Position numbers and translations under genes: made by a program. From Tetmemena sp. SeJ-2015 (taxonomy: Eukaryota > Ciliophora > Spirotrichea > Sporadotrichida > Oxytrichidae): a stretch of DNA of 64,000 nt. This document shows positions 1 through 64,000 of the stretch, piece after piece (position 1 is the stretch's first letter; each line of letters begins with the position of its first letter). The notes below the pieces were generated by a model. The model saw only the letters and a list, made by a program, of their open reading frames with translations. It searched no databases and was not told the origin of the DNA. The stretch spans positions 1 through 64,000 of the forward strand of contig JAJKFJ010020725.1 of NCBI GenBank assembly GCA_027382625.1, in the 5' to 3' direction.

Positions 1-289
1 GGGCCTGCAACTCCTAATTTCTCATCTGCAAAGCAATTTTTCAAATGCGAGAGTATAGTGCGCGCTGGCACTCTCAACATTTTTGCGATGGAGTTGATTT
101 TGAGAACTGGCTATACTACTGATAAGGTGACTACATCCATCCCTTTAGAGTCAAAATGAAACTGGATAGGAAGGATATGTAGTTATTTTTGAGTAATTTC
201 GCGTTTGACTCGCATGATATAAGTATTAATAAAAAATTAATTATACACACTTTTTTCATTTTTCTTATCATATTAGGGGGTTTTTGATT
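1..289 (+). repeat. Dispersed repeat, copy 1 (left end cut by window)
   Basis: The block matches 22,690-22,976 and 28,450-28,741 closely, including the stretch around GAGTATAGTG, the GATGGAGTTGAT core and the AT-rich end that reads roughly TTAATTATACACA then TTATCATATTA. It stops just before the first codons of a Thr-rich protein. In the fuller copies the repeat is about 550-610 bp, so the window edge removes its left half. No protein-coding pattern was found. It is probably a mobile or eliminated element; see the piece inside the EF-Tu copy 1 IES. Confidence 0.8.
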
Positions 290-290
290 A

Positions 291-3200
291 GCTCCTACAA
301 CCACTACACTCGCTCCCACATCGACAACTCAGGCTCCCACAACAACTCGAGCATCCACGACTACTCAAAGCTCGACAACTCAAGCCACCACTACCAGAAC
401 CACGTCAACAACTACCCCTGCGCCAACTACTACGATGCTTCCTACAACTACCACGCCTAAGCCAAGAATATCAGCTCGCCAGCCCAGTACAACTCCACCC
501 TTAAATAAATTAGCTGCTTGCAAAGCCATGGCTGACGCTATGGATACTACTGATAAAAGTAGCAAATAAGTCAACCTTTTCAGATCACTGTAAACTAAGA
601 GAGTTACTTGTTCTGGTATGACTCAATGCAATGGACTCTACAGAATGTAAGGAAGCGGCTGCGAGTGGAACAGAAAGTTCAAAATATTTTGCTATCAGGA
701 AGGGAAATAAGTATACGTGCGAGTGCAAACCAACTCCCTACCAGATCACTGCTTCTCTGAAACGTCATCAGTAGCGGTTATTGAAAATGAAATTGATTTC
801 ACTGTAAGGTTCGACGTGCCTCCTTCTGAGTTGAGGAACATACTATATACTGGGCCGTATATGAGCAAATATTTGTGCAGCAGCGCATGGGCGTCAGATA
901 AATTTTTGAGCACCACTTAAAATGGACCAGCAATAGAACTCTCTGTTTAATCAGGAATACAGCAAAACTTGGTGGGAGTGCTCTCTAACGGCAAAAATTT
1001 TTCAATTAAATATTGCTTAAAAGTTTAAAATATTGAGAATTGTTAAAATTAAATAGAAGCTCTTATTATTTAAGACATAAAAGGGGATTTCATCATGCAT
1101 GAGCTTAAATTAAAACTTAATGCAATTATAGAAACAACCATTTATTTGAAATTTCAGAGTCTGGCTAAAGAATCATAGGATTGGAAGTGAACAAATCTTT
1201 AGCATGTAGGAGAAATATCAAATGAAAAATTGCGTGGTATTGGCATCCCTCGTTAGCAATCTCTTTTAATTCTCTAATTCTTTAACAAAAGCCCCAAGCT
1301 AACAATCTCCTTGGGGGGGGGGCCTTTCCTCGACAGTAAAATTTCATAATAAAAAAAAGTAAGAATAAAATATGTGTATAGGACAATTTTTATCCTAAAT
1401 TTGATTCTTCCAATTATAGAGGCCTATTCGAACATCTAAGGCCTCAAATTTTAATCCTAATTCAGTCAGTTAGAGGTCAGCTGGCACCTAAATAAAATCT
1501 ATATTTTTAGTAATTTTTTCGCTATTGTAAAATAAATTTAATGCGTTATTATTGAAATAGTCCAATATTTTTATTTAACCAAAATTTAATTCATGATAAA
1601 TGGGCTAATCCTACAATTTTCCAGCTTTACTTCTTTCAGCTTATAGCTGAAGCATATTTGCTAAATAAAGATATTGGACTATTTCAATAATAACGCATTA
1701 AATTTATTTTACAATAGTGAAAAATTAGCATAAAATACAGATTTTATTTAGGTGCAGCTGGCCTCTAACTTACTGATTTAGGATTGAAATTTGAAGCCTT
1801 AGATGTTCCAATACACCTCTATAACTGGAAGAATCTGATTTAGGAGCGAAAATTACCCTATAAACATATTTTTTCCTTAACTTTTTTATTATAAAATTTT
1901 ACTGTCGAGAAAAGGCCCCCCCCATCTCCTTATAAAAATTTGTTTAAAACAAGTGGAAAAAAGAAAGCTAATTGAAAGATTAAAAAGACTTTAAATTGCT
2001 TGGAATAATGTCTTCAGATCAAATGTTTTTAAAGTGTTTCTTTCAAAAAATAGTCTCTTTAAAATAAATCTTAATCTAACCCAAACAGAGAAAATACATA
2101 TATCTTCATATTTCTGGATGTTCTGGAAATTCATATCACAGGATTAATCTTTGTGCTATTTTATAAAAAAAGAGGAAGTATTTATCAAGTTATGGGAGTA
2201 TCAAAACCAGATTTATAATGTAGTACCGCTTCTTACCATTCAATTGCTAATCCACCTCTTATTTCAATATTTTGTACAATTGTTGAGATAATAATAGCAT
2301 AAACATACAGTAGGAATTAATTTAAAAGAGGGACTTAATTTCATCAAATAAATATGTTGAATCAAAAAAATAAGATAGCTAAATTTGTGTGAAATTAAAG
2401 AAGAAAATGTTCTCCTGCTAAGTAGAATTTAATAATGCTTAAGTTAAATAAATTTTAATGCTTGATTTAGTTAGTTTTTTATTTTATTTAGAAACCTATT
2501 TAAACCTATTTTTAATTATTAAACGGTGTGCCTTTGTTTTCTGGATATTCTCAATCCATACCCTATGACGCACTGATCTCCTCTTCAACCGAAATGGCAG
2601 GAGCTACTCCCCTAGATAATTGCCTAGGTAGTTTCACTCAATATGGCTAATATAAGTACCACAGCTTCTCTCCTTGTGTAGGCCCCTCTGATTTCAAGAG
2701 CTCTCTTAAGACACCTGCGCTTTGCAATTCAGATACTTCTTGTAAGAAGAACGCTCTAACATACGCCTTCTCAAAAATTGAAGATGACACTATGTTTGAA
2801 CTTAAAGTGGTCGGCATCGCTAAAGACGGCCATAAGATCCTTGGTCCCTACAAATAAGATGGCACCCTCTGGCAGCCTTGCGATGTTGATGTTTGCAATG
2901 GAGTAATTATCAGCGGAAGCTACTATGGACCAGAATCTAATTTTTAGTGAATTAGCTTTTTAAGGATGCATAATCCCTCGTTTTTCCATAAAATTAGTAT
3001 TCCCTTATATAATCTTTTTAATGCTTTTTATTGAAACAATTTATGTTTTATCTTTATAATTTCAATAAACTTTGAATCTTATTTTATAAACCTTTTATAA
3101 ATTTTAATACAGAAATTTAAATTTTTTCTTTATTAAAAAAAAAAAAGATAGATCCCTTTAATCTTTAAAAATTGAATAAATATAATTAAATTTTGACAAA

Positions 3201-3658
3201 TAATTGAAATAGTTTGAATTTTTCCAAAATCTCTCATCTTGTAAATTAGCCGTAAAAAATATTTTCTCCTCAGTCGCAGGTTAAAAACTATTTTTTACAA
3301 TTTATACTCTGTAAAACTAGATTACTTAAGTTTTTATCCATTATTTAAAACATTTTTAGAACTCTTATAATAAAACCAACTCATTTGCATGATTAAAATT
3401 CTTGACTTCGTATTTAGAATAGATATCCATTCATATTATGCACTCACAGCCTTCTATCCCTACTCAATTGGGTGCTGGGGTCCAGCCGCAGCCAATTCTG
3501 CATTCTAGCTGGCTTGCACTAGCAACCCAAGAGTGTGCAATTCAAGATTGCTCAATAATATGGATTCAGAAAACGGAGAAATGTTTACTGACTCAGGAGC
3601 TATAATAATTAAAGCTCTTACTCCTTTAATTCTCTTGCTCAGCATTTTCAATTGGTGA
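291..3658 (+). CDS. YHYH-domain, Thr-rich surface protein A (germline form, interrupted)
   Basis: Coding blocks are 291-991, 2527-2926 and 3437-3658 once two pointer-flanked inserts are removed; the 5' end is not identified. The first block encodes a mucin-like Thr/Pro/Ala stretch (repeats like APTTTT), then a Cys-containing block with CNGLYRMQGSGCEWNRKFKI. The middle and last blocks form a YHYH-type domain: NGVPLFSG, GQYKYHSFSPCVG, KILGPYKQDGTLWQPCDVDV, then YYYALTAFYPYSIGCWGP. The C-terminus is a hydrophobic tail (ALTPLILLLSIFNW) ending at TGA, which looks like a GPI-attachment signal. The reading frame is intact across all junctions. TAA and TAG are read as Gln (for example FTQYGQYKY). YHYH is recognised by motif order only; a cell-surface role is inferred from the Thr-rich stalk and hydrophobic tail. 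Confidence 0.75.
987..2521 (+). other. IES, pointer AACGG, 1,535 bp, in YHYH gene A
   Basis: AACGG occurs at 987-991 and 2522-2526. Removing one copy plus the intervening DNA joins codons into GVLSNGVPLFSG without a shift. There are no GT-AG ends. The paralogue at 30,897-30,994 has the same pointer at the same codon, but its insert is only 93 bp. The insert here is AT-rich and contains the foldback element at 1,313-1,923. Confidence 0.82.
1313..1923. mobile_element. Foldback (inverted-repeat) element, about 611 bp
   Basis: The left arm (about 1313-1576) and the right arm (about 1662-1923) are reverse complements over roughly 260 bp with scattered mismatches; about 85 bp separate them. The ends are a run of G and a run of C next to CCTTTTCTCGACAGTAAAA-type sequence. 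No coding potential is seen. It looks like a non-autonomous inverted-repeat element that lies wholly inside an IES. Confidence 0.85.
2924..3433 (+). other. IES, pointer TAT, 510 bp, in YHYH gene A
   Basis: TAT is present at 2924-2926 and 3434-3436. Joining gives GSYYYALTAFYPYS in frame, as in paralogue B, which is uninterrupted here. The insert is very AT-rich, starts with GGACC and has no splice consensus. The pointer is short, so the exact edges could shift by a base or two. Confidence 0.72.
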
Positions 3659-3789
3659 GAATTAAATTCAAATTAGGTGAGAAAATCGCTTCTTTCATTA
3701 AATTTATACTAGCTTAATAACAACTTAACATTTAATTTGCAAATAATTAAATTTACTTTTGAGTCTACACTTCAGGAAGGCTTTACTTT

Positions 3790-4330
3790 TTATGAAGATT
3801 TCTGTTTCTAAAAAACAAATAAATGAAGAGTTTTAAAAAGCATTTAAAACTTCTAAAGTATTCTTCGAGTAGGTATTTGATAGGGAGTTTGCTTAAATTT
3901 AAATGCTAGAAGAACACTTTTACTCAAGTTGGAACCTTAGTTAAATGATCCCCACTCTTCTGATAGTAGGGCCCACAAGGAATAAATGGTCGAAGTTAAA
4001 ATCGCGAAGGAAAAACAGGATGGAGAATCAAGGGTATGTTGCCTGGTATTTGTTTGCCGTCTCTTACGGAGATAGTATTTCAGGCTAGACCACTGGAATT
4101 ATTCTATAACATCTGAATGTGTTACCTAAAACTGTGGAGTATCCTTGAACTATCAGGAGGGCGTTGTCATTTTTCCGCCTCTAAGACTAACCAGCAAAGA
4201 CAGATGTTATTTGGCTGAGCCCAAAGTCAATGAGCTCAGAGAGGTTACTAGCGGGGGTGTTAGTTTGTTTTAGACCACTTAATTCTGCTTAAAAGATATG
4301 GCGATTCACTTCCACTCGTGACGTATTGAC
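3790..4330 (+). CDS. Possible small unidentified gene
   Basis: This stretch is clearly richer in G and C than the flanks. From ATG at 3793 a frame stays open for about 125 codons (start MKISVSKKQINEEF). A second frame across 4,090-4,320 gives a protein-like stretch with GVVIFPPLRLTSKDRCYLAE and KVNELREVTSGGVSLF before TGA. A GTATGT...TTTCAG intron of about 50 bp near 4,035-4,084 could link blocks, but I could not make one consistent model. No family is recognised. It could be a small gene or a coding segment of a gene lying elsewhere. Confidence 0.3.
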
Positions 4331-6120
4331 AAGTTCCTCCAAAATTGATTATTCTAGTTATGCATTAGCTCTATTTATATACTAAAAAGGATACTCCTTA
4401 ATTACCTTTAAATTCTTTTATGACAAAAAATGATTTCCTCATTACCTTATATTTCAAACATAGCTTCAACGCAAACTAGGTTCGATCAATAGATCAATCA
4501 CTCACAAATTTAGCAAAGATATAAATTCGATATTATTGCTGAATAATTTAATCATTATATAAATTTTACAAGCTTTAACAGCCTCCATTTTAATTTTGAT
4601 TTCTGCTGCCCAACAGTTTTAAATTTTTAATAAAGAGAATAGATTTGTTATCTGATAAGGATAAAGACAAAATTTAGTTTCAAGACCGATAAATTCATAT
4701 ATAACGACATTATAAATAAAGTTTTTCTAAGAATAACAAACATTTTATGACAGGATTAATTAAATGTAAAGGTTATGTGATAATAAATTAAGCAAAGATT
4801 ATCTCAGAAATAAATTTCAAACTAAGAAATATGAGAAGAATATTCCAGCTTATAAAGAATTTAGTTAGTTGTAATAAATGTGTAATTAATTTATTTGGCT
4901 ATACAATTGCTATTTGAAGTTATTCCTTCTTAAATTATTGAGACTTATAAAAATTATATTAGCTCAAAGAATTAACTGTTATAATTACTTGTATTATTGT
5001 TATAATTATTGAATCCATTAAAGAGTTCACTTCAATGCAATTTAAATTCTTTCCAATCTTGATTGTGAAATAATTAAGAGAGAAAAATTCAATTTTTTTT
5101 ATTATAAAAGTGTTTTAAAATAAATACGATGGAATTTAGAATAGGTGAATAAAAATATAATTCCCTTTTTTAGATTTTGAATACAATTCAATACACTGGC
5201 ATTAATTTTGAAGTATAATTTGGTTTAAATATATAGATAAATTTTAGTCTCATTTAAAAATGTATGAATTTTTGATTTAGCTTTCAAGATCTAAAAATTA
5301 AATATAGGGAATAAATAATTAGGTGATCGCGAAAACACATTTATAAATACAATTCTTAAAGTGAGAAGAAGCAAACTGATTAGTATTTACACATTTTAAA
5401 ATGAAATTTCCTGATTTAGATTTGCCACCTGAGTGAAGTACTAAAATTGTCAAGATTATTTAATCTTACATTAGATATTAGTTTAACAAAGCATTTTTTC
5501 ATTGTTTTGGAATACTGCAATTAGTCTTCTGGCAATTGATGTACCAGATAGCCACTCTCAAAATCCATTTCTTGATAATCTAATCTTAATTAAATATCAT
5601 AATTAATTATCAGCTAGTTTCTTATCTCAAGTCAATTATTTATTTTCTAAACTATTTTCTCAATCACCTAATCATATTTTCCCTATTGTATCTAAAGAAA
5701 AAATTTAAATTTTTTATAATATAACTATAATTAACAAGTAATCTTAAGAATATTTCTTTAATTATTTTCAATTATAGATAATTATTCGTTTTAGCTCCCA
5801 AGTCTTTTCTTTACTTCTTATATTGAAAGACAAATATAATTTGAATTTAAAATATACACCTACTAAACTAACTACAGACAATTTTTTTTAAAAATATAAT
5901 AAATATACTTAGTTAGTTTAGGTTTCACTAACACTTTTATATTTATCAAACAAATAGATCAATGAATGAAAAATAATTTAGCTTCTATTATATAAAGAAG
6001 CAGATCTTAAAATCCAATCTCATGAACTCTTTCGATTTAAATAAAGATATATTCATTTATTCCAAGTTCAAAATTTAATAATGCACTTTGTAAATGGCTT
6101 TATAAAATCAAGAAAATATT
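4331..6120. other. AT-rich spacer, no gene recognised
   Basis: About 1.8 kb of strongly AT-rich DNA without protein-like frames, long inverted repeats or motifs shared with other parts of the window. Long open stretches occur by chance because only TGA is a stop in this code. Confidence 0.5.
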
Positions 6121-6424
6121 TTATGATGATATTTAGTACAAATATTGAGGAATTAATAGTTTTTGTTTTAATAGATACAGACTTAAATGGAATTTTAATA
6201 GAAAAAATAGTCCGAGAAATAAGGTAACAAAAGAATCCACTTATCAATTCCTCTATACTTGATCAATTCTTAAAAGCTAAATTCCTTTATCAGAAGTCGG
6301 AAGTTGCTTAGGTGAATTGGTTGGACCAAAAACTGGGCTTTAAAAATCTAAAGACTTGCTCGTAAGTTATTAAACGCTCAATAAAGATAGAATCTATAAT
6401 CATAATTTCTGAAAATTTGTTGTT

Positions 6425-9400
6425 ATGGCGGAGTATATCTTAAAACTATTTAGAATCTTTTCAACGAGGCTATCTAGATTCAGTAGAAGAAGAAGCTGGA
6501 TCACAAAATTTTAATTATTCTCTAAAATGACTTTTACTTAAATTAAATTTTGGATTTACCCTAGAAACAAGACGCCCCAGACTCGCAAGCCATTATTCGC
6601 TAGGCCACTGTTTTCAAGGTTGGAACTGTGATGAAATCCGTCAATCCCTTCAACGAAGATAGCTTACTCAAATAATTCGTGCCACTCTTCCCTGATCTAT
6701 ATAGTGATGAGGGCTTCTCAGATCAAAGCATCTCAAAAAGCATTTATTCTTATAATCTATTTCTAAAATCAAATCTAAAATGTGAGGCTCCAGTTCAAAT
6801 GGTAAGTTCTTGAATCATGATGCTAATGAAAGATGTTTAGTGTTGACAAAGATAAAGATATCTTGAACTACAAGAACATACAGATTCAGTTCAATAATGC
6901 ATACTAGCAATTTGGGACCCAGATCTTTGATTAGTACAGCTTGGACATTTTAATTTTACAGTCATCATTTTCATACTACATAAAATTAACATTGACTTCG
7001 ATATTATGATTCCACTTATATATGCATTCACTATTTGTAATATTAATTTGAGAATAACATAACGAAGTTTTGTTGCTACCAGCTAGAGTGCAGCGAACTT
7101 GAAGACAACTGCCGCATCCTTATCTTCCTTAAGAAGCCTTGCAAAGTTTTCAAGAAGCAAATTGTCCAAATGAATTAGCAATTTTTCTCTTCCTCAAATA
7201 TTTATAGAGAGCAATAAAAAGGAAGGCCGTTTCAATAATCAAAATGGGTGGAGGTGAAGTCTATTTTCTCCTCTCAGAAAAGAGAGAACTAGCAATTTTT
7301 TAACTACTGGAACTTGAAGTAGGTGATCTTACTCGAAGGCAATCTAGAAATATCTAAGCGAAGTGGAGAGCTCTACGAGGATCTAGTTGCTCAAGAACTC
7401 ACCACAAAGCTCTAATTCATCGATATTGACAATAATGATCTCACTGAAATTTTAATCTTAATCTAAACATAATTCTATGATCTTGCCTCCAATTAAAGAG
7501 TGAAAGAGTTGGCCATTTTTGGTATGCAGCCGGAAGAAGTTCCAGAGATTTAAGGAGGTCTAGTGCAGAGGAATAGTTTGTTCTACTAAAAGCTAAATCA
7601 ACTGGTGGTGCCTATTCGGTTCTCTATTCTAACTCTAATATCTCAGAGGAAGATCAACCTTTTCTCGGATGACATATTGTACTTTCTTGATAATCTGTTG
7701 GACTTAAAAATATTAGGCGAAGATAAAAAGCCACATTTCTTCCTCCGCAGTTCTCAGGACGCGGACCTAGATTACTTTATCAAGCCGGAGAGCAACATAG
7801 CTTTTAATAATTCATATGAACTAGTAATTTTTACTACAGCTCACTACGAGGGATTGAAGATATTTCCGAATTTTTCAGCTTTGATGAATTTAATATTTAA
7901 AAACGAGGTGAGAAAGATAGTGTACATCTTGGATTAACTAGCAGAGGATCCTAACTTGAAAGGCAGGCCTTTAATCTCTAACCTGAGAAAGACTAAGTAA
8001 TTGTAAAAGACATTCGATTACATGTTGGCGAACTGCATCAAGTAAGTTGAAGACCTGAGGTTGGAAGACTTTGACGATAATGACTTGCGACAGAGAAGAG
8101 TCTATAAGACGCCTACTCTTACGATCTTCTTTCCCAACGCAAGGGATTAGACCAACAGAGTTATTAGAACTTACCGCAGATACAAGGAGTTAATTTAAAG
8201 ATAGTGATATCTTGATGTTAAGAAAGTTTTTGAGTACTTCTTTAGGCTAATTTTAGTCGACGAATAAATGAAAAAGACGCACTTTGGGAGTGAAAAACAA
8301 TCTGAGATGCTTGACTATATTAAGTAGTCCCTCAGACAAGAACTCTATGTTGGTGACTGCCCCACTAAAGTTCTCAACTACTCCAATTCTTAAAATTATT
8401 TTTTAACTCTTTTTCAAACTAATTAATATACAATATATTTTCTTAGCTGAAGAATCATTCAGTTTGGATGATATGCTCGACACAAATTCTTTCCAAATTT
8501 CTTATCCTTTCACATTTAAATCCCAGAGATCCAGTTTTAGAAAATCATCGAGAGCTTGGGCTAGTTTTCTATGAAGGAAGGAAAGCTTAAAATGTTCGCC
8601 AGAATTGGACAATCCATAAAATATTTTTAAAAAAGTCATCATCTTTGCTAAAAATCTTTTTGGTTTTTAAATTTTTCATCTTTTGTAAATGCTTCTCTAC
8701 AACGAAAGAGATCACTAATTTATCACCTGAAGACATTGAATACAACTATCCCGACATAGAAAAGCCAAGAATCTAAGATCCATAGACGCAGCTGCTCCCT
8801 GAGGAAGAAGTGCGCGAGATAATAAAGAAGAACAGCATGTACTGCTTCACAGATGGCAGTGGTTACATTTCGGAGGATCTCGCAGCAATGATCGCTGAGA
8901 AGCATAATTACTCAGAGTGCTAAATTTTGCTTATGATTTAATTGGAATTTCATTTAATATTATACTTTTATCGTTTGATTTTTGAAATTGTTAAAACCTA
9001 ATTAACTTTGAAAGAATTAACGTAATTGGAAGGGAATAATTATAATTAGGGCCATTAGGGAACTCACCCATTAGACATATAACTGTAAGTAAAAATCGCA
9101 AAAGAGATTTATAGGGCTAAAAATTTAAATATAGACATCAGTAATTATAACTTACATTACATTAAAAAATTTAGAAATGGAGGTTTTTTTCTCCATCAGA
9201 CCCCCCTGCGCCCACTCATTAAATTTCTTGTTTAATAATTCCCAGGCCCGCCCACCACCCAAAACGAGCACGACAACTACAAAAAGTCAAAAGTAAGTAT
9301 GCTTCTCTATTTAAATATATTTTAAACATCATTTCAAGAGAATTCTGGAATACTTCAAAATATAGTAGGAATTATGGCAAATGGAGTTCCAAAAATAAAA

Positions 9401-12400
9401 TTTTGGATTATTCTGAAAATCATGGGTAGAAGCAAAAATTTTGTAAAAATTTTAATACTTACTTTTGACTTTTTGTAGTTGTCGTGCTCGTTTTGGGTGG
9501 TGGGTGGGCCTGGGAATTATTAAACAAGAAATTTAATGAGTGGGCGCAGGGGGGTCTGATGGAGAAAAAAACCTCCATTTCTAAATTTTTAATGTAATGT
9601 AAGTTATAATTACTGATGTCTATATTTAAATTTTTTAGCCCTATAAATCTCTTTAGCGATTTTTACTTACAGTTATATGTCTAATGGGTGAGTTCCCTAA
9701 TGGCCCTATATATAATTATTCCCTTCCAATTACGTTAATTCTTTCAAAGTTAATTAGGTTTTAACAATTTCAAAAATCAAACGATAAAAGTATAATATTT
9801 AAGCTCTGCCTTTCAAGTGAGACTCGGAGGTGTAAAGGGTGTACTCGTTCTTAAGCCTGAACTTGAAGGGAAGAGGGTCTAAATTCGAAAGAGTCAGATG
9901 AAATTTCCCTCTTAGAGAACCAAGCTTGAAATCTTTCCTCAACTTATTTCTTTATACCATTTCTATTTTTATCATTAGATGCGCGACTTTCAGTCAGGGA
10001 TTTATGAACCGGCAAGTAATAATGCTGATGAGTGCTCTGGGTGTCCCTGACAATGTTTTCATGAACCTTCTTTAAGTCGCCTTGTCCAAGCTCAGCACAT
10101 AAAGCTTACTGCAGGACCTGTTCAAAATGCAAAGTGTTTTCCTCTAGTCTAGGCCCAAGCAGGCGAAAGACACAACAAATTTATATCCTAATATACTAGA
10201 GAATCTAAAAGAAAATAGCTAATCACAATTCCTAGAAATAAAAGATGTCTGAGTGAGTCTATCCTTTAATATATTACGTTTAATTTGAGATATCTCTTGA
10301 TTTAAATGTGGAACTCAACAGATCTAGCAATAGCAATGGCAACAGCAGCAACTCAATCCACTCTTGCAAGAGTGCACTCTGACACCATCGAAATCGTCTA
10401 GGCCACAAGTTCAAACACTGAAGGCTATCCTTTTGACTACCAGAGACTTATCTTCTCCATAATGCAATTTGAAGAATTTAGATTAGACAAATTTTGGACA
10501 CTTTTGACAATTCCTGAGTCAATTCAGATCATCTTGAAAAGCAAAATCTTCAACCTCAACAATATCAAGAACGAAAGCCAAAAAGAAAAGAGAATTCGAA
10601 ACTAAAATGGAAGCAACATTTTCAAAATAATTCTTGAAAGTGAGGATCTAGACCAAAATCTACATACCGCCTCCTTTCTCTCATTAAAAATTAATGCTAA
10701 ATATCTTTAAGCTATAAAAAATCACTTCCTTCAGCACAATTCTTTCTTGATTATAGTTTTGATCATATTCTATATCACGTATTAAATTCTTCAATATAAC
10801 AATAAAAATATCTCAATTTAAAAGACAGAAGAAAAATAGCAGCAGATTGCAAAGATGAAAGGGAATCGTTTTATGATTACTTTGGACCCAGCAAGATCTT
10901 CTGCCCTATCTTCAAGCAATTATCATTTACAAAATTAGGTCTATTATAAACCAAGATGTTAATCAAAATCGATGAGTGGCTAAAATAATATTTAGGGTGT
11001 GCAAATTAGTTGGAAATTGAAGTGGCTGAGTCAACTTTGATTTTGCATCTTGTTCGAGAGCCAATAAAAAAATTAATACCAGCTTCATTTTTTAATCTTC
11101 TCTATATGAACCTAAGCAGCAGTTATTATACATATAATCCTTGAATTCCTTATTTTTAACTTGTCTTGCATTCTCTCTCATTTTATAATAATTAAATATG
11201 AGAGAGAGAGATAGAAAGTTGAGCTACCACGCTTCCATTCCATTTAAATAAATTTTTGACAAGTTAACCTATCTTCCATAGAATCTTCGTCTATATTTGT
11301 TATTATAATTTTGAGCATATAGTAACCTAGAGCTTCTTTTAGATGAAAAAATGTAGGGAGGATGCTGAAAAAATCGAAGGAAAAATCTATTACTAGGATA
11401 GCTAAGAGTTCTCTATCTCTTTATATTTTTGATTTCATCCTTATTTATTGAAAGTGTTCAAGATATAAAACGATCCAATTCTTTCTTCGCTCTTGGAGAG
11501 CATGATCCTGGGGCAAGCAGTTAACCTGAAGAAGAAGGCCAGAATAAAGGTGAAAGAGTGCGCGACTCTCATAGGATGCATTGATGAGACTGGCACCCTT
11601 GAGGAAAACGAGGTCTATGTCAAAATCTCTTAAATTCTAATTTCAGTTGAGAATTATGATTATTTGAAATCAATCGAGGTAGCTATGAGCAAGATCAGAC
11701 TTAGACCTAGGCTCAAGCAGAAATAGAACAAGAAGCAAATATTTTCGAAGAGAAGACAAATATTGATCAGCTTTACAAAGTAGTGGATGAATTGATTGAG
11801 GGAGAAGTAATAGTAACTAATAGGATATGATCAAAGATAATTAGGGTGATTGCTATTAAATTCAAAAATTAAGAAAATGCTATGAAGATAGAGTTAGTTC
11901 ACGCCTATTCCAACACAGTTTGTTTTTTGTAATAATTTTGGAAATCTTTAGTTTTAAAAATTTAGAGCTGCTCGTGGTATTGATAATAAGAGTCTAAGTG
12001 TTTGTGAAACTCAATGTAAAAATTTAATTATTATACCTAGCTATAGAAGGGTTTTGGCTTTTAATTATAATATTGGCTTGACTTTGATTAAAATCTCGCT
12101 GATTTTTATAATTAATTGACTCTATGATTACCTACTATTACTTTCCAATTTTCAAATGGCTAGTCAGCGAAATATTTCAAAGCTTGATTCATTTACTCAA
12201 CTTCCGCTATTACCTTCTATTTGATTCTATAAGAATCCTTGCTCCCACCCGGGAGATATAAGAAAGCTGATTGCAATCGGAAAGTCTCATTAAGACTTTG
12301 ACAAGCTGTAGCACCTTTCAAATGTGATAGTCTTTTCGAGCAAGGGAGTGAGGCCAACTCAGCACAAGATGTCTGGAGGAGACCTTGACGGCGATGTTTA

Positions 12401-13954
12401 CATGTGCATCTGGGATCAAGCAATTGTGCAAGGCGTCCAGGAAATAGCTTTAATTAATCATTTTCCTGAATTCAATTGTAGTTGTAAAGGTTTCTTCATA
12501 TAGTGGAGCCAGCTATGTATGCAAAGTATGAAGACAACTCTTCTATGAATGAGGACATGGACATCGTAGATTGCATCGCAGAATATTTCTAGAAAGACAA
12601 CCTGGGCACACTCTCCAACTTGCACTTGGCACTTTGCGATCAATTGGGAGCGAGGGGACCCTTCAAATTGCATCGAGCTGAGTAGACTTATCTCAGTGGC
12701 AGTCGATTTTGCTAAACATGGAAAGTATGTTGAGAAAGACAAGTATTCCAAGCAAAATGATATGGTCAAAAGCAATCCTGACTTCATGGAAAAGGGAAAC
12801 TCAAATTTAACTACAAGGCAAAGCGATCTCATTCGAAAAATAAAGAAGAGACAATATTTTTCTAATTCATCTTTAAATATATTCTTGGAAAGCTCTATAG
12901 AGCAGTGGACTGTAAACAGTTTTTCAAAAGATGTTTGGAGCTAGACTTTAAGAACTCTATCTTATTTGAATACAACTTCAGTCCAATAATAATAAGGCCC
13001 TTCTTTTTTAGGGGTGCAGACAGATCCTTCCATTAGTATTTAATATTCTTAAATGTAAAGCTTCAATAATTATGATCTACTAAAAATAGGTTTACACGCC
13101 TTTGACAGAATAGTAGACCCCTTCAACTCTGACTTGATTTCTTTGATGGTAACTCACAATTTGGCAACTGAGGCTGAGTTGTTTTAATTAAAAAAGTGAG
13201 CATAATTCTTCTCTCTACTTTCCTAAATTAATGTTCTGCACTAATTTGCAATTCTCCTTTTGCGACGACGAATTCCGAGACCTGGCTACCTCCCTGGGAA
13301 CTCAAAAAGACGATGATGCCGTGGAGAGTCTAAACTTGAAAATCAAGCAACTCATTAGCAAATATCGCAAGGAGTTTGAGATACTTCAAAAAGACTTAAA
13401 CGCAGACAGTTTACAGCTCTCAATTGCAGTGTACTTCGCAAGCTACTTCAACTCTTGCAATGGAGACAGCTACGAATATGTTTCGAACGCATTAGACAAG
13501 GTATTTATAAGATGTAGGTGTGTGTATATCTAAATTATTTGTGGACAATGATGTTTAAGCTTTCTTCGAGCACTGGGATAATCTGAAGAGAGATAACGAG
13601 CACGAGTCCTTCACTGAGTTCCTAGAGGAGCTCAAAGATTTCTCAGCTTTAAATATAAAGTGAGTCCTTAGTCTCGTGATAATCGTTATTTAAGCTTACA
13701 AGAAGTGTTTGAAGCAGGGGCTGATGAACAATCCAGAGAAGCTGCGAGCTCTTCTACACACGAAATAGTTCTTCAGTGTGCCGTGGCTAGTCTGCTACGA
13801 GCATTTGCTCAAGCAAGGACCTTACACGAGAAAAAATAGATTTCAAGATTTAAATTAGCATAATTAATTAAAAGATATTTAAGAAGAGATAATGAATACC
13901 TAGTATGGGGAAACTCTTAGGAAGATGATCTCGGATACAGCTCTAACTGATTGA
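6425..13954 (+). CDS. RNA-dependent RNA polymerase, copy 1 (germline form)
   Basis: This is a eukaryotic cellular RdRP (RNA-silencing type), which makes double-stranded RNA from single-stranded templates. The earliest block that aligns with copy 2 begins near 6,562 (VFKVGTVMKSVNPFNEDSLL); the ATG at 6,425 is only a candidate. Later blocks include an FTDG segment (8,838-8,860), SAFQVRLGGVKGVL after the 8919-9802 insert, LNRQ-type region with ALGVPDNVF, the NPCSHPGDIRKL motif (12,234-12,270), the catalytic MSGGDLDGDVYMCIWD block (DLDGD at 12,381-12,395), VAVDFAKHGK, and a C-terminal FFSVPWLVCYEHLL region ending at TGA 13,952. Several GT-AG introns and at least two pointer-flanked IESs interrupt it. 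A one-base frame slip is apparent near 12,670. A separate membrane-protein-like frame lies between 10,306 and 10,860. Catalytic aspartates are present. Tandem partner of copy 2 downstream. Confidence 0.82.
8919..9802 (+). other. IES, pointer GCT, 884 bp, in RdRP copy 1
   Basis: GCT at 8919-8921 and 9803-9805 bracket the insert. Joining gives SECSAFQVRLGGVKG in frame. The paralogous site in RdRP copy 2 carries a 39-bp insert with pointer GCTCT. Nearly all of this insert is the foldback element at 8,957-9,799. Confidence 0.82.
8957..9799. mobile_element. Foldback (inverted-repeat) element, about 843 bp
   Basis: The left arm (8957 to about 9300) and right arm (about 9461-9799) are near-perfect reverse complements over about 340 bp with a roughly 160-bp centre. 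The termini read AATATTATACTTTTATCG and its complement. The arms contain distinctive GC-rich stretches such as CCCACCACCCAAAACGAGC. No coding frame is apparent. It is different in sequence from the foldback elements at 1.3 kb and 26.6 kb, but alike in plan. Confidence 0.9.
10306..10860 (+). CDS. Membrane-protein-like frame nested inside RdRP copy 1
   Basis: An open frame from ATG 10,306 begins MWNSTDLAIAMATAATQSTL and runs in good, non-repetitive protein-like sequence (for example YPFDYQRLIFSIMQFEEF and SNIFKIILESEDLDQNLH) to a single strongly hydrophobic segment, SFLIIVLIIFYITYQIL, followed by a Lys/Gln-rich tail. RdRP coding resumes at about 10,868 in a different frame (YDYFGPSKIFCPIF). RdRP copy 2 has only about 90 bp at this place, so the block is an insert specific to copy 1. 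It might be a gene segment of an unrelated locus, or an IES-borne frame. No family is recognised. Confidence 0.45.
11819..12233 (+). other. Candidate IES, pointer AAT, 415 bp, in RdRP copy 1
   Basis: AAT at 11819-11821 and 12234-12236 flank an AT-rich insert. Joining gives EGEVIVTNPCSHPGD, one residue shorter than copy 2 (EGEVIVTKNPCSHPGD), which is uninterrupted. An intron starting at GTAACT and ending at ATAAG is possible but would lose more of the motif and would be three or more times longer than other introns here. Confidence 0.65.
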
Positions 13955-14429
13955 TATGCAGAGAAGACATACAAGACAAGCATGCCCAATTCCTAAGTGA
14001 ATCTTGAAGATTCAAAGTCTTGAGGCTTTTTAATTTCTTTTAAGATCCTTCATAGCTTCTATCCTTTATTTATAACGGGTTTATTTAAATTCTAGAGTGA
14101 GTGTGTAGAATTTTTGTGTGAGATAGATAGATAGCATGTTTTAAGTTGAGAGATTGCATTTCTAATTAATTACAAAATGAATCCCAAAAGTTCTGAGAAC
14201 ATTTAATTTAACATATAATTGCATTTGAAAATTAATATTTGAGTTTATTCATTTTTAATCTTTTCTCTTCTCTTATATGTAAAAGGCTTGAATAGATTTA
14301 ATTTTATTAAATAAATAAATACTATTTATATGTAATACTTATTAATTTTTTAATTAATTTTTAAACGTGATTCTGTAAAACCCAGAGTAATAGTCTTCAG
14401 GAAAGAGTAGTCAATAATTTGTGCCTTTC
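13955..14429. promoter_or_regulatory. Spacer between the tandem RdRP genes
   Basis: About 475 bp of AT-rich DNA between the TGA of copy 1 and the first ATG of copy 2. It should hold the copy 1 3' end and the copy 2 promoter, but no specific motif was identified. Confidence 0.4.
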
Positions 14430-17400
14430 ATGAGGCCTAAAACCCAGGCAGAAAAAGCCATCGACCTCTTTGTAAGTATACCCCAGACTTAAAAGGAGAA
14501 TTTGCGTTGCTTAAAATAGTGGAATTTGAAGTTCAGTATTCTGAATTCCTCTTCCATTCAAGCCCCTTCTTAAAATTTGTATTTCTAATTATATATAGGG
14601 CATTTTTGTGGACTCAGTTGTGAATCAGCAGTCAAAAAAGAAAGAGCAAAGATAGCATCATGAATCTACGCTTTTAATTTCAAACTCTCTCTCACCCTCA
14701 CTTTAATTTTTAAGATAGGGGAATAACAAGCACCAAGAAAGATAAAAGCAGATTAATATGATAATGACCAACGTAAGCAAATTTGAGGTGGGCACTCTGC
14801 TCTACGAGAGAGACGAAGATGATCCTAAAAGAATTATGAAGTCCTTTATTCCCCTCTTCCCAGACATGTACAAGATGACCAAGTTCACCAAAGATAGCAT
14901 CACTCAACAAAAAAAACTTATAACAGAGTGTGTGCTCATTTTTATATTAGAGCATCCACAACGTCAGCTTCTTCTTCAAGTTGTGAGTTCAATAGATTTA
15001 TTTCCATATAAGCAGTTGACAGAACTTAATATTCTCCCTATAGGAAACCACTCAGGAATGGAGAGAAGAGGAGCGAATCGATGAACCCCAAGGACATTGA
15101 CTATGAGAAGATTCAGATTCAATTTAAGAACAGAGTCTAGCTTGAGAGCGGCCAATTCACCATCGATGAGTACAGTGTAGACATTGAATTTTCCAATGTC
15201 TTAGACAAATTTAAAATGCTTCAAAGAAATATTGATTTGAATGTCTCAAAGTTCTGCTCCTACCAGATAGACGAGGAGGTGTCTAGGATGTTCTTAGTGC
15301 TGAGAAAGCCTTGCAAAGTCTACAAAAAGGTTCTAGTTACTTGGGAAGAGCAGAAAAATAGCTATGGCTAGAACAAGAAGTATGTTGAGATAACTCATTT
15401 ATTCCCATTTCTTATACTCCTATGCTTTAATAGATAAGCCCACCCTTCTCTTGCACCTCATAAGAAAAGTCTCAGTTCATGAACTACTGGAATCTTAAGC
15501 AGGTAATTATGGTCGAGGGTTGTATGGACCTAGCTATGAACCACTAACTGCTAACAGATTGCTTCATGATGTTAAACCTTGTTCCCAAACTAGATTTCCA
15601 AGACTTGGAGACCACAACACTCGAAGATGATAGAGGCTTTGATAATTTAAGTAATAGAGTACTCACCGTTATGAAATTTTAATTAGCCAGAAAGAATCTA
15701 GTTGCTCTCGGAGCAACAAAAAGAAACAATACAGCTAGATCTCGTAGCAAGAAATGAGATCTTCTTCTCGAAGCTGGTGTCTTTGATAATCCCTCTTCGC
15801 TTTAGCATTTTGACGCTGCTTTCTTAAAAGAAGGTGAACTTATTTTCAGACGACATCTTGGAGCTAATGGATTTCCTGTTGCAGTGGACTTTGAAGTTAG
15901 ATGGTCAAGAGCAACAAATTTTCAAATGCAGTAAAAATGAGAGTGAGAGAGATCTCTTCCTTCTCCCTGATAATGAGAGCGCTCACTTTGATTTAAAATT
16001 ACCCATTATATAATATGAAGTTATGCATATTTGAAGTGAGAAGGATAGTGTACATACTGGATGCGGTTGCAAGGGAGGTGAGGCTGAAGAATAGACCCAA
16101 GCCCTAGGATCCTCACAAATCTAGGAAGTCATGGACTTTGATGGGTGCTTTCCATCATCACCTCAAAAATGAGAGCGAGGTGATCTTAGAAATAGAGAGA
16201 GAAAGATTAGATGACAACGAGTTGAGACTTAGAAGGGTGAATCAGACACCCACTCTCACCCTCTTCGAGCCTATGACGAGAGAGCAAACCAATAGAGTCA
16301 TTAGGGCCTATCATCATTACAAGGAGTTGTAAATTATATGTTGATGTTGATGTTATTCTAATGATATATTCTTATGAAAGTTCTTCTTCAGGTTCATAAT
16401 GGGAGATGAGAATATGAAGAAGACGCACTTTGGCAATTATAAACAAACGGAGATGTTAGAAAGACTGAAGTATATTCTTAAGAAATCAGTGTACATAGGA
16501 GACAGTTAGGCTTGCGTGCTGAACTATTCTAACTCTCAACTCAAGAACCACTCTCTGTGGATGATTTGCTAGACCACCCTCGCCGAGCTGTAGCCCAAGG
16601 TTATCGTAGCGTAGCTAGGCACTTTCAATGAGAATGAGGGCAAGCTCAAGATGTTTGCAAGAGTGGGCCAATCTTAATATGTTAAGCATTATAGGAAATT
16701 TAATTATGGCTTTTAATAAATGCTTCTCAACAACGAGAACCATCTTTAAATTAGCAAGAGTCAATCTCTTATCATTCTTAATCTTCACACTTGACCCTGA
16801 GACTCAGATCGAGTTCAACTATCCGGAGATAGAGAGGCCCAAGAAATTAGATGAATAGATCTATGAGCTGGACGAGGAAGAGCGGCTTAAGATAGAGAAT
16901 GAGAATTATTGCTTCACAGATGGCTGTGGTAACATTTCTGAGTAATTGGCTGACAAGATAGCTGAAAAGCATAACCTGGAAAAGTGCTCTCATCCTAAAT
17001 ACTCATCCACATGATGTATTTTAAGCTCTGCTTTTCAAATAAGACTTGGAGGAATAAAAGGAGTGTTCATGCTGAAGCCTGAGCTGCAAGGCATGAAAGT
17101 GCAAGTGAGGAAGAGTCAGTTTAAGTTTGATACCGTTAAGTACCAGTTGGAGGTGATTCCATAGAATAAACTGAATAAGATTTGAATTGAATTACTATGA
17201 TGATGATTCGATGTGCCACCTTTTCACAAGGATACTTGAATAGGCAAGTGATCCTCCTCCTCAACAGCTTGGGTGTGTCTGACGATCTATTCATGAAGCA
17301 CCTGGCTGTAGCTTTGGAGAAACTGAACTTCTCTAAAGTGCTATCAGACCTATACTCAAGACAGACCGTCTTCATGAAAAGCAGACAAGCTCAGAGCAAA

Positions 17401-19772
17401 TAATTATTCAAATGTAGCTGATAATGCATAGGATGTATATGAGGATGATGAATTTTCTTATAGCAAGGCTGAGATGAACAAGAACAGGGAGCTTTGCAAG
17501 CAACAGCAAGTATGATCTGGATGTGTTCTTTGGTCCCAGTAAGATCTTCTGCCCCATCTTCAAGCATGCAATCAATCAATCGTAAACATCAATTTAAACA
17601 AATTATATTTCCCTAGCATGTACTCTAGTAGACCTTCTAGCAGATAGAGGTAGTCAATATACCTCCATAAATAAACTATCAGCAAATTTAATTAAGAGTC
17701 TAAGAAAGGAAGCTGAAGGAGTTCACAGAGGAGCTCAAAATGAGAGTATAAGTTTGATCCTCTCTATAAATTAATGTTTGAGCAAGTTTTCAAGATGGAG
17801 GAGGAGCCAATCTTCAACTCTATTCTGCAAAATATGGTGCTCGGCTACGCTGTAAACCTGAAGAAGAAGGCCAGAATAAGGGTTAAGAAAGCAGCTGTGC
17901 TGATTGGAGTAATAGACGAGCAAGGGATTCTAAAAGGAGAATGAAATCTATGTTAAGATTATACTTATATATAAAACCTACTCACACCCACATACTTGCA
18001 ATCAATTGGAATAAAATGTTTCATGAGTAAGATTAACAGAGGCAGCTACGATATGGACTTCGTCTATGAGCAGGTGGTCAAAGAGGCTGATGACGTCAAA
18101 AACCACCGCGGGGACAAGACTAACATCAAGTTGCTACACACTTACCAGGACGAGTAGATTGAGGGCGAAGTCATAGTCACAAAAAACCCCTGCTCCCACC
18201 CGGGAGACATCCGCAAGCTGACCGCCATCTCTGCTTTTGACGAAAGGACTGAAAAATTTGAGCACCTCTTCAACGTCATAGTGTTCTCGAGTAAGGGAAT
18301 CAGACCCACTCAGCACAAGATGTCAGGAGGAGACTTGGACGGTGACGTCTACATGTGTATATGGGATGAAACCTTCGTTCAGGAGCTCAAAGAAGTAATA
18401 ACCTTGTTATAATATTACAGTCATTTCAAATTTGAAAAGTACGCAAGCCAGCTATGTATGCGAAGTTCGAGGAAAGCATCAAACCCAAGGAGAACGCAGA
18501 CATCGTGGATTATATCATGGAGTACTTTCAGAAGGACAATTTAGGCCATCTCGCAAACGTGCACCTGGCTCTTTGTGACTAGATCGGTCCCACTGGACCT
18601 GACCATCCCCACTCTTAGAATTCAACCTCTTACTTTTTTAATTGGTTGCTATTTAGAAGCTGAGTTGGTTTATTTCAGTGGCCGTGGACTTTGCAAAGCA
18701 CGGAAAGCATGTGGACAAGGACCTCTACTAAGATATAGAGAAGCAGTTGGTGCAGTGGCCTGACTACATGGAAAAAGAAGATATCAACAGACAGACTGTC
18801 AAAAGTCAAAGCGTGCTTGGCAAGCTAGTAATTAGAGAGTATTTGACTTTGATTGATTATTGGTAAGCTATACAGAGGAGTCGACTGCAAGGAGTACTAC
18901 AAGAACTGCATGGAGCAGGACCATAAGAATTCAATTCAGTTCAGGTACAAGATAAACCCAATCATCATCAGGCCTTTTAAAGTCCAGACTAATCGAGACT
19001 TCCATCAGTACCTCATAAACTCAGCTAATCACAAATTTTGAATACCTACTTATTGCAATGAGTTTAGAGGTGTATGACTAGCTGGTGTTCCCCTTCAACT
19101 AAGACCTGAAGGAGTTGATGGTCACTTACAACTTCGGCAACGAGGCAGAGCTCTTCTGCACTACTCTCATCATTATTACTTAAATATTACATGTATATAT
19201 TACTTACAATCTCAACTTCTCGATGGTGGACGAAGGATTCAAAGACTTAGTAAATGGCATGGGATCCCAAAAAGGATGAAAATGCAATTCAAGAGCTAAA
19301 CAACAAGTTACGAGACTTGATAAATAAGTACAGAGATGTGCTTCGCTCCTTGAAGGAAACAACCGGTGCTCAGGACTTCAGTCTGGCTCAAGCAGTTTAC
19401 TTCGCTGCATACTTCAACTCAGGCTGCAACTCCACTTGCTATTACGTGTTGAACCAAAGCAACGATGAGCCTCTCACTCGCTTCTTCCACCACTGGGAGG
19501 AAGTACAGCGAGAGAACAGCCCTGAGGAGAAGGGTGACTTCCTGCTGAGGCTGAGGGAGTTCTCCTACTACAAGAGGTTCATGAAGAAGAGCATTCAGTT
19601 CACGAATCAGGAGAAGCTGAGGAAGCTGCTCTACTATAAACAGTTCTTCAGTGTGCCCTGGCTCCTCTGTTATGAGCATCTCCTCTCTAGAGGAGGCTTC
19701 TTTAGGGAAGATTACCCAAATATGGCCGAAGACATTACTGAAAAGGAAGATGACTAGAGCGACGACAATTGA
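14430..19772 (+). CDS. RNA-dependent RNA polymerase, copy 2 (germline form)
   Basis: A tandem paralogue of the upstream RdRP, more compact. The ATG at 14,430 (MRPKTQAEKAIDLF) is followed at once by a GTAAGT...ATATAG intron. Recognisable blocks: SKFEVGTLL with FIPLFPDMYK (14.8 kb); LTLFEPMTREQTNRVIRAY (16.25 kb); CFTDGCGNISEQ (16.92 kb); SAFQIRLGGIKGVF after a 39-bp insert; YLNRQVILLLNSLGVSDD (17.24 kb); NPCSHPGDIRKLTA; catalytic MSGGDLDGDVYMCIWD (DLDGD at 18,332-18,346); VAVDFAKHGKHVDKD; KLYRGVDCKEYY; and a long C-terminal block with FFSVPWLLCYEHLLS ending EKEDDQSDDN-TGA. Glu/Gln positions read through TAG (for example HTYQDEQIEGE). One-base slips occur near 17,410, 17,500 and 17,940 (an extra G after ILK), so this copy is either slightly decayed or contains read errors. 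Expected role: small-RNA biogenesis, here possibly genome-rearrangement-linked silencing (inference). Confidence 0.85.
16986..17024 (+). other. IES, pointer GCTCT, 39 bp, in RdRP copy 2
   Basis: GCTCT lies at 16986-16990 and 17025-17029. Joining gives EKCSAFQIRLGGIKG in frame; leaving the insert in gives an early TGA. It is too short and lacks GT-AG ends for an intron. The same site holds 884 bp in copy 1. Confidence 0.82.
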
Positions 19773-19823
19773 GAATAAAAGATAAATCCTGCTGATATAG
19801 AGACTATTTAATTTCACTAAAAA

Positions 19824-20793
19824 TCAAAATTTATTCAATAAATACTGCCCTTGTAAAACTTTTAAAGAGAGATAGACTAAAGAAATCATGAAAGCTTTAA
19901 ATGATTGTAAAATTTATGAATACAAATTTATAGGTGTGGATGGATCGTTCATGTTTTGAGTAAGAATAATTTATAAAGACCTCACCTGAGCAACTTCTCT
20001 ACCTTCTTTCATAAATTAAAGATCTAATCTAAAACCAAGGAGTTTTAGAAATATTTTTTTCTTGTTGAGCTATAAAGTCTGATTTTAGGTCGCCTCAGTC
20101 TTCCCACTGATTGTCTCCAGTTATCTATTTTATCTGTCCACCTCAACCCCCAGCTATTAGTTGATCTATTTAAGTCCTTTAACGCTTTTGAGGATATCGT
20201 CTAATTTGGAATTGACCTCGCCCTCAGACTATATCTTGATTTCTTCTCTATCTTGGCTTCTTATATTGCTCCCTTGCTCTTTCGACTTCTAAGAAAGCTG
20301 CTCGAAGTCCTGGGCATTTTTATTCTACTATTGTAGAATTTGCGTTTAACTGACTTGCTGTTATTGCTTTGAGGGGAGAGTGTGTTTAGGTTGTTTCTTG
20401 AACAAATTTTTGATAAAATTAAAGAAGCATAAAAAAGAGAGAATGAGAGAATTATTGAATGAGAGAATGATATTTATATTCCTTAATTTCATTTGATATA
20501 GCCCCAGGTGGTCATACTAGATGCGATATAGCTGCCTTTCTTCAAATTATCGCTCATCACATCCAAATTTCCATCTATTCGGTTCAAGGTTTCTCCCTGA
20601 GCATGCAATTGCAAAGTAGCAGCAGTTAAATTGCTCCTTGTTTCCTCTGACATCCGAAGTACATTATCAAATTTAAATACTTTAAGATTTGAAAAACTAA
20701 TTTATCCAGCTGATCTAGTTGCTCATTCTTGGGGACTTAGCTCATCTAATCATCAAGAGTATGGCTAAAAACAGAGTTCTCTTTTCTTTCCAT
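19824..20793 (-). CDS. SNAP-25-type (Qb+Qc) SNARE protein
   Basis: On the minus strand, ATG at 20,793 starts MERKENSVFSHTLDDQM. A first SNARE-like helix follows (LTAATLQLHAQGETLNRIDG, then NLDVMSDNLKKG), then a Gln/Ser-rich linker, then a second SNARE-like helix (SKLDDILKSVKGLKQINQQL, then DRQNRQLETI). Two heptad SNARE motifs in one soluble protein is the SNAP-25/SNAP-29 plan; such proteins bridge vesicle and target membranes in fusion. The first-helix heptads and the second-helix central Gln (QQL) are visible. A frame change near 20,700 and an interruption at about 20,400-20,500 imply an intron or IES whose edges I could not fix. The TGA at 19,824 is the first in frame after the second helix, so the true C-terminus may be earlier (near 20,050). 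Convergent with RdRP copy 2. Confidence 0.7.
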
Positions 20794-20799
20794 TCCTGT

Positions 20800-21990
20800 T
20801 CAAATAAATATTGGGTTTATAATTTTTTTAAAATTGATATTTACACTCCTCTGATTAGTGAACCAATATTTTGACTTAATATTAATTTTAACTTGCTTCT
20901 TTTTAGATTATGTAAAAATTAGCTTGTTTATAATTGAATAAATTATCTATTATCATAAGATGTTAGGTATTTTATAAGTCTCTGCACCTTAATAAATCAA
21001 TTTCCAATTTTACTTTAAACGATTGGAACTATTAGCTAAAATTTAACCAAATTCTTTTATAAAAAAATTCCTTATTTAAATAAAGAGTAATAAATGTTCC
21101 AATGCTCTCACTGGATGAGATAAAACACTATAAATTTAAATTCCTCTAATATAGACGTAATCTGAGTCATCCAATTTTTAATAACTTCTCCAATAGCTCT
21201 TTGGTCAGATAACTCTCAGCCTTTAATTAAAGTGTTATTATTATCTATAAGATTATCATATTTGAACTGTTTGCGAATTTTCATTAGCCAATAAGAGTTA
21301 TCTTAGAGGTGATTGCTTCAGTTGTGTCAGGCTGCATTTATATTCTTCTATAAAATTCTTTAATTAGACTAATTATTAAATCATATATCTCTTCATGTTT
21401 GAACATTGGAGCTTATATTCACTTTTATTTTATAAATAGCATAAGGCCAATTTTTTGCTAAATTATTCCAATCATATAAATTAAAATTGGAATTAAAATG
21501 AGTTAAGACCTAATTTTCATTAATTCCTCCTTTTTAAATAAATTTTAACTTAAAAATGCTTGATTTTCAAGCTACCATGAATCCTCTGCATCACGAAAAT
21601 ATCGCTTTTTTACAACTTTTTAGATAGAATCTCATTTATTTAAATATTTTTGCTAAATTAAAGTTTAAGCACAAAACAATGATAAATATTTATTTTTGGG
21701 AGCAAATTTGTGTTTGAATGTTGACTATGTTTAATTTTATTATAATTAATAGATAAGATTTTCAATCCTATTTATATAATATACTTCATTTTTAAAAAGA
21801 GGAATATTATAATAGCATTCCGATATTATTTAATTTAAGAAAGTGCATTTTATGTATAAAAGGGTTGATTGACATTTTATTTATTAAGCATCTTAATTCA
21901 TTTTTTTGTAATTTTTGCAACTTAAAGGTTTGAAAAAATATTTAATTTCAATTAAATCTTATTTTTATATTTACAAAGATATAGCAATCT
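20800..21990. other. AT-rich spacer, no gene recognised
   Basis: About 1.2 kb upstream of the SNARE gene. Very AT-rich with no convincing frame or repeat; probably contains the SNARE promoter next to 20,800. Confidence 0.5.
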
Positions 21991-21999
21991 CAAAATTAA

Positions 22000-22310
22000 A
22001 ATTATTTTTTTAGTAGAGACTACTTGCAAGGGAAGAGCAACATAAGTCATTATATCATTTAGAATAAACATATCATATTTTAGGAAGTGGGAGAAAGTTG
22101 TTACAAACAAGGGTTGCGATTCAGATTGCAATAAAAACCTAAATATTAATAAGGTTAAGTAGACGATCTCACCGTCTGTGATCTTCTCTCTGAGCTTCTT
22201 AAGGAACGCAACATACTGCTCTCGCTTGATAGAGCGAGGATGAAGGAATAAGTTCTAAGCCTGAGTCTTCGCTGATTCCTAAGTAACACTTGTGTTAATA
22301 TTTACTTTCT
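22000..22310 (-). pseudogene. Unidentified coding fragment, related to 33.4-33.6 kb
   Basis: On the minus strand a GC-richer block encodes PRSIKREQYVAFLKKLREKI followed by TDGEIVY. After it the DNA resembles the plus-strand fragment at 33,450-33,640: both carry an AATCGCAACCCTTG stretch and then end in GTCTCTACTA. Aligned frames give LFVTTFSHFLKYDMFIL here and FLNHNFNIFPNVVYKY there. The family is not recognised. It is cut off by the dispersed repeat at 22,366, and is likely a decayed duplicate or an isolated germline gene segment. Confidence 0.45.
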
Positions 22311-22365
22311 ACTCGTTAAACTTTTGTTATCGTGCTTCTTTTACCAACTCTTCTTCATGAAGTGT

Positions 22366-22976
22366 TGTGTGTGAACCAGCTTTCGTCAGCACTACAAACT
22401 TCACGCTTTTCCCCCTCACACCTGGAGCAGTGTAAATTATTTTCATTATAATAAATGGCTTAGTGAAGGGCTATAACGCGCTTTTACTCGATTTACAGTT
22501 TTGTACGTTATGCCATTTCAACGATAGGGTGTTTGCTACAGGGCTACGGGAGATCTTGAATAAAGGAAATATCTATGGAAGATCTTCGCGCGCTTTCTCC
22601 AAACTGAAGTGCGCTTAGTGCGAAGAGTTTGAGGATCAATCAATTAATTGATGTGCACATCTTGAAACTTAGAAGTGCGATGAGGAACAGCTGCAACTCC
22701 TAACTTTCTCATCTGCAAGCAACTTTCAAAAGCGAGAGTATAGTGCGCGCTGGCACTTCAAAATTTTTTCGATGGAGTTTGATGTTGGAACTGGCTAAAT
22801 TTCTACTGATAAAGGGGGAACTACATCCATACCTTTAGGTCAAATGAAACTGAGATAGGATGGATCATGTAGTTATTTTTGAGTAATTTCGCGTTTGACT
22901 CGCAGGGTTTTAAGCATTTATAAAGAAATTAATTATATACAACTTATTTTCACTTTTTTATCATATTATGGGGTTT
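22366..22976 (+). repeat. Dispersed repeat, copy 2
   Basis: Matches copy 3 (28,188-28,741) from the GTGTGTGAAC start through ATGGCTTAGTGAAG, TTTTGTACGTTATGCCATTT, the GAGTATAGTG core and the TTATCATATTATG end. It has extra short insertions, for example around 22,560-22,610 (a GGAAGATCTTCGCGCG stretch). Confidence 0.85.
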
Positions 22977-22986
22977 TAATGTTTTA

Positions 22987-23045
22987 GCTGGATTCACTTG
23001 CTATAATGCACCTGGCTAGAAGTTCGTTTCTATTAATATTACTCT
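22987..23045 (+). CDS. Short coding-like fragment directly after repeat copy 2
   Basis: After a TTTTAG end, the frame AGFTCYNAPGQKFVSINITL runs to a TGA. It resembles an extracellular Cys-containing segment. All three larger copies of the repeat are followed by such a TAG-then-coding start, so this may be the remnant of another surface-protein gene. Confidence 0.3.
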
Positions 23046-23049
23046 ATGA

Positions 23050-24540
23050 AACCTTCTGGTATTATTGTTTTTGAAATATAAAGTTATTTAGGCTGCGTTT
23101 ACGCTGACTATTTACGCGTTGGCGCGTGGGATTACTGCTTTTAAAACCTTCTTTATTTGCATATAATTTTTTTTAAAAATCCCTTCTTTAATTCAAACAT
23201 TTATCTAAGTATGAATTAAAACAAGTAATTACCTTTCATTTTTTTAAAAATTTTATTCTTTTCTATATTGCTAGTGCAATTAATTTTACTTTCAAGAGAG
23301 ATAAATTTAATAAATGTACAAGACTTTATAAAATAAATATAATAACGAAAACAAAACCAGAAGCACACCCTCTACTTTGAACTTAATTTATTATTTTATA
23401 TAGTTATATCAAACTTCTCTCGAAACCTGTTTAACAGAAGCATTCGATTATTTCCATCTTAATCCGAAAGAGGATATAAATTTAGTAATTTAAAATCATG
23501 AGGAAATATCTCGATACCTCCCAAAGAAATAATTCAATTTTTACTGTTTCAAGTCAATTTTCATTGAATAACACAAATAAATCGGTTATTATATAATTAA
23601 TTCTTAAACCTCTATTGTCAAATTAAGATTGCTAAAAGGTAAAAGATTAGACATAAACAAGGCAAAATTTCTATAATTTTAGTAAAAGATTGAAAAAAAA
23701 TTTAATTTAAAAAGAGATATCCCTTTTTTCTATTTAATGTATCCAAATCAATTAGGCGCAGGCTATGCAATTATCTTAAATAATTATTCTTTATCTTCAA
23801 AAAGCACAGAGAAAATAGTTCAAAGAACTCTAATAAAAAATATCCTTTTAGCGATAGTTAATTACGAAATAATCACTTATAAAATCATTTTAAACCTTAA
23901 TTATCTAGTTGATAACCAATTAAAAGTTTTTGGTTAATTTACTTATGTCTTAGTACTAATCATTTTTTCTTAGAACTATTTTCTCTATTCTTTGCGATAA
24001 TAAAAGAAGAATAAGTTTAAGATAATCTCAGAGCTTCAGCCTAATTAATTTGGATAAAAAAAATCAAATAGCTAAAGGGGATATCACACTTCAAAGTAGA
24101 ATTAATTTCATGAATAAGGACATTTTTACATAAAATTTTAATATTTATATTGAAATTTTGAGTTTACCATCACACATTTTGGACCTAAAACATTAAAATT
24201 TGACATAAAAGGGTTGCTAATTTATTATTTAATAACCCATTTTTTTTGTATTATTGATATAAAAATAAACCTGAAATAGTCAGGAATAAATTTTTTAAGA
24301 GGTGTTGAGATAGATACGTGCTCACCCCATCTTATAAAAAATACAACTATTTAAATATGGAGAAAAATCTGACTAGAAATTGCTCTTGAAATATTTAATC
24401 TCCAGAATCTATATCAAATGGTCGAGTTTTTGTTGAAATTCTTGCTTTTTCATTCTTTGACTAGTCTCTTTCCCAGACTTTAAATCATTTTTATTATTTT
24501 ATAATGGAATTTTACCTTTTCAAATAGTTCAGATAAACAG
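23050..24540. other. AT-rich spacer, no gene recognised
   Basis: AT-rich DNA. An open stretch at 23,737-23,937 is present but composition and code (only TGA stops) make it unconvincing. Confidence 0.45.
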
Positions 24541-24559
24541 TCTTTCTGGATTTAATTTG

Positions 24560-24840
24560 AGGAAGCATCGGTGTAAGGAACACTACTTCCCATAGAGACA
24601 GACTTGGCTCAACGGTTCATTGGTCTATAGTTGCAATCATACTTGAATGCGATATGAAACCAGAGGAATACTACTAGTGTGAAAGTGAAGATGATGCAAT
24701 ATAATTCGCAACAAGACATTGTAAGATAGACAAGGTATCAGAACCTTTGAAAAAGTTAGTAAACAAAGTAATAATCAAGCAACCTATGAACCTAACACTC
24801 AGTTATCTGAGTTAGAGAAATCACGAGTGACTTTAGATTG
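24560..24840 (+). CDS. Unidentified coding fragment
   Basis: A GC-richer island encodes, in one frame, TTSHRDRLGSTVHWSIVAII then LECDMKPEEYYQCESEDDAI and ATRHCKIDKVSEPLKKL before TGA near 24,830. No start codon or family was recognised. It could be a single germline coding segment whose partners lie elsewhere. Confidence 0.35.
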
Positions 24841-25351
24841 CCTGTTTGAGGCTAAAATCTAGCATGATTATAAGTATTAAAGGTAAAATGCAATGAGTTT
24901 TTCGCAAATTCATATGATAAAATACAAATTTTTTGAAAATAACAAGCTTAATTCTAAGGATTTGACTATATCATGGAGATTGCAAAGTTTATCTTTTTAA
25001 ATGATTTAGCTTATATTGACGAATAAAGCAATAATTTATGAAGTTTTAAATTCTTAATGTCTGATTTTTTATTAAAGTTGAACTGATTATGGCTAGATCC
25101 TTCCTCAAATGAATAAATAAGTTTCTTAAAAGTTCTTACGTTAACATTTAGGAGACTTTGAGCTTCTACAGTAACTTATTCAGAAAGATCATTTCAAAGT
25201 TGGGAATAACGTTTTTTGAAAACCGAATACTATTTGGCTTTGAGGCAGTAGGCATCCCTTTTTAATAAATAAAAAAATGATAGAATTATTTAATTAATTA
25301 TCTACTCATTATTCAAGTCATGTAATTATTCTAATTTATCTCTTTGTGATT

Positions 25352-26010
25352 ACCTGGGGTTGGGACGGAAGTTAACCTTTCCCCGTGCAAATTAAAAATT
25401 TTATATTAAAGAATCACAAATTAGGCTAAAATAGGCCGAAATGCCAAAAATAAAGAATTTTTAAGATTAAAATTTTTGCAAAGGTAAAAAAATAATTTTA
25501 AATTAATTTTTTATAGTTTAAAATTGACTTTATTCTTTAAAAAATAGGTTTTTTTAAAAGCAATTTTTAGACGCTTAGTAAAACATGTTATGTTGGATAA
25601 GAATACTAGTTGTATTATGAAGTTCTGGGAAAGTCATTCATACTATATTTTTGAATTCATATTAGACGATGGTACTAAGCTAATACATAATGCAGCAGCT
25701 TTATTATAATTGTCATCTTTCTTTTAAATAGAGCTGATAAATTTAAACTCATCAAATATTTTTATTTACTAATAGAATTATAGTTTGATCATGATATAGT
25801 TATAGAAGAACTTTATTTAACTTATTAAGCTTAGATTTTGATTCAAATATACTTTTGATAAAACAAGTTCCTTAAAAATTATTTTTGACATAAAAGTCTA
25901 TCAATTTTTCGGATTATTGGGCCAATATAAGCCAAGGATACATATTTAAAGGAATATTATTATTAGGGTGGGGGAGGTTAACTTCCGTTCTCCCCCCCCC
26001 ATAACCTATT
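25352..26010. mobile_element. Candidate element with short terminal inverted repeats
   Basis: GGGACGGAAGTTAACCTTTC at the left and a near-complementary GGTTAACTTCCGTTCTCCCC at the right bracket about 0.65 kb of AT-rich DNA. Only about 25-30 bp of each end pair well, and the interior has no frame. The ends look like terminal inverted repeats of a small element. Confidence 0.5.
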
Positions 26011-26580
26011 TGCATTTGACCTATAATAAAGAAATTTATTAAACAAAGCTTATACTCAATTTCTTTTTATAAATTTTATTGGATTTTTTTAGACTCCTTC
26101 AAGATATTTATTGATTCACAGTCGGAAACTTAGATTATAAGTAGGGTAGATCTTAAAAGAAATCATCTTTATCAAAACTATATTATAAAAGATATATACT
26201 TTGTCTTATATAAATTATAAAATCCTATTTTTATTTTAATGTTAAATATTCAAATTTTTCAGAATTCAATTCAGGATTGCAGATTCTGGGGGATCATATA
26301 GAGGCTGCAATATCAACAAAGGAACATTGAGACTTTATTGCAGAGATCCCCCAGTAAAACCTAAATATTTACTAAATTACTAAAGAATATTCAATAAAAT
26401 GAATAATTAATTTATTTCCCTTTTCGAAATAAAAGAATTAATTTGTAAAATAATATTTCAATATTTAAGTATAGTAATTAATAAAATTATGACTGATATA
26501 AGGTGGAACATTAAAAATTATCTTCCACGTAGTAACAAATGTAGAGTTTAATTAGAAAAAAGTAGGAGCAGAAAATATAC

Positions 26581-27230
26581 CTAAGAATTTAAGGGAAAAT
26601 ATTCGAAGCACACTAGAAATACAAAGCAAGAAGAAAATCCAAGAGCTAGAGATTAGAAGACAAGAGACATATATAAAATACCAATATATTAAAGTTTTAA
26701 TTTTAAACGTCGTTATTTTTCCAACTCCACATATCTCAGTGCAAGTACCCTTTAAACTTACTTCCTCGTCATATTCGCCATCTTCATCTTAGTAGTAGTT
26801 GTGCCTTCAGTCTCTGACAGAAGATTGAGAAAAAGTTTTGCTTTTTTAGCGTTAGATTTGGAATGACTTATGTGAACTACAAGCTTTTTAACTTGCACCT
26901 TTTATAGAGAACAAATTTTTTTCGTGTCTAGTAGAACTTTCTCAAAGCTAAGAAGATTCAATCTCAGTTTAAAACGCTCCTCCTTCTTCTGTCAAAGACT
27001 GAGGGCACAATTACGACTAAGATGAATTTGGCGAATATGACGAGGAAGTAAGTTTAAAGGGTAATTGCACTGAAATATGTGGAGTTGGAAGAAATAACGA
27101 CATTTAAAAATTAAAACTTTAATATATTGGTAGTTTATATATATGTTTCTTGTCATCTAATCTCTAGCTCTTGGATTTTCTTCTTGCTTTGTATTTCTAG
27201 TTTGCTTCGAATATTTACCTTAAATTCTTA
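26581..27230. mobile_element. Foldback (inverted-repeat) element, about 650 bp
   Basis: The left arm, beginning CTAAGAATTTAAGG and running to about 26,830, is repeated in reverse complement from about 27,000 to 27,230 (ending CCTTAAATTCTTAAG). The arms share stretches such as TTTCTTCTTGCTTTGTATTT in the right arm and its complement in the left. The centre is about 170 bp. No coding frame. Confidence 0.88.
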
Positions 27231-27559
27231 AGTTTATTAATGCTAGAATAATCATATTAAAAGATACAAAAAAGAATAATCATTATAAAAATTAATTTAA
27301 AATTGCTCCTTGTTAAAAAGGAAAAGAAAATCTTTATTAAAGATATAAGTTAGATATTTTTGGAAACTTCATTATGTTGACATCATTGAGATAAGAAATG
27401 TTATCTAAAAAGCAAAAATTTATAAATGCATTATGACTTTGTTCCATAAAATATAAAAAATATAGAATGAATAAATAAGTAAATATTATAATCTTTGTCA
27501 ATATTATGGCTAAAATACGAAAACTTGATCGAAGGTTAATGCTTTAATAAAGAAATAGT

Positions 27560-27990
27560 ATAATAATAAGCATTTTCTAATTAGAATTTAAAACGAAGAA
27601 GAAAAAGAGGATATTCCTATTTTGAAAAGATTCCAGATTGACTTTTTTGTCTTGGAATTCAAAAGCTACTATTTTATTGAGTGGCAATACTTCTCCACAA
27701 AGAATAAGCTAAAATAGTAAAGCATAAATATATTCTAACATTTTTTTTAGTGATAGAGAGTGGAGAAGGCAGCAAGCAAGTGCTCAAAGTTTTCCAAAGC
27801 AGCTGATATATTTGCTATTTTAGTGCGCAGACTAAGAATATCACATTTAAGCAACAGGTAAGAAAACTTTAATTGTCTCACTATCCTGATAGATGTTTAA
27901 GAAGAGGAGGCCAAGAAAGAGTAGAATATATTAGGCAACTACAAATAAAAACTCAACGTTCTCAATTACATTATTCTCAGCTCCCATTTT
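27560..27990 (+). pseudogene. Unidentified multi-exon coding fragment with an in-frame TGA
   Basis: Blocks separated by plausible introns encode PILKRFQIDFFVLEFKSYYF with IEWQYFSTKNK; then IESGEGSKQVLKVFQSS, a TGA, and YICYFSAQTKNITFKQQ in the same frame; then EEEAKKEQNILGNYKQKLNV. Splice-like TTTTTTTAG and AACAG-GTAAG signals support exons. No family is recognised. The in-frame TGA is a stop in this code, so it is labelled a probable pseudogene, unless the base is an error or a recoded codon. Confidence 0.4.
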
Positions 27991-28187
27991 TTTATATGAA
28001 AGTCCTCTTCTGAGTCATTGAATTTAAAAATTGTTTATTTTTGAAAGAATTCTTCTTCTTTCATGTATTCGTATTTGACCCATAATATGATGAGGGTTTA
28101 ATCAATCAAAAAAATTTATTTGATCAATCTAATTTCGCAATACTTGAAAATTAGATATTGATAAAGTCATTGTAAATAATAGCTAAG

Positions 28188-28741
28188 GTTTTGTGTGTGA
28201 ACACAGCTTCGTCAGCACATACAAACTTCACGCTATCCCTCTTACACCTGAGCAGCGTAAATATATTTCAGATTATTATAATAAATGGCTTAGTGAAGTC
28301 TAAAACGCACTTCACTCGATTCACAGTTTTGTACGTTATGCCATTTCAACGATAGATGTTTGCTACAGTCTACGGAGAGATCACTCCAAACTGAAGTGCG
28401 CTTATTGGCGAAGAGGATCAATCAAATGATTTATGTGCACGAAACTTAGAAGTGCGATGAGGAACAGCTGCAACTCCTAACTTTCTCATCTGCAACTTTC
28501 AAATGCGAGAGTATAGTGTGGCACTCTCAACATTTTTGCGATGGAGTTGATGTTGAGAACTGGCTATTACTACTGATAAGGGTGACTACATCCATACCTT
28601 AGAGTCAAAATGAAACTGAGATAGGATGGATCATGTTGTTATTTTTGAGTAATTCCGCGTTTGACTCGCATGATTATAAGTATTAATAAAGAAATTAATT
28701 ATACACAACTTATTTTCACTTTCTTATCATATTATGTGGTT
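28188..28741 (+). repeat. Dispersed repeat, copy 3 (most compact full copy)
   Basis: Begins TTGTGTGTGAACACAGC and ends TTATCATATTATGTGG. It contains all blocks shared by copies 1 and 2 and is the best reference for the element (about 554 bp). It lies about 80 bp before the first codons of YHYH gene B, as copy 1 does before YHYH gene A, so repeat and gene were probably duplicated as one unit. Confidence 0.87.
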
Positions 28742-29258
28742 TGAATAAACTCATCTATTAATTTATTAAGTTCTTAAACGAGCCTTATATAATTTTTTTC
28801 TTATAATTATTATTTGCTTTTAGCGCCTACAACTCCTGCTCCGACAAACCCAAGAGCCACTCATACGGAAAAATAGAGATGGGAGCCAAGCCAAAGTGTT
28901 CCTACAATTCAACCAAGGCTTCCTAAACAGGAAGCTATCTCTGAAAAACTGTTTAAGTGCAAGTATTCACAGATTCAATGGATACTACAAACAAGACTGG
29001 AAATAATGCCACAATGTTTAATAAACTCTAAAGCACAAGAGTCTCCTGTTCAGGAATGACAATGTGCAACGGTCTTTATCAAAATCAAGGAGGTGGGTGT
29101 GAGTGGAACAGAAAGTTTAAAATCTCTTGCTCTCAAGAGGGAGATTCGGTATTTATTCGAATTCAGACCAATAAATATTATAAGTTCAGCCACGATTTTT
29201 CAAAAAATTTTCAGTCTCCTTCTGTAAAGACTGGACGAACGAGAACGAAGCTCTTATT

Positions 29259-30862
29259 TTATGTGTTAAACTTTGTTACTGTTCGCGTTCCTTGACGGCC
29301 GATTATTGCTAGAAAAATTTGGGTAAAAAAAGGTAATTTTACTTTATTAAAACTCACAATTATAGTAAAATTTATGTATTGCAACATGCCAATCCTGGAT
29401 AAAAATTTTAAGCCAGTTTTCTAAAGTTCAGTAAAAAGCCTAAAAACAGTAGCTGTTTACTGGAAAACATTGCTTGCTAGCCAGTAGTAAAAAATCGGGG
29501 CTGAACTGAGAATATCCTTATCATTGCTTTTAAGAAACAAGCGGTCTCTTGGTTTTTGAAAACCAAATCGATTTCAAAGTTGAAGTGTAAAGAGAATTCT
29601 CCTTCTACTAATGATAAATTTAAAAATATGGTCTTCGGGTGTATCAATTAATAAATCCACAAATGGAGCGACCTTATCTCTCACTGAATATTCTGGTGTG
29701 CAAAATAAAATAATTATAATTTTAAATTGCTATACTAAATCAGGCTTTTCAAAATAGGTCATTCATAAAATTAAAATAGTTTAAATTTAAGTGAAAACAA
29801 TAAAATTTAGATCTGCTGTAAAAAGCAAAGAAGGTGCCTCATACCAGCTTGTATAACTTTTTTTCTATATAAGAGGAGTATGTCCATTTTTAATTGAAGT
29901 ATCTTATCATTACGGATTTGTACCTTACAAGTAATATAATTTAAATCTCAATTAAAAAAGAGTTTAAGTGGTATCAACCCAAGATAAAGTTGCTTTCTTT
30001 TTAATATTTTATCTTCAGGTTATATAATTTCAACCTTAAAATCATGCTTCCTTACGTGGATTTAAATTTAATAAATTTTGATGTCTCAAAATGTATGTGG
30101 TAGTAGATTTATATTCTAAAATAGCTTTAAACGAACAAGGTAAATTTATTGATTGGTCTTTTAATAATTATTTATCAATTTGATAGAAGGCTTTGATATA
30201 TTCTAATAACTTTATTATTGCACCTATTTAATAGAGAAATCATTTCAGAAATGCGACTAAAATTTTTAATTTATTATATAATTTTTGGTTTTTTTTTTTA
30301 AATGGATGGTTTAGAGAAATTGATTTAATGATAAAGTGTGCACTATTTATATAACTTTAGGAGAGTTTTGTTTTATCTTTTGGCTTCTGTAACAAACTAA
30401 ATAGAATGAAAGGACTGGAAGCTAATTAAAGTGAATTAAAGCTGGAATACTTTCGTATAATTTTAACCAGACATCAGTTTAATTAAAAAACTCAATTAAA
30501 GTAATTTTATTCTTATTTATATTAAAATTCTAAACTTTACTGAGATTTTATTCAGCCAATTTAAACCAATTATTAATTGAGATTTCAAAGAAATGAAAGC
30601 TATAATGTTTTTTATTTAATTCATTCTGATGATAACTATATATTTTAAGACTTCTTTTTGTATAGGATGATAGGTGTAATTACAAAATTTATTCTAACAA
30701 GGAGGCTAAAATTCAATGTACCTGTTAATCTTAAATTAAAAAGTGATTTGAAAACTTCTAAATATTTATTAAAAGAGATACTTTAAATTCCATTAGAGCT
30801 TATCCAATTAAGCTTATTTTATGGCTCTAATAAGCAAGATATTAAGTTTTTCTCTTTTTAAA
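29259..30862 (+). other. IES, pointer TTATGTG, 1,604 bp, in YHYH gene B
   Basis: TTATGTG at 29259-29265 and 30863-30869. Joining gives KLLFYVQNSMVGVLSNG, which aligns with gene A (ELSVQSGIQQNLVGVLSNG), where there is no insert. AT-rich, with no frame or splice signals. Confidence 0.78.
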
Positions 30863-30896
30863 TTATGTGCAAAATAGTATGGTTGGTGTTCTATCT

Positions 30897-30989
30897 AACG
30901 GTAAACTTATTTTAAAAAAGATATAATTTGAGCGACGCCAAATAGGTTTATAGTTATAAAAATATAACTAGATTTTATTTAAAAATTAA
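30897..30989 (+). other. IES, pointer AACGG, 93 bp, in YHYH gene B
   Basis: AACGG at 30897-30901 and 30990-30994; joining gives GVLSNGVPLYSGFS. Same site and same pointer as the 1,535-bp IES in gene A. Confidence 0.85.
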
Positions 30990-31465
30990 AACGGAGTACC
31001 TCTGTATTCAGGATTTTCTGTTTCCTAAATTAAATATTATAATGAAATGATTTCATCTTCTTCCTCATATCCTAAAGCAAGCCTTCTAGATCTTTGCTTG
31101 GGCAATTGACTTAGTTTGGACAGTACAAGTATCATTGTATTTTTCAATTTTTTATCCTCAAATTTCAAGAGCTCAATTGCTGATCCCTCACTTTGAAACT
31201 ATAATGCAATTTGCAAAGCAGGCGCATTACCCTTCGCTTTCTTAAAAATTGATGACCAGTCCCAAAGAAAACTCAAAATTATTGGAATTGCAAAAGAAAG
31301 AACAAGATTATCGGTCCCTACAAACAGGACGGCTCTCTCTGGCAACTCTGCGATGTTGACATTTGCAATGGAGTGACCATCAACGGCACCTATTATTACG
31401 CTCTCACCACATTTTATCCCTACACAATCGGTTGCTGGGGACCCGCTTCCTCTACCGGATCTATT

Positions 31466-31657
31466 TATGAGGGGAATCAAAATAAAAATAAAATATCTTA
31501 AAAATGAATTTAGTGAATTTTGTTGATATTTTTATTTTGCTTATTCATTATGATTATTTTGCTAATAAGGTTTGCTTTTGTATTATACTTTTGATTAATC
31601 TAATTTTTATCAAGTTTATTTATTTTTTAAAAACATTTTGAAATAAATTCTTCCTCA
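31466..31657 (+). other. Candidate IES, pointer TA, 192 bp, in YHYH gene B
   Basis: TA at 31466-31467 and 31658-31659. Joining gives SIQLSCTTNQRQC, which aligns with AFQLACTSNPRVC of gene A, where there is no insert. The pointer is only two bases, so edges are tentative. Confidence 0.6.
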
Positions 31658-31859
31658 TAGCTGAGCTGCACAACAAACCAGAGACAATGCCTCTGAGAGC
31701 TCGGAAGAGAATTATTCCAGTTCCGCATATGAAAAATCATACTTTGCAAATGCAGGAGCAATTTAAATAAATTCTTTCTCATTCTTCTATATCCTCAAAG
31801 CCTATTTACTATGAGAGATTAAAGGATTTGCGTAGTAGGCAGTAAAAATAATTTAAGAT

Positions 31860-32480
31860 AAAACATTAATAATCACTCGCTTCTAACTATTTCATATTTA
31901 TTATTAGAAATCAATATAATTATTTTTTAAGTCTTTGTAGTTGTAGACTCTATTTTTCTAGAAATTGTGATACCCCTGATTTTATATTTTTTATAAGAAA
32001 GTGAGGTTGTATTGTAAAGTAGCTATTATTTTTGGTACTGAAAAAAACTTTTGAGATTAAGAACTTAAGATTTTGAGAAAGTTGATGGAAGAGAACACAC
32101 CCTATAATTGTTGCTGAAATTAATAATTAGTAAATTTATATTTGTAAAATTTGATTTTAGCTATACTTGGCCTACAAGGAAAGCTTTTAGTACTAACTTT
32201 ATCATCCCAGATAAAGGTCTCCTGCATCAATGTTTTACAGAAAAAAATTGAGAAGTTTATGAAAAATCTGGGCTGAACATATATTACAAAATTAAAAAGA
32301 TCTTTGTGTAAAAACAAAACTAATTTTGAAGTTAATCCATTTAATTAAAACAAAATGTTTAAACTTAATCATTTCCATACATAATTAGACGCTTAATTAA
32401 ATTCTTTTTGGAATTCTTTTCCTTAGCATAAGCTTTTAAATAAAAATTTAATTCTCTGAATTTAATTCTTTAAAATTTAA
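31860..32480. other. AT-rich spacer, no gene recognised
   Basis: AT-rich DNA between YHYH pseudogene B and the inverted YHYH relic. A short minus-strand frame at 32,120-32,317 is not convincing. Confidence 0.45.
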
Positions 32481-32485
32481 ATTTT

Positions 32486-32853
32486 TTGTGTTGATGGTCA
32501 CTCCATTGCAAATTTTAGCAGGGTTTTAAGAGAGAATTGTATAAGGGAAAGAGAATCTGGTGTCCGTCTTTTGAAATGCCAATAACTTTGAATTGTCTTT
32601 TAGTCATTAATTCTTGAGAAAGAGGAATTAATTATTTGCAAGATGCGTTAGAGTTGCAAAATGTTTGAGCAGCAATGAAAACTTAATATAAGGACCACAC
32701 ACATGGGGAATAGCTATGATTCTAATTTAAACTGAGTCAAGCTGCCAAAGTAAATCATAAATTCCAAAGTTGAAGATTTAATCAGGGCATCGAATGAAGT
32801 AGAGTCAGAAATTTAAAATTAGACACCGTATTGTTTAAATAATAAGAAAATTA
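32486..32853 (-). pseudogene. Inverted relic of a third YHYH-domain gene
   Basis: On the minus strand, pieces align with gene A in order but in shifting frames: a start resembling the ACGGTGT codons, FDALIKSST (A: YDALISSST), GSLTQF, then FKVIGISKDGHQIL (A: LKVVGIAKDGHKIL), and ICNGVTIN. The GPYKQDG block is frameshifted and degraded. It stops near where gene A has its TAT IES. No open gene remains. Confidence 0.65.
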
Positions 32854-33414
32854 AGTAGTTCAATAATTTGAAATGTGTCTTATAACAATTTAAAGACCAC
32901 TAGTTACTACATAGTGACTGACCGGCCTTTGAAGAAGTTAGATTTTGGTTCGTTAACTCCGAATAAGGCACATCAAACTTAACTTTTAAAAAGATTTAGT
33001 TTATTAATAATTAGAGGTATAGAATTTTATGATCAGGCATAGAGTTGGTATGAACTCGAAAATAGATAGAATTTTTAAAAATAATTAATCCACAATCAAT
33101 TCCATCCTTACTTTTGATAAAGGTCTATTTTTAAATATAATCTGAATTAATTTTTAACCTTTAATTTTAGATTACTTTAATTCAGTCTTGTCTGTATACC
33201 AAAATGAAGCTGCAAAGGCCCTGCACTGTGTCAGTTTATTATTATAAATTTTCCCTTCTCCACTTTTATAACCCTGGCTCATGAATAAGGAATTGTGAAT
33301 CTTGTGTTAAGAATTGAAACTTCTTTTACTAATAACTTAAATCAACTTCCCACATGTAGAATTTAATAATCCTTATTATATTTCAAAATGCTGATACATA
33401 TAAATTCACAGAGC

Positions 33415-33640
33415 AGCCTTCATTGCACGCGGACTCCTAAAATTAATGAATAATCGCAACCCTTGGTTCTTGAATCACAACTTTAATATTTTCCCAAACG
33501 TTGTCTACAAATATATTATAAGAAGTGCAGCAGCTTACTTGCTGATAAATTATTAAGTCTCTACTACGGCCAAGAACTTAAGGGTGATGAAACCCAAAAT
33601 CTGCAGGTATCCAGCGTAAGTCTAGTTAAGGAGACTTCTG
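33415..33640 (+). CDS. Unidentified coding fragment
   Basis: An open frame after CACAG reads AAFIARGLLKLMNNRNPWFL, then HNFNIFPNVVYKYIIRSAAA and YLLINYQVSTTAKNLRVMKP. Amino-acid composition is protein-like and the DNA is richer in GC than the flanks. It shares sequence with the minus-strand fragment at 22.0-22.3 kb. Family unknown; could be one segment of a scattered germline gene. Confidence 0.4.
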
Positions 33641-34049
33641 TATGTTTAAGTCATTCAATCTGAAGATATTTAATTTAATTGATATTAAGATAATGCTATT
33701 GATTTTTCAAAATTTTATTTAAAATGAACAATTAACAGTAAGAATTTTATATACATCATTTGCATGGCTTTTTTCATAAATTATTACCTTTATAACGAAT
33801 AATAAAACTTCAAAATGCGGAGTAATAAGTTACAATGCCTGAAGTGAGATTTATAATTTGAGTGTTTGTTACTTTTAATTCTCAAAGCCTTTAACAAGCA
33901 ACATCTTAGTAAAGAACCGTAGCTGATCTATGTTATTTCTTTAATCCTTTTTTTACTGTACACTTTTCTCGTTGAGGCTATCAGTGGTTGTATTCAAGGA
34001 GTGCCGCTCAAAGAAATTTTAAGAATTGTTAATTTTTCTCCATTTATTT

Positions 34050-34510
34050 TATTTTTCTTAAAGTCTCATTTTGAACAAGCCAACTTTGTAATAAAGTTCC
34101 TCCTCAAAGTTCGTTTAAAGTTTTTTTAATGAATTTCAATCCATTTTTACATCCTTTCTTTATCTCGGAATTAAATTCTCTTAGTCCACCTCTGTTATTA
34201 GCAACTCGATTTTGAATGTGGCTCTCCAGCTTTACTGCTTTTCAATCTTTTCTTAAACTCATTTTTGATTTCCATCTATTCAGTGTCAAAACTTTATCAA
34301 TGTCAACATTCCGCACAGGCCATTCATATATTTACTTCTTATCGTTTCTCTCTCAAGATATCTAAATGGTCCACCTCCTCATTGTCAACAGCACTCAGCA
34401 AATTTTAGTGATTTTGAGCCCTCGCAAAAATAAGTTCTCCTCTTTTTAAAACGTTTCCTATCGCAAAATGCAAGTGTTGAGTGCATCTTCATAGTAGCAC
34501 GCAAGATAAA
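34050..34510 (-). pseudogene. Degenerate coding-like fragment, coiled-coil flavour
   Basis: On the minus strand, helix-like stretches appear in successive different frames: NLLSAVDNEEVDHLDILREK, then NVDIDKVLTLNRWKSKMS, then LESHIQNRVANNRGGLREF with NSEIKK. Repeated TGA and frame changes argue for a decayed gene. Identity unknown. Confidence 0.3.
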
Positions 34511-34519
34511 AGGGACCCA

Positions 34520-36680
34520 GTCATTTCTAATAAAATTATTCTAATTAAAATTAATAAAAAAATAGTATTTTATATTTAAGTTACTCCTATTATTATGTAA
34601 TTATAAATTCAAACAGCCTCCTTAATCCACTGTTTCCATTAGTCTTTTTATTGAAATTCTTAAACGATCTGCTGTTAATTGTTCATTTTAAATAAAATTT
34701 TGAAAAATCAATAGCATTATCTTAATATTGAGTAAATAAAAATCATCATAGATCGTCAAATTTTCAGAAAATATATTTTTTTAATTTAATTATTAATATG
34801 AAAGAAGTAGTATAATATATTTATTATCTCTCCTTTTTTTATAAAAATATTTTCCCTGAATCTTAATTAGTAAAAATAAATTAGCATATCTATGTATTTT
34901 ATACTTATTCCTCTAAAAAGGATGCTTATATATTAAAAATATTAAAGGAAGGTTATTTTAATGAGAAATGTCACAAATAATTTTATTATAGGCTGGTAAT
35001 TAGAGGATTCAATTAAAAAGTTATCTAAATTATCCTTTTAGCTGACCATAAATTAAATCAGAATATGCTAAATAGATTAACTAAAAATCAGTTTTTAGCA
35101 TGCTTAGAATGAAACAGCAATCTTTCAATCAAAAGAATTTCACAAATCTCTGAGATAACTAATACGCTTCTGTCATGAAAATTGTTTATAATTGTCTCTA
35201 GAGTCAAGGTAAGGTATTTTCCATATCCAATACTTATTGCTAATAGTAAAGAATGAAGGAAAAATCATATAAATGAAAGATTGTGTAACAGATCATACTG
35301 CAACAGACACTAAAAAATGAGAAGGAAATATTCAAATTTTTTTCAACTATAAATCCAAATTCAGGGTGAAGCAGTAGGCATCCAGTCAGTTAGATAAAAG
35401 AAAATTAAGTAATTTTTAAAACTTGAATTTGTATTTCTCTTATTATCTGATTCTATCCATCCTATATTATTTATTAATATCATAAAAACTTTCTCTGGGG
35501 CCTTTTCTCACTATATTTTGACTATTCTAATTCATACGAAACTTAATTAATATATCTTAGAGGGAGGGAGGTTTTTATATTTTAAAATTTATCTGAATGA
35601 AATTAATTATGAAAACATAGTTGTTCAAAATATTTCTTTAATTAATTATTTTTCTACTTTCTTGAAGACATGAGATATGAGTCTAAAGTTACAAATTAGG
35701 GGGAATTTTTAATAAAATTTGTGATTTTTTAAGTAGGTATGAATGGTTAATTGCATATAAATTTTTTCTCGAAGATTAGGTCTTTTTTTAAACATAAAAA
35801 TAATTGATCTATTTAGTAAAAAAGTTTAATTACCCCCGTTTTCAAAAAATCAGATAAAGATAAAAGTAAATTTGTATCCTTTTGAATGAACTCTATAAGT
35901 ATTTATTTTACAGCAAGTTTTTATTTCAAAGTCTCGAAGGATTACCAACTGCCCACAAGCATAGAGACCTTGCAAATTCAGTTCTATTAAAAATCTGCAA
36001 TTATTAATGAGTAATATGTTCAACTCCTCACTTTTCATCCTTCAATTAATCAAAAATGCTCTCATGCAAAAAAAAAAGAAAATAGGCATTATTTTTTGAA
36101 AGCAAAATGCTATTGAAGCTTGTATTTTCATAGCTATTTTGTAGAATAAATTAAATAAGTATTTATTTTGTAAATTGAAAAAATTAATTTCTGATTTCTG
36201 TTAGGAAATAAAAATCAGAACCCATTCCAAATTTCAAATATGTTTTATATATGCTTGATTGTTTAACAAGGAGCAAAAATATTATTTAAAAATGGGTTTT
36301 TTTAATAAAATTGGAATTAAATCTAGTTTATTATGAATAATAATAAAAGGACAATGAGACCCTCCTTTCTTTTAACAATTAGATCAATCTATTTTCATTT
36401 ATATCTTATTCATTTATCCATGACAGTGTTGATTGTAGGGATATTATGGAAATTGAATGATTATATTAGCTCAAGCTATTTTATTAGAATCTTGAAATGT
36501 GAGATTATAACATTTAGAATGAGAAGCAATTTATGCATTTATAACAAAAGATTTGTGCATAGCATGCAGGTTGACAATATAATCTCTTATCAATTGAATT
36601 TTTACTTAACTTAAATAGAAAAAGGTAGTGTTTAAGGCCTCTAAAAGCTTTCTTCATTATTCATTTGCTAAATATAACAT
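34520..36680. other. AT-rich spacer, no gene recognised
   Basis: About 2.1 kb of AT-rich DNA upstream of (3' to) the EF-hand gene. The open stretch at 36,333-36,614 ends at TAA, which is sense in this code, and its composition is that of the spacer. Confidence 0.45.
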
Positions 36681-36685
36681 CAAAC

Positions 36686-39600
36686 TCATACTTCTCCACC
36701 CCAGCCTTTGGAGAAGGATTTGTTATCTAAGTTCCAGGCATTCTTTATCATCAAGTCGAAATACTCGTCGTTATCGATAGAGCAGCTGATGTTGTTGTAG
36801 TACTCGACAAACTCAGGAAGTGTGATAGTTCTATCCTTTGCGTCAGGGTTCTATAAATAAGGTTTACATATTAAAAGTTGAAACTTACTGATAGGGAATA
36901 GTGCTACTCGAAAGTGTCAAGGAACTCATAGAGCACATCTTCCTCGCTCTTCTTGCCCATCTTAACATCAGGGTGGTTCTTGGCGTTGTAGCGACCCTTC
37001 AAGTCCTCAATGTTGATACAGCCGTTGCCATCCGCGATCAAACTTCTTGAAAGCTACAGTTACTATGGTGCGGCGTCTATCATTCATCTTGCCCACAATT
37101 GTGCGGAGGAACTCATCGTAGTTGATTTCTCCATTGCCATCGCGGTCGAAAAGTCTGAAGATGGTGTCTACCTCGCTAGGATCCTGAGTAATTCTATAAT
37201 CACGCATGGCCTTTGCAAACTCTTGGCGGTCAAGTGTCTTTGACTCATTATCGTCCATGATTTTAAAGACTCTCTTGATTCCGTTGATGCCTCTTGCTCC
37301 TCTTGAAATGATCTTCTCGCGAACAGTGTTGAGCAGTTGCTTATCAGTAGGGGATAATTGGTGCGTTAACCTGGTTGGAGGGTCCATACTTTTGACTAGG
37401 AGGGAGATCGTTTGCGGACTGAACTCCATTTGCCTTGGAGACTTAGTTCCATGATCAAGTGCCTGCAACTGGCATGCCGCTAGATACTGCATTCTACTTA
37501 GCGGGCTTCTTGGTATAGACTTGCTCAACTTCATGCGTGGTGGGGGCATTGTTAAGCTCTCCGAAGAGAGATCTATGCATGTCATACTTCCACTGCTCCT
37601 TGGAGTTCTTACCATAAACTGCGGGGACGTTTCCAGCAGGCTTGACAAGCCGCCTGAGGGGTCGACTAAATCTAGGTTCCAGACTCCAGTCATGAAGATC
37701 TTGAAGAGATTGTCGTTGTCGATCACTGAGGACACGAACTGATGGTACTGCATGAACTCCTCTAGACTCACTGTCTTGTCAGGCTTGAAGCTCTGAGACA
37801 CATTTAAATGACAATATGATAAAGTTAAGAGCAAATACTGATCCTCACTTTATGATTGTGATGGGTAGAGAAGAGATCGAAGAACTCGTATCTGCACTCT
37901 TCAGCTGTCTTCTATCCGCTGCTGACATCTGGGTGGCGAGCGGGATCGAACTTGAACTTCACTTCATCAATCTCAAGCACACCATTTCCATTTTCATCAA
38001 GCTTGTGATACGCAAGCACAACCAGTCTCTTTCTAAGATCATTAAGTTCTCCCAAAAGGGCATCCATGAACTCGTCGAAGTTGATCGTTCCATCTCTATT
38101 CTTATCAAAGACTGCGAACACCTGCTCCGCCTCCTCTTAGCTGCATCCAACCTTGTAGTCATCAAGAGCTCTTTTAAACTCTTGCATATCAAGGGCACCT
38201 GAGCCATCAGAGTCCATGATCTTGAATTGCCTTTTCAGTCCCAAGAGACCCTTGACTCCACGCTTGAAGAGCTTCTCCTTGAATCTGCCAAGATTGATTT
38301 CATTCTACTTCTGCACTGCCATGTTGTTGAGTGGTTGGGGGTACTGCAGCTTTTGCTGAGTGCTTGACAAATGGCCTCCATACTGCTTGTTGATATTGGA
38401 GTCAAAGGGGTTTTTGCCGCTCTCAAGTCCAGTCACCTGATTGTACTCTCTCTGGCCCTCGGATATGTGCTTATTGTTGGCTACACTTTGGCGCATGGGT
38501 GAGCCCTGTCTTTGGTAAAGAGAGGCTTGAGACTGACCCAAAACGAAGTCGGAAGAGACCATGCCAGAGCGAATGGTGGGCTGACCATGAGGATCGACGT
38601 TTTTGCGCTCATAAGCTCCTCCCATTTGGTTGCTGTTAGGAGGGCGTCTTGGGGGACCGTTGTCCTCAGAGGCCCAACTCTTTCCATAATTCTAATAGGC
38701 AGCTGAGTCTCCTGCAAGGTTCCAGGCAGCATTCATCATAGCCTGGAAGTACATATCGTCGTCAATACTTGCGCTAATATTGGCATAGTACTCTTGGAAC
38801 TCTTCCTGGGTGACTCTGAAATCTCTCTCATTGTCGTGCATCACATTGTGGTGAGTCTCAAAAGTCTCCAAGAACTCTCCTAGCACTTGCTCCTCAGTCT
38901 TTCTACCTTCGAGCACAGCTGGGTGCTTCTTTCCGTTGTAAACTCCAACCAGATCCTGGACTTCGATCACACCTGAGCCGTCTCTGTCGAGTTTGGCAAA
39001 TGCTCTGTCAACTAAGTTCTTTCTGTATTCGCCAAGTTCACCTCTAATGACTCTGAGGAACTCATCGTATTATATGGTGCCGTCGCGATTGATGTCAAAA
39101 GCATTGAACAGCACTTGCACGTCCTCAGCTGCAACCTCAGCCTTGAAATCGCGGACTGCCTTTTGGAACTCTTGCAACGAGAGAGACTTAGATCCATCGT
39201 CGTCCATGATCTTAAACACTCGCTGCAAGCCAATAATGCCTCTTGCTCCTCTCTGCAGTACCTTCTTTCTGAAGATCTCAATCAGCTGCTTCGCTCTAAT
39301 AGAATAGTTAGCAATCATTATTTCACCACCACCACCAATAAATAAAGGGGCCAATACTCCCTTAAATATCTTTGTTCTGCTTTTAAGATCCACTGCCAAT
39401 TTGGGGATTTAACTTACTGCTAGGTATTTGCGACAGGCTGTCTCTTCACCTGCTGACCCTTGAGACCCTCAGAGTCGTTTTGGAAAATGATGGCGCTGAA
39501 TTCCTTGTAGTCGAGAGATCCACTGCGGTCCTGATCGTAAACTCTGAAGAGTGGCTCCAAGTCAGACTGCGCATAGTAGAGACCAATCTTTTCCATGGCC

Positions 39601-39995
39601 TTGACGAAGTCAGGGAGAGTGACGCTGCCCTTGTCATAGATGTCGAAGTACTTGAACATCTTAATGAGGCATGCCTCCTCAGTCAACTTGTGGTTGGACT
39701 TCTGAAGGAGCTTCTCTTTCAGCTCTCTCTCAAATCTTAAGTCATTCAGTATTATGATAATAATAACATTGCAATCAAATCTAAAATGATGGTGTTAAAG
39801 ATCAAGAAATTTGGGAAAGGAAATTTAAAAGGATCTATCAAATGTGATGTTATGGCTATCTCTCTTGTTTTCAAAATCAAGATGCCAGTTCGTAATGCTG
39901 CGATTATAAATTATAGATATCGATAAAGCGCAAGTCTCATCTCTGGGCTATTCTCTGATTGAGGTATCTTACCTTGCTCTAAATCCTGTAGCCAT
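36686..39995 (-). CDS. Large EF-hand protein with three calcyphosine-like modules
   Basis: ATG at 39,995 (MATGFRAR, then a GTAAG intron) to TGA at 36,686; about 970 residues after removing four short introns. An N-terminal EF-hand pair (loops DIYDKGSVTLPD, DQDRSGSLDYKE) is followed by three copies of a calcyphosine-type unit. Each unit has a RGARGIIGLQRVFKIMDDD-like start, paired loops (DINRDGTIQYDE, DRDGSGVIEVQD; DKNRDGTINFDE, DENGNGVLEIDE; DRDGNGEINYDE), a NGKKHPAV-like segment and a C-terminal AWNL block. A Gln/Ser/Pro linker separates units 1 and 2, and another separates units 2 and 3. Several loops keep Asp/Asn and the -Z Glu, so they should bind calcium; others (HDNERDFRVTQE) look weaker. 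An extra G at about 37,034 breaks the frame in the last unit, although all following codons (NGCINIEDLKGRYN) are conserved: probable read error or recent mutation. A ciliary or cortical calcium sensor is plausible (inference). No IES was found in this gene. Confidence 0.85.
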
Positions 39996-40537
39996 TTTAT
40001 AGTTTGTCGATATCTTGTTTAAGTTTTATTTATTGATAATTTTTATTTCTTAATATTTCAACCTCTTTTATTATTCACAAATATTGGCAATTCACTGTCT
40101 CTCTCATTTCAAGATTATTCAGTTAAAAAATCTATTTGTAATGAAATTTGATATTATTATTTTTCTCTAAATAAAATATTTGTGCAATAAATACCTATAA
40201 CTAAAACTTTAGTCTGCTTCTATAGAAGGAGTTTCTTGCATTTTAGAAATCGCACTCTTAAAGAAAATAAAAGTTGTAACACAAAACATAATATTTTAAT
40301 TATCTTGTAAAAAAAAAGACACATAAAATTTTTTAAAATTGAATAATTTATTATAAAAAATTTAAATTTATTATATTTTAAAAGAAATTTAATTTAATAA
40401 ACTTAAGGAAGAATTGATCTAAAACTGGCTAAATAAATATTGCAATAAATGATGAGAGAGTAAACCTGTGAATAACTTTCAATAGCGAAGGCAAATGTTG
40501 TAAATTATTAAAATGAATTGTAAAAGAGATAATTTCC
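39996..40537. promoter_or_regulatory. AT-rich region upstream of the EF-hand gene
   Basis: About 540 bp between the EF-hand start (39,995) and the inverted EF-Tu segment. Presumed to hold the EF-hand promoter; no specific element identified. Confidence 0.35.
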
Positions 40538-40606
40538 TCAAGCCAAAATCCTAGTAACCACTCCTTCTGCCACTATTCTCCCTCCATCCATCAGAATAAA
40601 TCTCTG
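40538..40606 (-). CDS. Terminal coding segment of EF-Tu copy 1, inverted and upstream
   Basis: Read on the minus strand, 23 codons give QRFILMDGGRIVAEGVVTRI then L-A and TGA. This is the C-terminal barrel end of EF-Tu (bacterial type RFAIREGGRTVGAGVV). The main gene, 40,970-42,870 on the plus strand, stops just before this segment. Both ends carry the 8-bp pointer CAGAGATT (40599-40606 as its complement, and 42863-42870). The segment must therefore be inverted and moved to rebuild the gene: a scrambled germline gene. Confidence 0.9.
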   Translation of the reverse strand, partial: QRFILMDGGRIVAEGVVTRILA

Positions 40607-40969
40607 TACTTATTATAATACAATATTACTCAATTATATATTCACTATTTTATTTTCAGAAAATTGAGTTACAATTCTTTCTTTTGCTTTTAATTAAACT
40701 TGTATTGGAAAAATTTGAATTTAAAGTAAATTCATCTTGTGTATAAAGTTATAACAACTAGATTTCTTATCATCTCCCTTTAAATATTAAAAAATTTTTT
40801 GTAATTTTTCAAAAAATCAAAATAATTTAATTTTAAAAAATTTTAATAAAAATGAGAAAAAAAATTAAGAGAGTAAATTGATATTTTTTAATCCCCGAAA
40901 ATTTAATTTAGCATAATATTTAAAAGACTCTATTTCTTTTCTTCTAACTTTACCCTTTATCCCATTCTA

Positions 40970-42870
40970 ATGGAATCAACTCACTACGAAAGAACCAAGC
41001 CACATATTAACGTTGCTGTCATTGGTAAGCTTTAACTCTGTGACTATTAATTACTGAATCTTACTAAAGAGCTTTATCTTCGAAGAAAGTTGTTCCATAT
41101 ATTCTCTTACTTCATTCATCTATGTATTCTGAGTTTTATCTTTAGGCCATCAAGGACATGGAAAGACATCTCTAGTCTCAGCTATCACCAAAGTTTATTG
41201 TTTAATAAAATCTATTCTAGTCAAGATATTAATATTTATAAATGTTTGATAATCAGAGAAAGGTATGTCCGAGTTTTTGAGATTATGTGAAGACATTATT
41301 TCCAAGTGTCCAGACGTTCAAACTCTTGGATTAGATCTTGATTAGCTTATGAATAAATATGCTTTAAGCAATTTAGTTTCTGATCAAGAATCTTCGTTTT
41401 AGGGCTGGCAGCATTTCGTGAAATCTCTTCTCTAGATAGAGATCCTTAGGAAAAGGCAAATGGGTGCAAATCTATTATAATTTAAGAAAAGAAGTAATGG
41501 GATAATAGGCTTTTATTTTATAGAAAATGAAAATTAAAGATACACAAATTAATCTAAGAGAGTGTTTACTGATTCATAATAAATTAAATAAAGGCAGGTC
41601 TATCTTAGAAAATAACTTATTTATGAGTGCACTATTCTGCCAAAATATGTTAACTTTGAAACAGATAGCAGGCACTTCTCAATCACTGACACACCAGGCA
41701 AATCAGACTACTTCAAGACAACTATAGCAAGCTTAACCAATATCGACCACGCCATACTCGTTGTTTCATGTACTGATGGGCCCATGAAGCAAGCTAAACA
41801 ACTCACGCGCTTCCTTAACAACTCCTTCATTATAATAATTTATCAATCAAAGTCAAGTTTTTTTTTAACCTTTGTGAGACATCTTGTCGTTTTCATGAAC
41901 AAAAATGACCTATAAAATGAGTCTGAGCTTTTAGAACTTCAAGAGTTTGAAATTAGGGAAATGCTAAACTCTTTAGGTTTCGCTGGAGATGACATTTCTA
42001 TCGTTAAGGGCTCTGCAATATAGGCTTTAGAAGGGAACTATCAAGGCGTTGAGAGTATTGAAAATCCCATAATATGATAAGAAAGTGAGAATAGGTTGTG
42101 TTTCATTAATTTCTATATTAATACTTAGACTATCATAAATTTAAATCTTAAAAAGGCATTCTAAAGTATTCTAGGAAGAAGACGTCTTTCTCATATTCTC
42201 TGAATTGTATCCTGCTTCCTCTATTTTAGATAACTGAGTGTTTCATAGGTTGGTCAATATATTAATTATACACATCTTATTCTCACTCTCTTATCATATT
42301 ATGAGGTTTGATTCAAGCTTTGCTGTACTAACTCGATTAGTTGCCTGAGCCAGAGAGAGATATTGATAAACCTTTCAAGCTCTGCATAGAAAATATTTAC
42401 GAGATAACTGGCAGAGGCATAGTTGCCAGTGGAATAATTGAGAGAGGAAGAATCTAGACTGGTGATGAAGTCTGTATTGCTGGTCTCAGAGGAGACTAGA
42501 AATAAACTGTAGTTACAAAAGTCTAAATATTTAAGAAGGAGGCGGACATAGGCCGAGCTGGCGATAGAGTAGGCCTTCTCTTGAGAGGAATAGAGAGAAG
42601 CGAGATTAAGAGAGGACAAGTTCTCATAAAGCCTGGCTCGATGGATACTCACACTCAAGTCTAGGTCTAAATTTACAATCTCACTAAAGAGGACGGGGGA
42701 AGAACTAAACCTTATTTTAGAAAGTTTACTCCTCAGATGTAGATTCAGACTGCTAATGTTACAACTTAGCTAGATTTTCCAGAGGGAATGGAAATGGTAA
42801 TGCCTGGAGATAACGTCTGTTATAATATCACACTCAAGAAACCTATCATCATTTCCCAAGATCAGAGATT
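40970..42870 (+). CDS. EF-Tu-like GTPase, copy 1 (scrambled germline form)
   Basis: ATG 40,970 starts [19 protein letters not shown] with no targeting peptide. A GT-AG intron (41,025-41,145) precedes the P-loop [18 protein letters not shown] 27-bp IES, a second intron (41,263-41,402) and IESs at 41,464-41,626 and 42,057-42,310 follow. Later motifs: [12 protein letters not shown] (switch II), MNKND (guanine-binding NKxD), [35 protein letters not shown] and VMPGDNV. The final segment lies inverted at 40,538-40,606. The catalytic His of the canonical DCPGH motif is Lys (DTPGK), as in copy 2. After the 27-bp IES is removed, a TGA remains in frame at 41,247-41,249, so this copy may be dead or may contain an error. 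Canonical EF-Tu delivers aminoacyl-tRNA to ribosomes; with altered P-loop and switch II this paralogue's role is uncertain. Confidence 0.85.
41202..41228 (+). other. IES, pointer TTAATA, 27 bp, in EF-Tu copy 1
   Basis: TTAATA at 41202-41207 and 41229-41234. Copy 2 has a 27-bp IES at the same codon (48,382) with pointer TGTTTAATT. Splice signals are absent. Confidence 0.75.
41464..41626 (+). other. IES, pointer GTGCA, 163 bp, in EF-Tu copy 1
   Basis: GTGCA at 41464-41468 and 41627-41631. Joining gives [20 protein letters not shown] leading into the DTPG motif, the expected switch I to switch II stretch. The equivalent IES of copy 2 is 311 bp with pointer GAGTG. Confidence 0.85.
42057..42310 (+). 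other. IES, pointer ATT, 254 bp, in EF-Tu copy 1 only
   Basis: ATT at 42057-42059 and 42311-42313. Joining gives ESIQALLYQLDQLPEPE, matching [17 protein letters not shown] in copy 2, which has no insert. Its right-hand 50 bp (about 42,261-42,308: ATTAATTATACACATCTTAT, then TCTTATCATATTATG) match the end of the dispersed repeat. Confidence 0.78.
42261..42308 (+). repeat. Dispersed repeat, terminal fragment inside an EF-Tu IES
   Basis: Matches the last ~50 bp of repeat copies 1-3 and ends a few bases before the IES right pointer. Confidence 0.72.
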
Positions 42871-42879
42871 AAGAATTTA

Positions 42880-43340
42880 AAATAAATTGGTGTTTTCTTT
42901 TTTAAAAAAAAAAGGCTTTAAAAAAATTTTTTAAAAAAAAAAAAATTTTCTTTTTAATTTTTTAAATTTTTAAAAATTAGCTTTTTTTAAATAATTTTTT
43001 TGGGGTTTGAAAATTATTTTTTTTTTTTTTTTTAAGAAAGGTTTTGAATTAATTAAAATTTAAGAAAAAAATTTAAATTACTTCAAATTGATTTCGGGCT
43101 TTTTAATTTTTAAAAATTCCCTTTAAAAAAAACTTTTAATTTTTTTTAATATTTAAAATAAACCCCAAAACCCTATATACTTAGATAAATAGGGGGAATA
43201 GAAAATTAATAAATCAAAAATAAAAACGAAAAAAAGACGCTTTTCCCAAAAATAGCAAAAAAAACATTTAAATTTTAAGAAAAACCCCAGATCTCTCAAA
43301 TCAAAAAAAAAGGACCTTCAGGCACCCCCATTAATTTATC
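42880..43340. other. Homopolymer-rich low-complexity DNA
   Basis: Long runs of A and T, with occasional runs of C and G, and almost no ordinary sequence. It resembles poorly resolved read data rather than the AT-rich spacers elsewhere in the window. Confidence 0.6.
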
Positions 43341-45600
43341 ATTTAAATGTTAAAAATATAAAATCTCGTATTTGCCACTTCAGTTTTAGTGTTTAGTTTA
43401 CATGAATAGTTAGTCTTAATGTTAATAAAGAGTTGGTTTTAAAAAAATTTCAAAATGATCGTGGATGAGGTCCGGGAAAGGGTATTAAGACGGGGGGCCA
43501 CTCTTTGAGTTTTGTCTTAATAGAGGTTTTTGCAATATGGACCTCGTAAAACCGAAATTATGAATTTAAATTGCTTTCGAAAGCTCTATAATACCTTCTA
43601 CTATATTTAAATTATTAGTGAAGTGGATTAATTCTTATAATTTTAAGGATTATGGATTTCAAAAATTTTTGAATTAAGACTGCTTAATAGGGCCATGGCC
43701 GGCCAAAACACCTAAAATGACCTACCATTAATAGGAGGTAAGTCTTAAAAATCCACCATTACACTCATTTTAATCAGCATTTAAAGATCTATCATCAGGT
43801 CTTATTTTGGCGGCTATCCTAATAAAAATTGGCAAAAATAATTGCAAAATAGAGGATTTTCATTGCCAAATTTGAATTTAGAATTGTGACTATTTAATTT
43901 AGACTCCCTTTTTAAATTTAAATTTAAAATTTTAATATATTTTATTAGTATTATTAATTAAGACAACCAAATAGACTTAATTCAAAGGGACCGCCCTACT
44001 GATTCCGAGTATTTAGACTTAATAAAAAATCTCTCCCTTTAGACGATTTGGCTATCAATTTGGTACTTTCAGATGCTGAAAACTCGGCAATTAAAGTTTC
44101 AGACTCTAATTCGCTCTCTCAATAAAGTTATCTTCATTCCAAAATAGATGACTTAATTCCTCATGGCAATGATTTTTAATGAAGAGGTCTTAAATAAATA
44201 AACAAAACTGCTTAATACCCAACTTAAATCGATTAATCTCAGCTTAATATCAACACTAATAACTCTTGAATAAAGAATGAACTCGGAATTCCTCAATTCA
44301 AAGGGTTTCATAGAACATCTGACTTTTGAGGATATTTGAAAAAATGGCTCCAATTGACTTAATTGAGAAGATCTAATTTGCGAAATCTCCTCAATAGTAA
44401 CCTTGCTATCACTTTTTTTAAGACTCAATTAATTTATGCTAGCATTATCTTTATTGATGAATCTACAAATCTTTTAGTTAATCCTGTGAATTAAGATTCT
44501 CATATATTTCTTGTCTTAACTCAAATTCTCCAAGGTACACTATTAAAATGTGAGATATGACTAGATTAAATAGAAATAATTAAGACTTCTCCAAATAAGT
44601 AAGAGGATATTTAATCTCAATTAATCTCAACTCAAAGTAATCAATCTATCAATAAGTCAATTACTCAATGAATAAAGTAATTTGATCTCTGCAAAAGTGT
44701 AGAGCTCTTTAACTTTCACTTGGGCTTCACATATATGACTGACTAACTACTCAAGAATTAATAATTAAGAAGAGTCTTAAAAACCATAATTTTCAATTAA
44801 GATTAAGACATTTAGTAAGCTCATTGAACTCTCTTTTAAGACTATTTTTTCGAAACTAACTTACATAATGATAATGAGAATCTTTGATTTGCTAATTACT
44901 CTCTCTCAACACATCTTTAGAGTAAATTTTTTCCCATTAAAAGAATCAATTTATTTCTCAAGAGGGTCTTAATTTACTCCCGAAATAATTCAAAAAAACA
45001 TGGGCTTAATTCTATATATGGGAAAACTATTAAGAGCTAAGAGATTTCCTTTAGAGCTGAAAGGATTTCTCTATAGAGATTTCCTCTAGACACGGAAGGA
45101 ATTCTATAATACCTTATTATTGGCGTATTCTAAATAGAAACAGTGCCTAAATAGTACATCAAAGCAATTAGATAGCCTTTTTTATTGATAAGCGATCAAA
45201 TCAATTAAGTTCAAAATCTTAATATAAGAACCTATTTATATTTAGAGCTAAGATTTTAATTAAATCATATTTTAGAAAGGCTTTCATCTAATTCTAAAGA
45301 AATTACAATTCTCTTTAGCATTTGTAAAAACTGAATAATCCATAGAACTTTTCTCTAAAAAAGGGTAGAAAATAATTGCTAATTACTCATATTCCATCGA
45401 AGGTTCTAATATTCTAGTTTACAGTAGTTAATAAAGCTTAATTAACTTCATCTTCGTAAAAGATAAAAACTTAGGAATTTATAAGAAAGTCATTAGAGAA
45501 AGGTGACTTAAAATTTCTAATAACATTTGAGATTGTCTTTCTAGTCTCTTTTTGAGGCTTATAATGCTTTATATCACTTTCCTTTACAAGAAGTGAAAGG
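43341..45600. other. Spacer rich in TCTTAA/TTAAGA-type motifs
   Basis: Between two low-complexity blocks, the motif GTCTTAA, GACTTAAT or its complement recurs many times (for example near 43,430, 43,510, 43,740, 44,030, 44,190, 44,510, 44,570, 44,780, 44,970). A minus-strand open stretch at 44,120-44,480 has no recognisable family. Confidence 0.4.
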
Positions 45601-47150
45601 GTAAATTAATTTTTTTATTTTAAAAAGGGTTTTTAATTTTAAATTTTCAAATTTTTTAAAAGAAATAAGAAAATTATTAAAAAAAAAGGAAATTTTTAAA
45701 AAATAAAAAAATTTTATTAAAAAAACAGTCCTAAATAAAAAAGGGAAAATAAATTTTTTTTTTAAAAATTTTAAAATAATTTAAATTAAACAAATTTTTT
45801 GGGTTTATCGAAAAAAGTGAAAAAGGGGGTTTGCCCAAAAATTTAAAAATTTAGCTTCCGGATGATTAAGCTAATCAAGAGGGACCTAACGAGACCCTTT
45901 TTGCGAAAATTTTTTCCTAAAAAAGTGCCATTTTTGGACCATTTTTGGCCATTTTTCCCCAAAATTTTTTTTTAACTAACACCACCAATGGATGCGCAAT
46001 ATATGATTACTTTGGCGAAGTGGGGTCCATTTCAAGTGTCTCGAAGGGAAAGGCGGTCAAAAAGCCAATTGAAGGAAAAAAATTTCCCCAGAAAATTGCC
46101 TTTTTGGAAAAATTTTTTTGAGGGCTATTGAGAAAGGGCTATGATAGGCTGATAGAGCATAGTCGATTTATCCGTGAATCTCATTTTCTAGAGATTTTTA
46201 ACGGCTGGAACAGGAGATAAAGGCCCTTTCAAAATCGAAAAAATGCATATTTTTACCATTTTTTTTACCAAAAAATTACCCAAAAAAAAATTGGGTTTTT
46301 TTCCCCTTAAAAAAAAGGGTTTTTTCATTAAAAAAATTTAAACAATGAAATTTTTCTCAATATTAAAAATAATGAATGAAATACAATACAAATTTTTCTC
46401 TTAATTTAGTCTTATAAGTTAATTTAATGACTATAAGAAACTAAGAAAAAAATGTCTAAAGAGAAAAAAAGACATCTAACCCATTAATACACTAAAAAAA
46501 TACAATATAAATGCTGATTTCGTGAAATGAAATGATGCTATTAACTCATTGCAGTGTAATTAACATAGTTGTGATAGTAGTAAGATAAAATCACGCAGTT
46601 TAATTGATGAATTTAAAGAGTCTTTAGATGATCTAAAAGTCAGTTCAATGTGTCCATAGCCATGTGCTAAGAGCAACCTTAGAATGGAGTTATCTCATCA
46701 CAGAAAATTGATAACACTAAACAACCTAGGTGATTCTTTATCTACTCATCAAGCTCTATCATTTGGTATATTAATATAGGAGATTGTAAATTTTTTCGGG
46801 TTTTCCCCAAATTGCCTTTTTTAGAAATTTTAGAGATTTTCCCCCGTTTTAATTTTAATTTTTTTGCTAAATTTTTTAATGCCCTCTTTATCGTAAATTA
46901 AAGATTATTAAAAATCTATTCACTATTTATTTTAAAGTATATAGGTTATGGGGGGTTTTTATTTCAATAAATTATTTACCCTGCCAAAATAAATGTGTAA
47001 AACTAAACGGTATTAAGATTTTTTAAATGCACCTTGGAAAAATACAAATCTCTTCAAAACTTATGTGATTATAAATTTTGCGGTCGTTCCCAATTTTCCC
47101 GGATTTTTAAAAATTTAAGGGCTTTTTTTAAAAAAAAAGAGTTAAAAATT
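45601..47150. other. Second homopolymer-rich low-complexity block
   Basis: Runs of A/T with GGGTTT and CCCAAA tracts, mixed with short normal stretches (46,000-46,230 and 46,360-46,790). No gene seen. Read quality is again suspect. Confidence 0.5.
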
Positions 47151-47465
47151 CACTCCTAATTCAAAAAGTTTAACTAATTATACTGCTATGGTGAAAGCTC
47201 ACGAGTTACAAATTTTACATAGTGTTAAACTTATTTACTCAATTAAAAAGTCTCTTATAAATTATAAGTAAATTCGAAGTATATTTATGAGGTGGCAAAC
47301 GGAATTAAAATACCTTGAATTTTAAAGCCTGAATACAAAATCTGGATAAAAAAATAATCGTAAGAAATGATTGTAAATAATAAAATAAAGGAGTGAGAGT
47401 GATTCCTGCACTTTAAATTGTAAGCTGAATGTTGTTGTAAATTATAGGCTCTTTGTAAGATACTC

Positions 47466-47534
47466 TCAAATCAAAATCCTAGTAACCACTCCCACAGCCA
47501 CAACTTTCCCTCCATCCATCAGAGTGAATCTCTG
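47466..47534 (-). CDS. Terminal coding segment of EF-Tu copy 2, inverted and upstream
   Basis: The minus strand reads QRFTLMDGGKVVAVGVVTRI then L-I and TGA. The main part (48,156-49,933) ends at the same point with pointer CAGAGATT (49926-49933), whose complement is at 47527-47534. Same arrangement and same pointer as copy 1, so the scrambling predates the duplication. Confidence 0.92.
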   Translation of the reverse strand, partial: QRFTLMDGGKVVAVGVVTRILI

Positions 47535-48155
47535 AACTTATTATAACTAATATTAATCATGAGAATAATATATTTTAGAAGTGGAAATTTATTATGATTC
47601 ATAAAAGAATAAAATTAAGTATTCCAAACCCATCAAGGTATTTTAAAATTTAAGTAGATAGTAAAAATTAACTTGAATATTATTTCCACTTCAAGCTTAT
47701 TGCTGTTCTATTTTAAGGACACTTAGAATTTCGGAATAAATAAAGTAGGCAAATCCTTTTTCGAGAGCTAGTACTGTTTTTAAGTGAATATTTCATTTAA
47801 TCCCTTTGATGTATTCAATTCAATGAATGTAAATATAAAAGCAAGATGAAATCATAAGACAATGCAATAAAATCAAGATTCAAAGCATTCTTTCTCCTTC
47901 TAAATTGTAAATAAAAAATATGAAAATTTTAAATTCTAAGAAAGACTACTTTATATTTCATTTATGCGCAAATAATTTTGATTTTCTTATTTACGATTGT
48001 ATTGATGAATTTTTGCAGTTTTGTAAGATAATTAATCTAGGTTAATAATCGGTAGAGAGTAAGCTACATATCTTTTAATCGACTGCAATATTTGTATAAT
48101 TTAACTTTAGATTTACATTAACCTCTATAACAACTTTAGCCTTCAATCCAACCAT

Positions 48156-49933
48156 ATGGAGTCATCTCACTTCGTAAGAACCAAGCCACATGTCAACGTT
48201 GCTGTCGTCGGTAAGCATTTAAGCTTCACAGCTAAATTCTAGATTCACCAAAGGCAACTTTAGTTTAAATCCAAAGTTTACCCTATATTATCTTCTTTCG
48301 CTTATCATATTCTTAATTTTATCTTTAGGCCATTCAGGTCATGGAAAGACATCCCTAGTTTCAGCTATCACCAAAGTTTATTGTTTAATTATATCTATAC
48401 TCTCAAGATGTTTAATTTTCTAATATCATAAATAATCAGAGAAAGGTACTTATAAGTCTTCTAATTTTGCTTTTAAAAAAGACATAAATGCAATTAGTCT
48501 TCCTCCCCGTTCTCACTCTTAGATGAGATTTTTGTCTTCTTTTAAATTGATTTCTATGGTAAAAATTCTTCTTTTTAGGCCTGGCAGAATTTCGGGAAGT
48601 CTCCTCTCTCGATAAAGACCCCCAAGAAAAGGCAAAGGAGTGTATAAATTATATTTAAAACTTAAATATAATAATCAGAGTTTATATCCTACTATTATCT
48701 TATAATAAACTGCTAAGAAGTTTATTAGAAAATTAATAGATCTAATGTTTTAATTGAAGAAGCAAATCTTGATAGGGAAATATATTATTGAAAATTCATC
48801 TATATATCTGAGTCGCTTTTTTTAAATAGGCCACAATTTCAAGAAACAAGACAGGCAAATATATCACAAGTTAAAACATTAAAGAGAGATCATAAATATT
48901 TTACGAATAAATTTTTGGTCTGACCATATTAAAATAATTAAATTTTTGAGTGCACAATTCTACCAAAATATCTAAAAATAGAAACAGAGAGAAGACACAT
49001 ATCCCTCTCTGACACCCCAGGCAAATAAAACTACTTCAAGACCACTCTTGCAAGCTTAACTAATATCAACCACGCCATCCTCGTTGTCTCATGTGCAGAA
49101 GGGCCTACACCTCAAACAAAGCAATTTGCTCGCTTCCTCAGAAACACCTCTAAAATACTCAATCAACCTTACTTTAAGTATTTGACCTCTGTGGCGCATC
49201 TAGTTGTTTTCATGAACAAACTAGATCTACAAGGCGACCCCTAGCTCATAGACCTCCAAGAGTTGGAGGTAAGGGAGATGCTAAGCTCTGTATCTTTTCC
49301 AGGAGACGACGTAATTTTTGTGAGGGGCTCCGCAACTTAAGCTCTTGAAGGGGATCAACAAGCAATTTAAAGCATTAACGCCCTACTAGAGCAACTAGAT
49401 TAGCTACCCGAGCCAGAGAGAGATATTGATAAACCTTTCAAGCTCTGCATTGAAAAAATTTATGAGATAGCTGGAAGGGGCATAGTTGCAAGTGGAATAG
49501 TTGAAAGGGGAAGAATCAAGTCAGGTGACGAAGTTGTTATAATTGGCTTCAAAGAAGACGAGAAAAAAACTGTAGTTACAAAAGTCCAAATATTTAGGAA
49601 GGACGCAGACACTGGCGAGGCTGGGGATAGAGTTGGCCTTCTAGTGAGAGGAATCTAGAGAAGCGAGATACAGAGAGGACAAGTTATCATAAAGCCAGGC
49701 TCGATGAATACTCACACTTAATTCTTGGCTTAAGTTTACAACCTCACTAAAGAGGAAGGGGGAAGGAATACGCCCTATTTTAACAATTTTACTCCTCAAT
49801 TGTACACTCAAACCGCTGGTGTGACCACTTAATTAAATTTTCCATAGGGAATGGAAATGGTCATGCCTGGAGATAATACCACCTATACCGTCACGCTAAA
49901 AAAACCTATCATCATTAACGAAAATCAGAGATT
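48156..49933 (+). CDS. EF-Tu-like GTPase, copy 2 (scrambled germline form)
   Basis: ATG 48,156 starts [19 protein letters not shown]. Intron 48,211-48,328 precedes the P-loop [17 protein letters not shown]; a 27-bp IES, intron 48,446-48,578 and a 311-bp IES follow. Removing them gives [20 protein letters not shown] then [85 protein letters not shown] and MVMPGDNTT. The C-terminus is the inverted block at 47,466-47,534. The frame stays open throughout, so this copy could be functional. The switch II His is Lys (DTPGK), which in classical EF-Tu would cripple GTP hydrolysis. No mitochondrial targeting sequence is visible. Confidence 0.88.
48382..48408 (+). other. IES, pointer TGTTTAATT, 27 bp, in EF-Tu copy 2
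   Basis: TGTTTAATT at 48382-48390 and 48409-48417. Removal leaves VYCLIFQYHKQSEKG in frame, joined through the next intron to GLAEF. Confidence 0.82.
48637..48947 (+). other. IES, pointer GAGTG, 311 bp, in EF-Tu copy 2
   Basis: GAGTG at 48637-48641 and 48948-48952. Joining gives [18 protein letters not shown] in frame. Confidence 0.87.
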
Positions 49934-50017
49934 TAAAAATTCTGATATTATTTTTATAAAAATAATTGAATCAATTTATCCTTCTTACTCCTGGAATTTC
50001 ATTTAAATATTATTTAG

Positions 50018-50084
50018 GCCACCAACAATTCGGTAAGACAACTCTAGTGTCAGTGATCACTAAATTCTATTTATTAAATAGACA
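50018..50084 (+). pseudogene. EF-Tu-like P-loop exon, third copy, truncated
   Basis: After a TATTTAG splice-acceptor-like end the exon reads GHQQFGKTTLVSVITKFYLL, the P-loop exon of the neighbouring EF-Tu genes. It stops where the large palindrome begins at 50,085. No other part of this copy was found on the far side. Confidence 0.75.
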
Positions 50085-51828
50085 TATTGTAAAAATCAGT
50101 GGTATGATCAAAAAAGTTTAAAAATAATCCGGGTTTGAGATATTATTATCATCAAGGAGTGAGGAAAGGCTGTCCCCCAATTTATTAAGCTTACTTTATA
50201 TATATTTATAATTTAGTTTTTTATTAGTTAGTGTATGGGATCTCCCTTCTATTTACAAGAATAACATATGCATACTTTTAATACCTACAGAGGAGCGAAC
50301 CAAATTGACAAACTTATTTCTCCGTCGTCAATTCGCTCATTATCCTCATTATATATTACTTAAGTGTCTTTTAGGATGTTTTATTCAATATTTTAAATTG
50401 AACCATATGTTCTCAAAATAATGCAAGATCTCTCTCTCAATGCTCAATAAGTTACCCTTCGTTCAAGAACTCAATGCCTTCTTTTATCAAGGACATCCAA
50501 TTTGTGAACCTAGACTCTGGAAAAGTAATTCCACTCTCAAAAGTGAGTTCGGCGCGCTAAATTTTCGCGCTTGATGCTTTACCTCATAGATTGCTCTCTC
50601 TTTTTATATCGCGCCTTCCTGCCTTTAAATAAGTTATTTGCTTCGCTTATAAAACTCGAGGCCGCCACCTTTTACAACTGTAAATCTCCATTCATCATGT
50701 TTGAACGCAGTAAGACTCCCTTGCCTAAAGAGTCTTGATCAGCAGCTTGGAAAATTCATGATCGCAGATTAGTAAGAGCTAAAGTACAGATTACGCTCTT
50801 CATTTTAAGCAATAGGGTGATTACAATCAAAGTAATTGCTTCTCATTAAATGAGGATGCTCATTAAATAGAAAACTCCACTTATAAATAGGAGTCGTAGA
50901 ATGAAGCTCTCTTAAAGAGTCAAGCCGTGCATGGTTTCGAAACGGCAACCCAAAAGTTGAGTCAAGTCAAGTCTACAGACAGTTTCTCATTCTAACCACA
51001 TCAAAGATGCACTTCAAGCCTCTGCGCTTTTTAAATATCAACCTTGCTCATGGCGAAGCAAGCTAGCCTCATCCTTTGAAAAAGTAACCTCTGCCCACCT
51101 AAGAAAGCATCTGAGGGAAATTTTAGAAAATCGTTCCAGACAAATTTGAAGGCTTTATCAAGCTGCTGTCTATTTCCTGATCGCTCAATACCTCTAATTA
51201 TTGTATTCTATCGCAACTTTAATTGGAGCCAATTCACTTTATGTTTTTTGAAATGAAGATGAGTCGGCCATTCTTTGAAACAATGTCCTGGAGACTCCTC
51301 AAGATAGTTTCAAATTTTGCTCTCTAGACTGATCTCCTTGTCTGATTAAAATTCTGAATCTTTTAGCCTCTGCGATCCCTGGTCTGTCTTTTTTTATTGG
51401 TCAAATTGAAAAAACATCATCATTAGTGTGATCTTCTCAGAACTCTAACCCAGTTAGCAGCTTTCCTTGACTGCATTTACAGACTTTGTATTCTCAATAA
51501 GTTTTCAAGCTTGGAGTAAATCTTCAATAGGGTAGCAGCTCCAGAAAAATAAAAGATCAAAGTCAATAAGCTGTATTAATTTTTACTTCCCTACAATAAT
51601 AGTCGACGTTCATTCATCTTGATTTAGTTTGCTGAGTTTGAAAAGTAAAATCATCTGACTGAAGTTGAATTACATTTTCAAAATTGAAAGCACCTAATGA
51701 ACAAGAAGTTTAGAGTAAGAAAGTGGCATTCGAAACTTTATCAACGCGTCAGCAATTTTAGAATTTTTGAATAGAAAAACACAAATCAGAGCTCGAGAAA
51801 TAAGTAAAACACATAAGAATGCTGAACC

Positions 51829-52107
51829 AGTTCTTTCTCTCTGGCTAATGCTTTGCAACTTCGAGAATTAGAGATAATCAATGGGTTGCCTTCAGGCAGC
51901 CGTGGCAAATGCAATCGAAATTTTTTATTGCTATCCAAATCCAAGCAAGGCGTTCGAGAGCTGCGTCAGTTTCCAAAATTGCATTACCCTTATTTTGCTA
52001 TGACTTTGCTAAACGTAAGCCATCTTCTAATCGATGTTCCCACTAATTACTTTAAAAGGATAAATACTTACGTTTATGCAATTTCTAGCAAGTAAGGCCT
52101 CGAATGA
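51829..52107 (+). CDS. Unidentified frame in the left palindrome arm
   Basis: Open from after a TGA to TGA at 52,105 (about 92 codons), without an obvious ATG start. It includes LQLRELEIINGLPSGSRGKC and FAMTLLNVSHLLIDVPTNYF. The mirror frame is on the minus strand of the right arm (53,899-54,177). It could be an exon of an element-borne gene; no family recognised. Confidence 0.35.
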
Positions 52108-53389
52108 GTAAAAATATTTTGAGCAGGAGAGATTATAGTCTCCATTTCTAGGTGAAAGTCCGGCGCTAGTAAAGCTAACGCCATTTAAATTCTATAATAA
52201 AAACGTGAGCTAATTATATTAATTCGATTAATTATAACTTACTTCTGCTCCAAAGCAAATTGTCAAATTTACGTTTGAGTTTAATGATGATGAAGTCTGT
52301 TATAATTTAACTGCCGGGCTTTAAATCCTTATTATTTTTGCATTCAAAATTTATTCTACTTTAGAATTATTATTAAGAGTTTTTCCTTATGTACTTTTCA
52401 TTATCAAGAACTTTTACTCTCTTTATTTACTCAATGCTTCAACAGATAGCATATTATTTGTTCCATGTCTTATCTACTTCTTATAAATGCCTTATTTTTT
52501 TATGAATGATTATTTGAGTAAAGGTCCTTCATTTTCTTCACATTTAACTTATTTTTGAATTAGTTTTTACTCTTTCTATTTTTAGATGTGCTTTTATAAT
52601 TTTTAGCTTTGATTATTTTTGAGATTGAGTTAAGATAATTTTATAAATAGAGTCTAGAAGTTTTTATTTTATTTCTCTTGTACTCTCAACAATCATTATT
52701 GAAGTAGGAGTAAAATTTGATCTTTAGATTTATTAGCCTTGCATTTGTGGCGGTTTCATGAGGCAGAGAGTTTTATTCTCACAAATCAACAATCTTAAAG
52801 TTCTATTTTTCTTTCATTAAGCAACTTTGAATTTGAATTATCAAAATTCTTTCCTCAAATAATATTGTAGTCAGATAGGTACTTCTCCAATAAAATTACT
52901 TTTTTGAGTGATATATTGATATTTATATATTCGCTGATTGCTTAGAAAGTTTTCCTTTCTATTTATTTTCATTATATAGAGATAGAAATCTCCTGCACTT
53001 GGGTTCCTAGTTTAAACTAAAACGTTGTCTTGCAAAATCTACTATAGCTCTTATATTTTCATGGGATTTTATGACTTTCGATTTATTGTACAAGCAAAAA
53101 ACTGAATGAGTTAGGTGGTGGAGTGATGAAGATAATAGGATAACATTTCGTTGTAACTAAAGAATGCTATAGCTCTCTTGTCTGTTTTTAAGAATGCTTA
53201 ATCAAAAATGGATAGATTTAAAAAATGGGTTCGGCGTATAAAAGATCTGTTCAGAGGTGAAAAAGTAAAGGCGGCCAGTTCTTTGATTTGTTAATAATTG
53301 AAGGTAACTAAGGCGAAGACTTTGATGAGGATTGGGGATATTGATAGAATTTCAGTCTTATTACTTATTCAATAAATTACTAGAGTTCT

Positions 53390-53640
53390 TTCTTCATAGG
53401 AGCTAATGCAATTGCATTCGTAATTTCTAAGAAGGAGTCACCACTATCTCTAAAGCTACCACATGCAATAATCAATGATGGCGATAAAAATAACCCAAGC
53501 TACTTATATTTCACTTGAAAGCTCTTAAACGCCTCCTTCATTAAAAAAATCCAGGACAGTGAATTCGTAGAATTGATGATTACTATTGACAAAATGATGC
53601 AAGATATTTATGAATTCAAAAAATGAATTATAAAAGAGCT
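53390..53640 (+). CDS. Unidentified frame in the palindrome centre
   Basis: From about 53,400 the frame reads GANAIAFVISKKESPLSLKL then PHAIINDGDKNNPSYLYFT, a TGA, and in the same frame LLNASFIKKIQDSEFVELMI ending at TGA 53,624. It looks like a once-coding stretch broken by TGA. No family recognised. Confidence 0.3.
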
Positions 53641-55924
53641 GCTTGTTACATTAAAGACTCAATTATTAAAATAATAAGGATTTAAAGCCCGGCAGTTAAA
53701 TTATAACAGACTTCATCATCATTAAACTCAAACGTAAATTTGACAATTTGCTTTGGAGCAGAAGTAAGTTATAATTAATCGAATTAATATAATTAGCTCA
53801 AGTTTTTATTATAGAATTTAAATGGCGTTAGCTTTACTAGCGCCGGACTCTCACCTAGAAATGAAGACTATAATCTCTCCTGCTCCAAATATTTTTACTC
53901 ATTCGAGGCCTTACTTGCTAGAAATTGCATAAACGTAAGTATTTATCCTTTTAAAGTAATTAGTGGGAACATCGATTAGAAGATGGCTTACGTTTAGCAA
54001 AGTCATAGCAAAATAAGGGTAATGCAATTTTGGAAACTGACGCAGCTCTCGAACGCCTTGCTTGGATTTGGATAGCAATAAAAAATTTCGATCGCATTTG
54101 CCACGGCTGCCTGAAGGCAACCCATTGATTATCTCTAATTCTCGAAGTTGCAAAGCATTAGCCAGAGAGAAAGAACTGGTTCAGCATTCTTATGTGTTTT
54201 ACTTATTTCTCGAGCTCTGATTTGTGTTTTTCTATTCAAAAATTCTAAAATTGCTGACGCGTTGATAAAGTTTCGAATGCCACTTTCTTACTCTAAACTT
54301 CTTGTTCATGAGGTGCTTTCAATTTTGAAAATGTAATTCAACTTCAGTCAGATGATTTTACTTTTCAAACTCAGCAAACTAAATCAAGATGAATGAACGT
54401 CTACTATAATCGTAGGGAAGTGAAAATTAATACAGCTTATTGATTTTGATCTTTTATTTTTCTGGAGCTGCTACCCTATTGAAGATTTACTCCAAGCTTG
54501 AAAACTTATTGAGAATACAAAGTCTGTAAATGCAGTCAAGGAAAGCTGCTAACTGGGTTAGAGTTCTGAGAAGATCACACTAATGATGATGTTTTTTCAA
54601 TTTGACCAATAAAAAAAGACAGACCAGGGATCGGAGAGGCTAAAAGATTCAGAATTTTAATCACACAAGGAGATCAGTCTAGAGAGCAAAATTAGAAACT
54701 ATCTTGAGGAGTCTCGAGGACATTGTCTCAAAGAATGGCCGACTCATCTTCATTTCAAAAAACATAAAGTGAATTTGGCTCCAATTAAAGTTGCGATAGA
54801 ATACAATTATTAGAGGTATTGAGCGATCAGGAAATAGACAGCAGCTTGCTAAAGCCTTCAAATTTGTCTGGAACGATTTTCTAAAATTTCCCTCAGATGC
54901 TTTCTGAGGTGGGCAGAGGTTACTTTTTCAAAGGATGAGGCTAGCTTGCTTCGCCATGAGCAAGGTTGATATTTAAAAAGTGCAGAGGCTTGAAGTGCAT
55001 CTTTGATGTGGTTAGAATGAGAAACTGTCTGTAGACTTGACTTGACTCAACTTTTGGGTTGCCGTTTCGAAACCATGCACGGCTTGACTCTTTAAGAGAG
55101 CTTCATTCTACGACTCCTATTTATAAGTGGAGTTTTCTATTTAATGAGCATCCTCATTTAATGAGAAGCAATTACTTTGATTGTAATCACCCTATTGCTT
55201 AAAATGAAGAGCCTAATCTGTACTTTAGCTCTTACTAATCTGCGATCATGAATTTTCCAAGCTGTTGATCAAGACTCTTTAGGCAAGGAAGTCTTACTGC
55301 GTTCAAACATGATGAATGGAGATTTACAATTGTAAAAGGTGGCGGCCTCGAGTTTTATAAGCGAAGCAAATAACTTATTTAAAGGCAGGAAGGCGCGATA
55401 TAAAAAGAGAGAGCAATCTATGAGGTAAAGCATCAAGCGTGAAAATTTAGCGCGCCGAACTCACTTTTGAGAGTGGAATTACTTTTCCAGAGTCTAGGTT
55501 CACAAATTGGATGTCCTTGATAAAAGAAGGCATTGAGTTCTTGAACGAAGGGCAACTTATTGAGCATCGAGAGAGAGATCTTGCATTATTTTGAGAACAT
55601 ATGGTTCAATTTAAAATATTGAATAAAACATCCAAAAAGACACTTAAGTAATATATAATGAGGAGAATGAGCGAATTGACGACGGAGAAATAAGTTTGTC
55701 AATTTGCTTCGCTCCTCTGTAGGTATTAAAAGTATGCATATGTTATTCTTGTAAATAGAAGGGAGATCCCATACACTAACTAATAAAAAACTAAATTATA
55801 AATATATATAAAGTAAGCTTAATAAATTGGGGGACAGCCTTTCCTCACTCCTTGATGATAATAATATCTCAAACCCGGATTATTTTTAAACTTTTTTGAT
55901 CATACCACTGATTTTTACAATAAT

Positions 55925-56222
55925 AAGCCATAAATCCGCCTCAAGAAAATCAAGACCTAGAATTCATTCTGAGCAAGGATGTCAAAAATATTTTAAAAAT
56001 AATTTTTTAGATTAGCTGAGCTCAAACTATGATGACAAAGGTGATTGCTATCAGTTATAAGAAGATGGCTTCAGTTCTTAGATTAGTGAAATGATTCATG
56101 GGCCAGAGGTAAAGATAAGAATGAACAAAATCTTCTAAGAAATAGAGTAGATTAACAAGGCTTCTGAAAAATTTGTAAATCCTCATTACAGGTCATAAAG
56201 TGATGTTAGATAAAAATTTTGA
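55925..56222 (+). CDS. Unidentified coding fragment next to the palindrome
   Basis: An open frame begins at the palindrome edge and runs about 98 codons to TGA: SHKSASRKSRPRIHSEQGCQ, DDKGDCYQLQEDGFSSQISE, VKIRMNKIFQEIEQINKASE. Polar and partly helix-like. There is no start codon, so the 5' part was probably removed by or lies beyond the palindrome. Family not recognised. Confidence 0.4.
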
Positions 56223-56440
56223 ACAATTCGAAGTTCATCTCTTACATTTTTTCTAATGAAATACAATTGAGAAATTATTGAGGAATAAAATCTTAAGTTA
56301 GAAAAATTTAACAAGTGAGGAGGCTTATATTAGCTTTAGTAGAGTCACATGCGAGTTCCAGATCAAGTTGCGTTATAACTGCATCTCCTTAAATAAGACT
56401 ATTATGCAAATCAAATGAGCAAGCACTACAGTATTCACGC

Positions 56441-57612
56441 TCATCTCTGCCTAGCTGGGGACTTAGAGTCTTAAACATGAGCCAATGACTTTTGGAGTTG
56501 CTGCTCGTTCTTAGATCTCAAGTCTAGCACTCTAGTCTTTCTATCGAGTCTCATTCTAATTGCTTCATTTGCTTCCACGAATTGATCTAGTTCCTTAGTC
56601 AAGTCCTCATTCTGAAGTGATAGAACTCTGATGTGGTTATTTAGGGCATCTATCTCAGCTTGGAGGTTAGAGTTGTTATCAAGAAGAGCTGAGTTGGAGT
56701 ATCTGGCACCATCGAGCTCCTTTCTGTTGCTAATTATTTGGTCCTCTCTCACTCTAATCTTAGCCTCTAGGTCCTTGATTTGAGCAGCTAGGTCGAGATT
56801 CTTACCGCTCTCTTGGTCGATTCTTCTCTGGAGGTCAGAGTTCTCTTGTCTGTATCTCTCTTCAAGTGATTTCAGGTGCTCTAGCTCCTTCTGATAAGAA
56901 GCTTGCTGAGTCTTGAGCTTGTGGACTTCTCCCTCGCACTCAAGGACAGTTTGCTCCTTGCTCTTGAGATCGTAACTCTTTTGGTCGAGAACACGGTTGA
57001 GGTCATCAATTCGGGCGAGTGACTTGGAAATGTCGTATTCTATGGCGCGAATGCGAGCTGCTAGTTCCACACTCTCCTTGCCTCTGGTATCATTCTGCAC
57101 ATTCAATCTGTCGATCTCGCCTGCATCCTCACGGTTACGTTCGCGTACCTGATAAAGATCATCTTCCAACTGCTTCTTTTAGTTCTGAAGGGAGTTAAAC
57201 CAATTAAGCTTATTTCTAAGAAAATCTTAGTCAATGAACTGAAAGATTTATTGAGGTCTTGTTGTGAGTGAAGGTCAGCTCTGAGTCTTGCAATCTCAAC
57301 TCCTCTCTGGTCAAGGGTGTCTTTCTGTCTCTCTAGTTCGATATAGAGATCTCCATTCTGCTTCTTTCTATCTGTGAGGATGCCTTTCTAGTCGTCGACC
57401 TCATTTCTGAGATTAGCGATGAAGACAAGATTTGCATCGATGCGTGCCTTATAGTCATCGTCCATTCTTCTCTTCTCATCATTGAGTCTATTAAACTGTG
57501 ACTCTAGCGCCAAGAGCTGATCTTGCAGAGATTTGTAATCTCTCTCTCGTTGTCTGAGTTCCTGAGCCTCTTGCTTTAGCTGGCCGATGAGTCTGTCTTT
57601 GTGGTCACTCAT
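56441..57612 (-). CDS. Coiled-coil protein
   Basis: ATG at 57,612 (MSDHKDRLIGQLKQEAQELR) to TGA at 56,441; about 370 residues. Almost the whole length is heptad-rich coiled coil with Leu/Ile at a/d positions, for example QDQLLALESQFNRLNDEKRR and LEAKIRVREDQIISNRKELD. TAG is read as Gln at NEVDDQKG and elsewhere. A non-coding interruption at about 57,186-57,240 separates HSQQDLNKS from KKQLEDDLYQVRERN; it has TTCAG at both ends, but removal leaves a one-base frame mismatch, so a read error or unusual splice is likely. Structural, cytoskeletal or basal-body role is the usual guess for such proteins; this is inference only. Confidence 0.75.
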
Positions 57613-57852
57613 TTGTGGTGTGAGGTGGGTGGTGGTTCGTTAAAAAATAAATTTTAATATTAGATTTAAATTAAAGCAACACAGCGATTATAAATCACTC
57701 TCACTCTAATTGCTAATTGTTTAATTAACTCCTTTTATATAAATTTTTAAATTGAAATTCTCTTCTTGTAAAGTATAAATTAACCACGTATTCACATCAC
57801 ATATATAGAGTACTCTATGAATATATGTGTGTGGGTGTGTGGATATTTTGTA
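57613..57852. promoter_or_regulatory. Divergent intergenic region
   Basis: 240 bp separate two head-to-head genes, so it should contain both promoters. It holds AT-rich sequence with TATATA-like stretches but no confirmed motif. Confidence 0.45.
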
Positions 57853-60079
57853 ATGTCGCAACAGACTCAAGAGCAAATAAACCAATCGATCGACAATAAA
57901 TTTGTGGCACTGATGCTGGAAATAGAGAAGAGGTATCAGGCTCCGCACTATAGCTATCAAAAGTATGAGCGAATTAGAATAGAGCAGTGGGTAAGAGCAA
58001 ATTTAAGCTTATCTAAAGTTAATAGTGCAAGAAACTATGCAATTTAATTGCAACCACACTTTCTTACTTATTTAATGCATGGTGACTTAGAATCTACAGT
58101 GGAAGAAAAATAGGAACCTGTATGCTATGTTGCTACTAGACCATATTTTAAACAAGAAACTTACTAAACCCTTCATTAAAATGCCTACTGACGATACCTT
58201 GCCCAGTACTCTCACCCGCTGAAGTTGTAAGTATTAAGTAGCCATTTATATATTCTACTTGCCATGTCAAGATTAACTGTTAACTTAATTCCTGGTGTAG
58301 AAAGCTCAACTTTCAGACAAGTTCAAGAAGTTTCAAAGCAAGCTAGATTGCGAAAATGCCGCAGAAAGATTACTTAATGAAGAAGAAACTTGCAATAAGA
58401 CACCAGCTCAAAATTACTACACTTCCTAAAACTGACAATATATTTTGTGTTCTTACTTCTTAAATATTACAAGGAGCACAAAAATCAAACCACTAACACA
58501 AGTTTCTAAACCAATTTCCAGACCTAATCATTCAAAAGAAACCCAAGCAACTCTAAATTCACTGAAATTCGTTAATCTTAACCATCGATAACACTTAATT
58601 TTATTTACTTTAATGGATAACTCCTAGAATGGCAGATTAGAATTCCAACTATATTCATGTTAAAACAAACCCTCTAAAATAACTACCCAGAGGAATTTCA
58701 TCGAATAGAAGCTCCTCTGTCTCTTCGTAATCAAGAGAATCCATTCCTGCCAGCTAAGATAGATAATTATACCAGACTATGGGGGCCCCAGAATAAAATG
58801 AGCTTGATTATCCTCAACAAACTTCATGAATGCATTTTCATTTTTTCTAACTCAGACTATAAAATCAATACTTAAGCACACAACTTAGAAATCTCAATAG
58901 AAGCAAAAGCATAAATTCATGCTCTTTTCTCCCAAGAGTGCTAATACTCTCCAAGAAAAGAGAACCATCAGATTCGACCCTACTTAATAAGAGAACTTAT
59001 AGTCGCTTAATCTTAATACTCAAAAGGCAAGTGATATGATAAAGATAAACTTCTAAATAGATGAACCTGCTTCAGATAGTATAACTGATATTATGAATGC
59101 CTACAAATCAACTTCAATCAACTAGAGATAGCTTTCTCAAAATCTTACTGCTTCTAATTTACATTATCATTCATCTTACGCAATAGTTGAGCACACTCTA
59201 GACTAATATAACTACTCCCAGCCTCTCATAAGAGTTAGCTCTACTCAACTAAAGTGAATTACAAGGGCAAGTCATTAAACTTAAAACAGATAATGAAATC
59301 ATGAGCATAACTTTGAAGCATTTGCAGGAGGAGATGAATATCAAGAGTGAGGTGATAAGGAAACAGAGTGACTAGATTCAAGAACTTAGAGAGATGCTTC
59401 TATAGGCATAAGCAGACACGCAAAGGTACAAAAACTAAGTATAGTTACAGTCAATCACTCAGCAAAAGCCAAACTTAGGCACAATTTCAAATAAGGAAAA
59501 CGACTTTGAAACGAGAATAACTTCCCCTGCCAAATATATTAAGACAATAGATGAGCTCAAAAACTTTTTGTAACAATAGTTAAATGGATTTTTTTAACTT
59601 TGAAAAGAGGCAAGAAGAGGACATTATGAAATCCATATTGGGAGCACCTTCGTAAAATGTATCGTCTCTTACTTTGAGAGGAAAAATCCTTTCCTAAGAT
59701 TAAAACATATTAAGTCCTACTTCAAACTCTAAGACTTTAACTAGTTAATTGAAAAAGCCTACAGTTTTTTATACTGGAAAACAAGCTCCAACTTAAACTT
59801 ATGCCTCTTCTTACCTCCCTTATCAAGGTTTAACATTAAGTCCTCGCATTGTTGAATCCAAAAATTCCATTGAAGATTCAAGAGCCAATCCAACTTAGTT
59901 TAGTGATAAACTCGGAGGGTTTAAATAAGCTACAACTTTTGAATTTTATTTATCTTTCATTCTTGTTATAAATTAAATGTGAAGATGCAGGAGATGGTTT
60001 TAAAACTTTGATTGATTTCAACGAGAGATAGATGCAAAGCTTTGACGATGAATTTAACAAGATTTTCAGCAATATGTGA
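57853..60079 (+). CDS. Unidentified Ser/Gln-rich protein with a coiled coil
   Basis: ATG 57,853 (MSQQTQEQINQSIDNKFVAL) followed by an intron at GTAAGAGC. Later exons include NRNLYAMLLLDHILNKKLTK, KAQLSDKFKKFQSKLDCENA, a Ser/Asn/Thr-rich middle, a coiled coil (MSITLKHLQEEMNIKSEVIR, QIQELREMLLQAQADTQRYK) and a tail with SSYLPYQGLTLSPRIVES, ending FNKIFSNM-TGA at 60,079. Five or so introns are likely. At about 59,590 a run of seven T interrupts the frame where six would keep it. No domain family recognised. Divergently paired with the coiled-coil gene upstream. Confidence 0.6.
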
Positions 60080-60221
60080 ACTAGACTCTATCATTTGATT
60101 TATAGCCTACTAAAATAATTGCTACCTATATTTATCTTACTTCTAAGTCAAAATTAATTCAAAAAGTGATTTCAAGTATTGATAAAATAATTTGAGCCCT
60201 GCATTATTTTATAAGTTTGTA

Positions 60222-60867
60222 ATGGGTTCGTTTGGATCAAAGAATAATCTCTACAAGAGTAAAGAAGAGCAAATTCAGCTAGCTGCTAATTAAAATCTCA
60301 TCGGCACAAAGCGCTTCAAGAGAGATGGAACTGTGCTGCGCTCCAAGGATTAGATAGTGAAAAGCTATGACGAGTCAAATCTTCCAGAGCCGATAAGAAG
60401 TCTCTATGAGCTAGATTATTGCTGGAGACTCAACTATACTATCTTCAGGTATTAAAGGATTGATTGTGGCTCAGATTCTAATATAGACACTCTGTTGTGG
60501 TTGGAGTTCCTTTGACTATGTGCTACCACATTTGGAAAAACAACGACACATGTTGGAAGTACACGCTCCGAACTATCCCCTACAAGAGGATAGCTTTTGA
60601 ATTTACGACTATTCTACTACTTTTCAACGCTTTCAATGTCACTTGGTCACTTCTCCTCGAAGACTATTGGTGAGTAAAATATTTAACCTACTTAAGCTTT
60701 ATATCTAACTTCCTTTTAGCAACCGCAAATCTATGATTTATGACTAAAACAGAGGAGCAAATGTGCTTAGACTGTTAATCAAGTAAACTAATGAAGAGCA
60801 CAAGAAAACTCTGGATGGGAAGGGACACAAAACTCTAACTGAAGAAGAGATACTTAGAGAGAGATGA
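60222..60867 (+). CDS. Small two-helix membrane protein
   Basis: ATG 60,222 (MGSFGSKNNLYKSKEEQIQL) to TGA 60,865; about 185 residues after two short introns (GTATTA...ATATAG near 60,449 and GTGAGT...TTTTAG near 60,671). Two hydrophobic stretches, HSVVVGVPLTMCYHIW and TTILLLFNAFNVTWSLLL, are separated by a basic loop; the C-terminal third is polar and charged. Both splice joins keep the frame (FRHSVV, DYCNRKS). No family recognised. MGS at the N-terminus might be myristoylated (inference). Confidence 0.7.
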
Positions 60868-60968
60868 ATTTCATTAATCAATTAATTCTTATCACTCTAG
60901 ATATTTATCGCTTATAGAGAATCTTTAATTAATAACTAAAACCCTTATCAATAAACAAAAGTAGATCA

Positions 60969-61240
60969 ATGGAAGGCCATATCAAAACTGTAGGCATAGT
61001 AAGAGAAGGCAAGAATAAATGGGAGAGAAGATGTGCTACATAGCCATTTATCACATTATAGGTGCTACTCTGATGAAGAATTCTCAGAAGTGGGAGCAAT
61101 CATATAAGAGGATCTCACTTCAGCAGATGTGATCTTCGGAGTAAAGGAAGTTCCTATTCCAGAACTAATTCCTAATAAGAGCTACTTCTTCTTTTCATCA
61201 TCTATTATTCTATAGGTCCTTGAAAAGAGCATTAAATATG
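60969..61240 (+). CDS. LKR: Lysine-ketoglutarate reductase, N-terminal segments
   Basis: ATG 60,969 encodes HIKTVGIVREGKNKWERR, then after a gap CYSDEEFSEVGAIIQEDL and VIFGVKEVPIPELIPNKSYF. These are the N-terminal motifs of lysine-ketoglutarate reductase (first half of the lysine-degrading aminoadipic semialdehyde synthase), which condenses lysine and 2-oxoglutarate to saccharopine. About 18 expected residues between the two blocks are missing, yet the blocks abut near 61,060, as expected when non-consecutive germline segments lie side by side in a scrambled gene. The rest of the gene is on the minus strand at 62,133-62,940. Confidence 0.72.
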
Positions 61241-61249
61241 AGTATATGT

Positions 61250-62060
61250 GTCACAGCTAGATACATGCACACAATGACTGCAGTTTATAGTCACACTATT
61301 GATGAGTCTACAAAGTTTTCAAGAGGGCTTTGGGTGAACCCATACCAACCGAAGGGATCAGATAAAGATCATCAAATTATAGATTCGTAAATGATGGGTC
61401 TTTATGTCTTTGGTGGACTAGCAGCTAGATAGGATTTCCTTGAGGAAGAAGAGAGCAAAGATCAGAATAACGACTAATCAAACGAGCCTCAATCATCTTA
61501 AATGGGTGGAATTAATAGAAAGAGTTCTCAATTCGGTTTTATAAATAGCGCTGAATGACATCTTCATGTCTTTTAAATAGTCGTTCTCTTGTTATAGAAG
61601 CTTCAAAAATATGGTCATCAATCAGAAGGCAGATTTTCACATGCAATGGTCTCTACTAGTGACTTATCAGGTTAATCAAAGCTGATTATTTTTGGAGGCC
61701 AAAATATGAAAGTCTATAAAATATCTTTCAAAGAGGTAATTATAATTCATTATGTTTCTTACTTAAATCGTAGAGAGCGATATCACTTAGAACCTTTTTA
61801 GTCTCTCCTGAAAATCCTCCCTACTTCATATCTATATAATTCTGTCTGATCTTTGCTTGAGAGTTATATGCTCCTTCTATTGAACTACTAACTATTTAAA
61901 GTTAATTCCTAATAACACACATCTTCGGACTTTCCCTTGACTATGGAAGATTATTTGAGTTAGAACTTTGTGCCTATTCTAGAGTCGCCAGACAAAATAC
62001 TCATCTATTTCTTTGGCAGAGAACTAATTTATCTTTAGGTCAACTGAGACTGTGTATTAT
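61250..62060 (+). CDS. Kelch-repeat protein, first set of segments
   Basis: Blocks encode RGLWVNPYQPKGSDKD, MMGLYVFGGLAARQDF, then after an interruption GRFSHAMVSTSDLSGQSKLI with IFGGQNMKVYKISFKE, and further on EDYLSQNFVPILESPDKILI. The FGG signatures and the R-x-x-H motif mark kelch repeats (beta-propeller). More kelch blocks occur at 63,080-63,375 (+) and 63,390-63,680 (-). Order and joints could not be fully resolved. Confidence 0.55.
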
Positions 62061-62132
62061 CTTTTATAAACTAAAGATTGATTAAGGCTGCCCTCTTGAA
62101 TAAAAATTGGAAAAATCAATTCTATAAAAGAT

Positions 62133-62688
62133 TCAAGCCTAAATTTTATTAATCAGCTCACCATGAGCACAGATAACTGCGTTCTTTATCTCAGGTGGCA
62201 AATCTGATTACTCTGCAAAAGGAAGAGAAGGGTCTGAGTCAACCACTGCCTTCACGAAAGGCATCAGTCTTTCATATGTAATTTGCAATGATGAATAAGA
62301 TTGGCATTTCTGCTGGTAGATGGTCCACTGAATGGAAGAGGACACTGTTTTCATGGGCATCTCCCATGCTATCAGAGAATTCTTCTTTGATGGGATCATA
62401 TAAGAGGAATGGCTTCTCAATTGATGTGAACTGGCTTGTAAACTCAATAGATCCCATATAGTCAGCTGAGATATCACAGACACCTAGTAATGCTGATGTC
62501 TTCTTAATTTGAGCTTCTCTGAGTTCTTCGATGGAGAGGACTCTAGGATACTTAGCCTCCCAGTAAATACCGTTAATGATAAAGTGAACGAAGGGAAGAT
62601 ACTCTCCAAACTTAGACTCAAACATGTTAGGGTGAGAGTAGTACTCTTGCTTTGAGAATTCTTTTCCATCCTTGTGGCGCACAAGATG
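62133..62688 (-). CDS. LKR: Lysine-ketoglutarate reductase, C-terminal segment
   Basis: On the minus strand: LVRHKDGKEFSKQEYYSHPN, GIYWEAKYPRVLSIEELREA, LLGVCDISADYMGSIEFTSQ, FLLYDP, VDHLPAEMP and, after a one-base frame change near 62,285, LMPFVKAVVDSDPSLPFAEQ and ICAHGELINKIQA-TGA. This is the C-terminal part of the lysine-ketoglutarate reductase domain. The TGA shows the protein stops there, so no saccharopine dehydrogenase half is fused at this end. Continues into two more minus-strand segments across tiny IESs. Confidence 0.8.
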
Positions 62689-62720
62689 CTTGCCTTATTA
62701 TAGGATTTTGTCTACTAATG
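62689..62720 (-). other. IES, pointer CAT, 32 bp, in the LKR gene
   Basis: On the minus strand CAT occurs at both edges (complements at 62686-62688 and 62718-62720). Removal joins NKKIIISH to LVRHKDGK in frame. Too short for an intron and lacks GT-AG. Confidence 0.72.
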
Positions 62721-62788
62721 AGAGATGATTATCTTTTTGTTATCGTACTTTGTTGCAACATCTTTAAGTTCATCAGGGTCAACAAATA
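62721..62788 (-). CDS. LKR: Lysine-ketoglutarate reductase, internal segment
   Basis: The minus strand reads VDPDELKDVATKYDNKKIII, the expected stretch before the HLVRxKDG block. Flanked by a 32-bp and a 23-bp IES. Confidence 0.72.
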
Positions 62789-62811
62789 AGAGTTAAGCAT
62801 TTATATAAATA
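62789..62811 (-). other. IES, pointer TATTT, 23 bp, in the LKR gene
   Basis: Complement AAATA at 62784-62788 and 62807-62811. Removal gives EVLEQLPHVFVDPDELKD in frame. Confidence 0.72.
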
Positions 62812-62945
62812 CGTGAGGAAGTTGTTCAAGGACTTCGATGTTCGCACTAAAGCATGAAAGGAGTTCCAACTTTGGCAATATTTTTAGCCACTCTTACGAG
62901 AGCATCCTTCATGGCATCATAATCCTCATACATATATACTCAATA
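62812..62945 (-). CDS. LKR: Lysine-ketoglutarate reductase, internal segments
   Basis: The minus strand reads EDYDAMKDALVRVAKNIAKV with GTPF, followed almost directly, in another frame, by IEVLEQLPHVF. Between these two blocks the family normally has about 20 residues around the GxGxVSxGA nucleotide-binding turn, which is missing here. As at 61,060, two non-consecutive segments abut, so the missing segment should lie elsewhere. Confidence 0.6.
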
Positions 62946-63069
62946 TAATTTACTGATACATTAAATTTAATGCGCTTTAAATGGGTGGAAAGGATTAGTA
63001 TGTGTATTCTAACTTTTCTTAATGAAGTTCATCAAGCCAGACTAAGTCGAGAATCAGAAATCTTCATAT

Positions 63070-63680
63070 AAGATTTCTATATCGATCTCAAACGTTTAGA
63101 TAGTTAAGGACAAAGACTATGAGTATTAGAGTCATTTAATTATCTTATCAGCAAGTGCTTTTGGAAAATAACATATCGCTTTCTTTGGAGGAAAGAATGA
63201 CAACTATTTCAAGGACATCAAGAACATAGCGTTGAGTAATTTAATTCGCAATTCAATCTTCATGTACGACATCAGTAAGTATAAAAGAAGGTTTTAAAAC
63301 TCACCGAATAGAAAATAATGCATGGGTTGAGGTTGCAAACTATGGATGCTATCCAGAAGGCAGCAGATTATTATGAGATTATTATCAGTTATATGATATG
63401 CTCCTCCACCGCCAAAGAGAACCAATTCATAATTTGACATATAAAATTGCAAGAATAGTTGCCGTAGTTTCCATCTAGCTCTGTAATAATTCTCGTGTCA
63501 TTAAAAGGTTCTCTTGCAAAGCCTTAAATTAAAGTTTCCCAATACACCAGTATATTATAATTGACTATGGATAGCTACTTAGAATCTCTTTAGCCTCCCA
63601 ATATCCTCTGATCATCTCTAGAGAATTAAGCGTATGAGGAAATTTCCTTTATAAATGATCATTAAAGTTTTCTTTGTGCC
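63070..63680. CDS. Kelch-repeat protein, second set of segments on both strands
   Basis: Plus strand 63,080-63,290: SHLIILSASAFGKQHIAFFG with GKNDNYFKDIKNIAL; then WVEVANYGCYPEGSR at 63,325-63,375. Minus strand 63,390-63,540: REPFNDTRIITELDGNYGNY and NYELVLFGGGGAYHIT, a kelch FGG block; minus 63,545-63,640: GYWEAKEILSSYPQSIIIYW, unassigned. The segments surround and interleave with the LKR minus-strand segments. Part of a scrambled or at least rearranged kelch gene. Confidence 0.45.
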
Positions 63681-63689
63681 TTATTTATG

Positions 63690-64000
63690 ATTCATAATGA
63701 GCCAGTGTAGGTTGCTGAGAGTGTTTTCTCGAAAATCTTTTTGAACTTTTAAAACCTATTATAAATTGGTTGTGCCTCTATTTCAGCTTGTAGGTTTGTT
63801 GATTGATTGGAACTTATTGCAAAAATAATATGATATGTGCTTAAGGATAATATACATTCTCTCCAGTTATACTATCCTATTTAAGAAGGAATAAGTTATC
63901 CAGGTTCTAGTTTCTTTTTAAGCATCGAAATAGAATGTAAAATAGGGTTTTCAAATGTCGAAGTTGATGCTGACTCTCAATTTCTAAAGGTATATGAGCA
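63690..64000. other. Window end, no gene assigned
   Basis: About 300 bp of AT-rich DNA; may contain further segments of the kelch gene but none could be read with confidence. Confidence 0.3.

Follow-up and report, generated by a model that had tools for sequence, protein, structure and literature searches.

Inverted germline segments are a standard and well-known class of spirotrich scrambling. The actin I genes of Stylonychia lemnae and Oxytricha trifallax, as described in PMC2394655, have scrambled and inverted germline segments, and joining at pointers is suggested there to occur mostly after the removal of conventional IESs. In the figures given by PMC10901763, inversion-only cases make up 21.4% of the scrambled chromosomes in O. 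trifallax (5285 in total) and 69.4% of those in Strombidium cf. sulcatum (2901 in total). The positions of scrambled pointers are conserved between Oxytricha and Tetmemena, while the pointer letters have changed, according to the comparison in PMC9797194. That account also ties scrambled genes to local duplication and paralogy, argues for a tendency of odd-even scrambling only to increase, and cites RNA-template guidance in Oxytricha.

The window, that is, the whole analysed stretch of 64,000 nucleotides, contains a gene of the EF-Tu type, called here gene A, whose last segment is found in reverse orientation ahead of the start codon. Gene A is very probably a germline (micronuclear) scrambled EF-Tu paralogue, in which this segment would be flipped and joined to the rest of the gene in the soma. 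It has relatives in the same genome. Gene B is a tandem paralogue with the same layout 7 kb further on (47466-49933); the block containing A and B recurs on contigs C4656 (L009) and C2963 (L010); and a canonical EF-Tu gene is found on contig C2643 (L020).

By indirect evidence, the host of gene A is a spirotrich ciliate, probably a hypotrich. TAA and TAG encode glutamine within conserved EF-Tu. A telomerase RNA, matched at 66.1 bits against a cut-off of 52, has the spirotrich template CAAAACCCCAAAACC on the matched strand, where the family model places the template. These two features and the pointer-flanked IESs agree with a germline genome from a hypotrich-like spirotrich other than Euplotes. 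In a coarse look at the actin genes (65 matches), taken as a positive control for inversion, no single gene had its pieces in mixed orientation or order, a result that speaks against the scrambled reading of gene A; C2293 and C3715 contain actin matches on both strands, about 15 kb apart. In the window, pieces of cellular RdRP (PF05183) at 8357-13196 and 17945-19058 fit two genes whose pieces run in sequence along the plus strand, and these genes are not visibly scrambled.

The coding pieces of gene A were set from the homology with EF-Tu and a comparison with three relatives. The first piece starts with the ATG at 40970 and extends to 41024. The stretches 41025-41145 (GTAAGC...TTTAG) and 41263-41402 (GTATGT...TTTTAG) are read as spliceosomal introns because of their GT...AG ends and because they occupy the same positions in gene B and in the C2643 gene, the second one also in the same phase. 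The other four gaps lack GT-AG ends, are bounded by direct repeats and are candidate IESs: 41198-41251 with the 2-bp pointer TA, 41469-41631 with GTGCA, 41828-41872 with CCTT, and 42063-42316, a repeated element absent from gene B, with the pointer AA in the window and ATTCAA in the L009 copy. Judged from the reading frame and the repeats, predicted conventional IESs with pointers number four in A, three in B and three in the C2643 gene. The remaining coding pieces of A, all on the plus strand, are 41146-41197 with the P-loop GHQGHGKT, 41252-41262 (11 bp, SEKG), 41403-41468, 41632-41827 (ending in RFLNNS), 41873-42062 (ending in ESIE) and the last main segment 42317-42870, which closes with the pointer. 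The SEKG piece and the 2-bp pointers were placed solely by homology and alignment.

The stretch 41828-41872 was also considered as coding, as both A and B seemed open there. This candidate was rejected, since gene A on L009 has two bases fewer in this stretch and falls out of frame, and since removal at CCTT in A and at ACCTCT or ACCTC in B leads to an EF-Tu fit without a gap at this place.

The repeated element in gene A (42062-42309, about 250 bp) has 49-nt inverted arms that are 86% complementary. With 40 candidates scored out of 1044 from a first look, similar copies lie on at least 34 contigs besides the three with A and B genes. A partial copy apparently lies at 28670-28753 of the window.

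The match of gene A to EF-Tu ends after CAGAGATT at 42863-42870 on the plus strand, and the reverse complement of CAGAGATT is found at 40599-40606. The minus-strand reading from 40606 to 40538, upstream of the gene, opens with the same CAGAGATT that closes the body and as a whole gives QRFILMDGGRIVAEGVVTRILA (codons 373-394) followed by TGA. It completes domain 3 of EF-Tu: with the flipped tail, the Pfam domain GTP_EFTU_D3 scores 78.2 bits and is covered from 2 to 105 of 106 profile positions, against 58.2 bits and positions 2-91 of 106 when the gene is read straight on. Gene A has the marks of a scrambled gene with an inverted segment: a misplaced and inverted coding segment that completes the protein when flipped, a pointer repeat on both sides of the joint, and predicted conventional IESs with pointers; the repeat at the joint is CAGAGATT in A and B and GAAACTGAGAT in the C2643 gene. 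Assembled in silico by removal of two introns and four IESs and attachment of the flipped tail, gene A has 394 codons and no stop. Its product and 6i8r, the best-scoring solved EF-Tu, align with 418.9 bits and two one-residue gaps from residue 4 to residue 393 in each, and all three Pfam domains are above their cut-offs (GTP_EFTU 132.6 bits, D2 51.6 bits, D3 as given above).

An earlier note on this DNA had placed the repeat at these two positions, exactly to the base. It was also right in putting the missing C-terminal codons on the opposite strand, 5' of the start; its 23 codons are these 22 and the TGA. Its statement that the main reading frame stops at the repeat holds for the end point and not for a single open frame, as two introns and four IES-like gaps lie inside.

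In gene B, the main body occupies 48156-49933 on the plus strand, with introns 48211-48328 and 48446-48578 and IESs 48381-48434 (TA), 48643-48952 (GAGTG) and 49152-49190 (ACCTCT). The inverted terminal segment is 47466-47535 on the minus strand (QRFTLMDGGKVVAVGVVTRILI, then TGA). It contains the 9-bp pointer TCAGAGATT at 47527-47535, the main copy of which is at 49925-49933. The assembled protein has 394 amino acids, 287 of the 394 being identical to A without gaps.

The A/B blocks of C4656 and C2963 are 88-89% identical to that of the window. In all six copies of the A and B genes on the three contigs, CAGAGATT flanks the joint on both sides; four of these copies are clearly distinct, as two of the three contigs are nearly alike. 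The frames were rebuilt for four of the six, the window and L009 copies. All four encode 394 amino acids without an internal stop, and the compared pairs are ungapped. The pointers of the conventional IESs in the same four copies (A window, A L009, B window, B L009) are CCTT, CCTT, ACCTCT and ACCTC at one joint, GTGCA, GTGCA, GAGTG and AGTG at the second, and TA throughout at the third. A and B have the IES positions in common, but at either end of the gap each gene has pointer letters of its own, save at the TA joint.

The window block (38393-50088) and the block of C2963 and C4656 were considered as haplotypes of one locus. This was rejected: outside the block the window has no match at E 1e-20 to the compared stretches of C2963 and C4656, bar one copy of the repeat element. 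Because the flanks do not match, the two blocks look like two genomic places; C2963 and C4656, with a mutual identity of 97%, seem to be two versions of a single place.

Several other features lie in or beside the block. The stretch 42889-47147 between A and B, about 4.3 kb, is missing from C2963 and C4656, which have less than 0.5 kb instead. It has degenerate inverted ends, with the motif CCCCAAAACCCT at 43163-43174. No Pfam match above the cut-off was found in the eight ORFs tried, and three matches with E below 0.05 were sub-cut-off. The insert may be an old germline transposon. A third EF-Tu P-loop exon has left a remnant (LGHQQFGKTTLVSVITK) after the usual TTTAG at 50014-50082, the match being weak (E 0.025 at best), and no further part of a third copy was found nearby. 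Higher-GC ORFs (0.42-0.48) with EF-hand pairs occupy 37007-39465 on the minus strand and overlap the start of the A/B block.

The canonical gene is among the 35 matches of a protein search of the same genome. The C2643 protein has 425 amino acids, carries the usual EF-Tu motifs RGITIN, DCPGHAD and NKCD, and scores 601.5 with TIGR00485, above the cut-off of 522.4. Gene A scores 431.3, below this EF-Tu equivalog cut-off, and is therefore called a paralogue; its function as EF-Tu is only putative. The C2643 protein is identical to A in 165 of 394 aligned residues (42%), and to A and B in 41-42%.

The C2643 gene has the same inversion. On L020 its N-terminal match is at 2399 and the body match ends at 4150, whereas the last coding piece (RFALREGGKTVAAGVITKLL...) lies on the minus strand upstream of the start, at 2017-1958. 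The body ends with ...GGAGAAACTGAGATAAAA and the flipped tail starts with ...TTGGAAACTGAGATTCGC, which have the 11-bp run GAAACTGAGAT in common. In the alignment the joint falls at the homologous codon, K-L-R|F in C2643 and D-Q-R|F in A. Thus the pointer is 11 bp long in C2643 and 8-9 bp in A and B, at the same joint codon. Both introns are common to C2643 and A/B, but the conventional IESs differ (ATT, GATATC and ATT in C2643).

The Nei-Gojobori dN/dS ratios of the assembled frames are 0.126 for A (window against L009), 0.144 for B (window against L009) and 0.25 for A against B. In the tail only, which is too short for a separate selection test, the A pair has two synonymous and no other changes, and the B pair one and three, respectively. 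Near the joint, the window and L009 copies of A are identical in 58 of 60 positions of the coding tail, in 49 of 61 before the tail and in 37 of 65 past the body pointer. This contrast between coding and noncoding DNA is not general, as the B pair past the pointer is identical in 54 of 60 positions (90%), with no clear contrast to coding DNA.

The DCPGH motif (protein positions 81-85) is DTPGK in both A and B, lysine replacing the histidine, and the P-loop GKT and NKxD are kept. The histidine of DCPGH in EF-Tu aids GTP hydrolysis. Judging by these motifs, A and B may be slow or specialised GTPases.

One could argue that the inversion has broken gene A and left it a pseudogene of the germline, so that its pieces are never joined and only the C2643 gene is used. 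The lysine in DCPGH (shared by A and B), the repeat element inserted in A and the score of A below the equivalog cut-off (431.3 vs 522.4) agree with such decay, but the frames are intact across the predicted joins in four of four built copies, with dN/dS of 0.13-0.14. Further, as the C2643 gene is likewise inverted, it also needs flipping to be whole. We consider a pseudogene very unlikely.

Chance was considered as the source of the 8-bp repeat. A match of the observed length in any register between 28-bp neighbourhoods arose in 444 of 20000 shuffles for A (8 bp), in 93 of 20000 for B and in 1 of 20000 for C2643 (11 bp). In a fixed register, of 500000 random pairs of points on opposite strands within 3 kb, 315 matched in at least 8 bp, 138 in at least 9 and 29 in at least 11. 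Taken alone, the 8-mer of gene A is only modestly unlikely by chance, and as evidence it is weak. It is not through the 8-mer that chance is rejected but through the reading frame, and also through the paralogues and the canonical gene: the match goes beyond chance because the tail continues EF-Tu in frame, as seen in the rise of the D3 score.

The assembly contains several doubtful sequences. Contigs C3167 and C1762 look foreign and have bacterial-type EF-Tu, and at the end of contig C3683 (L021) an EF-1alpha-like stretch is fused to bacterial-type EF-Tu with frame breaks, which is likely an assembly or amplification chimera. With such foreign-looking and fused sequences in the assembly, the layout of gene A might be ascribed to a chimeric or mis-oriented contig. 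However, order and orientation are unchanged in C2643 and in all six A and B copies, which lie on three contigs, and an artefact is thus highly improbable.

Joining at the level of RNA, by trans-splicing of two transcripts from opposite strands, has next to no probability: GT-AG introns are present in the genes, but in none of A, B and C2643 does the body side have a GT donor in the pointer or directly behind it, though the pointers do include AG dinucleotides, and the pointer copy on both sides is what joining of DNA predicts.

Unscrambling by inversion is the best reading of gene A, as it accords with the repeat, the in-frame tail, the conservation among paralogues and the dN/dS ratios. The earlier note had called the locus direct evidence of DNA unscrambling with inversion; the conclusion is supported by the same four observations, but "direct" is too strong, since we infer the DNA join itself, its order and its guidance by an RNA template. 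The conventional IESs would be cut out first at their short pointers. The inverted segment would then be turned round and attached where the body ends, the pointer copies recombining to one CAGAGATT. The predicted joint in the somatic gene A is a single CAGAGATT followed by TATTCTGATGGATGG. RNA splicing would afterwards lead to the 394-aa protein. By analogy with what is known in Oxytricha, an RNA template may guide the joining.

The inversion may have arisen once, in a mitochondrial-type EF-Tu gene; the mitochondrial origin is suggested by the type of the protein. It would have been inherited at the duplication from which the divergent A/B pair arose, and a second time at the copying of the A/B block to another place. 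Most simply, the inversion predates the duplication that separated the canonical gene from A and B. One inversion could thus be traced in a single genome across three putative duplications: canonical gene and A/B ancestor, A and B, and the copied block.

As A and B have the same pointer within 10 kb (8 bp, contained in the 9 bp of B), the pointer alone cannot match a tail to its body. One possibility, which we regard as rather doubtful, is that unscrambling can swap the tails, so that somatic genes with the A body and B tail or with the B body and A tail exist besides the parental ones. If such swaps occur, one ancient inversion would be a small switch for variant C-termini of EF-Tu. If they are absent, the partner would be chosen by something besides the pointer, such as a template RNA or distance. 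The A/B pair is in either case a natural test of pointer sequence against other information in the choice of the partner.

A literature search on EF-Tu and scrambling found no scrambled EF-Tu gene in print. The pointer shared by A and B within 10 kb is possibly new. Both the neighbouring gene B and the ordinary EF-Tu gene on another contig retain the flip seen in gene A.

Gene A belongs to the inversion-type class of scrambled genes of spirotrichs described in PMC10901763. Like actin I in the description of PMC2394655, it has an inverted germline segment joined, by prediction, at pointers. Unlike S. lemnae actin I as described there, it has one inverted terminal segment, the remainder being in order. 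Compared with the cases reported in PMC10901763, the EF-Tu inversion can be followed through gene duplications within one genome. The relation of C2643 to A and B, with a conserved joint and a changed pointer, is analogous to the pattern in PMC9797194. However, the comparison made there is between orthologues of two species, whereas here the conserved joint is found in paralogues of one genome that are only 41-42% identical.
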